Origin: Morinoia aosen
Lineage: Eukaryota; Arthropoda; Malacostraca; Amphipoda; Talitridae
DNA length: 64,000 bases
Direction: 5' to 3'
Assembly (NCBI GenBank): GCA_030386875.1
Contig: CM059575.1
Coordinates: 41,694,859-41,758,858 of the forward strand
Below, piece by piece: positions 1-64,000 of this stretch. Both the position numbers and the translations under genes were made by a program. Every line of letters begins with the position of its first letter. Position 1 is the stretch's first letter. The notes under the pieces are model-generated. The model saw nothing but the letters and a program-made list of their open reading frames with translations. It was not told the origin of the DNA and did no database searches.

Positions 1-365
1 TAAGTGAAGTCTTGAAACTCTCAGATTTCGCCATTCCTTTGAAGCTTAAAATTCAATGCAAATACGACTGTGACCTAGATTATAATTGCTTCATGGGATA
101 TTAAGGATCAATGTATTTCCCGTCATTCATTCACAAAAACTTCAATCATAAAAAAGAAAAAGTTTCCACTACTTTCACTATTACTGAAAAACTTACTGTA
201 GTTTCACATTTGAACTTGATGCATCTCTTAATAAAATTTCTACGTGGCAACGTGAAACATATGAGTTGCTTTCCGCGTTTGTTATTCAGGAAGTTACGAG
301 CGTTGTCTTCAAAGATCGGAGTTTCTGCTTCTATATATGTAACATAATTGCACTAAAAGAAGAAG
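1..365. other. Unassigned AT-rich DNA
   Basis: I see no gene here. A short open frame at 111-347 has no recognisable domain and is probably chance. The stretch lies directly upstream of the Tc1-like transposase remnant. Confidence 0.5.
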
Positions 366-1345
366 ATGAAAGCCAAAAAGTTAGCTAATGACTTTATCAG
401 TAGTATTGTCGAGTTATATTAAAAAGTGAATGAATACCGAAGAGTATCCGAGGTATCAAAAATGCATGTGTACACAGTAGGATGTGTGATCCCTGAGTTA
501 AACAAATCTAACTCTATTTTTGAATTCCTACGAAGACAGTACTTAGGCTGCAAAGAGCTGGCTTGGTAGGAACGCCAAAACACTTCCATTTGTAACTCGT
601 CCCGAGGGCCGATGTAATATACAGAGTGCTGGATGGTCTGTTAATAAAAACACCATCAGTCGATGGCTTCATCAAGCAGGCCTATATATTCAACCGGCCT
701 AGAAAAACCCTTCTCAGGAAAAAAATTTCTTGTAGTGTAAAGTTCGTTAAACGGTAATTGAGAATATCAGACCCATTCTAAGATACTATTGTGAGGTGAG
801 ATGGAACACAACTGAATTTTCGAAATAAATTTTGAAAACCATGTTAGTAAAAAAGGAATGCTTATGCATCTAAAAACGCTATTTATCACTAAAATTTTAC
901 ATTGCTAGTATGGCTTGGGGATGCTTTTATTCAAGTGTAACAAAATAATTCAGCATTATAAAAGGAAGAAATAAACACCCGCTTATAAGGAGAAGTTTTT
1001 AATGAAAAACTCTAAATCTGTTACAACATTTCAGTTTCAGGACGATCGGGTTTTTCAACAAAACAATGATCCGAAGCATACAGGAAAAGCAACGTAAGAA
1101 TAGCTATACAGGAGATAAATATTACTGTAATGAGGTGGTGCATGGCGTAGTCAGTCGCCTGATCAAAATTCCATCGAAATTTTGTGAAGGCTTCTTAGAA
1201 AAATGTCCATGAAAGTAATCCTCATAGTATTAAAGATGAAGATTTCTGTTTAATAGGTTGGCCGTGTTTATCATACCAAACATTTTAGAAACTCATCAAA
1301 CGCTAAGTAAAGGCGCTTGGTGCTACACGCAAATTTTTTGCATTG
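366..1345 (+). pseudogene. Tc1-like DNA transposase, decayed
   Basis: This is a dead Tc1/mariner transposase read on the plus strand across several frames. At 366 an ATG opens a peptide starting MKAKKLANDFISSIVELY, which looks like the N-terminal helix-turn-helix of Tc1 transposases, interrupted by a stop. Near 640-670 comes a second helix-turn-helix-like peptide (NTISRWLHQAGL). Near 910 a MAWGCF peptide matches the conserved MVWGCF block, and near 1050-1095 VFQQNNDPKHTGKAT matches the catalytic QQDNDPKHT block with the second Asp kept. Numerous stops and frameshifts make it non-functional. I did not find clear terminal inverted repeats, so the element borders are not set. Family identity is fairly secure from the catalytic block; the end point is approximate. 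Confidence 0.7.
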
Positions 1346-1803
1346 AAATCTTTAAAGTATGTGCACAGTAAACATTTATTGGAGAAACTACTGCGATCTC
1401 CAACAAAATACAATGAGTATTAACAAGTGTAACTGAAATGAAATGAAGATTAAGTTTAGCAATTCATCAATCATCTTTCTAATATAGTACGTAAGAAAAT
1501 TCTTCGACAATGAAGAACTGAGACCAATTTTTATCCGTATAAGATAAGATCCGTGCAAGGTGTTGTATAACCCGAGGACCGATTGTACTTGGGTGTCCCG
1601 GAAACATCTGATTGTGTTTTCAAACTTAGTGAATAGGACTATGACTACTTTTCGGTGCATTTTGTACGAGATAGCTAGAAATAACTTACAAAGCACTTTT
1701 AACTTAACACAAAGTCAACAGCAACTTTTCATTTTAGCATTCCAGTCAATTAAATTTGATATTCTTTGTACACTTTGGTTTCCTGTGTAGAAAAAAGAAA
1801 ACT

Positions 1804-2124
1804 TCATTGCAACTGCGGCACGTCGTTCATAAGCTCCTCAAATTTAGCTTCAAGCTCATGAAGGATCTGAGGATGCGCCTTCCGCAGACTGCTTTCAATG
1901 AACTTGAGCTTCAAAATAAATTTTATATTATCGTCGTACAAAAGCCTGTAGACCTCATGCAGCCCGGAGTGAGGCACACGAGCCGCCTCGTCGCAGCCGG
2001 CAGGGCCGGCGGGGTGCGCAGGAGCGGCCGGCAGCGCCAGGCTGGCGTGGGGCGGCTGCCATGTGGCCCGCCCGGCCAGCGCCCCACTCGCCTCGTCCGC
2101 CACACCCTGCGCGTCTTCCATGTC
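1804..2124 (-). CDS. p53: p53 terminal exon: tetramerization domain and stop
   Basis: The exon starts after a good acceptor (pyrimidine-rich TTTCTTCATATCTGTAG, minus strand) in phase 0, matching the phase-0 donor of the 6026-6563 exon, and runs 106 codons to a stop at 1804. Residues 1-50 are Ala/Pro-rich and very GC-rich. Residues 55-80 (HEVYRLLYDDN, then IKFILKLKFIESSLRK) align with the p53 tetramerization domain: a beta strand with E, Y and L at the usual positions, a short turn where vertebrates have the Gly-Arg pair, and a helix with F, L, F and E in register. A further charged helix (residues 84-100) follows and is reminiscent of the extra helix some p53-family members carry. Glycine of the turn is replaced by Asp. 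A possible AATAAA polyadenylation signal on the minus strand lies at 1375-1380, about 0.4 kb past the stop. Confidence 0.72.
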   Translation of the reverse strand, partial: DMEDAQGVADEASGALAGRATWQPPHASLALPAAPAHPAGPAGCDEAARVPHSGLHEVYRLLYDDNIKFILKLKFIESSLRKAHPQILHELEAKFEELMNDVPQLQ

Positions 2125-3642
2125 CTACAGATATGAAGAAATGTGCTTGGAGTTATTGCTTCTAAGGTCTCTGGTTATGACAATGGAAGCTTGCTCGAAT
2201 GGCTAATAACTAAATCTTAGTTTGTTATTTAACGTAACCCTTCTTAACCTCGTTTAATCTGTTCTATATTGATCTTGAAATTTTAATAATTCTAGCTGAA
2301 AGATACGTTAGCTTATGAGAAACATATTTTTTAAATCGCAATTCCGATCGACCTCTACTAACGCGAGGCCAATAATCTACCAAATCATAATTTTCCCATG
2401 TTTCTCAAAATGGATGATTGCTGGATAGGTTTTTTAAATTTAAAATTGAAATTAAGTTTCATAGCAGGAGACTTGAATCAGCCTAAGAATTGCGCAAAGT
2501 TTACATGTAATTAGATTTATAAGGGTTAAGCTACCAAACTAACTCTTCAGGAACTAAAATCCTTTTGGAGATCTCCGGTGTGACCAAGGTAGGCCACCAA
2601 CAGCCAGTGAACCATTGATGTGGTAGGCAGAGTCGAGCCCTGCACAGCGGCTCAGCAAAGCAAATTCAGTTCAAACAAAGACAAACAAACCTCAACCCGA
2701 ATGCGAAAACAAATCTGCCTGGTGAAATTTTGTTGAAAATTTCGTAGTCGGGACCGCATGATTTCGAACGAGCAAAATTACTTCTTTCACTGAACTTCCA
2801 TTCATAAATTGCCGCTGTAGGTGCTGTTTACTTGGCAGAAAAGTGCATAATTACCATCAAATACAAAAATAATGGTAGAAGTACATCACAGAGGATAACA
2901 GGCATGTTGTGTTCAATTTTCAGACTTGAAATTGAAAATATTTTCATTTTTTTTGCAATATTTCAACATTTGATGGGTGATATTTAGCAATGCATATACG
3001 ACACTCTGTATGGCTGATCCAAACCTGAAACTGCTTCTTGCACTTCTGATTTGCAGTACATTATATACTCGAGATGTGACGCCAATTAAGATGCCGCCGC
3101 TCATTTGAACAACGCGGAGCATCATCAGCTCCAACGTGACATCTGGCAAATCTTGCTCCTGTAACCATCGCTATGAATACTCTGATGTTGCAAAGAATCT
3201 GAATAAATTTGACCTGCCAGAGGAAGCTGGAACAGTGCAGGCGAAAGAGAGCATTGCTCGAGTCGGCCTTATGTTTTTGCAAAATGATATTCTTGAAAAC
3301 AGCCACATCTTAGCCGGGTCTTTTAAAAGAACTCTCGCATATCTTACTACTTTGGTTTCCTATTTATGTATATTTCCGTATTAGCCTGCAAAGGAAGACA
3401 GTTGCACTTCAGGCATAAGCCTCTAAAGGCCCTTTTACATTGACGGTGTCTTCGCGCTCCACACCGTCGCTCCATCCCGCGAGTCAATAAGCTCTGCCCA
3501 CAGCAAAGCAAAATAACCCATATTGCCACGCTCACGGTAAGGAGCGGCAACATTCAGCATGCTAAATATTGGCGGCGTGCACTGCCAATTAACAACGTTC
3601 AGTTGCACCTGAAACTATAGAGAGCATGTGTAGTCATGGCTT
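2125..3642. other. p53 intron sequence, left part
   Basis: This is intron between the last two p53 exons. I see no gene. A segment at about 3428-3560 begins AAGGCCCTTTTACATTGACG, close to the end of the MITE at 52865-53426 (AGGCCCGTTTACACTATCC), so it may be a remnant of that family. A second stretch of similar style lies at about 5400-5545. Confidence 0.4.
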
Positions 3643-4838
3643 CAGTGTTGAGCACGCAACTTTTAAAATGTTGCAGCGCAACCGCAAACGCAACACCACA
3701 AAAAAAGTTGCGACGCAACCGCAACAACAATTTTGAAAAAACCAAAGTTGCGATCGCAACCGCAACTTTTTAATTATTAAATACAATTTTAATTAGATAT
3801 TGGTCAATTTATTTTACGTATATATTACTATGTATAATAATAATATTAGGATATTCAAAATAGTGCATTGTATTACTGAAAAAAATAATAGATCGAGTAA
3901 ATGTGTGGACTAGGATTTTAATTACATATCAAGGTACTGAAAGAAACGTTTCATTTATAAATATAGCATGGAAAATGAAAGGAATTCCATTTTCTAATAA
4001 TGTTGAAAAGGTACTCAGCTATTAGTTATATTTTCATGAGAGTTCTGTATATATGACAAAAAAATTAGAAAAAAAAGTGCAGAACATTTGTACACCCTTT
4101 ATGACGCATAAAGAAAAATCATGTATAATGCTCCTGTAATATATGATGTTCCTCTGCTTTTTGTTGTTCCTCTGTTATGATTTTATAGTTGTTTATGATC
4201 TCAATGTGACAATGGCAATGCACTGTAATGACGATCAACGTTGCCTTTCAAAAATATTAGCATTTTAAAATGTTTTTCTGAATGCCGAGCAAATCGTGGT
4301 CTCAAAATTTCTTTGCCTAAGGAGAACAGTCGTTCGACCGCAGCGCTCGATGGTATTGGAACGTTAAATTGGATGAACGAAACGACAAATTCACTTAAAT
4401 TGAAGAAAACCGCTCTGCGAACATCAGGGTGGCTAGTTTTGTTGGTTACTGGCTGTTTCAGCTAATCAACTCACATCATTCCGAATAACATATGTTTTAT
4501 AATGAGTTACATTAAATATACTTATGTACTGTAAGCCACGTGTATGTGTATCACTGTATCGCCTAATGCTAATAATAAACGATTGCAAGACGGGTTGTAC
4601 CATGTGCGGTTTAGTTCCAAACGAGTATGAAACGCGTATAAAATTTGATTGAAGTTATTTTACAAATTAAATTACCATCGGGATGTTGTGGTTGCGAGTT
4701 GTGGCCTGACACGTCGAATATTGTTGCGATCGCAACAAATTCGCCACTTTCCAAAAATTGTTGCGGCGCAACGGCAACAGAAAAAGTTGCGACCGCAATT
4801 GCCACCGCAACTTGTTGCGGCGCAAGTGCCCAACACTG
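3643..4838 (-). mobile_element. hAT-type DNA transposon, internally deleted
   Basis: This 1196-bp element lies in the last p53 intron. Its ends are inverted repeats beginning CAGTGTTGAGCAC on the left and CAGTGTTGGGCAC on the reverse complement of the right. An 8-bp target duplication flanks it (CATGGCTT at 3635-3642, CATGGTTT at 4839-4846, one mismatch), which is the hAT signature. The first about 130 bp and last about 120 bp are full of CGCAAC/GTTGCG motifs in both orientations, typical of subterminal transposase-binding sites. The interior keeps only the C-terminal part of the transposase on the minus strand. It is non-autonomous. Confidence 0.85.
4201..4461 (-). pseudogene. hAT transposase C-terminal dimerization fragment
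   Basis: This minus-strand open frame of about 86 codons without an ATG encodes the hAT C-terminal dimerization region. The diagnostic part reads VPIPSSAAVERLFSLGKEIL followed by a charged stretch and then MLIFLKGN, matching the conserved SSAAVERLFS...LLFLKGN pattern of the family. It ends at a TGA at 4201-4203. The DDE catalytic core is missing, so this copy cannot make active transposase. It sits inside the 3643-4838 element and reads toward its left end. Confidence 0.75.
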
Positions 4839-4846
4839 CATGGTTT

Positions 4847-6025
4847 ACATATTATGGAGCAAAGAAGAAATTAAAACTCCTATCGGAAAATATAAAGAAT
4901 TTCGGTGTTTATGGAACTTTAAGGTCGCAGAGTGTAAAAACAGTGTCCAGGAAGATGCTTATAAAAATAGCATCTCACTCCCCAAATTATGATATTGCAA
5001 TAGTTAAAATGAAAATTCAAACACTGAGGGGCCAGGATAGGAAATAGCTCTCACTGTTAAAAAAAGTCGAAGAAATATACACTGCGTATGCAAACGAAAA
5101 ATTAATTACAGTGTAATTAAACTGCGCTATGTACATTGCTCTCAAGAAAAGTACTTCAAAGCACGGAAAACATTCGGCAGGTGGAATTAGAAGACTATTT
5201 AAATTAAAGGAAAAGTAAAAAAAAGTACACCTACAAATTAGTAATTGGTATTTATTGTTTCTTTCTATTTACAGTGTTTTTTAAGGTAATTGGGTAGTAT
5301 TCAAGTTTTTTAGAGTATTAGCGTTTTATTTCTTCAAATTATTCTGCAAATATTCTGCAAATTGTTCTCCCAAGTATTCTGTAAGAAATGCAAGAGCAAT
5401 ACTGACGATTGCTGTCTCTGGGGAAGGAGCGTCGTGTTGAGCGGCAGTGTAAAAGCAAGCCAGTGTACACTGACGCTCAATCCTCTCGTGGGAGGAGCTA
5501 TAGTAAGTTTACTATCGCTCCACACCACTAGTGTAAAATGAGCTTAACATCACTCCTTCTCTCACTTTGCTACCCTTTATTCCAAAATTCAGTAAAAAAA
5601 TTTTATAGCAAAGATCCATGCAGTCGTTGTCCTAGCTTGGATTGAACCTATCGATTGCTTTTCATGCAAGAACACACTAAAAAATGAACGGAAAGAGGAA
5701 CAGAAATAATTTCCAGCCGAGAAAGTCTATCTACTTTCACTTGTAATATGAGTTATTTTTTTTCAACGCCTACAATATTGATAAAACAAGTATTATTGTT
5801 TCAAAAAATCATTTCATCGAGCTGGATCTGCATCGATCATAGGCGTTCGGAAATGCTTTGCACGATGTGAAATGTAGTGAGCCAATTTTCCGAGTGAATA
5901 ATGCGAACACGAAGACAAAAGTGAAAAAGATAAACACATGTATGAGAACATTGTTCAATATTACCCACCACTTAGTACAATGATCATTCACATCTAGGTT
6001 AAAAGTAAACCTGAGCCTCACTTAC
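4847..6025. other. p53 intron sequence without recognised gene
   Basis: AT-rich intronic DNA. The segment 5400-5545 carries short GC-richer inverted pieces such as TTACACTAGTGGTGTGGAGCG (minus strand) and may be a worn MITE. No coding signal is visible. Confidence 0.4.
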
Positions 6026-6563
6026 AGTGCGCGGTCTTTTAGCAGGAATTCGTTGGGCAGTAAATAAAGAGACACTTGATTTCGTGGCAGTCTGGTCAGC
6101 AACTCCCGGAAGTTCATAACTCTCCGCAGACTGCGCAGCAAGCAGTCGTTTGATCCACTGTTCATTTGAGTCCAAGTTCAGCGAGTCCTGAGAATCACTA
6201 AGCTCATACTGAGATGGTTTGTTTTGCCATGTTATTTTAGCAGAATGACCAGCCAGACGTTTTTCATCTGAATTACCAAGAGCTGTTTTCTGCTCCGAGT
6301 CCGCGCTCCCTTGTCGATCAAGTGGCCTGGACAATTCAGGAATCGTTTCAAGTGTTTGGAAGACGGCTTGTGAGTTATCAAAAGCATCTGATACTTCGTT
6401 ACTAGAGGGAGTAGGCTTCGTCAGTTCAAATTCTTCTTTCACTGTTGAAATTTTACCGCTTTTTTTCTTCTTATTGGTGCCAGGATCAATTTTTTCTTTA
6501 GAGTCGCGAGTTGGTAGAGCGCAAACTTTGACGTAGAAATTCTGACGTCCCAATACTTGAGCA
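6026..6563 (-). CDS. p53: p53 exon: end of DNA-binding domain, basic region, linker
   Basis: The exon follows a strong acceptor (TTTGTTTCAG, minus strand), continues phase 2 from the 14349 donor, and ends in phase 0 at CGCACT followed by GTAAGT. It starts AQVLGRQNFYVKVCALPTRD, which matches the last beta strand and the start of helix 2 of the p53 core domain. The Lys at the human R273 position is also seen in the fly protein; the human R280 position is kept as Arg. A basic run KKKKSGK follows, probably the nuclear localisation signal, then a Ser-rich acidic linker of about 130 residues with several SQ or TQ-like pairs, and a second basic patch PAKRPRT at the donor. If the donor were skipped, translation would run nine more residues to a stop at 5999, giving a short isoform without tetramerization domain. 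Confidence 0.88.
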
Positions 6564-7457
6564 CTGAAACAAATGGGAAAAGTAGGTACAAGAAATTTAC
6601 TTTCTAATGAAGATGTATTTGATGAAAAATTGTTCACTCTTAATTTCTGTAGATTATTATTTACTCAATGATACATATTTGTTAGTAAATCACGGTATTT
6701 GAGTGTATCTTCATATAACGCTGAAGAATTAAAACCAGCAATATCATTATTGGGATTCTGTTTTACTTGCCTTAATTTAGTGTTGTTGATTGAATGTTTT
6801 CACAAGTTTTACTTTGAGAATTTTAAGTTCATTGAAAAATTCCACAATTCCACAAAAGAAAATATGCATAATCCTACGTAAGAAATCAAAAATAGAGTGA
6901 ATGATTACTCGAGTCTTGCACTTATTTTATACTTTCCGTCACAGAAATCGCAATGAATCACCAACAGTCGTAACTCTAGTAGTTTATTCAGTATGAAAAT
7001 GAGTTACATCAAATAAGGGAACATGCACTATTGCAATATGATGAACATATCAATTTAAATTAAATGTGCACCACTGCAGAGATATTCATCTCATTGTTAG
7101 TTTACTAAAAACAAATATAATAAAATACGTACTGATTGAATAAAAAGCTAGTCGTGTGCATGTACTTTGTAACATATTTAACTATTATCAATAATTGTTC
7201 AATGGAGAAGAAAAGTATACAAAACATTGAATTTGAACGCTTCTATCTTATCAATCCCAACCAAACCTGTTAGTGTAAGAGAAAGGGAAAAATGCTTTAT
7301 CAAAATAGACCAAGAAAGTAAAGTAATTAACATTGGAGGAAAAATGAGGTGCCGAAATTTATTGATTAGAAATAATCCCAGTGAATAATTTTTTTCACAA
7401 ATAACAAGGTGAATTATACTAACCTATTTAAGTCACACGATTCACTTCAGAACACGT
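6564..7457. other. p53 intron sequence, no recognised gene
   Basis: AT-rich intron between p53 exons 14349-14556 and 6026-6563. I see no open frame with recognisable similarity and no clear repeat. Confidence 0.4.
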
Positions 7458-7727
7458 GGCTACCCTCCCATAGGGAGGATAAGCCCGGTATATGTATATG
7501 TATGTACGTGAATTTTTCGATAAAGCGGCTTATGTTCTAATTCCACACTTAGTTGTGCCCATCCCATACTAAATGATACATCTCGTTTTATTGAAGTTTT
7601 CTTTAAACGCATAAAACAATTGACTTTCAATTTACAGGGGCTCTTGTAAAACAGTATTTAGGCATGATAGAACTTACTCCAATTTCTCGTAAATTTTTCT
7701 CACTGCTTCTTTCTGAAAAAGAACATG
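7458..7727 (+). repeat. Direct repeat A: LINE 3' end plus flank
   Basis: This 270-bp block is a near copy of 11890-12163. It starts with the last about 50 bp of the LINE at 8784-11945 (hairpin CCTCCCATAGGGAGG, AAGCCCGG, then a TATG/TGTA tail) and continues into about 220 bp of the same non-LINE flank, ending at GAACATG. I count about five substitutions plus a tail-length difference between the copies. Two copies of one target, each joined to the LINE tail at the same base, point to a segmental duplication or a template-switch product rather than two independent insertions. Confidence 0.85.
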
Positions 7728-8783
7728 TTGTTTGTTTGTTTCAGAAAAAAGTATAAACAAATACATTTTACTCCATAACAAGTTATAATTAAATCCGTTC
7801 CTCTATCACCACTTTTACACCGTATAATAAAACAAGTCGACTTTGTTATACGCTACAGTTTGCTGAAATGAAAGTTAGAAGAACTGATATTCTACACCAT
7901 TACTGATATTCTACACCATTAGAGTTTATTTTATTTAATGGTATGCTGAAAAACCAATCATTGTTAATTATTAAACACATCCTTTACTTCGTCTTTTATC
8001 CAATCAAGTGTAAATAGAACCGGCAGTCCCACCCACCGACTGTTCATTGAAGAGCTCTGAAGAATCCGCAAGTTAGGTCTTTGCGTTTATTAAAAACGTT
8101 TTCATAACTTGAGAATCGCGTTTCGGAAAAAAGTTTTCTCCATTGAGAGTATTTTTCTCTTGCACGAAGATTCTGCTGCACATGTAGGAATTGCATGCTG
8201 CGTACTTCACTGTATTTGATTAAGTTAATTACTCGACATCCGTCAGCATCACATCATTTTCAACGATCGAGTAACGCAGATCTCAAAACTCAAGCTTCGC
8301 ATGCATTGGGAAGTCCATCTGTTCTCAGCAGAAGCTCTCCCTCTAAAATTTTTAAAAACAGTTCACGACAAAATGAAGGGAAAATTAGCAATTTTTCATT
8401 TAATCTCGTCAGCCAAATCAAATATTCAAAACCAAAGATGAATTTTACATATTAACAAATTATTGTCGATCAGTAGAGGCATACAAGCAGATAATTTGGG
8501 GCACGATCTTCACGCGTTTTTAGCTTCACGTGTTCGTGCCGTCAGTTCCTTTAATAAAATCCTCATGGAACGGTACTTGCAAAGCTCAGCTGTTAGATAT
8601 TCTGAACTGCCCTTAAATTTCTGTTGCACATATTTTCATTCGCTTACCTTCATTTTTATTTGTCGTCTTGCTTCAATTATGTGATAGGAAAGATCGTTTG
8701 TTGAATTAGCCACACCGATAATTATGAGTTATAGGACAATAACTGTATACGCCATGCATCTAATATTTCATTTTAAATTTTTC
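7728..8783. other. Spacer between repeat A and LINE body
   Basis: The first about 40 bp (GTTTGTTTCAG, an A-run, GTATAAACAA) resemble the LINE interior at 9278-9310. The remainder is AT-rich with no recognised gene. Short perfect repeats such as ACTGATATTCTACACCATTA occur twice at about 7880-7922. Confidence 0.5.
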
Positions 8784-11656
8784 GGAAGAATGATGTTAAA
8801 CCGGAAGATGGATGTATTGGCCTTGAGTGAGACGAAATTGAAGGGTAGTGGTGAGTTGATGTTTGGGAGTGTGGGAGGAAGAGTGTCTGGAGTACGTGGG
8901 GGACATGCAAGAGAGGGTGTGGCTATATTATTGAGTGTAAGAATCAGAGAGAAAGTAGTTGAATGGGGTGAGGTGTGATCAAGAATTATGTGGGTGCGAA
9001 TGAAATGGGGGGAAGAGTCCTGGGTGTTTGTGAGCGCGTACGGACCGGGATCGGAGAGGAGTGGGGAAGAGAGAGAGGAGTTTTGGGAGAAATTGTCCGA
9101 GTGTGTGGCTGGAGTGGGGAGTGGTTGTAGAGTTGTGGTGATGGGGGACCTGAATGCAAGAGTGGGTGACGAGGTGGTGGATGGTGTTGTTGGTAAGTAC
9201 GGAGTAGCTGGGGTGAATGAGAGTGGGGATTTCTTGGTGGGGTTATGTGTGGAGAGTGAGTTATTGGTTGGGAATAGTTTGTTTCAGAAAAAAAGTATAA
9301 ACAAGTATACATATGTGAGGACGAATGGAGGTGTGATAGAGGAGAGAGCATTGATGGATTATATTTTGGTTAGCAGGGGAGTGATGGGTCGTTTGCTCGA
9401 TGTGCATGTGTTCCGTGGTGAGATGAATGGGATTTCGGATCATTATTTGGTGGAAGGAAAGCTGAGAGTTAGTGGAATGTGGGGAGGAGTGTAAAAAGGA
9501 GGAGTGGAAGGGAGGTGTTAAATGTAAGCAAGTTACATGATTCTGAGCGTGAGTGTGAGTATCAGGAGAAGATGAAAGTGGAGTATGGGAGGGTGAAGGA
9601 AAGTGAGGTGGGTGGAGTGGAAGGGGAATGGAAGTTGTTTAAAGATGCGGTGGAAAAATGTGCAAGGGAAGTGTGTGGGGTAAGGAAGGTTGGAGGGGGG
9701 ATTAGAAAGGGGAGTGAATGGTGGAACGGAGAAGTAGGAGCGGCTGTGGAAAGAAAACGGGGGGCGTTCGAAAGGTGGCTGCAACGAGGCAACCAGCAAA
9801 ATTTTGAAGAGTATAAGGAGAGGAAGAAAGAGGTACAAAGAATGGTAAGGAGAGCGAAGAGGGCGGCGGATGAGGAATGGGGGAGGAAGTTGGGAGGGGA
9901 TTTCATGGAGAGAAGGAAGGTTTTCTGGAAGGAAGTGAAGAGAATTAGGAAGGGTCAGGTGGAGAATGAGGCAAGAGTGAAGGATACAAATGGTAGGCTG
10001 CTAGTGAAGAGTTGTGAGGTGAGAAAGAGATGGGCGGAGTATTTTGAGGAACTGCTGAACGTGAGGGATGATAGGATTGCGAGAGTAGTAGCTGTTGGAA
10101 GTGATGTTAGAATGCCTGTGTTTGGTGAAGTGAATAGAAGTCGAATAAGAAGTGCAGAGGTGAGATGTGCGTTGGATGAAATGAAAAATGGGAAAGCTCC
10201 AGGTTTGGATGGCTGCACGGTTGAATGTCTAAAGAAAGGAGGAAATGTGGTTATAGAATGGTTGGTGCGTTTATTAAATGTGTGTTTCGAGGCTAGTAAA
10301 GTGCCGGTTGATTGGAGTAGCGCGTGCGTAGTTCCGTTGTACAAGGGGAAAGGTGACAGGTATGAGTGCAGTAATTCTAGGGGTATAAGTCTACTGAGTG
10401 TCGTTGGGAAGCTGTATGGAAGAGTGTTAATTGGAAGAGTGAGAGTGTTGACGGATCGTGTGCTTGCTGAAGAACAGTGTGGTTTTAGGTGTGGTAGAGG
10501 TTGTGTGGATCAAATGTTTGCTGTGAGGCAGGTGAATGAAAAATACTTATCAAAGGGAAAGGATGTATATTGGGCATTTATGGATCTAGAGAAGGCGTAT
10601 GACAGAGTGGATCGCAAGGCTCTATGGCAAGTGGTAAGTTTGTATGGAGTGGGTGGGAGACTGTTGAATGCGATCAAGAGTTTCTATATTGATAGCAGAG
10701 CATGTGTGAGAGTAGGGAATGAGGTGAGTGAATGGTTCCCAGTTGTGACAGGTGTGAGACAGGGATGTGTGATGTCGCCGTGGTTGTTTAACTTGTTTAT
10801 GGATGGTGTGGTGAGAGAAGTGAATGCCAGAGTGTTGGGAAAAGGTGCGCAGTTGGTGGGACGAAATGGTATGTATTGGGAAGTGTGCAGCTGTTGTTTG
10901 CAGATGATACAGCGCTTGTGGCTGATTCAGAGGAAAAACTGAGGAGACTGGTTGCAGAGTTTGGTAGAGTGTGCGAAAGGCGGAAATTGAGGGTAAATGT
11001 GAATAAAAGTAAGGTGATGAGATGTTCAAGAGGTGGAGTGTTTGGAACTTTGGATGTGAGGTTGAATGGGGAAGTTTTAGAGGAGGTAGAGCATTTTAGG
11101 TACCTCGGTTCGGATGTGACTGTTAAGGATAGTATGGAAGTAGAAGTGAAGCATCGAGTGAGTGTAGGTTGTAAGACATTGGGTGCAATGAGGAAAGTTT
11201 TTGAATGCAGGAGTTTGAGTATGAATGTTAAGAGGGGACTGTATTTGATTGTGCCAGTTTTGTTGTATGGAGCAGAGTCCTGGAGGTTGAGAGCAGCTGA
11301 GAGGAGGAAGTTGGATGTGTTTGAGATGAAGTGTTTGAGGAACATGTATGGAGTAACTAGAAGAGATAGGATCAGGAAATGAGTTGACGGGGCAGACGGG
11401 TGTTATCAAAAAGTTGAGCAGGCGAGTGGATGAAAGAGTGCTTGGATGGTTTGGGCTTGTTGAAAGAATGAATGTTGAGCGACTGGTGAAAAAGATATAT
11501 ATGTCGGAAGGGAGTGGTCTTCGAGCGCGAGGTAGACCACGGATGAGTTGGATGGATGGTGTGCGACGTGCTTTGTATGAGAGGGGTCTGACTGTGGACG
11601 TGGCGAGAGGGATGGCTGCGGACAGAAGTGAGTGGGGGCAGTGTATAAGGAGGTAA
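8784..11656 (+). pseudogene. LINE ORF: endonuclease and reverse transcriptase, frameshifted
   Basis: The endonuclease begins with MDVLALSETKLKG, continues with VFVSAYGPGSE and VVVMGDLNARVGDE, and ends near GISDHYLVEG, covering the catalytic E, N, D and H motifs. The frame is broken by a TGA near 8976 and shifts near 9480. The reverse transcriptase runs from about 9479: GKAPGLDG, SRGISLLSVVGKLYGRVL, EEQCGFRCGRGCVDQ, AFMDLEKAYDRVD, RQGCVMSPWLFN. After a frameshift near 10860 it continues with LLFADDTALVAD at about 10890 (catalytic FADD). A further break at 11382 precedes the C-terminal region, which ends GRPRMSWMDGVRRAL. Only a few lesions are present, so the copy is fairly young. It shares this layout with LINE proteins often annotated as craniofacial development protein 2-like. 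Confidence 0.85.
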
Positions 11657-11945
11657 TTTTATTTTTGACGCGTTACTGGAAGCTGCCCGCGTGTGATGGG
11701 GTTGACCTGTCATGTGCGGGGGGAGGGGCTGCACTCAATGAAGCGGTCGGGGTTAACCAGCTGTGGCTGTCGGGCCTGACTGTGGAAGGTGGTTGTGCTG
11801 GGCTGCTGCTGATCCTGGCAGTTCAGGTGCGGCCAGAGCTGCCTCTCTCGCCTCCTAGTGACTAAGTGTGGTGATTGTGGCCTGCTGTCGGCTACCCTCC
11901 CATAGGGAGGATAAGCCCGGTATATGTATATGTATGTATGTATGT
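8784..11945 (+). mobile_element. Non-LTR retrotransposon (APE-type LINE), 5'-truncated, inactive
   Basis: A LINE of about 3.1 kb that stands out by its G-rich plus strand. It encodes an apurinic-type endonuclease and then a reverse transcriptase. Its 3' end has an UTR of about 230 bp, a perfect 6-bp-stem hairpin (CCTCCC, ATA, GGGAGG at about 11896-11910) and a tail of TATATG/TATG units near 11920-11945. A stem-loop followed by a short microsatellite tail is common in RTE- and L2-like LINEs; I do not resolve the clade. The 5' end is lost around the first endonuclease motif. It lies in a p53 intron in antisense orientation to the gene. Confidence 0.88.
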
Positions 11946-12163
11946 AAATTTTTCGATAAAGCGGCTTATGTTCTAATTCCAAACTTGGTTGTGCCCATCC
12001 CATACTAAATGATACATCTCGTTTTATTGAAGTTTTCTTTAAACGCATAAAACAATTGACCTTCAATTTACAGGGGCTCTTGTAAAACAGTATTTAGGCA
12101 TGATAGAACTAACTCCAATTTCTCGTAAATTTTTCTCACTGCTTCTTTCTGATAAAGAACATG
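11890..12163 (+). repeat. Direct repeat B: LINE 3' end plus flank
   Basis: Partner of the block at 7458-7727. Here the LINE 3' end is attached to the full LINE body, and the flank begins after the TATG tail with AATTTTTCGATAAAGCGGC. The similarity stops at GAACATG; the following bases differ between the copies. Confidence 0.85.
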
Positions 12164-12726
12164 AATATCGAAACATTACGTATGTGTACATGTTTTAATT
12201 GTATTTTCCCGGAAACTTTTCAGTTGGCTAAAGGAACTAAATTACAGTCCTCATAAGACTCTGCAGCCTGTTAAAAATTATCAAAGTTGTTAATTCAGGA
12301 TAGACTAACAGTAGCGATTTTACACCAGAGTCTGTCAGTGACAGGCTATGTATCATTATAACAGTATGGTCGAACTTTCGGAACTTTTACGAGACCACTT
12401 GTAGATAAACTGGAACTGTCAGATGAAACTGAGACTTATGATACTGTTAAGAATTTCCGCGTGCTTCTCTCAGTTACATTTCAGTTTGAACTAATTGCCC
12501 TTAAATTGCATTTATTTATAAACTGCCCTAATACATTTATCACTTGACGCACCAAGCTTTAACTCTTAACTCGTCGTACATTGCACCGCTCAATTTAAGA
12601 CGTAAAACTACGAACTGCTGCACAACGCCTATACATTCTTCCTAACATCTCTTCAGTGATCTGGGTTCATTTCTTTGACCGTGCTGCTATGTGTGAATGT
12701 GTTTCAGCGGTGTTACAGAGCGGTGT
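12164..12726. other. p53 intron sequence, no recognised gene
   Basis: AT-rich DNA between the LINE flank and the tandem array. No coding signal seen. Confidence 0.4.
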
Positions 12727-12929
12727 TACTGACTGGCTCAGTCGAACCCCCTTTATTGTCTACTGACTGGTTCAGTCGAGCCGCGTTTATTGTCTACTGA
12801 CTGGCTCAGTCGAGCCCCGTTTATTGTCTACTGACTGGCTCAGTCGAGCCCCGTTTATTGTCTACAGATTGGCTCAGTCGAGCCCCCATAATTGTCTACT
12901 GACTGGCTCAGTCGAGCCCCCATTTAATT
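12727..12929. repeat. 34-bp tandem array, six units
   Basis: Six units of 34 bp start at 12727, 12761, 12795, 12829, 12863 and 12897, the last slightly short. The consensus begins TACTGACTGGCTCAGTCGAG and ends with a C-run and TTTATTGTC. Each unit contains the inverted repeat GACTG, GCT, CAGTC, so a single strand could form a row of small hairpins. Units 3 and 4 are identical; units 1, 2, 5 and 6 differ by a few bases. It lies in a p53 intron. The unit lacks separating unique spacers, so it is a minisatellite and not a CRISPR array. Confidence 0.9.
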
Positions 12930-14348
12930 AGAGGTCAAGCCCCTAACTGTTTAAGAGCCCACAGGCCATCTTTGAGGCGAACCTCGCTCTTGATAAAAGC
13001 TCTGAATGGCATTCTTCACCTGTCATCTTTTCGTTATTTTTCCATCTTTAATTCTACTTTCTTTCTCTCAAGTAGGTTCCAATGGCTTCACTCGGGAAGT
13101 AATTCATGAGGTGAGGGGTTAATAAGAGCAGGAGAAATATACTAATCTAATTGATGTTTAATTAAGTGTTTTGATTCTACTGTAATGACTACAAATAACG
13201 CACTTACTGTGTCTATTTCGTGAGTTTATAGGTTTTTTTTTCGTTCAGTATAACACAACAGCAGCCGGGTCCGGTCTGGGTCTCAACCTGACTCGAGATA
13301 AGGGCGTCTTTTCGGCTCCGCTTATTTCTAGTTTTGCACCCATCTAACGCCTGATTTTATCGGATGTTCTTTCTCTTCTGGAGGTGCCATTGAATAAGTG
13401 AAGATTACGGCTACATTACTTGATGTTTTTCCGATAAATTTGAAAGTTACATTTTTTATTTGACTAATAATTCTTGCGTTGTTTAGTCTCCATAGATACC
13501 AAGGGCCTCATGGATTTTATTTCTAGTATTTTTTTAAGCTGCATCCAGGCGAACATTTTTACAGACCTGAAGAAAGAAAGCGGGGGTATTCCTTTCGATT
13601 TTTCTTGAACGGAGTACAGTTCCGTTGCTGCCTCGATTCGTAGTTTAACTTCGAATTTTTTGTTATCTCTTTCGTTTCAAAATGAAACTGTAGAAAACTT
13701 GAAAGGGTGTGATTTTTTTACAATACAAGCTTTTTCAATAACTAAAAATCCAAACATTATTTCGGTCGAGATATCGAATTTAAAAGCTGAGTAGTGGCTA
13801 TATGACAATGGTGGAGGCAGTCACAGAGTCGTAAGTAATGAAAAGCATTTGATTACATGAATTTCAATACGGAACTGGAATTACAATGAGCGTTCTAAAT
13901 CCCTACTTGCAACGTTACTGCTAGTCTGCAGTACCTACACAGAAGCGATTCTCGGGCATAATAGAACACTCGAGGATCATCCGCAATAAGTCCCGTAGCA
14001 TCAACTAACCTAACCACAAGATTCATTTCTGGCTTTCAGAATTTGTAGCGATGCATTTCGCCGGGGCTGTTTTACAATGTTTACTGACAAAAGACGATCA
14101 CTGAGAAAAACAGATGTTGCCTTAATTTGTTGACCTAAGGTAATGCAGAGAGTTAGAAATTTTTTGTAGAAACCTACAATATTTACGATTAGATATCTAG
14201 AAACGATGAGGGTTTGGGTTTTTACTTCTTCTTGAAAAGCCTTACTTAGTCTTACATAAGGTTTTAGTTTTAGAGTCAATGTTTGTAACAGTAGTTCATA
14301 CATTCAGTAATACGTTTTGATTTTTTGAAGCTACTAACAGAGACTCAC
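12930..14348. other. p53 intron sequence, no recognised gene
   Basis: AT-rich sequence with one GC-richer patch at about 13260-13330. I recognise no gene or repeat. Confidence 0.4.
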
Positions 14349-14556
14349 CTGTCTAAGAGTTCGCAAACAAGGTTCCACTTTGCGTTTTTGTGACAACTAT
14401 TCTTGCAGAGGAATTTCATCTGGACGCTTCCCTGGTAGTTGGGTTCCAGATCGTCAGTAACTGGGATGTTCATGTTCGGCTGCACTTCTACGTACGAGTG
14501 GTGGTTTTGCTCTCCGTACGCGGGGTCCAGTTGCACGGGCACCTCCATGATGTGTC
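14349..14556 (-). CDS. p53: p53 exon: core DNA-binding domain, second half
   Basis: The exon starts in phase 1 after acceptor CCCGCAG and ends in phase 2 before GTGAGT (minus strand). It encodes about 69 residues from GHIMEVPVQLDPAYGEQ to VCELLD. The central block KFLCKNSCHKNAKWNLVCEL corresponds to the beta strand, the second pair of zinc-ligand cysteines (C238 and C242 in human numbering, here C-K-N-S-C) and loop L3. Between the second cysteine and the next strand there are six residues instead of nine, as in the fly protein, and no Arg sits where human R248 contacts the DNA minor groove. The assignment is strong because the neighbouring exons join in frame to give the expected order. Confidence 0.9.
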
Positions 14557-15998
14557 CTGCGGGCGAGTTCAATAACAAAAGGTAATTTTGAGTTACTGTA
14601 CTATCAATCAGGCCGCAGTAGGTTGTACATGCACGAGCGTATCTTCCTGAGAGCAGACTAAGTAACCCAGTTTGTTCAATACCTCAGGTTAGTGTAACAA
14701 AGTGAACTTGAATGAACGTTATCACTAAATCCCAACACATAATTTTGAGAGCATAAAAGATGATCATAAGGAGCATAAACTTGAATAATTTTACTGGAGT
14801 GTCTTGACAAATGGACTTAATGATTTCACGCCATTACAATTCTAGATCAAAACCCAACGTGAACTTACGTCGAGGTACAGCTCCTAGGAATGTGTGTTCT
14901 TTCTGCGACTGTTACGTTTAAGTTGAAGTATTGTTTGAGCAATGATGATTTACAAAATTTAATTGTATTCAAATATTTTGTAGTGTGTCCCAACAGTCTA
15001 GAGTCTTTGAAAATAGAATTCTTCATAGCTCATATATCTTTGCTTAATTCATGTTTAATTTTTAGTTGACAATAGAACTAAATGGTACTTTACTATGAGC
15101 GTCTAGGATGGTTGTACAGAAAGAGGGTAGATGATGATATGCATGCGTGTCGTTTCGAATTTGCCTCCCTCCAATTTATTTTTACGAGGAGAGAAAGATA
15201 GCTAAAATTTTTCAATGTTCTGGTAGACAAGTGATGTTAAGAAATGTTCAAATTCTTTACCATGAAAATTTCATGATAGCCTGATATTCGAAAAGTTGAG
15301 TATTAAGAAGCATGTCGGCCTGAAAATATGAATCTTTTAATCTCCATAAATAATTAGCAAAATTTTGATTTGGCATCCTGTTCAATGTTGAGAAAAATCC
15401 ATTAGGCTAAAATACGAGTATCTCTGACTCTGAAATCATGCATAACGAAGAAGGAATGCGCCTAGTCGAAAACCGCTTAATTCTTTCTCCCATAATCGTT
15501 TACCGCATTAAAACAAACAAAGACATAAATTTTTCAACTGAAATATTAATAGTTTCAGATAGACGAATTTGGAATTACTCTTCCCAAGAAATTACAAACT
15601 CTCGGCCCAACAATGATGAAACTCCTCATTTTGAACCGTAACGCATGCTGTAAAAAACACTGAATAGATAGAAAAAATTACTTCAATGAGATTGATATAC
15701 AATGATGGTTGAAGAAATACCTAGAACAAAGTCAAATGCAAAGACAAAGTTTCGAATGAAACGGTAGCTGTATTTTTCAATATTAGAAACAACAAAACTC
15801 TTGATTGCTGTTATAAGCCTCTATTCCTCTGCAATGTAACCTGATATGCTAATTTCACAATGCGCGTTTAACCACAATCCGGGTCTCATAATACAGAATT
15901 TGTGTGTCTCATGAATTTTTCAGAGATTTCTTCAGCGAGAAGTTTGATGCCAAACTTAATCATGAGAAATCGCTATGTATTCGACACGTGTTACTGAC
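14557..15998. other. p53 intron, 1.4 kb
   Basis: Short intron between two core-domain exons. An open frame at 15438-15641 on the plus strand has no recognisable similarity and is probably chance. Nothing else is visible. Confidence 0.5.
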
Positions 15999-16194
15999 CA
16001 GGATGATCATCCGTCAAGTGTTTCTTGCAAGGACGCACTGGCTCCGAGAGCTTCTGTGCATCCCGGTGGTACACTGCTAACCTCACACGCAGCTCACGCT
16101 CGCAGTATTTGAAGTGATGTATTTGGAACTGCACCAGGTACTGGTCAGTCACGAATATTTCAGTGGAACCACCATCTCCAACCTCGGCTCGTTT
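15999..16194 (-). CDS. p53: p53 exon: core DNA-binding domain, first half
   Basis: The exon starts in phase 0 after acceptor TTTCAG and ends one base into a codon before GTCAGT (minus strand). It encodes KRAEVGDGGSTEIFVTDQYL and continues through VQFHIKHFKYCERELRVRLA to VRPCKKHLTDDHP. The last part matches the L2 loop: C-K-K-H supplies the first cysteine and histidine of the zinc site (C176 and H179 in human numbering). The residue at the human R175 position is Pro. GTCAGT is a weaker donor than the others, but phase and alignment both support it. Confidence 0.9.
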
Positions 16195-17808
16195 CTGAAA
16201 AATGTACAGTATAAGAATATCGTTATTTAAAATGATGATATATCATTCATCATATCATTAAAAAAAATCTTTGTAATAATGTATCAGAAGTGAGGTACGT
16301 AATAAACTTTTTTGTTTTCTTTGGTGAAGGTATGAAAAATACCATAGTATTGAGAATAATTCCTTCTGCTGCTCATATTCCACCAGCTCTAAAATCAATG
16401 TCATCTAATGATCTATTTTCCCCATAACAATGATTTATTATAATGTTTACGTGTTTTGTTACAGTAATTTACCGCATGAATTCAAGATCATGAGCTAAGT
16501 AAAGATTTCAGTACGTGAACATACTCTGTACGAGTGCACCAACAAAAACACTCTTGCGGAAACACATGTTACAGGCCAGGATAATAAGCAAATGAAGATC
16601 CATGTCTAAGATCTATTTTGTACGAGGCACCAATAAAACAAAGCACACTATATAATGAACGTTGATTTACCATTCAAATTAAAAGTTACATGGAGTTAGA
16701 ACAATAGTATCATAAATACAATATAACTAGTGGGAAGTTGCCCCATTGCTTTGATTTTTCAACTGTTGCTAAAATAAAAACAGTACAGTATAGTATACGT
16801 TACGAGCATTATCTATATTGTATGAATATACCTTATTTACTCATTTAATATTGGTTTCGTATGTGTATACAGAGAAGGTCGTTTTGTTCCTTTTGGAAAT
16901 TTGTAGACTCAACAAGGGATTTTAATCTAGAAAATCAGATGATCTACTTTTGCTTAGGGTTGCAACCTCGAAGAACAATCTCGTACTTTTTCGGGGAAAA
17001 AATTAGTTTATTTTTAATGATAAAATGACCTAAAGAAAAACTAAATAAATACGTTTTCCCTCTTTCTCCAACTTTTTAGTGTTATTCGTACAGCTCGAGT
17101 TTAACAAATCCTGCAAGTGTAATCAATAAGTCATAATAACCTACTAGAGAAAACCAAAATTTAAATTTTAGAAAAATTTCAGGAACATAGACATAATTAC
17201 AATAGCACTGAAAAACTGGTACATCAGGAAGGGTCCGAATGATGAAATAATCAAGAATAATCAGGATAAACAATCGGAATTAATTCAGCATCTCAATGAT
17301 GTTAAAACTATCACGTCTCGCGAGTGGTTCTAATGAAGATAAGTTTAGATTTAAAGCGTGTTTCATTTATCCATTGTTCACAATTGATATGTTACATCAA
17401 AATCGATTAGAAGATAAAAACTAGAAGATAAATTTGAAGAAAATGAGTGTTTTCAATTCTTCACGTACTTCAGTTACTAACTCACATATCACTACATACT
17501 GAGATGTTTACAAGTTTAAAACGAATTCCCAAAACTAACATCAGAATGAATCCTTAAGACGAATTACCCCTGTATTAACACTGCAGGTCTTTACAAAATA
17601 CTTCAACTTTATCGGACTACTGTTATAATACTGTTCTTGAGTACTGCTAGACAGTAATTATGCATTCAGCACAATTTTTTGGTCTCAAATATTATTTTGC
17701 TCAAAGTTTAGGGTTTAACTAATTAGTTATGGTCTTCTTGGAAATTAAAATTTTGTGATGAGAATTGTTCTGGCGTAGCTAGCGACGCTAGAAAATCATT
17801 CAGGATTA
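16195..17808. other. p53 large intron, right of core exon
   Basis: Start of the 18-kb intron. AT-rich, with no recognised gene or repeat until the mariner at 17809. Confidence 0.4.
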
Positions 17809-18538
17809 TACAGGGTGTTTGGGATAAATTTGACGGAATAACATTTGATTTTTTTCAGATATTTCAAATTTATTCATACCAAGTAGGCTTGAGTTCAAAG
17901 TTTAGGTCGTACTTCATTCATATACACGATGACTGTATGAATGGATGATTGGAAGCTACCTGAATCGTGGAAGAGAATAACTTGTATCATGATGATTCGC
18001 GCCTAACATCTAAATAAAGAAATTTTATGGTCGCTGCGCAATGCTCCCTGAACACTGTAAAAACAATCTGGCATGAACTTCAAAATTGCAGTGGAGACTA
18101 CAAGGATACGGAAAGACTAAATTTCCCCAAACCATCATGGTTTTCGGATGCGTATCCTCAGAGGGTGATGTGATGCACACAAATCCCAATGTTTGGCCTC
18201 CAAACTCCCCTGGTCTAAACCCGATGGATGATTATGTACGGGGCGTTGTCGAAATAGATACCAATCGCCGTGTTAGTACTACAAGAGACCAGTTAATCGA
18301 TAAAATTTTAGTGGTTTTTGAAGTTCTTCCAAGGAAACGTGTAAAATCAGCTTGCTTCAGGCTCCAGCCCGGATTGAGGCTGCAATACACGCTAATGGTG
18401 GTTATTTTGAATAAAACTCTTCGACAAAAGTCTAATTTTCTGGCCTATTGAATTTCTTTGACATTGACTAAATTTTGTAGATACTATCACTTTTTCTTAT
18501 CCTGATAGACCTGTCAAATTTATCCCGCATACCCTGTA
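17809..18538 (+). mobile_element. Mariner-type element, internally deleted
   Basis: An element of about 730 bp bounded by inverted repeats beginning TACAGGGTGTTTGGGATAAA on the left and TACAGGGTATGCGGGATAAA on the reverse complement of the right, with TA at both ends, as expected for Tc1/mariner insertion. The inside keeps scraps of transposase on the plus strand: a helix-turn-helix-like segment before 18086, then KFPQTIMVFGCVSSEGDV, joined after a deletion to VWPPNSPGLNPMDDYVRGVV, which carries the third catalytic Asp. The block with the second catalytic Asp is missing. It cannot encode active transposase but could have been mobilised in trans. Confidence 0.85.
18086..18451 (+). pseudogene. 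Mariner transposase fragment
   Basis: An open frame of 121 codons joining two separated parts of a mariner-family transposase. The KFPQTIMVFGCVSSEGD strand is followed directly by WPPNSPGLNPMD, so roughly the 40 residues between them, including the second Asp, are deleted. The C-terminal part (RDQLIDKILVVFEVLPRKRV) is typical of the family's last helices. It lies wholly inside the 17809-18538 element. Confidence 0.75.
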
Positions 18539-19439
18539 AGCCTCGGTTCAATTATATTGTATGTTCATCTGATATAACTCTCAATCATTTCGTTGTCATC
18601 AGTACACACTGTTAATTGTGCTATTCAGTGCCACTCTGCATTCCTATATAAAATTAAAGACCTCACTAGTGCAACCGATTTGATATATTGTGAAGAAAAA
18701 AAGACTTCGTAAAATACTAGCGATAAACACTTTAGACTGCGCTTAGGACGTCGCTATATTATAGCGATCATGGCTACAACGTAGCCGATGTCGCGTGCAT
18801 CCACCAAATGCGTTTAACGTACCTTACGAATCATCTTAGACGATTAAATTGTTGTCTTCTAGTAAGTTCCATTTCCATAGTTCTGATAAAAGGATTGACT
18901 CGTCATGCGTTAACACAATAAATTATAAAGCCACAGTTTAATGTTTAAAATGTTCATTTCTCGTAGAATAGATTTGTAGCGGATTTGAACTCCTCTCACT
19001 GAAATACTGTTGTCCCGTTCATCTGTTAAAATACTATGTGATTTGTCTCAACAACGACAAGTAGTTATGCAAGCACTTCTCAGTCCCTGCCCACACAGTC
19101 GTAGTCCCGCTTGTTAACTGATGCTGGATTACGAAGGCTCGATTGGTCAGGTAAAAAAGCATAGCCTTTGAGCTTAAAGCAGCGTCTTTGGGTTGACTAT
19201 CATATAAAAAGAAATATAAAATAAAGTTCAGACAAGTTACTAGAAAAAATGTGCAAGTACTTTCAAAACCTTAAGCCTTTGATTCGTGTTTTGTTATAGA
19301 TTTTGTTAAAAAGAAGCTATTCTGGATTGACCTGCACAGCTGTTGAAATTTTCAACAACTTTGATGAAACACTAGAAGTTATTTTCAGTGTTACATCATT
19401 TCATCATCTGGGAAAGATATAATTTGTTTACATACATAT
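18539..19439. other. p53 large intron, no recognised gene
   Basis: AT-rich DNA between the mariner remnant and the LINE remnant. Nothing recognised. Confidence 0.4.
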
Positions 19440-20765
19440 ATATATATACGATATCATTAGCTAAGTATTTGCAAAATATTCGAGAAAATTGTGAATAACA
19501 AAGTGTATTCTTATTAGGAAGAAAAATCATTTCTCTATGATGAACAATTTGGTTTTCACTTTAAAAAATCAACAACACAGGCAATATTAAATCATTTACA
19601 ATACCTCTATTCTAATATAGATAAAGTAAAGCTGGTTTCCTTTGTATTTCTTGACTTTGAAAAACATTCGATTAATTGTGTAGACCATAACATATTACTC
19701 TCGAAACTCCACTGATATGGCATTCGAGGGGTTGCTCATGATTGGTTCAGATCATACCTAACAAATCGGAAGCAATACGTTGTCATTGACGATGCACAAT
19801 CGGAACTACAGACAATTAGCCATGGCGTTCCACAAGGATCTGTCCTTGGGCCTCTCCTATTTCTAATTTTTATCAATGATAGTATTAAATCGACATCATT
19901 TCTCAAATTCATACTTTATGCCGACGACAGCACACTTTTTGCAATCCTTTCAAACCAAAATCCCGCTCTATTTGCGGAGAGAATAAATACCGAACTCCAT
20001 AAGGTTTCACTGTGGCTTAAAGCTAATAAAATAAGCCTTGATATCGATAAAACAAAATATATTACATTCTCATACACAAAAAACATATCTCTCCCACGCA
20101 TGAAAACGGGCGAAAATGAAATCGGAGAAGCCAACTGACGAAAGTTCCTAGGCATCATAATAGATAAACATCTGACCTTCAAAGAGCTCATTGCTCATAC
20201 GAGTATTAGTACGAAGTTATCTAAATCCGTCGGAATCCTCGATAAAGTGAAAAATTTTCTACCTGAAAAAGCCTCGCAAATACTTTACTGAACGCTCATT
20301 TCACCATGCTTGCAATACGGAATAGAAGCATGGCACGGAACTGATAAAAATAAAACCAATAAATTTTTTTCGGCAAAAAATAGCCATCAGATCGGTAAAG
20401 AAACTAGAATATAATCCTCACACAGATGATTCATTTAAAAGTTTACAAATACTTAAACTTACGATTCTCTACAAACTCTCCATATGTAATTTCATGTATA
20501 AAACATCGACCAGTGATGGCGACAATAGCCTCAAACAACTATTAACTGCACAAACTGATCATCACGACCATTTAACCTTTAATGAAAGTAAGTTTATGCT
20601 TCATTATAATTCGAAAGCTCGGTCAGAACACAGTATCCGCTTCGTTGGAACCAAAACCTGGAACTCAATCTCTGTGGAGATCTGTGAAAGTAATTCTTAC
20701 AAAGTATTCAAAATAAATCTCGAATCTCATTTCCTATCAGAGTATTCGTAATGTAAGATAACCAA
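19440..20765 (+). mobile_element. LINE remnant, CR1/L2-like reverse transcriptase (copy 1)
   Basis: This is a worn 3' half of a non-LTR retrotransposon. Translation over several frames gives FDFEKHSINCVDHNILLSKL-like text near 19640-19710, GVAHDWFRSYLTNRKQYVVI near 19730, HGVPQGSVLGPLLFLIFIND near 19820-19880 and FILYADDSTLF near 19910 with the catalytic YADD intact. Later peptides (LHKVSLWLKANKISLDIDKT, LQYGIEAWHG) match the thumb and C-terminal region. In-frame stops at about 19712, 20136 and 20290 show that it is dead. A relative lies in opposite orientation at 45730-48010. Clade naming is from general resemblance only. Confidence 0.82.
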
Positions 20766-22344
20766 GTCAAATATTGTCTCCTACATGACTGGTCCTGATA
20801 GGGTAATTTGCCATGGTTAATATCGTTGATCTTCAGTCTACTGTTAAATCGTTTATAGAATATACTACTAACATCTACCCCATATAAACTATTTTGTAAA
20901 ATGAAGCATCGAATGTCGAGTTAACTATTTCATTGATCAGTCTAATGCGTAACTAGGTTTAAGTGAATTAGGTTAAACATTATTGTACACTTATAGGATA
21001 ACGTTGTGGTAGGATGCCCTAGAAGTCGCCGAACTTATTCGGGCCCACAGGTAGCTATACTCAAATTTTACCATTTTACTAGACTCAAGAAACAATCTAC
21101 TTCTGTATCGCTTGTGGTAAAATAAATTGTTTGTTAAATCGTTTGTTAAAATTGTTTATATTTCTCTTAAGCCAGGCAATAACGCACTGTCTCTATTGCT
21201 TATAAGTTTATATCATTGTGGCACAAGCGAAATGATGCTTGCCCCTTTAATTGTCCTTCAAACCATTTTTTATTTTAAATTGAAAACCCGCTTAAAGGAC
21301 GTTTTGAGCAAAGCATAGGCGCAAAACAACAAGCACACCGAGCCGTTTGTAAATGATCAGTAAATGCCTTTGCAATGTGCAATCAATTAAGAAGATCAGA
21401 AATATTCACTGCTAGTTTAACTTTTTTATCAGAGTAGCTGTATAATTTTTTTCCTTTGCTCAATACATGTGCACTTTAGAATCAGTTGTGAATCAGATGT
21501 GAATATCATAGCGTCAGTCCCCGCCGATGTTGCCAGAACCGTAGTACTCGGTTGCTGGCGTGGATATCGTCCCGGCATGTTGCTTGCTTCTTGAGACTCG
21601 CCCATGCTTTCCTTCGCGTCGTATGTCAGGAAGGAACTATTTTTGACTCTCATCAACAACGCAGTCGATAATGTTTTCTTATCTATAACAATTTAATTTT
21701 AATCGAATAACCATCCAGCAATTAATGAATGCAGGCGTTAATTCTTGTCTGCCAGGTTGAGAGATGCCAAAGAAACGCAGTTCTAGGCGTTTTAATAATA
21801 CTTTGTAAGCTTACAATAGTCACTCCACTCGAGAGTACGTAAATCGCTCTTTTTCTTATTTCATAATCTAGCTACTTCTATATACTCAAAATATTTTTTC
21901 ACGGCGATCCAGAATGAAATTTACCACGAGTTTAAGACCAAATTGCTCTCATTTATCGAACTCAAAATTACTAACGAAATGTAAAGCTAAACTTCATTAA
22001 AACTTCCTTTTGACGCCCATTCCGTTTATAAATATGCTGAAAAAGAGAAAAATTATTTTCTCTCCATATGTAACATATATATAGCTGGGAAAGTTGCACA
22101 AGACATATACACTTAAATACAAAAATTGGAGCACTTAGGGAAATATCATGAAACCAAATCTGGCTTTCTACCCCTCGAATATAGAATAAAAAGGTAGGTA
22201 TTAAAGTCAATAGTGTGGTAAAGGATGCATTTTTGTCGTTTGGCAGCACTGCAGTACTGACGAGCGACCCGCCTTAGCTAAATTTAACCCAAAGGTATGA
22301 TAACGCTGCATTATGTCAAAAGTTAAAACAATTTATGTTTATTT
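20766..22344. other. p53 large intron, no recognised gene
   Basis: AT-rich DNA. A few short open frames (for example minus 21429-21659) show no family signature. Confidence 0.4.
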
Positions 22345-22828
22345 TCCCTTCAAAAGATTGAAGTTAAGCTGGTAAACAAGAACCTATAAGCCATTAAAAT
22401 ACGTTTAGTAGGAACGAAACAAAAGAGTTCTGAAGCCGCACGAAGTACCTACGTCATTTCCTATTCGATTGCCCTTCTATCACGTAAGAGAGACTGGACG
22501 CAGCTTCCAGTGCTTGTCGAAGTTTAGTGCCTTACTTTTCACTGTCGGCCTCGCACACTTTATTCCACTTTTGATGTGTGATTACACTGGCGAACACTTT
22601 CTCTGTAACTTTGCGTTGTATTGGACATTTTAATTGATTCTGAAGGAGTTTTAGGCGCTGATTTCAAATCTGAAATTAATATTCTACAAGCTCTAGTTTG
22701 TTTGCAATTTGAGGTTAATGAAATTGTACAAATGTGAACTTGCGTAAGCCACGTATAATCATTTTCACGTCCATACATTTAAATAGCTTCTAATATTTTG
22801 ATCATTCTTCTTTCGTTCCAGTTCAAAA

Positions 22829-23027
22829 ATGGCTTCCAAAAAGTGACATCATTGCAGAAACAAGCTTGATGCCTTCTGCTACATATGCGGATGCTACACA
22901 ATAAATCGTCAGAGACGTAACATATACTTGTTCGTCAAGCGTGCCTACAAGGCATATTTTCAAGTTCATCTAGGTGATCAAGACAAGCAATGGTCTCCTC
23001 ATGTTGTTCGCCACAATTGTGAGAAAA
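22829..23027 (+). pseudogene. Orphan gene family, 5' coding part, interrupted
   Basis: An ATG at 22829 opens MASKK followed by a TGA; reading on gives HHCRNKLDAFCYICGCYTIN and then RQRRNIYLFVKRAYKAYF, VHLGDQDKQWSPHVVRHNCE. The Cys/His spacing (C-x2-C in FCYICG, HNC later) suggests a small zinc-binding module. I recognise this N-terminus as that of a multicopy, functionally unassigned protein family found in many arthropod genomes. The frame stops where the Penelope element begins (about 23028) and resumes at 26996. A polypyrimidine/AG site (TTTCGTTCCAG) precedes the ATG. Confidence 0.65.
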
Positions 23028-23850
23028 TCTAAAACTGAATCTGCATATATGCGTTTTTTCTTATAATGAAAAGTAAGGCGAAAATCGCTTTACGAATGCC
23101 ATTTTATTATTACAAATTGTTAAGTCTAAATGAATGAAATTAAACGCTTCGAACTAAACAGTTCATCTTCCCCCTAACAAAAAAAAAAGAATTCTGCGAC
23201 AAAACAAAACGAGTATGAGTAAATTAAAACTACACTATACAAAAGAATACTTCAACATATACAGAAAATAGTCGTAGATCTAAAATTGAAAATTAAAAAT
23301 AAAACAGAATAAAACCTAAACTAATGATCACGTATTTGCAACGAGAAGAGGATAAGCACTTTGAGTATCATTTAGAGCTTAAAGATGTATAGCGACTCAA
23401 GGATGCGTAAATCAATCATGTGAGGGGCACCTGCAAGGATTTAAAATGATCCACGGAAACAAGGACGTTACAGTTTTCAACATGCGATCGAACAGAGGAC
23501 AGTGGAGGGGAACCAAGCGGACGACCGGTTCTACAGCTGCGCCCAGAGTGCTCGGCTACTCTGGACATAAGAGTACGACAGGTGGAACTTATGTACTGGG
23601 ATTCACAACGTGAACAACTAAACTGGTAAACCTCAGAGGAGCATATAGCAGGGATAGCTTATCCTTAAAGCGTAAAAGGGAACCGATTGTGAAATTATTG
23701 ACAAGAATAGAATGGATTTTAAGTTGTGGGAAAAACTTGCTGATTAGGAGTTGAACCTCCTGATATTACTTAATAGATTGGTGTTCAAAGAAAGGAAGCT
23801 TGAAGAAAAACTTCTGTTGATATGGTTAGGTACATTGAGAGCATGAATAA
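23028..23850 (-). mobile_element. Penelope-like element, inverted 3' fragment
   Basis: This is the 3' part of the Penelope-like element, lying in opposite orientation to the main copy. Its minus strand reads from the C-terminal part of the reverse transcriptase (NRSFSSSFLSLNTNLLS near 23780) through the GIY-YIG region (23420-23640) to the 3' UTR ending near 23028. The outer side is joined to the orphan gene at its CACAATTGTGAG codons. Confidence 0.78.
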
Positions 23851-23944
23851 TATTTTGTGTAGAGATCGAAAATTTAAAGAAATTACAGAGCCAGCCAATA
23901 CACAAATTTTCTATGCGCATCGAGGACAAATAAACAATTTTAAC

Positions 23945-25790
23945 TTCGTTTAAATAATGATTGTTACCTTTCTGAAGAGGATTACAGCAGACTCAGTGCG
24001 ACGGGCTCAGGACCCGGTACTTTGTATGGTCTCCCCAAAATCCATAAATCAGATTTCTCCACTAAATTTCAGTTTAGGCCAATTTTCACAGCTTTCAACA
24101 CCCCGAGTTTCAACCTGGCTAAATATTTTGTTCCAATCTTAAAATCCCTTACTACGAATTCTTATACCGTTGACAACTCAAGGTCTTTCGTAGAAAGCTT
24201 ATCAGACTTTAATAATACTGCAGCTGACCTGTTCATGGCTTCATTTAACGTAGATAATCTGTTTCCTAATGTTCCGTTGACTGAAACCATTGAAATCTGC
24301 TTAGCCAAATTATTCTCAAATTGTTCGGTAATTATGGGGTTTTCCCGTAAGATTACGCAGGAACTGTTAGCTGTTTGCAATTCCTTTTTCATCTTCAGCA
24401 ACAAGTATTACCAGCAGGTAGACGGATTGGGCATGGGTTTACCTCTCGGTCCAACTTTCGCCAATATTTTTATGTGCCATCATGAGGAAAGCTGGTTAAA
24501 TGGCTGTCCTAATCTTTTTAAGCCGGTTGTTTATAAAAGGTTTGTAGACGATACACTTGTTCTTTTATAAGAGAGATCTCACGCTGATCTTTTTCTCAGC
24601 TATTTGAATTCACGTCATAAGAATATTAATTTTACGAGGTAAAATGAAACGAACAACCGTTTACCGTTTCTGGACGTCAATGTTTGCAAAGTTGATAAAA
24701 CTTTCCAATGTTCTGTTTATAGGAAAGGCACTTTCTCGGATTTAGGTACTAGTTATTTTAATTTTTGTGCGACCCCTTTTAAGCTCAGCGGCATTCGAAC
24801 TCTCATCCATAGAGCGTTTAAAGTTTATTCTAGCTTTCGATTTTTACATCATAAATTCGCCTTTTTACGAAAAAATTTTCTCAGGAATGGTTTCCCTTTG
24901 TTTACTATCGATAAACAAATTGATAAATTTTTGTCTAAAATTTATGATCGCACGCTGGCACTCCAACCATGTAGTCAACAGAAGTTTTTCCTCAAGCTTC
25001 CTTTCTTTGGACACCAATCTGTCAAGTTAAATCAGGAGGTTCGACTCCTAATCAGCAAGTTTTTTCCACAACTTAAAATTCATTCTATTCTTGTCAACAA
25101 TTTCACAATCGGTTTCCTTTTCCGCTTTAAGGATATGCTGCCCCTTGCTATGCATGCTCCTCTGTAGTTTACCAGTTTAGTTGTTCACGTTGTGAATCAC
25201 AGTACATAGGTTCCACCTGTCGTACTCTTATGTCCAGAGTAGCCAAGCACTCTGGGCGCAGCTGTAGAACCGGTCGTCCGCGCTTGGTTCCCCTCCACTG
25301 TCCTCTGTTCGATCCCATGTTGAAAACTGTAACGTCCCTGTTTCCGTGAATCATTTTAAAATCCTTGCAGGTGCACCTCACATGATTGATTTACGCATCC
25401 ATGAGTCGCTATACATCTTTAAGCTTAGACCCCCTCTAAATGATACTCAAAGTGCTTTTCCTCTCCTCGTTGCAAATACGTGATCATTAGTTTAGGTTTT
25501 TTATTTGTTGTATTTTTTAATTTTCAATTCTAGATCTACGACTATTTTCTGTATATGCTGAAGTATTCTTTTGTTTAGTGTAGTTTCAATTTACTCATAC
25601 TCGTTTTGTTTTGTCGCAGAATTCTTTTTTTTGCTGGGGGGAAGATGAACTGTTTAGTTCGAAACGTTTAATTTTATTCATTTAGACTTAACTATTTGTA
25701 ATAATAAAATGGGCATTCGTACAGCAATTTTCGCTTTACTTTTCATTATAAGAATAAGACGCATCAATGCGGATTCAGTTTTAGATTTCC
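23945..25790 (+). mobile_element. Penelope-like element, main copy, 5'-truncated
   Basis: A Penelope-like retroelement read on the plus strand. The reverse transcriptase shows YGLPKIHKSDF near 24022, FMASFNVDNLFPNVPL near 24230, GLGMGLPLGPTFANIF near 24430 and YKRFVDDTLVLL near 24530, all hallmarks of Penelope RT. After a stop at 24568 it continues in frame with a thumb-like region to about 25165. Next comes a GIY-YIG-type endonuclease region (YQFSCSRCESQYIGSTCRTL near 25170-25220), later frameshifted. The last about 290 bp are 3' UTR ending in ATAATAATAAAATGG. The RT N-terminus is missing, so the insertion is truncated and dead. Confidence 0.85.
24022..25167 (+). pseudogene. Penelope reverse transcriptase, interrupted by stops
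   Basis: The open part 24022-24570 contains the RT fingers and palm with the catalytic VDD in YKRFVDDTL. A TAA at 24568-24570 and another stop near 24640 interrupt an otherwise continuous reading that reaches MLPLAMHAPL at 25165, just before the GIY-YIG region. The expected N-terminal RT region is absent. It belongs to the 23945-25790 element. Confidence 0.8.
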
Positions 25791-25984
25791 TCACAATTGT
25801 GGCGAACAACATGAGGAGCCCATTGCTTGTCTTGATCACCGAGATGAACTTGAAAATATACCTTGTAGGCACGCTTGACGAACAAGTATATGTTACGTCT
25901 CTGACGATTTATTGTGTAGCATCCGCATATGTAGCAGAAGGCATCAGGCTTGTTTCTGCAATGATGTCTCTCTTTGGAAGCCAT
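25784..25984 (-). pseudogene. Orphan gene 5' part, inverted duplicate
   Basis: A second copy of the orphan gene's first 65 codons, inverted relative to 22829. It is better preserved: MASKERHHCRNKPDAFCYIC reads without the stop found in the other copy, through HLGDQDKQWAPHVVRHNCEE, and then runs into Penelope sequence. The copy travels with about 480 bp of upstream flank (to 26469). Confidence 0.7.
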
Positions 25985-26469
25985 GCTTGAACTGGACCGA
26001 AAGAAGAATGATCAAAATATTAGAAGCTATTTAAATGTATGGACGTGAAAATGATTATACGTGGCTTACGCAAGTTTACATTTGTACAATTTCATTAACC
26101 TCAAATTGTATACAAACTAGAGCTTGTAGAAAAATTTATTTCAGATTTGAAATCAGCGCCTAAAACTCCTTCAGAATCAATTAAAATATCCAATACAACG
26201 CAAAGTTATAGAGAAAGTGTTCGCCAGTGTAATCACACAGAAAAGTGGAATAAAGTGTGCGAAGGCCGACAGTGAAAAGTAAGACACTAAACTTCGACAA
26301 GCACTGGAAGCTGCGTCCAGTCTCTCTTACGTGATAGAAGGGCAATCGAATAGGAAATGACGTAGGTACTTCGTGCGGCTTCAGAACTCTTTTGTTTCGT
26401 TCCTACTAAACGTATTTTAATGGCTTATAGGTTCTTGTTTACCAGCTTCACTTCATTCTTTTGAAGGGA

Positions 26470-26995
26470 TCAGCTGTAGGATCAGCTCCATTTCCGGTTC
26501 TACAGCTGGGATCAGCTGTAGAACCGGTCGTCCGCTTCTTTCCCCTCCACTGTCCTCTGTTCGATCCCATGTTGAAAACTGTAACGTCCCTGTTTCCGTG
26601 AATCATTTTAAAATCCTTGCAGGTGCCCCTCACATGATTGATTTACGCATCCATGAGTCGCTATACATCTTTAAGCTCAGACCCCCTCTAAATCATACTC
26701 AAAGTGCTTCTCCTCTTCTCGTTTCAAATACGTGATCATTAGTTTAGGTTTTTTAATTGTTTTATTTTTTATTTTTAGTGTTAGATCAACGACTATTTTC
26801 TAAATATGTTGTAGTATTCTTTTGTATAGTGTAGTTTTAATTTACTAATATTCGTTTTGTTTTGTCGCAGAATTCTTTTTCTTTTGCTGAAGATGATCTG
26901 TTTCGTTCGAAACGTTCAATTTTATTGATTTAGACTTTAATATTTATAATAATAAAATGGCCATTCGTACAGCGATTTTCGCCTTACTTTTCATA
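26470..26995 (+). mobile_element. Penelope-like element, third 3'-end copy
   Basis: A direct repeat of the 3' end of the main copy (about 25255-25730), starting within the GIY-YIG region after a scrambled junction. It runs through the 3' UTR to TTTCGCCTTACTTTTCAT and rejoins the orphan gene at ATTGAGGAAATGC. The junction 26494-26527 is a perfect 15-bp palindrome with a 4-base loop. Confidence 0.82.
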
Positions 26996-28510
26996 TTGAG
27001 GAAATGCTTCAAGACAGGACCAAAAAAAAACGCAAAGGTTTGCCTTTTGGGGTTCCAACGATTTGGCGCGAACCCTAAACCATGTAACTGACATATTTCT
27101 GCACGGCAAACACAACCGGTGTTGGGGGGAAAAACCGATATAAGATTACGTATCCGAACATTCCCTCAGCTGTTCGGCCTGCTCCGCACTCCGAAGAAGT
27201 TCCAGTTTTCAAAGGTTTTATTTCATTGGATGATAAAGACATCGGACATGATACAAGCGAACAAGAACAGTTGTGACAGTGAATTGTCGGAAAAGTGTTC
27301 ACAATCGGAGAACTGTTTTTCAGACACTGAACCTTTCCCTGTCCCCAATTGCCTCTTCCTCAGGCTGAACTGAATGATTTAGTGCGGGATTTAGGTCTTT
27401 CAAATAAACCAGCAGAACTTTCGGCATCAAGATTACATGGCAGAAATCATGTTAATCACTCTGTTAAAGTTTCACATTTCAGAGAGCGTGACCCGCTTTT
27501 TGTGACGGTCTTTTCAAAAGACAAGCAGTTTTTTTACTGCCCTAGCATCCCAGACCTTCTCAAAGAACTGGGTCTACCTTTATAGCCCCGCTGAATGGAG
27601 ATTCTATTTAGACAGTTCGAAACGCAGTCTAAAGCGTGAAACCATAATCGCAATGTTTATGGAGCAGTATCTGTTGGTCACTCAGTGCATTTGCGGGTAG
27701 ACTATGATGATTTGAGAGGGATCATGGATTTATTGAAGTATCATGAGCACAAATGGATTATTTGTGTAAACTGTAAAAATGGCCAAATTTCTTCTTGGAC
27801 TACAGAAAGGTTTCACTAATTCCATGTTAACTCTGTATGGGGGACAGCCGAGTACGAGACAGACGTTGGGTTCAGAAGGACTGGCTTATTCGTAACACCC
27901 TTGAAGCAGGCATGCCAAATATCATACAAGACCCAATTGTAAACAGAAATAAGATCATATTTCCTCTTTTTCACATCAAATTAGGTTTGATGAAGCAATT
28001 TATCAAGGCACTGGAAACCGAAGGTGGATGTTTCCAACACATCCCAGCTTTACCAGGGTTCTCATATGAGATCAAAGCAGGCTTGTTGGAACTTGGATGG
28101 CCCTCAGATTCAAACCCTAATTCGTGATGATCAGTTTGTTGCTGCGATGACCGCTCTAGAAAAGGCAGCATGGTTATCCTTTGTGGCAGTCGTTCAAAAC
28201 CTCCTTGGAAACAATAAGGCGGAGAACTACAGTGAACTTGTGAACAGAATGCTCCTCGCTTTTCGTGATCTCGGATGCAACATGAGCATCAAGCTTCATT
28301 TTTTGAAGTTACCTTGATAAGTTCCCTGACACCCTGAGGGCTGTGAGAGACGGACAAGGAGAACGATTCCACCAAGATCTAAAGGTCATGGAAGAAATGG
28401 AAGAATGCTACCAAGGGCGCTGGGACAAAAGAATGATGGATGACTACTGTTGGAACATTAAACGAGATTGCCCAAATGAAATGTACAAACGTAAATTGCT
28501 GCCTGAATAA
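26996..28510 (+). pseudogene. Orphan gene family, main coding part, decayed
   Basis: The continuation of the frame begun at 22829. Translation across frames gives RKGLPFGVPTIWREP, then a C-x2-N block, PSAVRPAPHSEEVPVFKGFI, later VDYDDLRGIMDLLKYHEHKW near 27700, IIFPLFHIKLGLMKQFIKAL near 27955, FVAAMTALEKAAWLSFVAVV near 28135 and AENYSELVNRMLLAFRDLGC, GQGERFHQDLKVMEEMEECY, RWDKRMMDDYCWNIKRDCP, stopping at TAA 28508-28510. AATAAA overlaps the stop. The C-terminal half keeps long open stretches, but several frameshifts and stops (for example at 27583) disrupt it. The family is multicopy in arthropods with unknown function; a transposon origin is possible. Not assignable to a reaction. Confidence 0.65.
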
Positions 28511-30315
28511 AGTATACATAGAAATTGATAAGCTTTCATCAGCTGTGTTGATGTTCTGAACGATGCTAATCTAACTTTGGGATGTTTTCTAAGAAACGCT
28601 ATCAGGAAATACGGCACAATCAAGAATAGTGTAATTTACTCTGAAATCACATTTCAATGTTATGTTTCTTTTGCCTCAATAAATATACAGAAATTACTTT
28701 CATATCGTTATAAGATTCAAGTTAACAAAAGAATTGTGGCTGATTGACACCACAATTTTCTATAATAACGAAAAATTTAAAAATAGAAATGTCAAATTAC
28801 AGAAAATCTTTAGCTTGCAGACAAAACCGATCTCAAATTTGAAATCAACACACTCAAGTTGGCTGTAAAAAGGTTTTCTCTCAATACAACAAGATGAATA
28901 CTCCTCAATATCATCCGTTATTTGACAGCACGGCGTGCACGGGTGTGCTGATACAGGCGACAAGCTTCTATTTGGTCAATTTTAAGACTTCTATGCGATT
29001 GTTGCCGGTCTTATACTAGGTGATTAGTCTCGTGCGTAAGCCAGGGAGGGTTATTTGTCGGTTCCAGTCGCTTTATTGAGATGTGATACTCTGAGGCTGA
29101 GAGATTTTTTTATGTTATTTTTATCGTGATAAATTGTTGAGTGTTTTTATTCCTTTGTTCCTCTTTAAATCTTCGAATTCAACTCAGCCGAGCTAGCTCC
29201 TCTTTCCTGAATGGCATTCACAGTTTATAACATGAAGGGATCCAAATCAAGTGATGGAGCTCGAGTAAATTCAATGAGGCATTACCTACTAAAAATAAAT
29301 CGTATATTCATTGTCAAAATCTGCAAATTTTTAGGTGCTCACATAATTCGTAAACAATTAGTGGCACCATAAATGCTACTCAGTATGCGTATGCAACGAA
29401 TATATGTGGTGATTATTATTCTTTAAATACTATTTTCGCATGAAATTTTTGATGAAATCATAGTTACAAAGTTGTTATATTTTTTGACGCAGCCATGCTC
29501 GCAGCAACGGATTTAAGAATATAGAATGAATTTTTTGTGGAATATTTAAACATGCAAAACCTCAATAAATTTAGGTTTCGACAGAAGTAATAACTTCCAT
29601 AAAAATGAATTACTTACAATTCCAATTTTTTTCACGAAGTCTATTTTCTGTGTGAATAAGACGTAAAAATCTTCCGATATCTCTTTTGCATTTGTCACAC
29701 GGAGTTTGCAATGTAATTTCATCCTCATGTAATAGTTTACATAACAGTTCTATAAGCTAATGAAGTAATATTCGGTTCCAAGCCCTGGTATTCCACGTTT
29801 TCCACGTGGTATTCCACGATCAGTTTATAACATGACGGGATCCAAATTAAGTGATGGAGCTCGAGTAAATTCAATGAGGCATTACTTACTACAAATAACT
29901 CGTGTATTCATTGTCAAAATCTGCAAATTTTTAGGTTTTTTGAAGCTTATCTGTGAATAGATTGGAATGCAATTACGTTTTACCCTAGTCCTGGAGATCA
30001 CATGGTGATAATATGTCCGGCACCTCTGTGAAATTTATTCTGAGGTCCAGAGTCATGATAACGGGGTCTAATATATTATATTTGGTCCGGTCGATTCCAG
30101 AACATGCTGTTCCAGAGATTTGTATTTAAGAGACCAATTGGCTAGTTTCGAGAGGCTCGATTTTATCTTGAAGCACACTCAATAAAAGGAAAATTGAAAT
30201 CCCACCAATTGATATTCCGAGGGGATTACGGAGAATATTGTCAAAGTGATCATAAACTTCCTCATCGTCGGTTGCTGCACATGTGCTCGCTCGCTCCCTA
30301 CAGACGACTACGGCC
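28511..30315. other. p53 large intron with a 117-bp direct repeat
   Basis: No gene recognised. Segments 29220-29336 and 29820-29936 are direct repeats (each starts CAGTTTATAACATGA and contains GATGGAGCTCGAGTAAATTC), differing at about eight positions. An open frame at minus 30126-30368 has no recognised domain. Confidence 0.6.
29220..29936 (+). repeat. Pair of 117-bp direct repeats, 600 bp apart
   Basis: The two copies (29220-29336, 29820-29936) share CAGTTTATAACATGA through CTGCAAATTTTTAGGT. The stretch between them is unrelated AT-rich DNA. The second copy is preceded by short reiterated TTCCACG motifs (29790-29820). The origin is unknown. Confidence 0.8.
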
Positions 30316-31425
30316 TTGAAGGTGACCATCCAAGGCCCCTGCCATGCCGCTGTCGCTCCGATGAGCATTTTTCATGTTTTTGTTGGAAAAAGATCCTTAG
30401 GTGGTGGACAAATCGGTCCTAAAATTTTATGGCGCTACAGACTGGGGTAAGGGAACAAAAAATTTTAATTTTCTACCCGAATTCGACCCCATTTAAAAAG
30501 AAAAAAAACGGGAAATGGATAATTTCACAACATAATTTTGTTAGAAATGCTTCAAAGATTCTGAAACTGTTTTTGGTTTTGTTCTAGCATGAAAAATCGA
30601 TGAGTTGATACGTCTTGAAATATCAATACAAATGAACTAAAAAACCAATATGCCAATTTTCTTCAAAAACTAAGGTCTGAATAACAAAAATGAATTAAAG
30701 AAATTGTGTTTATTTTTCAAAAGGTTCATATTATAGTCAAATTTCATAAGAATCATACTGAAAAAATAAATAATATGCTCAATTTTTTTTTTTTTTTTTT
30801 AAATCACAACTCACAGTGTGAATATGAAGTTATGCATGTAAATTATCGAAATAAAAATTAAAACTGCATTCAATTACATAAATTGTCCATTATATTACAC
30901 TACAACAAATAATTTTGTTTTGGCTTATACCCAAAACACATAACTTTCAACATTCAAACCGTATCAACTCATTGAGTTTTAATGCTAGAACAAAACCAAA
31001 GACAGTTTTAGAATCCTTGAAACATTTCTAACAAATTTATGATTGCTTTCTTCCAAATTTTAGAAATGAAATATAGTTACATAGCTCAAAACCCAAAAAT
31101 AATTTTTTGTGATGTAATAATTAAATATCACTTATCACAAAATTTTCTTTCAAAATTTTACGATTTTACATCATACTTTTGTTAGAAATGGTTCTAAGAT
31201 TCTAAAACTGTCTTTGGTTTTGTTCTAGCTTCAAAACTCAATGAGTTGATACGTTTTGAAATACACATATAAATGTACCAAAAAACTAATTTTTCGTAAA
31301 AACATAAGGCCTAAATCGAAAAATTGACATGAGTAAAAAGTGTTTACTTTCAAAAAATACATATACTGGCCAATTTTTAAACGAATCGGACGAAAAAAGT
31401 TCAAAAATCCGGATAGTCACCTTAT
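30316..31425 (+). mobile_element. TTAA-type non-autonomous element, copy A
   Basis: A 1.1-kb non-coding repeat also present at 48201-49307 and, diverged, at 32755-34155. Its ends are imperfect inverted repeats (GAAGGTGACCATCC on the left; ATAAGGTGACTATCC on the reverse complement of the right). Inside, a motif of about 75 bp (TTCTAAAACTGTCTTTGG, then GTTTTGTTCTAGCAT) occurs at about 30545 (plus), 30965 (minus) and 31185 (plus). The conserved 5' region reads GGTCCTAAAATTTTATGGCG. There is no protein-coding frame. The flanking TTAA seen in copy B is mutated here (TTGA and TTAT). Confidence 0.72.
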
Positions 31426-31876
31426 ATAATAGTGGTCCTTCGACGTGTATGAATTATTACACCGCCGCCTCTCCTGCTGTCCGACAGCTTGCCAATATTG
31501 CAGTTAGCGTTTTTTTTATAGTTATTACTAAACTCTTGAGAGTTTTCAACCATTTACTTTAAAACTATGCTTAGTATTTTGCATTAACATTCATGCTATC
31601 CCAGTGAGTTAGTTACCTTGATGACATTTATTTCAACACTTTGTGTTCGTATGGCAAGCTTAACCCAACATCAACAGAGCTGAAGATATTTATTAGTTTA
31701 ATGCTTACTCTTTCAAAAAGCCCTGACAGGTGGTTACCTCCCATCACCAACCAATCACTCAAAATTATACCCAAACAGTAGCATTCTCTCCCCATCCATC
31801 CTTTTCCGTTAAAACTACTTTCATTTCAGACACACTCTGCGTCAAGCCCTCTTCTCTAACCTTCTTTCAAACATCG

Positions 31877-31936
31877 CATTCATTCATTCATTCATTCATT
31901 CATTCATTCATTCATTCATTCATTCATTCATTCATT
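31877..31936. repeat. (CATT)n microsatellite
   Basis: About fifteen uninterrupted CATT units. It is the cause of the Ile-His-Ser repeats in an overlapping open frame, which is not a gene. Confidence 0.97.
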
Positions 31937-32754
31937 TGAATCAAGGGTAGTATATCATTATGATTATTATTGTGAATATAATTATTCACTTCGATATCTT
32001 TGGTGCCCGCATTTAAATGGCTATAGATGTGGAGAAAATTTGAGAGGAATAAAATTGTCAGCATTAAACACGTTCGTTCCACACTTTCAGTAAAGCAATT
32101 ACTCGAGTGAATGATGTTGTGTATCATTGCCCAACTAAGTAAATGATTTTCGTACTTTAACGAATGCAATCAAATGTTGTCAATTTTGGTGGCCAGTGTA
32201 CCTCATGTGCATTGACTAATAAAAAAAATAGACTCAAGAAAAGATAAAATTTTAAAAAGTGAGTGAGAAATTACTGACAGTAGTGAAAATAAGTAAATGT
32301 AGGAATAAATCCGTTGCGTACTGCGGTTATTGCTGTAACAGGCAAACCCTAAAAAGCTTGCTTGTCAAGCAGATGTAGTTTGTGATCTTCAATACTTTTA
32401 CCCATTCTTTTTACTTCAATTTCGAACGATGATTTTTTAACTTTAAGGCAAATTAATTCTTCTAGCATCTCCTCCATCTTTGCCTGGTACTTCGGCAAAA
32501 GCAAGAACTACTCTCCCGTGGAGCAGAACATATGGACATCCACTCTTATGCTAACACGTGTCTTGTCGGTCCGAGATCGTCTAGATAGAAAATTAATTTC
32601 GCACATTCCGGCGAGAATGTCGTTTAAGACGTACTACTTGTTTATTCTATTTTGTAATGAACTAGAAACAAATTTATTGTTGAAGACAAAGTGAGAGATA
32701 TAAATAAGGCCATTGCAAATGTCGGTCTGCCTTAAGTTCAGCAACCTGACTTTT
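31937..32754. other. p53 large intron, no recognised gene
   Basis: AT-rich DNA between microsatellite and the third TTAA-type element. Nothing recognised. Confidence 0.4.
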
Positions 32755-34155
32755 TTGAAGCCCAACTATCAACGGCCTAGTGATTTTTTTATCATAAAAA
32801 TTTTGTTTTTTCTTTAATCGGAAAATGATCCTTAGGGTGTGGGTAATTGTGCCATGAAATATTATGGCGCTACGGACACCAGAACCCCCCCCCCCAGGAG
32901 GGGTTCAAAGGGGACCAAAATCATAAAAAATTGAATTTTTTTTTTTGATCGGAAAATGATCCTTATGGTGTGGGTAATTGTGCCATGAAATATTATGGCA
33001 CTACGGGCACCAGAACCCCCCCCCCCCCCCCGGGGGGGTTGAAAGGGAGCCAAAAGCATAAAAAAATCCATTTTTTTGTTGGAAAATGATCATTACCAAC
33101 ATGGATTTTTGTGGCTTGGATTTCCTCGCGAAGATTACGCCCCACAAATGGAGGATTTTGTCGGCAATGTTGTGCTGAAAATAGTGTCTGTCAACAATTA
33201 ATAGTGTCTGTCAACATGTGTTTACTTATGTGTTTCTATAATAAACGGAAAAAAACATATATATGCGTAAAATTTATTTTTTACTTGGAATTTTATTTCT
33301 TTATTTCTTCTACCTATATATGGGGAAAATTATTATTATAAATGGAAAACATTTCGCCCAATAACACAAAAATAATCCAAAGTTGAACAAAATCATCTAC
33401 TGCTGTCCAAAAAACCACAAATTTATGACGGAAAATGTTCGCGTCTTGCAACAACAGCTACATGGTGAGTACTCAAATAAAATATAATATTTCTATAAGT
33501 TTTTATGCACGATATTTCTTATGTTACATTGAAATTCCCAAGGAAAATATTGCACAGTATTCTTTCATAAAAATAGATCAAAGAAACTGTATTCATGTAC
33601 AAAAATTGTCAATGACATTGAAATTCAATAGTATATCTTTGTTTTTGGGCTCTCCTGAATAATAATATATTTCAACCATTTAAATCGTATCAACTCATTG
33701 AGTTTTGATGCTAGAACAAAACCAAAGACAGTTTTGGAATCCTTGAAACATTTCTAACAAAGTTATAATAAGTCTCTCCCAAATTTTAGGAAACAAAAAA
33801 AGTTATATGGCTCTAAACCCAAAAAGTAATTGTTTGTGATGTTATTATAAAGTATCGCTTGTCACAGAAATTTCTTTTCGAAATGTTAAAATTTTAAATT
33901 ATAACTTTGTTAGAAATGCTTCAAGGATTCTAAAACTGTCTTTGGTTTTGTTCTAGCATCAAAATTCAATGATTTGATACGTCTTGAAATATACATAAAA
34001 ATGTATAAAAAAAAAAAATTTTTCGTAAAAAAATAAGGCCTAAATCGAAAAAATGACACAAGTAAAAAAGGTTTACTTTCAAAAAATACATATAATGGCC
34101 AATTTTCAAGCGAATCGGACGAAAAAAAGGTCAAAATCCCGGACGGTATCCTTAA
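32755..34155 (+). mobile_element. TTAA-type non-autonomous element, copy C (expanded)
   Basis: A diverged copy of the same family. The right end reads GGACGGTATCCTTAA at 34141-34155 with TTAA intact, and the left end begins near TTGAAGCCCAACTATC. The 5' conserved segment (GGAAAATGATCCTTA ... ATTATGGCGCTACGG) is present two and a half times with a period of about 125-130 bp (32816, 32945, 33075). Each full unit ends in a long C-run followed by a G-run. The 33110-33660 interior is poorly conserved; the motif pair at about 33685 (minus) and 33910 (plus) is well kept. The open frame at minus 33910-34209 lies over this motif and is not considered a gene. Confidence 0.6.
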
Positions 34156-34271
34156 AATCATGTCCCGAGATGTGAACACGGAACTGAACTGTGAATCATA
34201 AGAAATCACTGATAAAAACTCGAACGGAAAGCTAGCCCGGTCTACCTTACACCGAAGCCTGGAGCACTTAC

Positions 34272-35135
34272 ACTTTTGAATTTTGAGGAATTAGCCGGAA
34301 ATGTGATATTGAAGTTCAAGTTCCCGATGATAGCGGAAGTGACAGGAAAAAGAAGGCCTCCAGTAGGTTGGCTAACAGCTTCCCCAGGTCCATCTTTATC
34401 AGAACGAGTAATATCATGCATTGAATTTCCAGTGCAAGTTTCTTCCAAACTGTTCATTGCATAGGTGGGAGTAATCTCATCCAAATCATTTCCGATTACT
34501 GGAGAAGATGACAGTTTTTGCGGATTACCTTCCATTAGGTAATCGTCGAACAAGTTTGCTGGAGCTGCTGCGTCTCTCACTGGATTCGAAATCGCGATTG
34601 AATGCCCATAGTTTTCACTCTGATGGTGCTGGTTGTGATGCAGGTGTTGGAGATGTGCATGATGAGTTTGCTCCCGTCGTTGCGACTTCAGTTGGTACTG
34701 CCTTTGTTGCCTGTGTGTCGAGTATTGCTGGGGTTGTTGAAGTTGTTGATGTTGAAAGTGCGTTTGGTTTTGTTGCAGCGCGAGAACCGGGGGCATCGTA
34801 GCTTCTTCATTCGTACGGCCAACGCCGTAGTGCTCACCTCCAAAATACTGAAAATTGTTTGCGTTGGCTTGTTGCTTATGTTGCGACATGCATATGTCAT
34901 TTTGTTGCGTATGCTGCTCTTGATACGGCAATAAATTATTAAAAGTGTGATGAAGTTGTAAACGTTTGTGTTCTTGTGTTGCTAAGTCTTTAGGGTGAAT
35001 AGGAATTTCATCGGGTGCCGTGATCCGAGAATGTATCACTTGCGCTGTCGAGACATTTCGATGAGTTACGCTTTGCTCGATCGAGTGTTGCTCAACATCG
35101 AAGTCCACTTCTGTGGGAGAAACATGGCAATGCAC
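34272..35135 (-). CDS. p53: p53 exon: N-terminal region and start of DNA-binding domain
   Basis: This 288-codon exon ends in phase 0 at AAAAGT before GTAAGT (minus strand). Its last residues GNLNFNITFPANSSKFKS match the first strand of the p53 core domain and continue into KRAEVGDGG of the next exon. The middle part (about residues 95-170) is rich in Gln and His (runs such as HFQHQQLQQPQQYSTHRQQR). After it comes an acidic/hydrophobic stretch NLFDDYLMEGNP, a possible activation motif. There is no ATG at the 5' end: the frame is open upstream to an acceptor, either TTATCAG at 35136 or CTCCCACAG at 35111, so an upstream exon supplies the start. An internal Met-initiated isoform is possible. Confidence 0.82.
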
Positions 35136-37920
35136 CTGATAATTGTTAAAATTTTAAGTGAAAAATGTTTTATTTTGTACTAAATTGCTAGATCAAGCAG
35201 CTTTCCATTTTACATACATAATTATAAATTTTGAAACAACAGACGTGGAAAATGAAGTCAAATAATTTAATTTTACAATTAATCTCTAGCACACTGAAAA
35301 GACAAGACAATCCACTGAACTTAAAGTTTTTCAACTGAACTCGTTATTTACACCCTCCTGGACGTCAATTGAATTGCATCCTATTTTTTCAGCTATAAAA
35401 GAGTTCACAAATATCACCGTCTTTGTTTCCAACAACCAAAAATTGCGTCATTAAAATGTCTTGCACAAGTTTCTCAGCATGAGATATCAAACAATGCTTT
35501 TTATTTCAAAGGGGAAATACAAAGAAGTATACGGTAAATTTTTAAAACGCTCGACATTTTCGTAAACGGTATAGTATTTTAAATCTCTGAGTCACTATTA
35601 AAAGTGAAAAAACCCAAAGTTGGGTTAGGTAACACACATGCCTTGAAATAAGATGCAGTTAATTTCAGACGTGTGTAAAGCAACTCTTCCTAATGGATTA
35701 AATCTGCTATTCACGCCCTTTCCTCCCGTCTTGACTTTACATTCCCTTTGCTACTTACGGCCGCTACTTGGGTACATGCCGGAACTGTTAACGGAGCTAT
35801 AAGTTCGCATAAAACACTAAGAACTTAATGATACACACAAGTAGCACGAACTCTCGAACACTGCATGCACTATACAGTTGTTTGAGAACATTATGGTCGG
35901 ACAATATCTTATCTGTGCATTGATAAGATGTGACGGCACATTCAGCCAATCACCTGATGGCAAAGTTTGCACCCGTTGTAACAATGAACATCGTTTTCAT
36001 TCTGCATTTTGAGTTAACATTAAGTCAGTCTACTATAAGATCTTTAAGCACAATAATGACACAATTTATGAGACGATTCGTATCGCTTAGAGTGTAGAGG
36101 ATAAGCAAGCAAGGCAGAAAATAATTTTTTGCGGTGTTCTTATTGTATGGGTAATCAGTAACCCAGCTGTTAACTCTAGAGTCGTTTGCTCGTGATGAGT
36201 TGGCATAATACACATTGTATTCTGCATAGAAATACACGCAATGCTAGGGTGCAAATGAAACTAAACATACTTTTCCATACAGGGTAGGGATAAGTTCCTG
36301 GACTAAGTTAATTTGTAATATTTGTACCGGAGGACAGTATAATAAAGTAAAAATCATCCCCACACTATTGTACTAAATACCAGAAAAACAAAATGAACGT
36401 CCGTTTATCAATGTACCTTCCCGTTGCATTGATTACTTTCTGAAGCCATCCTCTGCCACTGTGAACAGGGACACGCAGTTTCTCTTTCGGTGGAGTTACG
36501 GTTTGGCGTTTACTCATTTTCAGAATACTAAACAAGGCTTTAGCTACCAATTCTATCCGAAACGTGAAAACAAGGCATTAGCAATTAACTGAGTGCTATT
36601 TTTTTGGTAACGTCAAAAATCATTAGCCCTTCTTTCAAAATGAAAAATTGTCCGGGGAATATTTTCACGCTCAGAATTTAAAAACGAAAAATATTGATGC
36701 ATAAATTTTTTTTATTTAGAAAGTATACAAGTCACTTCTACTATATTTGTACGTATTCTTCAAAGGATGTCTTATAACACATTTTTGAAAACAGTTGTTT
36801 AGTCCGAAAATTTTTCATTTTGCATCACGTTAAATGACGAAGTGTGCAGAACTATAAAATTCTTTTAAAATCAAAACATAACAATAAATGACGCTAAAAA
36901 CCATAACCATTTGTTTGATGATCAGGCTTGTCACTTGACTAATAGTCAATGAAAAATTCCTAGCGTTAACCGAAAAATGAATTCAAATTGATCGCATCAG
37001 AAAACATTCCTACACTACATTTAGAATTTGAGCGATAGAATAAAATTAGTTTCAAACAACAACCTGCAGATAATTGACTGATAGTGCAAAAAAACTCATT
37101 GCTATAAGATTAAATAATTGTCGTGCAATTAAACGTTAAGAGCAGTCTCGTTTTTTTACTGTTCTGTGAGGAAATTCTTTACATCTCCAAGCAAAGATAA
37201 ACGTGTAAATTCAATTTTGATTGGGCTTTTCAGTTTTTTGTGAATATTTTTCAACATGCACGTGTTCAGAATGACTGCACACATGACTAGTTTTTGATTC
37301 TCTAGAGTTTCCGGAAAAAGCAATGTCTTGCGTTATGTTCGTTTCCTCTACAATAAATGTCCTCAACGCATCGGGTTTTTCATCAAAGTATTACTTCTTG
37401 GATTTTACTTACTACGCTAAGTGCAACACTATAGGGTGACACCACTAAGTACAGTAGAGATAATCCGTTCAAAGTGAATGGCTGAATTTTTTCTCCGTAT
37501 TGAGGAAATGTGATTTTCCTCAAATTTTCAGTTGTCTCAAGTTGCCTGATGAGTTGAGCAAATGCAATATTGCGGCATCTCATTTCATCAAAAAAACTCA
37601 TAATCCATAAAGTGAAACAAGTGTAAGATGTGTTAGGCTTTCGGGTTTATGACAAGAATCGAGAGCGTAGTCGTTGAAAAGGACGCAGTCGAAGTTCCAA
37701 GATTAAAAAAATGCAAATTGAGGATAGCAAAATCAAGTTGTTGTCTCAGTTGATCTTGATGAAATTGTACAGTATGATCGTTGCACTGCCAAACCGAACT
37801 AATGAAAGCCAAACCAGGATTGAGGAAATAGACAAGTTTACTTTTAATTGATCATACGCTAAGTATCAATGGAAAAATTTAGAAAATACTTACTTGCATA
37901 AAAAGTTTTTAAAAGTTTTC
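35136..37920. other. Upstream p53 region, no exon identified
   Basis: The missing first p53 exon should lie here or further right on the minus strand. The frame at minus 36365-36550 (MSKRQTVTPPKEKLRVPVHS) has a GT at its end but in phase 2, which does not fit either acceptor of the 34272 exon. No other candidate convinces me. Confidence 0.4.
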
Positions 37921-38283
37921 GAACTATAGTTTACCATGGACAGGGATAAAGAATTGGAACTATAATTTACCATGGACAAGGATAAAGAATTTGGAACTAT
38001 AATTTACCATGGACAGGGATAAAGAATTTGGACCTATAATTTACCATGGACAGGAATAAAGAATTTGGAACTATAATTTACCATGGACAAGGATAAAGAA
38101 TTTGGAACTATAATTTACCATGGACAGGGATAAAGAATTTGGAACTATAATTTACCATGGACAGGGATAAAGAATTTGGAACTATAATTTACCATGGACA
38201 GGGATAAAGAATTTGGAACTATAATTTACCATGGACAGGGATAAAGAATTTGGAACTATAATTTACCATGGACAGGTATAAAG
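37921..38283. repeat. 37-bp tandem array, ten units
   Basis: Ten head-to-tail units with consensus GAACTATAATTTACCATGGA followed by CAGGGATAAAGAATTTG. Units differ at one or two positions (GGG/AGG/GGA in CAGGGATAA); the first is 36 bp and the last is truncated. Because 37 is not divisible by three, no repeat protein is encoded. Each unit contains an NcoI-type palindrome CCATGG and a TATAAT string. The low divergence suggests recent expansion. It lies upstream of the recognised p53 exons. Confidence 0.95.
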
Positions 38284-39439
38284 AAGACAGACTATTTCTG
38301 TCTAATTAGTTCAACTTGATAAACACATTTTAAGTAAATGAGCTGCCTGCCCGCATATCAGAAATTAAAAACCACGAAACTCAAAACTACATAAATTTTT
38401 TAAGATAAAGTTCAAGTCAAGAAATAAGTGGAACAAAATAATGAATAGTAACAAAATTAGCAATGAGTCATACCCATATTTTTAGTGATAGCCTCAAAAA
38501 TTCGTTGTGGCATGTGCGATGTGAGGGTTTCGAATACGGTTAGAAGATTACTTCGTTTATTCTAGCGGTTAAGATGGCGCCCACGAAGATAATTTACCGT
38601 CTCAAATTGTATCATTTCAATTAACATTCCCCACTATCTATCTCCAAACGTTCTTAGCGGATTCCTGAAAAAAAAACATTAGTCAGACGTTGTTGATTAC
38701 TGCATCGAGAGTGCATCCGGTGAAAAGAATACGAGAGCCCTCCACAGCAATAAAAGCTCTGTAATGCGTCGACATAACCATCCTTTTTTGACGTCGTTGC
38801 ACGACCTGAAATTTCGTTGCGCCTCTGACGTAATACCTCTGCCACTGTACCGCTTAGAAAACGTTTCAGGGGCGACTTTTAGCCGTTTCAGTAGCGAGGA
38901 AATTCATCAAAACTGATCTGGGTTGAATATTTTCTCATCAGAGAACAAAACTCTTTTCCACTTTCAACGTCCCATGTTTGGTGCGCTCCCTGGTTAACTC
39001 TGAACGGTCAACTGAGGACGTAGAAAAGATGAAGCTCTTGAAGAAGCGCATTTTAATTTTCAACTCCCCTTGCTTCAGGTGTCGTACAATGGCTATTGGA
39101 CAGCATTCTATATAATTGAGGGTCTTGATCTGCCTCGAAGTTCGTCCCTTATATTGACCGACAACCACGCAAATTCTCGTATTCAATGATTGTGAATCTT
39201 TTTTGGTCTACCACTATATTTCACAGTTCCATAACTGTCAAGGTTTTTCATGGAATGGTCAACCTTTCTTTTACTGTATTTAACAAAATTTGCAGTGTGA
39301 CAACTCAACAACAAAACTCCGTGCAAAGGTCGTTTTTTTCTCTTTTTTCTTTTCTTATTTTCTCATTTTCTTTGCTATTTCACGTTATTGTTTTCTTTCT
39401 CCTTTCATTCTATCGTTTCATATCTGGGTCTTCCTTGTT
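38284..39439. other. Spacer before LINE, no recognised gene
   Basis: AT-rich DNA. Minus frames at 38654-38845 and 38938-39186 are open but show no known domain. The T-rich stretch at 39330-39420 could be LINE 5' UTR. Confidence 0.4.
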
Positions 39440-39442
39440 TGG

Positions 39443-41428
39443 TATGGCGGGGTTGAGACCCACCGTGGTTGGTCGGGAGCTGATTGTACTTTGTGCCAAT
39501 ATTCGGGGACTCAGGGCCAATTTGAATGAGTTAGCCGTTGCTGCCTCCCGGTGTGATATCTTGTTCTTGTCAGAGCCTCTTGTCTCAGATCGGAGACACC
39601 CGGCTGAGCTCCGTGTCCCGGGATTTGCGTCGCCTCAATTGAGGCTGGTTATGCCCACTGGGGGTACTCGTGGGATGGCCCTCTATATTCGGGAGGGTTG
39701 TCGCGCCTATAGGCGCTTGCATTTGGAATGCGAGTGTCACGAGTATATGGTGGTACGGGTTTGTGGCTCAGTGTCTAATTTCTGCTTGGTGGCTTTTTAT
39801 CGTAATCCGGGGCACGATGGCTCTTTATATGATTGCCTGTTGGATTTGATGGCACGAGCTCAGTCCTCTGACCCAAAATCAGTCTTTGTATTCATGGGTG
39901 AGGCAAATGCACACCACACTGAGTGGCTGGATCCGTTTCGCCCACGGATGTGCATGGTCATAATGCTTTGGACTTTTCCAACCTGTCTGGCTGCACGCAA
40001 CTTGTTCAGGGTCCGGCTCATGTTGCGGGGAACTGCCTGGACTTGGTGCTCACGGATGTTCCTGATGTTGTCAGGGTTTCTGTTGCTCCCCCTTTGGGTA
40101 CCTCTGACCACTGTGTGCTCGAGTGTTTTACTTGCTCGTCAAGCCGTGCCTGTTTTGAACACTCGCCGGGTGGTTATGTTGAAGAACAGAACCAATTGGA
40201 CTACAGTTAGGGGGGCTGTCCGGGGTTTCCCTTGGGGTAAGATTTTACGCTCCAGGGCGCCTTTGGACTTGCTGAATCAGGCGGTTGCTGATGTGGTCGA
40301 ACGTCATGTCCCAAAGGTGGTTCTCCGTGTTAAGTCTTCTGATAAACCTTGGTTCGATGGTAAGTGCAGAGCTGCCCTTGATGCGAAGCGGACAGCGTTC
40401 CGCGCTTGGGCTAGGTATAAGACCCCACTTGGGTGGGAGGCTTACCTGCGAGCTCGCAATGAAGCCCAGGTAGTTTACGCCGGGGCTCGTGAGCGGCATG
40501 ATCGGCGACTGCGGGATGCCCTCAATTCCTCCTCGTCTTCGCACAAATGGTGGGTTACGTTGAAGGGAGCTCTATTTGGTGCTAGGCCTGCTCTTCCTGC
40601 CCTCCTAGGCCCTGGAGGGGGGCACTGGTGGTTGACCCTGAAGAGAAAGCGCAGCTGCTCACCACTCAATTTGATGGTTAGCAGTGTAGGGAGAATTGTA
40701 TTGCTTATGCTGATGACTCGTCATTGGTCGTCGTTGTACCCGGTCCCATGTTGCGTCCAGCGGTGGTGGAAGACATGAATGCTGATTTGTTACGCATCAA
40801 CGAATGGTGCTTGAGGTGGAATATGATACTTAATCCTAGTAAGTCAAAGGCGCTCATAGTGAGTAGATCCAGGACCAGTGAGCCCCTGTTCGGTGAGCTA
40901 GTCATAGGTCGGGGAGTTATTGAGGTTTACCCTGAACTTGATTTCCTGGGTGTGCGGTTTGATGGGAGGCTCACATTTGAGGCTCATGTGCGGAGGGTAG
41001 TCTCACAGGTCTCCAAAAGGCTGGGGATCCTGAGGGTAATTGGTGGAATTTATCAGGACCCTCAGTTGGTGCGGAGAGGCTTTTGCGCCTTTCTTCTTCC
41101 TCTGCTCGAGTATTGTTCGCCTGTTTGGGGCTCTGCGGCTGATTGCCACCTGCGTCTCTTGGATCGCATTGTAAGATCTGCATCAGCGCTATGACCGGGT
41201 TTGGTGCTGCCGTCTCTGGCGCACAGAAGGCTAGTTGCCCAACTTTGCGTTTTTTATAAGCTATTCAACAATAGAAGGCACTGGTTGTTCCATATGCTTC
41301 CCCCACGGGCCGAGCGGATTCAGGCTACCCGTGCTGCTGCTGCTGCTCATAGTTTTGAGCTGAGGGAAGTTAGATGTAGGACTTCACAGTATAGTCGTTG
41401 CTTTGTCCCTTGTTCCGCTGCCCGCTGA
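39443..41428 (+). pseudogene. LINE endonuclease-RT ORF, frameshifted and deleted
   Basis: The endonuclease frame changes near 39935 and returns near 40190, so two compensating indels lie between; the middle piece (MAGSVSPTDVHGHNALDFSN) is read in the second frame. The RT frame is broken at about 40690 (deletion junction) and by a TGA at 41192. The catalytic YADD remains, but the rest of the palm (including GVPQG) is missing. This is an inactive copy of the 39440-41723 element. Confidence 0.82.
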
Positions 41429-41670
41429 AACTCCCTTACCTCTGCCGTGTTTGATTCGGGTTCGTTGGGTGGTTTCAGGGGTGCTGTCAACTCCTGATTG
41501 TTGCGTGGTTGATGTCTCCTTCTCCTGCTCCTGCTTTCTTCCTTTAGTTTTTTCTTTGTTCTTTGTTTTTGTTTCATACTTTCATTGTTCGTGGAGTTGA
41601 TGCTGGCGGGGTTTCCTATGTGAAATCTATGGATCCACGATCCGTCCCGTTGGGGTTGCTTTGCTTGATT

Positions 41671-41723
41671 TAATAATAATAATAATAATAATAATAATAT
41701 TAATACTAAAATAATAATAAAAG
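41671..41723. repeat. (AAT)n LINE tail
   Basis: Nine to ten AAT units followed by interrupted AAT sequence. It terminates the LINE 3' UTR and probably marks the 3' insertion end. Confidence 0.9.
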
Positions 41724-44721
41724 GAGGAAAGGAGGATAGTTGCTGGCCCCAGGTATAGTGACACTTTTACACCGTGAGTAACAACCATTGACCCAAGTGA
41801 AATCCTTGAATTTCTTCTCTTTAGACTTTAATGCGACCTGGTCTTGAACTTTTGATCAGTAGGCAAGCAGCTTCGATACTTAAAATGGGATTTTCCAATT
41901 AAATTAATTGGACAGAAATTGTTTGCCCCTTCATTTTTGATCTATGTACTTTTTGAGCAAAGTGCTTTTACTTCTATGCACGTTCAAATCACTTCCCTAT
42001 GTACTTTTGCTTTGCAGTTTTTAAGCACTCATGAATCCGGAAAAGTATTATCAAATAACTTAATTTGGCCTCTATGATTCATAACAAAGGGCGGTGAAAT
42101 CTTCGATCACTATATTGTGACGTCACAAATTCGACGAGCAGGCCTGGAGATGAACCCCGCATTGGCATGGGGCAGTATATTGAAAAAATAAATGTAATTT
42201 CTGATGTGGAAAAAATATAGTTTAGCCTTGTAAACTCTACATTGTAAGTTTTGCTTACCTCCATCTGTGATTCCCTATTTTTGAGTATTATCTCGCGATT
42301 ACCAGCGAACTAGAAGAGAAGTCAACGAGAATCTAGCTCAAACTCGGTGAAGAGACCCGAGTGGAAGAGCAAACAGCGAGCTCCACGAAGTGAGATAATT
42401 GTGAGACTGTGAAGCAAACTCGAGTACGAACAATAGAGTTAACTAGAGCACGAAAAACTGCATGGCTGTTATGTGTTGAATTTTTATTCGTTAAAAGTGG
42501 GCGGAATTGGGATAATAGAGCACGAGCCTTTTCGTAAAATCAAGAAACATATTTAAATACAGTGTTTTCATAAAAGATTACAATTGCCCCAAACACTGAA
42601 CATGAGTAATTAAAATAGCTCGCTATAGCAGCTAGCACACGGGATCAGCTACAAAGCATTGTGTGCCGACTGATGAGATACTGAAATCACTTGAAAACTA
42701 AAGGCCAGATTGCACACGTTTGGTCACAGCTTAACACTTCGCAGATCATATGTATAAAGTCTCATAACGAATACTAGGGGACGAACAGAGACAGACATGA
42801 GCGGGAGAGCAGGGCTCACCTTCACGGGCTGAGAGTTCGTCGATCAAGACCTTTATCAAGGCACCGCAGATTTCTCGTCAATAAATAAGGGCTAAGATCT
42901 TGAACATTACTCCACGTAGAAAGCAACTCTCGAAGTGCTTGAGGCGTAAGGCAACGGAAGTCAACCACATGGTCCTGGTCACTGCGTCCTCTGACAACTA
43001 CAAATCTAATCGATTGGTATGCAGATATTTGCCCAGCCCTTCTAACTCAGACTCGTAGTAAAAGATAACCGCTTTGATTGTATCGCAGATTCACTCTAAA
43101 GTTGAAAGCAAAGAAAATGTTAATAAAATTAGCAATTTTATTCACAACGAACAAAAAATCGATACCCTTTCCAAGACCGGCTCCATCATTAGTTCTATAA
43201 TAAATGAACTATGATCAATCCTACCACAGCATAAAACTACGACCGATAATAAATTCCAGATGATACATCAAAGTGAGAAAACAAATAGAAAACAAAGACA
43301 GCTATGTATTAACTATATGAAGGGGATACGAACTAGGCATGTTGTTTAAAATTTGTTTTTCCATAAAAATATGCTACGATTCTAATATCCTAGGGTCAAA
43401 ATCATGGAAAAAATTGTCTATAATTCTAAAATCATCATCACGAATAATTGAACAGCACTTCTCAGCGTGGCTGCGTATTGCTGAATGAGGAGGATGAGTC
43501 AGCAAGTTACCGGTACGAAAACTCCTTCCGCGGTGCTCTGCCACTCATGCTTAAATATTGCGTGACGTCATTCCGACGTACGCCGATGCGCACCGCAAAC
43601 AACTATACTAATACGCTACATGTAGAAGAGCACATTAGCCTGGGAATGAAGTCCTTGTGTAGGAATAAAAGAACCGATTCGTACACCATGCACTTCAAAT
43701 GTCCCCAGAAGTAGAAATCCAGATGACATTTGAAGAGTTTGGGGGGACAAAACACCGAGTCACTCCGAAGAAGATTTCATCGGTAAAATAGTTGAAGCCT
43801 CAGCAAGGATGCATGAAACTCGTAGTGTCTTCGATTTCGTCAGACAATGATTGTACCGGCGTTTGAACGCCTGCATCGCAATAGACGAGCGTCACGTAAA
43901 ACATTTATTTGAAAATGCCTAACCTGATGAAAAATCTGTTTCTTGTGGTCATAAAAATTAAGGGTATTATTCTGTTTGCGTTCATTATGAATCTGCTTGC
44001 TTAAATTCTACGCTTCATTCCCTGCCACCCTCAGAGTATAAATTCTTCTCCAATACGTTTCAACTTCGAGTCCATGTAACTTTTTAGCCGACAACAACAA
44101 CAACAACAACATGGCGATTGTGTGAAATGAGTTTATTTCAACGAGCCAACCTTGTGCTAAAGTTTGTTTAACAATGGGTTCATATCTTGTATGTATTTTT
44201 TTCATCGAGAAACTGCAAAAATTGCGCCGTTTGTTTCCTTTCAACAATTGCTTTACTTTCTCAACGAATGTGAACTGCTGAATCGTTTCTGATCAAATTA
44301 TTGAAAAATCCAACATCGCCTGAAAATTTCGACACGAATACTATATGCTGGTATGTCACCCTGAAGAGTATTGTTCTATACTAGGTTAGCTTCTAGGCTT
44401 AATGAACAGTATGCTTTTAAGGCGAACACCTGAATATGTGTAAATAACAAGTAAGTCAGGATTGTATTATTATGAGAATTAGATTACGTTATAACCATGT
44501 ATGAGTGTGAGGTCAGCTATTCGCTCGAGGGAAAGACTCTCATCACACCTGAGAGTATTTACTGGAAATGACCATCACAGAAATTCTTCTCGGTATTCTG
44601 GCACGTCACGCAGTTGCCCTACTGGTGTAAGGGGATGTGGAGCACAATAGGGAGAAGGTGGGAGAGAGGACTACTGAAGTGTTGACAAAGGACAGTGTGA
44701 CCACCTCCGTCCAACACTCAC
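41724..44721. other. Unassigned region with weak minus-strand exon candidates
   Basis: Mostly AT-rich. On the minus strand, a GC-richer stretch ends at 42820 with GTGAAG before GTGAGC; in one frame it reads REICGALIKVLIDELSARE after an in-frame stop, which could be a short exon of unknown identity. The plus frame at 43448-43714 has no recognised domain. A (CAA)n run lies at about 44094-44111. Confidence 0.3.
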
Positions 44722-44841
44722 CTTAATGAGGATGGCTGGTGGACCTTCAGAAAATACGGCTTGTAGCGAAACATTTAGCTCTGCACACATTTCTGCATCA
44801 ACAGCGCGTGCGTGCAACGTTACCCGCTGTCCTGCACACTC
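44722..44841 (-). CDS. Candidate coding exon, weakly RAD9-like
   Basis: On the minus strand an AG (ATATATTCAG) at 44844-44842 and a strong donor (AAG before GTGAGT) at 44721 enclose exactly 40 open codons in phase 0. The peptide starts ECAGQRVTLHARAVDAEMCA and ends ELNVSLQAVFSEGPPAILIK. The last part faintly resembles RAD9 checkpoint-clamp sequences (a Leu-Asn-x-Ser strand followed by a Gly-x-Pro-Ala-Ile strand), but another RAD9 region with SLQAVF aligns equally well, so the match may be chance. No partner exons were firmly found. It could belong to a neighbouring gene on the p53 strand. Confidence 0.3.
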
Positions 44842-44844
44842 CTG

Positions 44845-45729
44845 AATATATTGCAACTCTTACACCAGGATAGAAGCCGCTCTGTGTCATATGCTAGCTA
44901 CTCACGCCGCACACACTTGTACCAAGCAGCAAAAGCAAGCTGCTGGGTACGACCCTTTAGGACCCGCAGCAAAATTGTGCGCTGCGGCGAGCGTGGCTCT
45001 CAGTTTATCCTGAAATTATGCTGTAAGTTTAAAAATCAGATTTTTTTCATAATTTTTCATAGTTGTTCTTGAGACGTTACAAACGCGTGTTCCCTTCGAA
45101 GTGCTCTCAGTTGCTTTCTATAGGCATGCTTAGCTCATAAGCTATATAGTACTTGATGTCTATGATAGCTCGAAGCCATGGTACCGTGCTCTTAGCTGTG
45201 TCTGCGAGTTTTCTAAAATTTACGCTACACGTAACTAAAAGAGTAACGACGTGCATTTCACTGTCGGGCTAAATCTGATATGTTAGTGAGGGAACTGACT
45301 AGAAAGATGGTTGTACGGTTTATGGCTAAAAAAAAACTATCAGAACCGAGTGACACGGCGCGTTGTCGTCACACAAAATCAAGCAGTTGTTCCTCCAAGC
45401 TCTGGCCTTTGTAGCCGTTCATTTTGAACAATTTAATCAATTTATTTAGCAAAACAGCAGTAGATTATTTCTTAAGTCTAGTACTATGGTCAAATTTGAT
45501 TAAAGCGACCTGTGAGCCCGACTAATTTTGTGACTTTTAGGGCTTCCCCCCACTAACGCTATTCTAAGGTGTACAATTATGCTAAACCTTATTTACGCAC
45601 TTGACTGATCATTGAATTCGTGCACTCGAGATTCGATGCTCAACTTTAAAAAATCGCTCATATGAGCAAGATGTTGACAGCATATTATAGAAATGACTTG
45701 AGAACAGACTGAAGATCAATGACATTAAA
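44845..45729. other. Unassigned DNA
   Basis: No gene recognised. The plus frame 44812-45072 overlaps the candidate exon on the opposite strand and shows no domain. Confidence 0.4.
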
Positions 45730-48010
45730 ATGACAAAATTGCTTTATCAGGATGAGTTACTTAGGGGATGAAATTTGACTTGGTTCTCTTACATGCTCAA
45801 TAATTCAATAGGATAAGGGATTTAAGATTCATTTTGAATACTTTGTTAGAATTTCTTTCACGTATTTCCGCAGGGATTGAGTTCCAAGTCTTAATTCCAA
45901 TGAAGAGGATAATTTGTTGTGACCGAGCTTTTGGATAATAAGGAAGTATAAGGAAGCATGAAGTTACTTCTATTTCGGGTTAAATGGTCGTGATGAAAAC
46001 TAGTTTGTACAGTTAGTAATTGTTTGAGGTCTTCTTCGCTATCACTGGTCATTGTTTGATACATAAAATTACGAATGGAGAGTTTTTACAGATTCGTAAG
46101 TTTAAGTAATTTTAAACTTTTGAATGAATCATTTGTGCTTTCTTTACCGCTCTAATTGCATTTTTTTGGTAGAGTAATGAATACGTTGGTCTTATTTTTA
46201 TCAGTTAAGTGCCATTCTTCTATTCCGTATTACAAGTATGTTGAAATGAGCGTTCGGTAAAGTATTTGCAAAACTTCTTCAGGTAATACATTATTCATTT
46301 TATGGAGGATTACAATGGATTTTGATAACTTAGTACTGATATGAGCAATGTGCTCTTTGAAGGTCAGTTATAATGCTCAGGAACTCACATGAGTTGTTTC
46401 TTGCGATATCACCTTAGCCAATTTTAATACGTGGAAGAGATTAATGTTTCCTGTATGAGAATAAAATATATTTTGTCTTATCGATATTAAGGCTTGTTTT
46501 CTTAGCTTTAAGCCACATTGAAACCTTATGGAGCTCGTAATTGACCCTTTCCGCTATGAGAGCGGAATTTTGATTAGGTTCGAAGGACCGTAGAAAGCGT
46601 GCTGTCATCGGCAAAAAGTATGAATTTAAAAAATGATGTAGATTTAATGAAATCGTTAGTAAAAATTGAAAATAGAAGGAGCCCAATGACATACCCTTGT
46701 GAAACTCTAAGGCTAATTGTCTGTAGTTTCGATTGTGCATCGTCAATGACAACGTATTGCTTCCTATTTGTTAGGTATGATCCGAACCAGTGATGAGCAA
46801 CTCCTCTTATGCCATTACAGTGGAGTTTCGAGAGTAATATGTTATTGTCTACACAATTGAATGCTTTTCGGGAGACAAGAAAAATGGAGAAAAAAGTTTT
46901 CCTTCATCGATATTGATATATAGGTAATGTAAATGATTTAATACGGCCTCTTTTGTTGATTTTTTAGAGCGAAAATCAAATTGTTTATCGTAGAGGAATA
47001 ATTTTTGTAAAAGTATGAACATACTTTTTATACACAATTTTCTCGAATATTTTGCTAATGATTGGTTTTACAGATATAGATCCATAATTGTTTACGCAAG
47101 TTTTTTCACCACTTGTAAAAATAGGAACTACTCGATCTAGCAACTTTGAAAGAGTTCGGGAAAATACCTAGGATGAACTGCTGCGGTTAATAGTATTCGT
47201 TATGAACGAAGCTATAATATCAGCTATAGCTTAAGGAGTTAAATTGAGAGTGTTTTCAACCCACTTGATTTATTTTTCAAGTTGGTTATTCACGCAATTA
47301 CACATCAGAAGAGTTGGCAGCCGGCAAGAAAAAAAGAGTTGTATCCATGAAAATTTGATCCATATGTTTCAAGGGATCCGTATAGGTTCACTAGAACGGG
47401 AAAAGAAAACAAGACGGGAAATTGGAAATTGACTGCCGTAACTTTTTTTACAATGCTTCATCAGCTATATTTTTTTCTACGTTTCGAAGAAACCGTTAAA
47501 AAGATCAGCAATATCTTTCATCTCGTGAGATTTTACATAATCTTGAACATAGGGTCAATAGTTTTCTTAGCAGCACTTTTCGGTTTATAGCAAGAATTAA
47601 GCAGGCGCCAGGTTTTTTCAATGTGTTGAATTGAGTTAATTTGAGCTTAAACCAATTTTTTCTCGATTTCTTTATCTGATTTGCCGCACAGTTCCGGAAT
47701 CTGTTATATGTACATTTCTGTAGATATTTGCTCTTCGTAGAAAGATCTAGGTACGCTTGACGTTTCTTAATTTGTGTTAATAACGATTACTTCAGTAATC
47801 TAGCTAATGCCTATTTTTGCGTAATTGTACGAGTGATGATCGGACAACATTGATAATAGGTAGTCGTTATAATTTCAGTCAAGTTTAGTTTTGCTTCATC
47901 AATGTTCGTTGCATTATTGTTTTGTTGAGAAACGTCCAATGTTGGCAATAGGTCTTTTAAAGCCATGCGCATTGCTCCCAAATTAGATCCATTTACTCGT
48001 CGATTTTTCA
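45730..48010 (-). mobile_element. LINE remnant, CR1/L2-like (copy 2, minus strand)
   Basis: A decayed relative of the 19440-20765 LINE in opposite orientation, extending further 5'. From 48010 downward the minus strand gives an endonuclease-RT linker (ALKDLLPTLDVSQQNNNATN), then a degenerate RT: FDFRSKKSTKEAVLNHLHYL near 46970, a THxAND-like remnant, RVCHWAPSIFNFY (a broken GVPQGSxL block) near 46690 and LHKVSMWLKAKKTSLNIDKT near 46500. The 3' region 45730-46400 matches the reverse complement of 20300-20760, including the segment complementary to TCCATATGTAATTTCATG. Stops and frameshifts are frequent. Confidence 0.75.
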
Positions 48011-48200
48011 TTAGATGTATTTAGATGTACTGCTTAGTCGTGCAGCGTTTTGAAAATTGGACAGTGGGACAATAATTAAAAAAATAACCCTGCCCCAGAG
48101 ATCACAGCAACTAGCAAAGTAGTCACCTCACATCTTTGCTTGAACGACTCGTGTTCGAGTTCGAAACCGACCGAAATGAAGTCGAAACGCCGACGTGATG

Positions 48201-49307
48201 TTAAGGAGAACAACCCAGGCCACTGTCGGTCCGATGAGCATTTTTTATGTTTTTATTGAAAAAGGACCCTTAGGTGGTGGACTATTCGGTCCTAAAATTT
48301 TATGGCGCTACGGACACTAGATCCCCCCATAAATTTTCGACCCCATATGAGACCCCATATGAAAAGAAAACAAAACGGGAAATTGGAAATTTACTACCGT
48401 AACTTTGTTTACAATGCTTTAAGGATTCTAAAACTGTCTTTGGTTTTCTTCAAGCATAAAAATTCTATGAGTTCTATTCTTCTGAAATATCAATAAAAAT
48501 GAACTAAAAAACCAATATGTCCATTTTTTCAAAAGACTAAGGCCTGAATAGAAAAAATGTATAGAAGAAATTGTGTTTTTTAAATTACAAATAGTATTCA
48601 AATTTTATAAGAATCAGACTACAAATATAGAAGTTCAAAAATTTTATAAATTTTTATATAATTTTTCTTTTTTTATAAATTACAATTCACAGTGTGAATA
48701 TGAATTCCTGCATGAAGATTATCGAAATAAAAATGAAAACAGCATTCAATTACATAAATTGTTCATTATATTACACTTCAACAAAAAATTTTGTTTTTTG
48801 GCTTATACCCAAAACCTATCACTTTCAACATTCAAAAGAATTGAAGTCGGGGAGTTTTCATGTTGGGAAAAAAAACAACAGTTTTAGAATCCTTTGAACA
48901 TTTCTAACAAAATTACGGTAGCAAACTTCCAAATTGTACTGAACAACAATTTTTATCTAGCTCAAAACCCAAAATTAATGTATATTTGAGGTAGTGAGAA
49001 AATATCGCATATAAAAAATGAAAAGTTTCAAATTTTAAAATTTTCTACCGTACTTTTGTTAGAAAGACTTCAAGGATTCTAAAACTGTCTTTGGTTTTGA
49101 TCTAGCATAAAAACTCAATGACTTCTATTCTTTTGAAATATCCATGAAAATGTACCAAAAAACTAATTTATCGAATTTTTCAAAAAAATAAGGCCTAAAT
49201 CGAAAAAGTTACATAGGTAAAATATGTTTTTTTAACATATACGTATAATGGCCAAATTTTGTACGAATCGGATCAAAATTTAAAAATCGCTGGGTTGTTC
49301 CCCTTAA
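48201..49307 (+). mobile_element. TTAA-type non-autonomous element, copy B (best ends)
   Basis: This 1107-bp copy has TTAA at both ends (48201-48204 and 49304-49307) and inverted repeats of 18 bp: TTAAGGAGAACAACCCAG left and TTAAGGGGAACAACCCAG on the reverse complement of the right. TTAA duplication is typical of piggyBac-type transposition. The internal motif of about 75 bp occurs at about 48410 (plus), 48840 (minus, degenerate) and 49065 (plus), as in copy A. The 5' conserved block contains GGTCCTAAAATTTTATGGCG. No transposase is encoded. It sits about 190 bp from the LINE remnant 45730-48010. Confidence 0.8.
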
Positions 49308-49419
49308 AGAAGGCTGCCTGACGCTCCATTTTTATTTCGACAATAAAAATGCATTTTTTTTATCGCGAGACCTTCGGCGCGATATAGTAGGACCTACTGA
49401 AGCGCTAGCAAATTCATGG

Positions 49420-49437
49420 TACTACTACTACTACTAC
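49420..49437. repeat. (TAC)n microsatellite
   Basis: Six TAC units near the TTAA-type element B. Confidence 0.9.
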
Positions 49438-49559
49438 TGCTCCATTTTTCGGACACTTGATCAACGTAAGGAGTTGTGCACAATTCTTAAAGTTCGGTAG
49501 TGTTTTTAACACACCTTTAATGCCATGGTTTGGTAGAAACTGTTCGATTGAACATGCGT

Positions 49560-50165
49560 ATTTAGATTAGCTATGCTCAACCTCTGGCCCTTTTTTGTTC
49601 CATTTATTTGTTTCCTTTGCGAAGTCGGAGCGGCCAGTTTATTTAGATGGTATTTCGAATGGAATTCAGGTGCATGTCTTTTTCAATAGCGTGACGATTA
49701 AACCATTTCACTTACAATCGTTTACTAAAGGTTTGGAATTTTGTCCCGGACAGCTTGTGGTCACGCTGCAGATGTTAGCTCCCAGCTAGAGGTTTGATTT
49801 TCTACGTTTAACTCCATCTTGAAACATTTTAACGGCATCCTCAAATTAGAATATCCTTCATTGAGTTTTTTTCAACAAGTATGAGGCCATTTTGGTCGTA
49901 CCATATGATTTGAATCTGCGTAAGAGGCTCTTAGCTGCTTCTTCGGTTTTTGGAGATCCAGTTACAAGGCTTGTTATTCTAATTTCTACATTATTTGCAT
50001 GCGTAGAGATTCTTGCGTTAGATGACACTGTAAGAAGAACATTAAAAAAAGTAGAACACAGTAGCCTGCCAAGGATACATCCTTGAGGAACGCCAGTATT
50101 ATGTTCAGTTAATGGGACACGACGGATTGCGTTGGAAGACGAACATCTTCTCTAGAAGCCGCTAT
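49560..50165 (-). mobile_element. LINE reverse transcriptase remnant
   Basis: Reading the minus strand from about 50120 gives RRVPLTEHNTGVPQGCILGR, then LLCSTFFNVLLTVSSNARIS, THANNVEIRI (a decayed YADD block) and TEEAAKSLLRRF. This is the RT palm of a non-LTR element of another family than the two CR1/L2-like copies. The frame remains open for about 90 codons despite the lost catalytic Asp pair. The rest of the element is not identifiable; borders are approximate. Confidence 0.65.
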
Positions 50166-52638
50166 AATGGTCTCAGCTGCTGAGCGCTTTGGAAAAATTG
50201 AGCAGTAATAAAAGTGTTGACGTTTTTTATGTAAATATCACTGTATAAAACGATGTTCAATAAAGCGTCTGTAGTACTAATGTACTAACGTTCTTCTTGG
50301 ACGTAAATTAATTTCGATGAGGTAGATTTGATTCATCTTGTATGAACTTTATTGAATATATCATGAACTTTGCGAAAAATATTTTATTACATTTTGATAC
50401 GTCATGAAAAGATTAATGAAATTTTTAGAATCCTAAAGGTTTTTAATACTAACTCAAAATTAAGAAATATGTTACATACACAGTGAATTAGGAAACGTGG
50501 CCTGTCAAACTGTCAACTCTTACGCAGTCAACTCGCATGTATTCAACTTACATTGTCTACGAGTAGGCTTCGTTGGAATGTGTTACCATTGCGAGAGGCG
50601 CACAGAAACGTTATTTTGCGGCAGTGTGCTTAGACGATGAAAGGTTTATTAAGCTTTCCCGGAGATAAAAAGGGTACACTTAAGAAAGTTTACGTGACCA
50701 AGTCCTCAAGTTGCACATTTTAAAAGTAGGCGATTCGATTCGAATGATTTATAATACTTCCAGACCACCCAATTGGGTAACCAGAGCAGTAGCAGAACAA
50801 ACTATGTACGAATGGATGAGCAAAATTAAATCTCGTGACACTGAAAAGTAGATGGATCATGGAACAGTGACGCACCGACTAGTGGGCTGCCATTTTTAGG
50901 ACAAGATCAGGGTCGAAATAGTATAGAAATAGTACAAAAAGTTGCATGAGAAGAACAGTGCGGGCAACATGTACAAAAAATCGCTCCTACCGTCACGAAT
51001 AACTGAGCACGCGGGGCACTGATAGGATACCGCAGGGCACTCTTTTAATAAGAAAAAGGCAATCAAAATCAATTAAATATCGAGCGCAAAGTGTTGATAG
51101 AGCGTAGATCAGTCCGGCTGAAATTGGAAAAGCAAGTTTAGTAAAATTTAGTTGAACCTTATACTTAATTTATTATATGATGAATAACAGTTTCAAGTCA
51201 TTTGACATAATTTAAAGTTAGGTGCGAAATGTATGCAAATAAAGGGAACAAGTTAAAAGTCAAATATTTTTGAAACATAGAAGACATTTTGAGAATGCTT
51301 AAAATAATTTAAAGTTTTCTTCGAGATTAACAGGAGCATTTAATATGTTCACAGAAAATCATTATCAGGAGAATGCTAAGGAAAGAATTGACAAATTTGG
51401 AGAAATCAAAACAGTTCATTGGGCAGAAGTAAATTGTAGAAATAGAACGCACTTAACGATGTGAATACGTAGGGAATTATTGATTACTCAAAATGAATGG
51501 CATAACTCTGTACAAAAAATTGAATTCATGCATCAGTGTATCTGTATGTATCTGCTGACACTAGAAATTTCAGGCAGGGTATCCTTATTTTTGAGTGCAG
51601 GCTGAGGGTTTAATAAATGATGAAATATTTAATGAAGAAACCAGAATAAAAGTATTGTACAATTGACGCAACGAGCAACAGAAGTGAACCAAAATTTCAA
51701 GAGAATTCGGGATTGTTTCACATTTGAGAATGAAGTGATGCACCAATTACACACGAACTGATATCGAATATAGAACTGAAGTAAATGAGAATTTAAAAAT
51801 GCAAACCCCGAAAAGTGTGAGGTGAAACGATTGGGGTAAAATTGTTAGCGTCTGTAAGAGAGTCACATGTTAACTTACTTCAGGCGAATGAAATTTGTTG
51901 TGCGTTAATCATGCCATCGACTCAATTTTTTTTGTTAGTAGTCCTTTGACGTCAGGATTGCTTAAACGCGATTGCTTATTGTTTCCATTATTTGCATTTT
52001 TATTGTCGAAGGTGAGACAATTCCTCCGTACGAATCTGGGTGTAAACACACCCTTAAGTCCCGCGACAATCTCAGTGAGTTGGGATATGGTTTGCTACTC
52101 GTTCATCTAATGTTTTGAACTTTACACTTAAAAGTAACGTGTTATAAGTCTTCTTATAACGCTCTGCGTAAAATTTCAGCCCTTATGTTCGAATGAAGCA
52201 TAAGGGGACGTCCTAACTGACTCGAACCGAACGTTGACATTCCGGCGCCTGCACCAACATCACATTCCACCACCCAACAGCTCCGAAAACTAAGAACAAC
52301 CACATCTCATCGAAGATGCCAAATGTCAATGCCAAGAAAAGTTCATTCTGAACTGATTTTCTCGTGTCATTTTTTCATTTAATTTTTTAAGAAAATATAT
52401 AAGAAATCATTATCAATCCAATTAAATAGTAATAATAATTTTTCTATTGGAAATAAAACATCAATATATCATCGCCAAACGACGATGCTTGTTCGTGAAG
52501 CTCGGTCATAACGGTCACAATACGGTCCTTACACTTGAAAGCGCCGCCCTCATCTGGGAAGCAGAGGCACTCGTCACTCAGGCGGCTGTCAGACACTTGA
52601 ATGTACGACATCTACTCCTCATGTCGCGCCCTCACGCC
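50166..52638. other. Unassigned AT-rich DNA
   Basis: I recognise no gene. The open frames 51895-52110 and 52447-52683 show no family signature, and the latter overlaps a MITE end. Confidence 0.4.
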
Positions 52639-52865
52639 TTAAAACCCGTGGATGCACGGTGGGGTCAAAATGACCCCAACTGAATTTTAAACTCAAATAA
52701 CGGTAGGTTTTAGCCATGTATTTGAACAGGGCTTTGTGACTTTTCCCAAATGACTGAAACTGGGTAACCTTTTTGTGTTTTGTTACTTTAATATAAAGGT
52801 TGGGGGTTTAAATTGACCCCACGGTGTAAGTTTGTTTGAAATAATATCGTGCATCCACTGGTTAA
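52639..52865. mobile_element. piggyBac-like MITE, 227 bp
   Basis: TTAA stands at both ends (52639-52642, 52862-52865). The left end continues AACCCGTGGATGCACGGTGG and the reverse complement of the right end CCAGTGGATGCACG. Both sides carry a second inverted block, GTGGGGTCA, and the interior has GGGGTCAAAATGACCCC, a perfect short palindrome. The structure fits a small piggyBac-type non-autonomous element. It has no coding capacity. Confidence 0.75.
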
Positions 52866-53426
52866 GGCCCGTTTACACTATCCAACTTTTCGACAATCAC
52901 AATCACACCAAAACGCGAACAAAAACACAAACTTTCTGAATCGTGTCCAGTTTACGTTTTCGGCGGCGTGAAATTGTCCGCGAGCAGCATGTAAACAAGC
53001 AAGACTGCTCCTCCAGTACGATTTTGTTAATTGATGCACATTTTTGTTAAATTTAGTTTTTTGGAATTAGTAGACATAATTTAAGCATGTGCTTATGCAC
53101 GCGAACAAAAATATTAATAATCACAAAAGTATTTTCAGAAAATTTTGAAAACTACCACTGTCACAGTGGGATGGGATCAGCTGATATGTTCTACCTTTTG
53201 CAATGCTCTTCATAAAGGTTTAAATCTATGGACTTAGACCTAAAACACCATCCACAATACATAAACAAGTAAGGATTCGAAAGTTTCTTGGAAAGTTTGT
53301 GTTCTGATTTTTCCGTTTTGAGAACACGAACACACCGAAATCTGGCAGTTTTCCATCTGTGTTCGTGTTCGCGGACTGCCGAAAAACATATGATTCGTCC
53401 GAAAGATTGATGGTGTGGACGGGCCT
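52865..53426. mobile_element. MITE with GGCCCG ends, about 562 bp
   Basis: The left end AGGCCCGTTTACACTATCC is inverted at the right end as AGGCCCGTCCACACCATC; similarity extends about 36 bp and continues inside as scattered GCGAACA/AACACAAACTTTC motifs. No clear target duplication is seen. It abuts the 227-bp MITE directly, sharing its right TTAA border. A related end may be present at 3428. It has no coding capacity. Confidence 0.7.
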
Positions 53427-56400
53427 CCACATCGTCACAATTCAGTCAATGAAGCGGCATAACCTGTGGTTAAAGGACAGCACATCTGCGCTCGGTGAAA
53501 ATTGGATTCTTCATACACCTTCCCTTTTTCATCCAATCATATCTTAAGAAAAATCAGAAGACACCACTGGACGTTTTATGGATGGTCCATAATAGTTACA
53601 AGCATGAGGTAGAACGAAGACTAATCAAGTAAAATACTCGATGTATAAACTTTAATAGCAGAAACTTGAATCCTAATAAAGCAACATTCAGAGTCCTTGC
53701 GAGATGGCAGCCATCCCCGTTCTCTCATGCCTTGCCGTTTCTAACCTTCAAGTCGTATCGTTATGAAAGAAACAAACAGTCTATTTCCGAAAAAGTTGAC
53801 TCATGAAAAGTACAACATTGTTGTTCAATATGTCTTAACATTAAGATCCTCAGTTGATGTGCACACATGGGTTGTGTAATACTCATGTCAATTGTCGAAA
53901 CTTATGATTTAAAGAAAAACATGAAAAAATGCATTCCCTTTGTTGCGTTAGTCTAAGTTTGATGATGCATGTAAATACAAGTGGTAAAAATTGAATTATA
54001 TCAGTAACGCATTACTGAAAACCCTTTTGTTAGAGCATTCTTCCATTTCAATACGAACTGAGAAGCTTCTAATATCAGGGATTAATGTTAACGTATTAAT
54101 GCTGAAAGTGAAGGTGTATTTGAATAACTCTTCGTCTAAGGCTATGGAGCCATGAACAAATGGGTTACGTCAATGTTCGACACTTAATTGGTATAAAAGC
54201 TCACTGTCTTAATTAATCATTAAGAAATTGAATCCAACACTTAATATTCATAAAATGTATAAAATCCTATGTATTTAGAACCACAAAGATATAGAAATAT
54301 ATTTTTCGAAGTGAAAAAAGACAGCTGGTGACCCTCGTGACATGGAGCTCCCGCTGCGAAGACATGATGACGGCGTATGGTAAAGCGAGGCATTCAAATC
54401 GCTTGAGCTGCGACAGCTTTTCGGGTTATTATTCGTAGTAAATTGTGCGGAGGATCGTAGAAATGCACAAATACTGGATTTATCCACGAGAACACGTCTC
54501 TCACGAGATAGCAGTTATTTTTGGCTCCTTTCGAGGTATGGTAAGGAAATGTCATTGGCCAGACGCAAATTTCGATGAGCTTTAAGGTCACAAAATCAAC
54601 CGTTTTGACTTTTATGCGCGGCCCAGCGGTTTAAAGAACCAGGAGACTTCGAGAGTAAGCTTCGAAATAGAAAGACCTCGTTTGCAACGAACCAGATTTT
54701 TTCTTAAAGCCGTTCGAGAGCGGATCAGGCGAGACTTGAGTTGCTCCTTGAAGAAAAGTGCGAAGGAGTGAGGCAGCAGTGCCAGAATAATAAAGAAGTT
54801 ATTATTATTATTCGTTTATCTACGGGGATACGAATCTCTTTTTTCGCTCTGTAAAAGAAACAATCCTCAAATGCAGAACATATAAAGCCAAGTTTCAATG
54901 AAGGCGATGGAAAAAGGCGTAACAGGTGGAATCGTTTATCTGAGATGTTGCTCAGAGGTGATAGGTTCACAACCAGCGTAATGGCCGCGTCATAGAGAAG
55001 AATTCTTCTGTACTTGCTCCTTAATTGAAGCTAGTTTATTACACCGTATAACCAACTTCTGTTATAGTTTGGGCAGCAATTCCATCATCACGGAAGTCCC
55101 CTCTCATTCTTCTGAAGCCAAATTGCAAGATCCACTAGAAAGCATGCAGTAATGATATTTGAAACCTATTTTTGATTCTGCTTTCAAACCTGTTGCTAAT
55201 ACACACTTTGTACGTTTGAGTAGGGTTTTGACGACTGCTCACACCGTCAATCTCACCCAAGCCTGGTGTTGAGACATTTTGCCGTAAATTTGATCAAAAA
55301 GCATGCGGTTTCCTTTTTCGTTAGCTAACATTCTCATGGGCTTCTGTGTATGGTAAATAATTGCTTATTCACATTCGAAAGTTACCTAGTCTGCTGGAAA
55401 TTTAAAATTTGCACTTCATTGCGGATGGGATGATATTCTCCAGCAATTACTTCTCATCTCAGCTAAAGTGGTGCACGACGCCGATTCAATTAAGGTGAAA
55501 GGCGATTATATAATGTACGTAAATTTTTAATTGCATGCGTATGATTACACTTGTTTAAAAGAGAAATAAAATATTTCATTATATCCTATAGCAACTTTTT
55601 TATGGTAGTGTTCCACCTTGCGTTTCATTGTATCACGCAGTGTCCTCTGAGTTATCAGCCTCTGTCACCATTCCCTGGGATAGCTTCTCAAAGATGAGTC
55701 GGTCAATAAACTGTGCTTCACTTAAAAAAACTAAAACTTCGAGATAACGATGTACTCGTAAAACATCAAATTTATAATTAACGCAGCCACATGAGTAAGC
55801 ATTATAAAAAACAAAAAAATTCTCTCAAAAAAATTGGAACTCATACAATTTTAACTCCCATGTTTTTCCATTTAATCTACTTCGCTGCCACATCGGTATT
55901 TCGTTGCTCTGCTAGTCATTAGGAAGATAACCTTTATCATTTATTGTAGAGTTAGATTCTCTGACAGCAGAATGGTGATCTGGTGGTGTGAGTCAATGGC
56001 AAGGAAATGTACTCGAAATATTTGAACACTTTAAATTTTATTTTGTGTTTATTTAAATAATATTCGAATTAAAAAAATGAAGAATCAAACTAATTAATTC
56101 CGAGTGCAAACTAAGTTTAAAGTTTTAAACCAATATGGATTACGAAACGTTTCAAAACCAAATTTATTCTGCATACCTTCAACTCAACTCATCCGAAATT
56201 CGCCGTCGTTATTTGCGCAGAAAATTGCAGTGAAGGACGCTTAATTAGTTCACTTCAGTGCCGCAACGTTCTCGTGCGAGCAGATCGGCTGTGTATATCA
56301 GATAGCGGCCGAGGCAGCCAGGTAGTTGCATGGAACTAATCCGCCTCACAGAGTATATTTGGGCTAAGGCCTGATAGGGTAATAAAGAGGACATTTCTGC

Positions 56401-56930
56401 ACCATCGCTGCGCAGCCCCTGCACTATACTGGGCCCGTGAATGCAGCGCTGATGACGGCGGTCTGCTCAGACCCCGGCGATGATCGAAAGAGTAATTGCT
56501 TAGGAAGGCTTACCCAGGTTTTGGTTTTACTTTTTGTGGTTTTCCCCTGAAGTTTTGTTCTGAGGGATTTAGCCCTTGGAGGTTTTGCCCTTTCTAAGAT
56601 ACTCTTCTATGGCGGGTTGTCGTCTGGGTGTTTTCTTTGTTTCTCTTCTGAGGAGAAATTTCCATTTCGAGAATTTCTGTACTCGGGTTTTTTGTCATCC
56701 ATGGGTTTTCATATTAAGTGGGTTTTTTCCCAGGGGCATTTTTTCTTGCAGGGTTTCTTGGTCATGAACGAGTAATTATTCTCGCGAGAGGGAAATTCTA
56801 AACCAGTTATTTTCTTTTCTCCATGGGGCGGGTAGATTCCCTTAGAGAGGATTTTTTCGTCCGGTGTTATCCTAGAAAATTTTCGTTGTTCACTCTAATA
56901 AGAAGCTTCTTGAAATCAGAGATGAAGAGT
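53427..56930. other. Unassigned DNA
   Basis: No gene recognised. The patch 56520-56770 is G/T-rich with reiterated GGTTTT and TTTCCC strings and an open frame (56576-56767) that looks like a consequence of this composition. An ATT microsatellite lies at about 54797-54812. Confidence 0.4.
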
Positions 56931-59612
56931 CGGTCGGATGAATAAATTTGCGTCTCCAACTCCACTTTTTCAGAATTTGGCGAAACCGATTCCAACTCTT
57001 CAGAATTTTGCGACTCCAACTTTGACTCCACCTATTCACTATTTTTTAGATGAATATTTTATGTATTAATGGTTGCAGGTGTTGCGACCGGTTTACTTGA
57101 TGTTTATATTTTTTATTTACCAATAACATTTAAATTGATAGCTCAATTTTAAAAAAGTGTTCACAATGTATAAGTATATATACGTATTACAGACACGTGA
57201 CCTCTGAGTAGGCAAGATAGGTAGTGCTTGCTCTTAGAAGTACAGATCAGCGCCAACAGTTTCTGTCTCTGACTTAGTATGCACCAAGCCGACGAAATTA
57301 TAATAGTTGATTCAATTACTAAGCTCAAAATATCAAAAATTTTGATATATTTGTACATAAGGTTGGCGCGACTAGCCTTGCCTTTTATTTTCTGTGTCTA
57401 CACTACGCAGAGTAACAATGCAGTACAGGTGCCGCATTATTGCTCACCACTATCAATACTATATATTGAAACGCCAGGTGAGGGCCTCCTTAAACTAATG
57501 AATAAATAAATATATTGTTTACGCTTTATTTTTCCTATCTTATTACAACGGGAATTTCAATGAACATTTTAAATAGATTGGTCCGTCTCTTTTACACACT
57601 TTTAAGGTATGTTTAATGACAGTATCTGTGATACGAGTTTCACCAGTGCACATGTTCAAGAATTTAATCGCGAATACCATGAGGATGGATGTATTTGTTT
57701 CTCATCCATTTTAGAGACCTATTAAAAGAAATCTTTCAGATATGGACAACAAAAAATATGGCCGACCTAATAGTACCTGCGATTACCATATTCTTGTACT
57801 TGTGCACTGGCACTGGTGACACTCGGATCACAGATACGGTCATTAAATATCCTTTAAGCGGGTCGCATAGAGACGGACTAACCAATTTGATTATTGTGTT
57901 CAATCAATGAGATTTCCATTGTAATAACATCGGAAAAATTACGCACAAAAAATATATTTATTTGCCAATTTAAGAATACGCCTGACGTTTTTTTATATAG
58001 TACTGACTGATTACAGCTAAAATAGGCAAAAGTCGTTCTGCGTCCGTCTCAACGGGCCTGACGCTTCTGGTACGTTTTAAGTACGGTTAAAAGACACGTT
58101 TAGCTTCTTTGTATGTAACATGGTACCGTTTTTATTCCCTTTTGAGTGTTTTCTATTCATTTGATACATTCTTATTTAAATAAATACTCATTTTCTATCT
58201 ATGTTTAAATTGTAGGCAACTTGGAACGTTTTCAGCGAGGTCTTTCGTACTATAGCATAAAATACAACAATCATTGCATCTGAGGCAGTGCATTGCTCTC
58301 ACTTAAAACATGTGAGTGACTATAGAGAGGTTTTTGCTAGTTTTGTGTTATTATTTTAAATGCAGCTCGTTTATATTGTCTATCAATTTTTTCATACTGT
58401 ACTGTATATTTCAACATAAATATTGATTATCTTAAACCATTTTCAAATTTTAGTTATGAAGATGTGATTAATTATATGATGCAGTTTTAAAAATTATGAA
58501 AACAATTTTAAAAATCTCCATATTAGCTTATGCTAACTTAAAAACTGGGGAGTGAGCAGAAGATAAAAGTAAAACATGATAATGATATAATCAAAGACAA
58601 TATAAAGTTCTAAGAACCAAACAAAATTCAGAGGACGACAATGAAGATGTGCAAAATTTCCATTTTTAATACATGTTAACCTAAAGACTAGGAAATAAAC
58701 AAAATAAAGAGATCAATATGATGTACATAAGCACTGGATATTGCTGAAAAATTGAATAGTATTCCCGTTATTATCTTTAGGAGAAGCTAATTAAACTTCC
58801 ATCATCAATAGTGATAACATAACATGGAAACTTGAAGTCTTTAGGTATCAGAATATAGCATTAAGTTTTGGCAACCATTATCAATATGTCATAACATAAA
58901 GTTACGACAAGAAATCTTCACAATCACAACGTAACTTTAGGCTTTTACCAAGACTTTACCAATCAATACATCATCGCATAGCCTAAAGACTAGAAAATAT
59001 TGTTACATGGTACCACTAATATAGGGTGTGGGCACATTATAAGAGCGTACAGAGTTGCCACTCTGCATCTGAGTAAAATACATTGCAGCAGCTGAGCTGA
59101 CGTTCAAGTAACTTGCAGCGCAACGCATTCATTAGTAGTTTCTACTTCCTATATACTTATTGAAGAGGACATAAACGAGACAGAAATAAACAAAGGGGAT
59201 TTGCGATGCTTTCAATGAATAATTCCTGCTTTTTAACCCTGAGATGTGCATCATCACTCCTGTATGAAAATTTTATTTCGAACTCGTGTGTATCAAATAT
59301 ATGTATATGAACCCACAATGACTATATAGATATCAATCGCAGTATTCGGTAAAAGGTGCATAAATTCGCTGTTTCGTACCATGAACAAAAAATCAACAAC
59401 ATTATTATATATTTATCAACTTTTTAGTTAAACTCTGTTTTGTTAACACTCGATTTTAAACAATTTTGAATAGATTCTAGCAAAAATTAGAGTCAAAGAC
59501 AATAAGCGACTCCGACCACGACTCCACCACATCCGAATGAACGACTCCGACTCCACCCTTAAGCATGCTACTCTAGCGACTCTATAACTCCCAACTCTGA
59601 CTCCGCAACCCT
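56931..59612. repeat. Possible decayed element with GACTCC-rich ends
   Basis: Two short segments rich in GACTCCAAC/GACTCCGAC motifs stand about 2.5 kb apart (56935-57035 and 59500-59612), both in the same orientation. The right one ends GACTCCGCAACCCTG, whose reverse complement CAGGGTTGCGGAGTC looks like a hAT-type terminus. No matching inverted left end is visible, so the unit may be truncated or may be two unrelated fragments. The interior has no recognisable gene. Confidence 0.35.
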
Positions 59613-59874
59613 GCTGGAAACAACTTTTCCTTTCTGCGTAATTTTACACTCGTGCTTTGTTTGAAAGTACAGAGTGTTTTTTGAACAAGGGATTCGAAAA
59701 AACTTTAATAGCTTTTGATACAGCAAACGAATTATTGAAAACAAAACTGCAGTAGAATCCTGAGATTTATATCTTTCATTCGGTACCTACGTATCCATGA
59801 TTTCATGCTACAACAGTCAAGATAAGAATCAGAGGACACAGTAAAATTCATCCTGCTTTGAAACTGCTGCCGAG

Positions 59875-60168
59875 ATGACGAACTGGACAAAGGAACAATT
59901 AGCTTCTATAAGCACTGCATACTTCTCTAATGGAAGGAGCATTACCCTAGCCCACCAAAGTTTCAAAAGAGAGTACAACCTGCAAAGTTCTCCGTCAAAG
60001 AAGGTCATTCACCAATGCCTAAAGAATTTAGCCAACAGCGGGAATCTGGCGAAGAAGAAACAGGAAGAACGACCCTGCAACGTTACTGTCGGAGTGAATG
60101 TTGAAAAATCCAAGGGGATTGTGGAAAGGAATTCCAACATCCGTCTTAGGGACCTGTCACAACAGTAA
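59875..60168 (+). pseudogene. Mariner transposase, N-terminal helix-turn-helix part
   Basis: An ATG at 59875 opens 97 codons (MTNWTKEQLASISTAYFSNG ...) that match the N-terminal DNA-binding region of a mariner group common in arthropods: a first helix-turn-helix, a Lys-rich link (KKVIHQCLKNL), an Arg/Pro-rich spacer and a second helix start (RNSNIRLRDLSQQ). The frame stops right there, where the protein should continue; the catalytic part resumes about 1 kb later at 61213. Confidence 0.8.
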
Positions 60169-60179
60169 GGGTGTAAAAT

Positions 60180-61200
60180 AAAACTAGACGCGTAGGCAAA
60201 TTCTAAGTTTAATTTTAGTGACAATTTCTAAGCTAATTTCATTTTGATAGAATAAAAAAACGCACTGTTGAAAGATTTAACACCTGTGCTGGGGTTGTGT
60301 ACCAACAATCCTAACCCTGAAGCATTTGCTGTTTTTTTTACCGTTCTGCTTCTTGAGTCGCCTGCAGATTAAGAACGCAAATGAGCTCTGCCAAAAATTA
60401 TCAGATCCTGCAGGCTTCAGCACTCGGTCCTCAGGAAAGGAGGCTTCATCAGCACTTCTCAGTTATCGGGACATCATCACCATCGTTACTTTTCTGCTAT
60501 CTGGAACCTTACTTTAAGACATTTTCTACGAAGGATTCTACTTATGTTTATTATGCTTCATCAAAAAAATGGGATGTCAACAAATATGACACACCGAATT
60601 TATTCATAAAATGTAAGCTCTACGTGAAGCTGCAAGCCGAAGATTGGAGCGGGGGCATGCAGCTCTGCGGTCTCTTGGCCTGACGCGGCATGGGGAGGTT
60701 CCAGCAGCGACTCCGCGCCTTTCTGTCTTCGCCTCACGCGGTGGGGCGCTGCGGCGGGCCTGCACTCCTCGGGCGGCGCGGGCCTCTTGAGCTCTGCTGC
60801 ACGGAGGAACGGCCTCTAAGCACGTCCTTCATGGTGAGTTGGGAAGCAATTTCAGTGCGGAGTTCTCTTTCCATCTCAGTGCTTTGATTATTTTTGATAA
60901 TTGCCAGTGAGTACGGACATTATAACTTAGTTTTAGTCAAAGCAGTACATCACTTTGAACTTTAAGCTCAAATTGGCATAATCTCTTTTCGTATCCTCGC
61001 TGTCAGTACAGCTATTTGAAGAAATGCCATCTTTTGGACTAATATTGTTTAGCTGCTGCAAGCTCTTAAAAAGAAAGTATTTTGAATCTTTCCTGAACTT
61101 TTGTGTGCAGCTTCAGCATGACGTTTAGTTTCATTGCAAGGCAGTAAAACTTACTATTTCAAATAAATTTCCCTTTTAAGGTACAAGTATTGGCTCCGAC
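60180..61200 (+). other. Foreign segment inside the mariner element
   Basis: About 1 kb not belonging to the transposase. It includes a strongly GC-rich pocket (60640-60840) with an ATG at 60690 and a good donor (CATG before GTGAGT at about 60832), giving 48 open codons starting MGRFQQRLRAFLSSPHAVGR. An upstream open frame 60381-60683 precedes it. This could be a captured host exon or another insertion. I do not recognise the peptides. Confidence 0.4.
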
Positions 61201-61212
61201 TTCTTGAGACAA

Positions 61213-61966
61213 GCTGGAGGAGTGCGCGGAGTATAAAATTAAAATTTGTGAAAAGTCACAGGAAACTGATAATGAACGAAGGAAAAATTTCTGTGAGTGG
61301 TTCTTGAAGAAAGAGGAAGAGGATCCTGAATTTGTTAATGGCTTAAATATGTCGGACGAAGCCCATTTCAGCTTGGCCGAACGCGCAAACAAACAGAACA
61401 TCAGATTTTAGGCTATTGAAAATCCTATGGAGATTATGAAAACTCCGCTTCATTCCGAAAGGATAACTGTTTGGTGCGGTTTCATGGAGACAAGGTATTA
61501 GTGGTCCTTATTTCTTCGGAGAGAATAATTTGCAAGCAATAACTGTTAGCGGTCAGCGATATCAAGACATGCTAAACTCCTTCTTAATTTCTGCATTGAG
61601 CACCATGAATATTGCAAATCTCTACTTCCAGCAGGACAAGGCAACGTGCTATACCACAAGGGATAACATGGGCATCCTGTGTAACTAGTTTCCCGGAAAG
61701 CTGACTTCAAGATTCGGCGACATTGATGGGCCTGCAAGAGCTCCTGATCTATCCCCATTGGATTTTTTCTTGTGAGGATATCTAAAGACGAGGGTTTATC
61801 GTGACAAACCGAGGGATCTGACTCAATTCAAGGATGCCACTTTATCAGAAATAATATTGATCGGTCCCACCCTCAACAGTGCTGCAATGAGAAGCATGCG
61901 AACACGCGCCCAATATTACTCGCAGTCGAGAGGACGCCACATGACAAATGTCATCTTCAAAAATTA
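61213..61966 (+). pseudogene. Mariner transposase, catalytic part
   Basis: The reading continues with EECAEYKIKICEKSQETDNE, then RRKNFCEWFLKKEEEDPEF and MSDEAHFSLAERANKQNIRF. Near 61465 it gives ERITVWCGF, near 61630 LYFQQDKATCYTT, and near 61745 PDLSPLDFFL. The three catalytic Asp positions (DEAHF, QQD, PLDF) are kept. Three in-frame stops sit at conserved Trp positions (RF-stop-AIE, LCN-stop-FPG, FFL-stop-GYL), and a short frameshift occurs near 61490. It ends with HMTNVIFKN and a TAG. Confidence 0.85.
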
Positions 61967-62084
61967 GTCCAAATAAAAGATATATACCTCAGGATTCTAC
62001 TGCCGTTTTCTTTTCAAAATCCGTTCATTATATCAAACGTTTCTAAAGATTTTTTCGGGTCCCGTAGATTAAAAACTCCCTGTA

Positions 62085-64000
62085 CAATGGTTTTAGTTCT
62101 CAACCTTGGGGGAGGGCGTGAAATGCGATGCTATAGAGCAAGAAGGTTTCCTCTATACCGCCTCGTTCTCGTCTTCTCTGCTTTCTACGTCACCAAACCA
62201 AAGAAATTAATGTTTCAACGAAATGACCGCAGGATTGAAGAAGAGGTATTCTCTGCCAGATTGTGACGTTTAATTTGCCTTGGCGACGCGTAGAGGATGA
62301 AACGACATCCTTAAATAAAGTAATTAATTATTTCTGCTGTCAAAGCAATAGTTCTTCAGTTAATTCATGAGGATTATTGCTGAAAAAATTTATATTGGAA
62401 TGATGAGTTAACAATGAAACTTCAGTGGATTTAGTTATAAATGCAAATAATTAGCGGATGGGTTCCTCGTTGCCGCAAAGTTATGCACTGTTAGTAATGA
62501 TACTATGCATGCGTGCCCTCGTAGCATTCATCTATTATTGCAAAATACATGTGGGCTTCTAATCTTTTTCAATAAACTGGCTGGACTTATTTTTCGCATG
62601 GGAAAAATTATTTGGCTAAGTAGACTCAAAATAAAAATCGGTGCATGCATTTGTAATTCAAAGATTGAGACGAATCCAACGAATTGTATGGAAGGTATCA
62701 GTATCACAACTCGAGAACAAGTTGCCCAGTCTACTGTAACTCAAAAAACATGGTCTCGTATTGCTTCGATAAAATGACATGAATCATGCATGAATTTTAA
62801 TGCATTTTTCATTTTTGAATTTTAATTCATTCATTAGCATGACCTTGAACTACTACTGCATATTCACGTATGCGCTGCCTAAGAAAGTAACAGACGCAAG
62901 GAAGTGGACCAAACAGTTTCCTTCGACCTTCACCGATTCACGGGGGGTAATCTTATCGTTTTCTCGCCGCAATCAAGCTGCTGGAAAGCACGAAGCGGTT
63001 ATCAGTTTCCTGAGGTGCAACAAGCCTGGAATGGTCCAGGAACACACAAGTGACTCACGTGCGGCAGCGCGTGCGCTGCATGTCCGGCAGGGAACGCGGC
63101 CTCCAATCGTGTGATTTCCTTGTGAGGACGCGTGACCTTTGATGGAAGGCATCTCACACGCGGTACTTTGTATAGGAATACGGGTCTCACTCGCGCTTAG
63201 ACGGACCAGTGAAAGCCATAAGTAATGTTGCTGAATAAGAGCTTACTATCTTCGAAAAAAAAATTATTTCTACCATTCCCTTATAAACTTTGATGAAAAC
63301 TAGAATTTTATTCGATATTTTCCAGCAAGTTTCCAATGCCCTTCGTTTTTTTTAAATAACAGCACGTTCCTTCAATAACAGCCTTCAATAACAGCACGTT
63401 CAATTTTCGAAGCTTTTTTCGTATTCATATTGTTTCTTATAATTTATGATACGAACTGCAATACCCGCTGGTGTAATATAGTAATGAAGCCGATTATACT
63501 CTAGAGAACTTTTTTCAAGTTATAGATCATTTTATGTAAGCCCCAACTTGTATGAATAAAAATATGTCCCAGTTTTTGGCTGATGATATGATTCATGATT
63601 AGAACGATTGGGAATAACAGGGATTAACTTCCATCCAAAAGACGAGGCTATCATACATGATGAGGTTGTGCAACTATATAGACGATCGACTAAAAAATTG
63701 AGCGCGTTTGGAAATGGCGATGGAGGAAACATTTCTTTGGTCATGAAGGCAACTCGCTTTGCTCATCGCGCATCATTGTTATTACATGAGAGCTTGGCTT
63801 GTCCAAATTGCGTGTTCTTTTTATTATTTTATTGTTTTAGATGCATAAATAAAAGTTACAGTATTCCCTCGAAAATTGCAAAGGATATGTTCCAACGCAA
63901 GAACTTTTTAAGTATTTTACGTCGACGCATCGAACTGCTGGCGACGTAGAAATTGACTTGGGGATGTTGCGCGTGGTAATCTATACGTTTGGACTGGGTT
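62085..64000. other. Unassigned DNA at window end
   Basis: No gene recognised. A GC-richer patch at 63030-63180 and an open frame at 63608-63949 (113 codons) show no known domain. The region may hold exons too short to judge. Confidence 0.4.

Follow-up and report, generated by a model that had tools for sequence, protein, structure and literature searches.

The window, a 64,000-nucleotide stretch of the Morinoia aosen genome, contains a real 4.1-kb palindrome that is most likely an unusually readable repair scar built from known parts. We put at about 0.6 the probability that a Penelope-like element inserted into a transposon, here called H, and that the insertion broke later, whereupon a broken end folded back, copied its own end together with the neighbouring DNA and was rejoined. 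The features of the locus are collected in Table 1.

Table 1. Features of the palindromic insertion and its surroundings, in window coordinates
Feature	Positions	Strand	Basis
Single-copy flank, outer part of left palindrome arm	22345..22584	+	Good genome matches: two arms only
5′ end of transposon H, start CACTGGCGAACACT, split by Penelope insertion	22585..23028	+	Comparison of H copies
Left target-site duplication TGAGAAAAT, differing from TGAGGAAAT by one change	23020..23028	+	9-bp overlap of left and resumed H parts
Left Penelope 3′ end with tail (Pleft)	23029..23820	-	Comparison of Penelope copies
Original rightward Penelope arm, 5′-truncated, with reverse transcriptase region, to putative break	23821..25258	+	RVT_1 below cut-off; divergence from Pleft 22/278
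Main-copy part, putative copy of Pleft, ending in 38-bp tail (25747-25784)	25259..25784	+	Tail; shared insertion 25636-25640
Inverted target-site duplication (25785-25793) and H 5′ end	25785..26229	-	H comparisons
Inverted single-copy flank, outer end of right arm	26230..26469	-	Arm alignment; genome search
43-bp filler at join	26470..26512	+	Perfect pairing of 26494-26508 with 26513-26527
Third Penelope 3′ end without tail (Pthird), putative right-hand piece of broken arm	26513..26996	+	Comparison of Penelope copies
Right target-site duplication TGAGGAAAT	26997..27005	+	Overlap of H parts
Remainder of transposon H, right end degenerate	26997..28910	+	Right end set by eye

The palindrome arms were detected by a mechanical inverted-repeat search and then aligned end to end, the left arm against the reverse complement of the right. 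The arms (22345-23820 and 24975-26469) are 95.6% identical, with 65 differences at 1472 aligned sites and a further 27 gap columns. Together with the 1154-bp spacer between them (23821-24974) they make up 4125 bp, and the pair just beyond them, 22344/26470, is a mismatch. The locus reads, from left to right, as flank (+), Penelope 3′ end (-), longer Penelope copy (+), flank (-) and a third Penelope 3′ end (+), after which the interrupted frame picks up again at 26997. The search and alignment confirm the 4.1-kb palindrome with three Penelope 3′ ends reported in a preliminary description of this DNA; the limit of 23057 given there for a 3′ end has been corrected, as the 3′ ends extend to 23029 and 25784.

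The assignment of the inserted element to the Penelope-like group, also made in the preliminary description, is borne out by its reverse transcriptase domain, pseudo-LTRs, tail and target-site duplication. In the window copy, RVT_1 is matched at 23944-24567 just below the cut-off (E = 2.1e-6), whereas a young copy with an intact frame matches it above the cut-off (E = 2.3e-9). A match to PF01541 (GIY-YIG) at residues 734-763 of the young copy is below the cut-off (E = 0.087), and its placement, C-terminal of the reverse transcriptase, fits. The pseudo-LTRs are arranged in 2737-bp tandem units and in head-to-head order. The element is putatively a GIY-YIG-type, EN-containing Penelope-like element. 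No hammerhead ribozyme reached the Rfam gathering score in the window or in L056.

The interrupted sequence had been described as the 5′ region of a target gene, about 680 bp of which was copied in inverted orientation. An inverted copy of the local flank is indeed present, and it consists of 240 bp of single-copy flank and 444 bp of H; a host gene as the target is rejected, the interrupted sequence being this high-copy transposon. The outer 240 bp were found at six places genome-wide, namely the two arms and four weak matches (68-73%), and the interval ~22581-23028 is matched at 82-87% by 38 other places (40 scored, from 763 candidates). Upstream flanks look unrelated by eye in the 13 copies of H that were fetched, and in 6 of the 8 copies examined at the 3′ end, H closes with the starting CACTGGGGAACACT in inverse form, more or less exactly. 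The high copy number, unrelated upstream flanks and inverse ends together indicate that H is a DNA transposon, as judged from its copies; Pfam gave no match above the cut-off for three pieces of H. The two H arms carry 9 left-only, 7 right-only and 21 shared changes against the majority of the 13 H copies over 445 columns. The palindrome, flank and join are found at this locus only, and a long-inverted-repeat foldback transposon is rejected for this reason.

The whole insertion is bounded by a 9-bp target-site duplication, TGAGGAAAT, with the inverted flank inside these bounds and a third copy of the duplication lying internally, at the copied junction. Its outer ends are outward-facing Penelope 3′ ends, the left with the 38-bp tail and the right (26996) without. 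A tail at one end and none at the other is likewise seen in insertions C13, C26, C8 and C20:63, and target-site duplications were read as 13 bp in C13, 8 bp in C26 and 12 bp in C8, with no clear one in C20:63. The outer ends are therefore those of an ordinary Penelope-like insertion, as in other insertions seen in the genome, and the main copy with the inverted flank is an extra piece. Two independent insertions at the same site are rejected, because the copied junction holds both the duplicated site and single-copy flank. The tail is present on Pleft and on the main copy and absent from Pthird, as expected if the end of the main copy was copied from Pleft. Pleft and the main copy also share 6 to 8 substitutions against Pthird and young copies, and a 5-bp insertion in the main copy (25636-25640) is common to Pleft only, being absent from Pthird and young copies; three or four sites, depending on the alignment, conflict with Pleft and the main copy as sisters.

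Divergence was used to order the events. Ages per lineage, at ~6.7% for H, 3.8% for Penelope and 1.5-1.8% for the flank arms, are in keeping with the break-repair explanation. The comparison of arm-to-arm with copy-to-copy divergence, suggested in the preliminary description, gave 21/683 differences between the flank + H arms and 35/466 between Pleft and Pthird (P = 0.0007); inside 25255, Pleft and the main copy differ at 22/278 sites (P = 0.0017 against flank + H). This clearly places the flank arms after the Pleft/Pthird split and, on that dating, after the insertion. The earlier view of flank and element being copied jointly is thus doubtful if it means copying during insertion. The whole tract held to be copied (50/1194) also differs from Pleft/Pthird and from inner Pleft/main (P = 0.009 and 0.013).

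The start point of copying is less certain. The outer Penelope tract is more diverged than flank + H in a multiple alignment (29/511 versus 21/683, P = 0.029), with 24/511 and P = 0.22 in a pairwise alignment; this greater divergence suggests that copying may begin further out than 25258 and slightly lowers the support for the break-repair explanation. A blind change-point scan was not significant (P = 0.095, best at 25166), and within Penelope alone neither the inner versus outer divergence (P = 0.16) nor outer Pleft–main versus Pleft–Pthird (P = 0.18) differed significantly. The break point was taken from the start of Pthird, but after the windowed divergences had been seen. Small differences in counts among analyses reflect different alignments and limits: the pairwise-alignment and change-point analysis and the within-Penelope analysis include one mismatch just outside the arms, which the later counts exclude.

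The join itself carries a filler that, with the end of Pthird, forms a perfect 15-bp hairpin (z = -6.4; 0/200 shuffles) and is covered by no other match among the matches listed. The start of Pthird (26505-26513) corresponds to Penelope position ~25251-25259 of the main copy, and is uncertain by 8 bp because similarity to other copies begins at 26505 already (6 bp, GCTGGG).

The most likely course of events would begin with the insertion of H into single-copy DNA, followed by that of a Penelope-like element into H at the 9-bp duplicated site, with two outward-facing 3′ ends head to head. Well after insertion, the rightward arm would have broken at ~25258, Pleft and Pthird deriving on this view from one element, and the broken end would have annealed to the inverted left arm (Pleft). 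Extension, presumably by polymerase delta or theta type synthesis, would have copied the left arm's 3′ end, tail and target-site duplication, the 444 bp of H and the 240 bp of flank. The extended end would then have been released and joined through the 43-bp filler to the other break end, Pthird, which may itself have folded back at CAGCTG before joining, producing the 15-bp hairpin. The inverted duplication extends a pre-existing inverted repeat, and other insertions have inverted Penelope arms without inverted flanks. The preliminary description had called for a search for further insertions with inverted host flanks: four other complete insertions contain no inverted flank copy (left flanks compared: 237 bp in C26, 299 bp in C13), their only non-self match being 31 bp at 84% in C20:63, within the flank itself. 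Eight further loci with one end each, which cannot show the feature fully, gave matches only within their own flank (best ≤6 each), and no second event of the same kind was seen among the insertions examined.

Palindromes are a known class of assembly artefact, and one might arise from merged haplotypes or from a read that is chimeric or adapter-missing. However, arm divergence varies by segment, from ~2% for the outer flank through 4% for H to 7-8% for the inner part of Penelope, and each arm has independent changes of its own; moreover, the join holds a templated filler, and the 1.99-Gb assembly is in 29 contigs. Chance and the collapsed or chimeric assembly that the preliminary description had named as its refuter thus fit badly, and an artefact is extremely improbable. 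Transduction, in which a sense Penelope transcript reads past the Pleft 3′ end into antisense H and flank and the chimeric RNA is reverse-transcribed into the existing insertion, would account for the copied flank lying downstream of that 3′ end. It is nevertheless very unlikely: the reverse transcriptase region found in the main copy is missing from the present Pleft, no separate duplication is seen around the extra piece, and re-insertion beside its own source would be required.

The inverted flank might instead have been made during retrotransposition, if cDNA primed at the left nick folded back to prime itself and the second strand ran through the junction into H and flank before joining the right-hand cDNA. 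Self-priming has been proposed for Penelope elements from inverted structures, and in Pen1_Av a stretch of 0.9-1.5 kb captured from the host precedes the last pLTR, in the position that the copied flank occupies here (both PMC3846280); moreover, cleavage and extension of both strands have been obtained in vitro with a Penelope-like protein (PMC11167929). By this route the flank arms, the inner arm and the Pleft/Pthird pair should all be equally old, barring a separate RNA source for Pthird combined with unequal rates, whereas the counts given above are unequal, and the route leaves the start position of Pthird unexplained; we consider it possible but unlikely. A broader version, which we regard as doubtful, holds that hairpin-primed Penelope second strands run into host DNA, making palindromic flank capture a regular by-product of replication and the origin of the host spacers known from further Penelope elements; at this locus the capture would date to insertion, and Pthird would stem from a different RNA.

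Repair after a break, the reading we prefer, combines features of described systems. As here, Penelope/Poseidon-type elements of Adineta vaga (Pen2a_Av and others) have one ~840 aa frame whose start lies within the 3′ repeat, pseudo-LTRs in both direct and inverted arrangement and a tail at one inverted end, and their target-site duplications are 8-10 bp (9 bp here). Unlike here, the consulted parts of that source (PMC3846280) describe no inverted local flank inside an insertion and do not call the host spacers of Pen1_Av inverted flank copies. Foldback inverted duplication at double-strand breaks in yeast likewise involves a break near an inverted repeat, annealing and fill-in that copies flank inverted, but yields a hairpin-capped end and a dicentric chromosome (PMC10622511), whereas here 684 bp of H and flank were copied and the end was apparently rejoined. 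Short foldback templated insertions (PMC11724301) similarly comprise a microhomology-primed short inverted insertion beside a break, with the other end captured by end joining; they are mostly ~5-34 bp, whereas this locus pairs a 15-bp one with a ~1.2 kb copied tract. With its segment ages, duplicated target sites and templated filler together, the locus is a datable record of apparent break repair inside an inverted retrotransposon. If general, head-to-head Penelope insertions would be break-prone sites able to copy neighbouring DNA inverted, and host spacers could then arise by break repair as well as by retrotransposition. This idea is countable in the 1.99-Gb genome, as a first-look count gives nearly two thousand candidate Penelope copies.

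Mechanical detection of inverted repeats, followed by end-to-end alignment, yielded two palindrome arms that differ at 65 of 1472 aligned sites, with 27 gap columns, and are separated by a spacer of 1154 bp (4125 bp in total). One base beyond the outer arm end is a mismatch. The order of parts in the preliminary description holds: flank, inverted Penelope 3′ end, longer Penelope copy, inverted flank, third Penelope 3′ end and resumed frame. The palindromic structure is real and well preserved; no sign of function was seen for it.

Features of the insertion, target-site duplications and tandem arrays
Feature	Position	Sequence or unit	Remark
Left palindrome arm	22345-23820		
Right palindrome arm	24975-26469		
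Transposon H, two parts	22585-23028, 26997-28910		
Left Penelope 3′ end (Pleft)	23029-23820 (-)		
Third Penelope 3′ end (Pthird)	26513-26996 (+)		
Left target-site duplication	23020-23028	TGAGAAAAT	comparison with H copies
Right target-site duplication	26997-27005	TGAGGAAAT	comparison with H copies
Third target-site copy, inverted	25785-25793		junction of main Penelope copy and inverted H
Hairpin, left stem	26494-26508	CCGGTTCTACAGCTG	
Hairpin, right stem	26513-26527	CAGCTGTAGAACCGG	
C13 Penelope insertion		ATTATTACTAACG	13-bp target-site duplication
C26 Penelope insertion		ATTCATTC	8-bp target-site duplication
C8 Penelope insertion		TATAGGAATAAA	12-bp target-site duplication
C20:63 Mb Penelope insertion			duplication not clearly legible
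Tandem array	12727-12926	34-bp unit	about 6 copies
Tandem array	37917-38285	37-bp unit	10 copies

A search of the window's own genome (1.99 Gb, 29 contigs; the window lies on contig C20) with 22345-23100 as the query returned both arms at full length and, among the best 40 of 763 first-look candidates scored, 38 other places that cover only about 22581-23028, at 82-87% identity. The outermost 240 bp of both arms are single-copy: apart from the arms themselves, the genome search returned four weak places, at 68-73%. Because the interrupted sequence, H, is multi-copy and the outer 240 bp are not, the copied tract consists of 444 bp of transposon and 240 bp of local flank. The inverted copy of about 680 bp of flank that had been described is therefore present, but its 38 other genomic places identify the target as H and not as the 5′ region of a gene. 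In the 13 of these 38 places that were retrieved, the flank upstream of the H start varies (by eye, in the part of the comparison listed). At their start most retrieved copies carry some form of CACTGGGGAACACT, and six of the eight copies printed to their 3′ ends finish with its more or less exact inverse (exact in L018); these termini mark H as a DNA transposon, about 2.35 kb long, whose terminal inverted repeats are short. None of three pieces of the H protein (GDQDKQWAPHVV, WREP) matched a Pfam family above the cut-off. By reading, an intron-like stretch precedes the first exon of H (in the window and in L009-L021), and a 3-bp TTA target duplication is possible. A short repeat at 21002-21170 recurs near four H copies, about 0.9-2.3 kb past their 3′ ends, in opposite orientation in L010, L018 and L019 and in the same orientation in L012.

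Compared with its other copies, H stops at 23028 and continues from 26997, and a 9-bp stretch is present on both sides; the inverted flank thus lies within a single insertion framed by a target-site duplication. Penelope 3′ ends extend to 23029 and 25784. A 38-bp tail is present at the left end of the insertion and absent at the right end (26996), so Pleft and Pthird resemble the two termini of an ordinary insertion, with the main copy and the inverted flank as extra material. Four Penelope insertions elsewhere in the genome (C13, C26, C8 and C20:63 Mb) were read at both ends, their duplications being called by reading; in all four, one end has a tail finishing GATTCAGTTTTAG and the other stops shorter. 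Outside the window, 12 tailed Penelope ends abut host DNA; ATT follows 8 of them and does not follow the other four. ATT is the preferred cut of an anole Penelope-like element, according to PMC11167929.

The best matches to the Penelope 3′ end are 91-92% identical to the window copy (best 40 of 1992 candidates scored). The 29 copies retrieved represent 13 distinct sequences that deviate from their own majority by 0-0.25%, and many copies are arranged as tandem 2737-bp units. The matches listed, together with four loci, form at least 65 clusters, the window's own left out. Among the matches listed, 16 of the 65 have both strands within 6 kb, and in all 16 the minus units are to the left and the plus units to the right, which makes the 3′ ends face outward. 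Near-identical 2737-bp units make up the young arrays (L053-L056, at C26:8.83 Mb and C13:0.75 Mb, and elsewhere), the minus units coming before the plus units (three of each in one example) within a single target-site duplication; priming seems to have occurred on both strands, with tandem units made on each side. A young unit has an intact frame of 838 amino acids from the first Met, with matches to RVT_1 (E = 2.3e-9) and, below the cut-off, GIY-YIG (E = 0.087). The frame begins within the 3′ repeat, as in Pen2a_Av (PMC3846280).

Against the majority of the 13 H copies, the two H arms share 21 changes, with 9 confined to the left and 7 to the right (445 columns); they lie 7.0 and 6.5% from the majority, and the 13 copies 6-9%. 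These counts put the age of H at about 6.7% and that of its duplication at about 1.8%. Pleft and Pthird differ at 35 of 466 sites (7.5%, or about 3.8% per lineage), and Pleft and the main copy inside 25255 at 22 of 278 (7.9%). The comparison of arm with copy divergence proposed in the preliminary description showed a difference: the flank and H arms differ at 21 of 683 sites (3.1%), less than Pleft and Pthird (p = 0.0007) or the inner arm (p = 0.0017). Over the entire tract taken as copied (outer Penelope part, tail, H and flank), 50 of 1194 sites differ (4.2%; p = 0.009 and 0.013, respectively), with the break point set from the Pthird start after windowed divergences had been viewed. A blind change-point scan placed the best step at 25166 (permutation p = 0.095), and contrasts within Penelope alone gave p = 0.16 and 0.18. 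Divergence in the outer Penelope tract exceeds that in flank plus H (29/511 versus 21/683, p = 0.029; 24/511 by pairwise alignment, p = 0.22), so copying may have started further out than proposed, or rates may be unequal. Pleft and the main copy share 6-8 substitutions and a 5-bp insertion (25636-25640) relative to Pthird and the young copies; three or four sites conflict with this grouping. As the closest relative of Pthird reaches at most 92% in a small sample (best 40 of 1698 candidates scored), there is no indication of an origin in another subfamily.

The structure is most simply explained by a break in the rightward Penelope arm near 25258, followed by foldback copying. The left broken end would have paired with the inverted Pleft and been copied outward through the tail, the target site, H and 240 bp of flank; the copied end would then have been joined to the right end, Pthird, which itself would have made a small foldback beforehand. 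A single event of this kind would explain the boundaries. We infer the break, its place and timing, and the polymerases. At the join, homology of Pthird starts with CAGCTG at 26513, or GCTGGG at 26505, corresponding to about 25259 (25251) of the main copy. A filler of 43 bp separates the flank copy from 26513, and most of it (query 71-104) is uncovered by the other matches listed (42 matches; best 40 of 672 candidates scored). The stems of a perfect hairpin are separated here by a GGAT loop segment, and the folding energy of the surrounding 91 nt lies 6.4 standard deviations below that of shuffled sequences, with none of 200 shuffles as low. Two papers describe short inverted insertions beside a break in yeast, primed by microhomology with the other end captured via end joining (PMC11724301), and longer inverted duplications from a break near an inverted repeat (PMC10622511).

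The main rival, in which the same foldback occurred during retrotransposition by self-priming, appears unlikely to us. A search for other insertions with inverted host flank, suggested in the preliminary description, came back empty: none of the four insertions read at both ends, all young copies, contains an inverted flank copy, and in L045 and L024 the inverted repeats are restricted to the Penelope arms. This control speaks against an inverted flank as a regular by-product of insertion; because all four are young, it says nothing on the frequency of later repair, as in the break-and-foldback account. No Penelope insertion carrying an inverted copy of its own flank was found in the literature searched, mostly non-subscription papers; the parts and processes are already known, and their combination within a Penelope insertion is new as far as these searches go.

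Elsewhere in the window, 19522-20160 and 46368-47006 are inverted copies, 78-85% alike, of what we take to be a reverse-transcriptase element (frame 19716-20138). An open frame on the minus strand (5999-6664), perhaps a real host exon, weakly matches the p53 DNA-binding domain (E = 3.7e-4, below the cut-off). Several diverged repeat copies of one unnamed family, direct and inverted, occupy 30342-34139 and 48215-49207.
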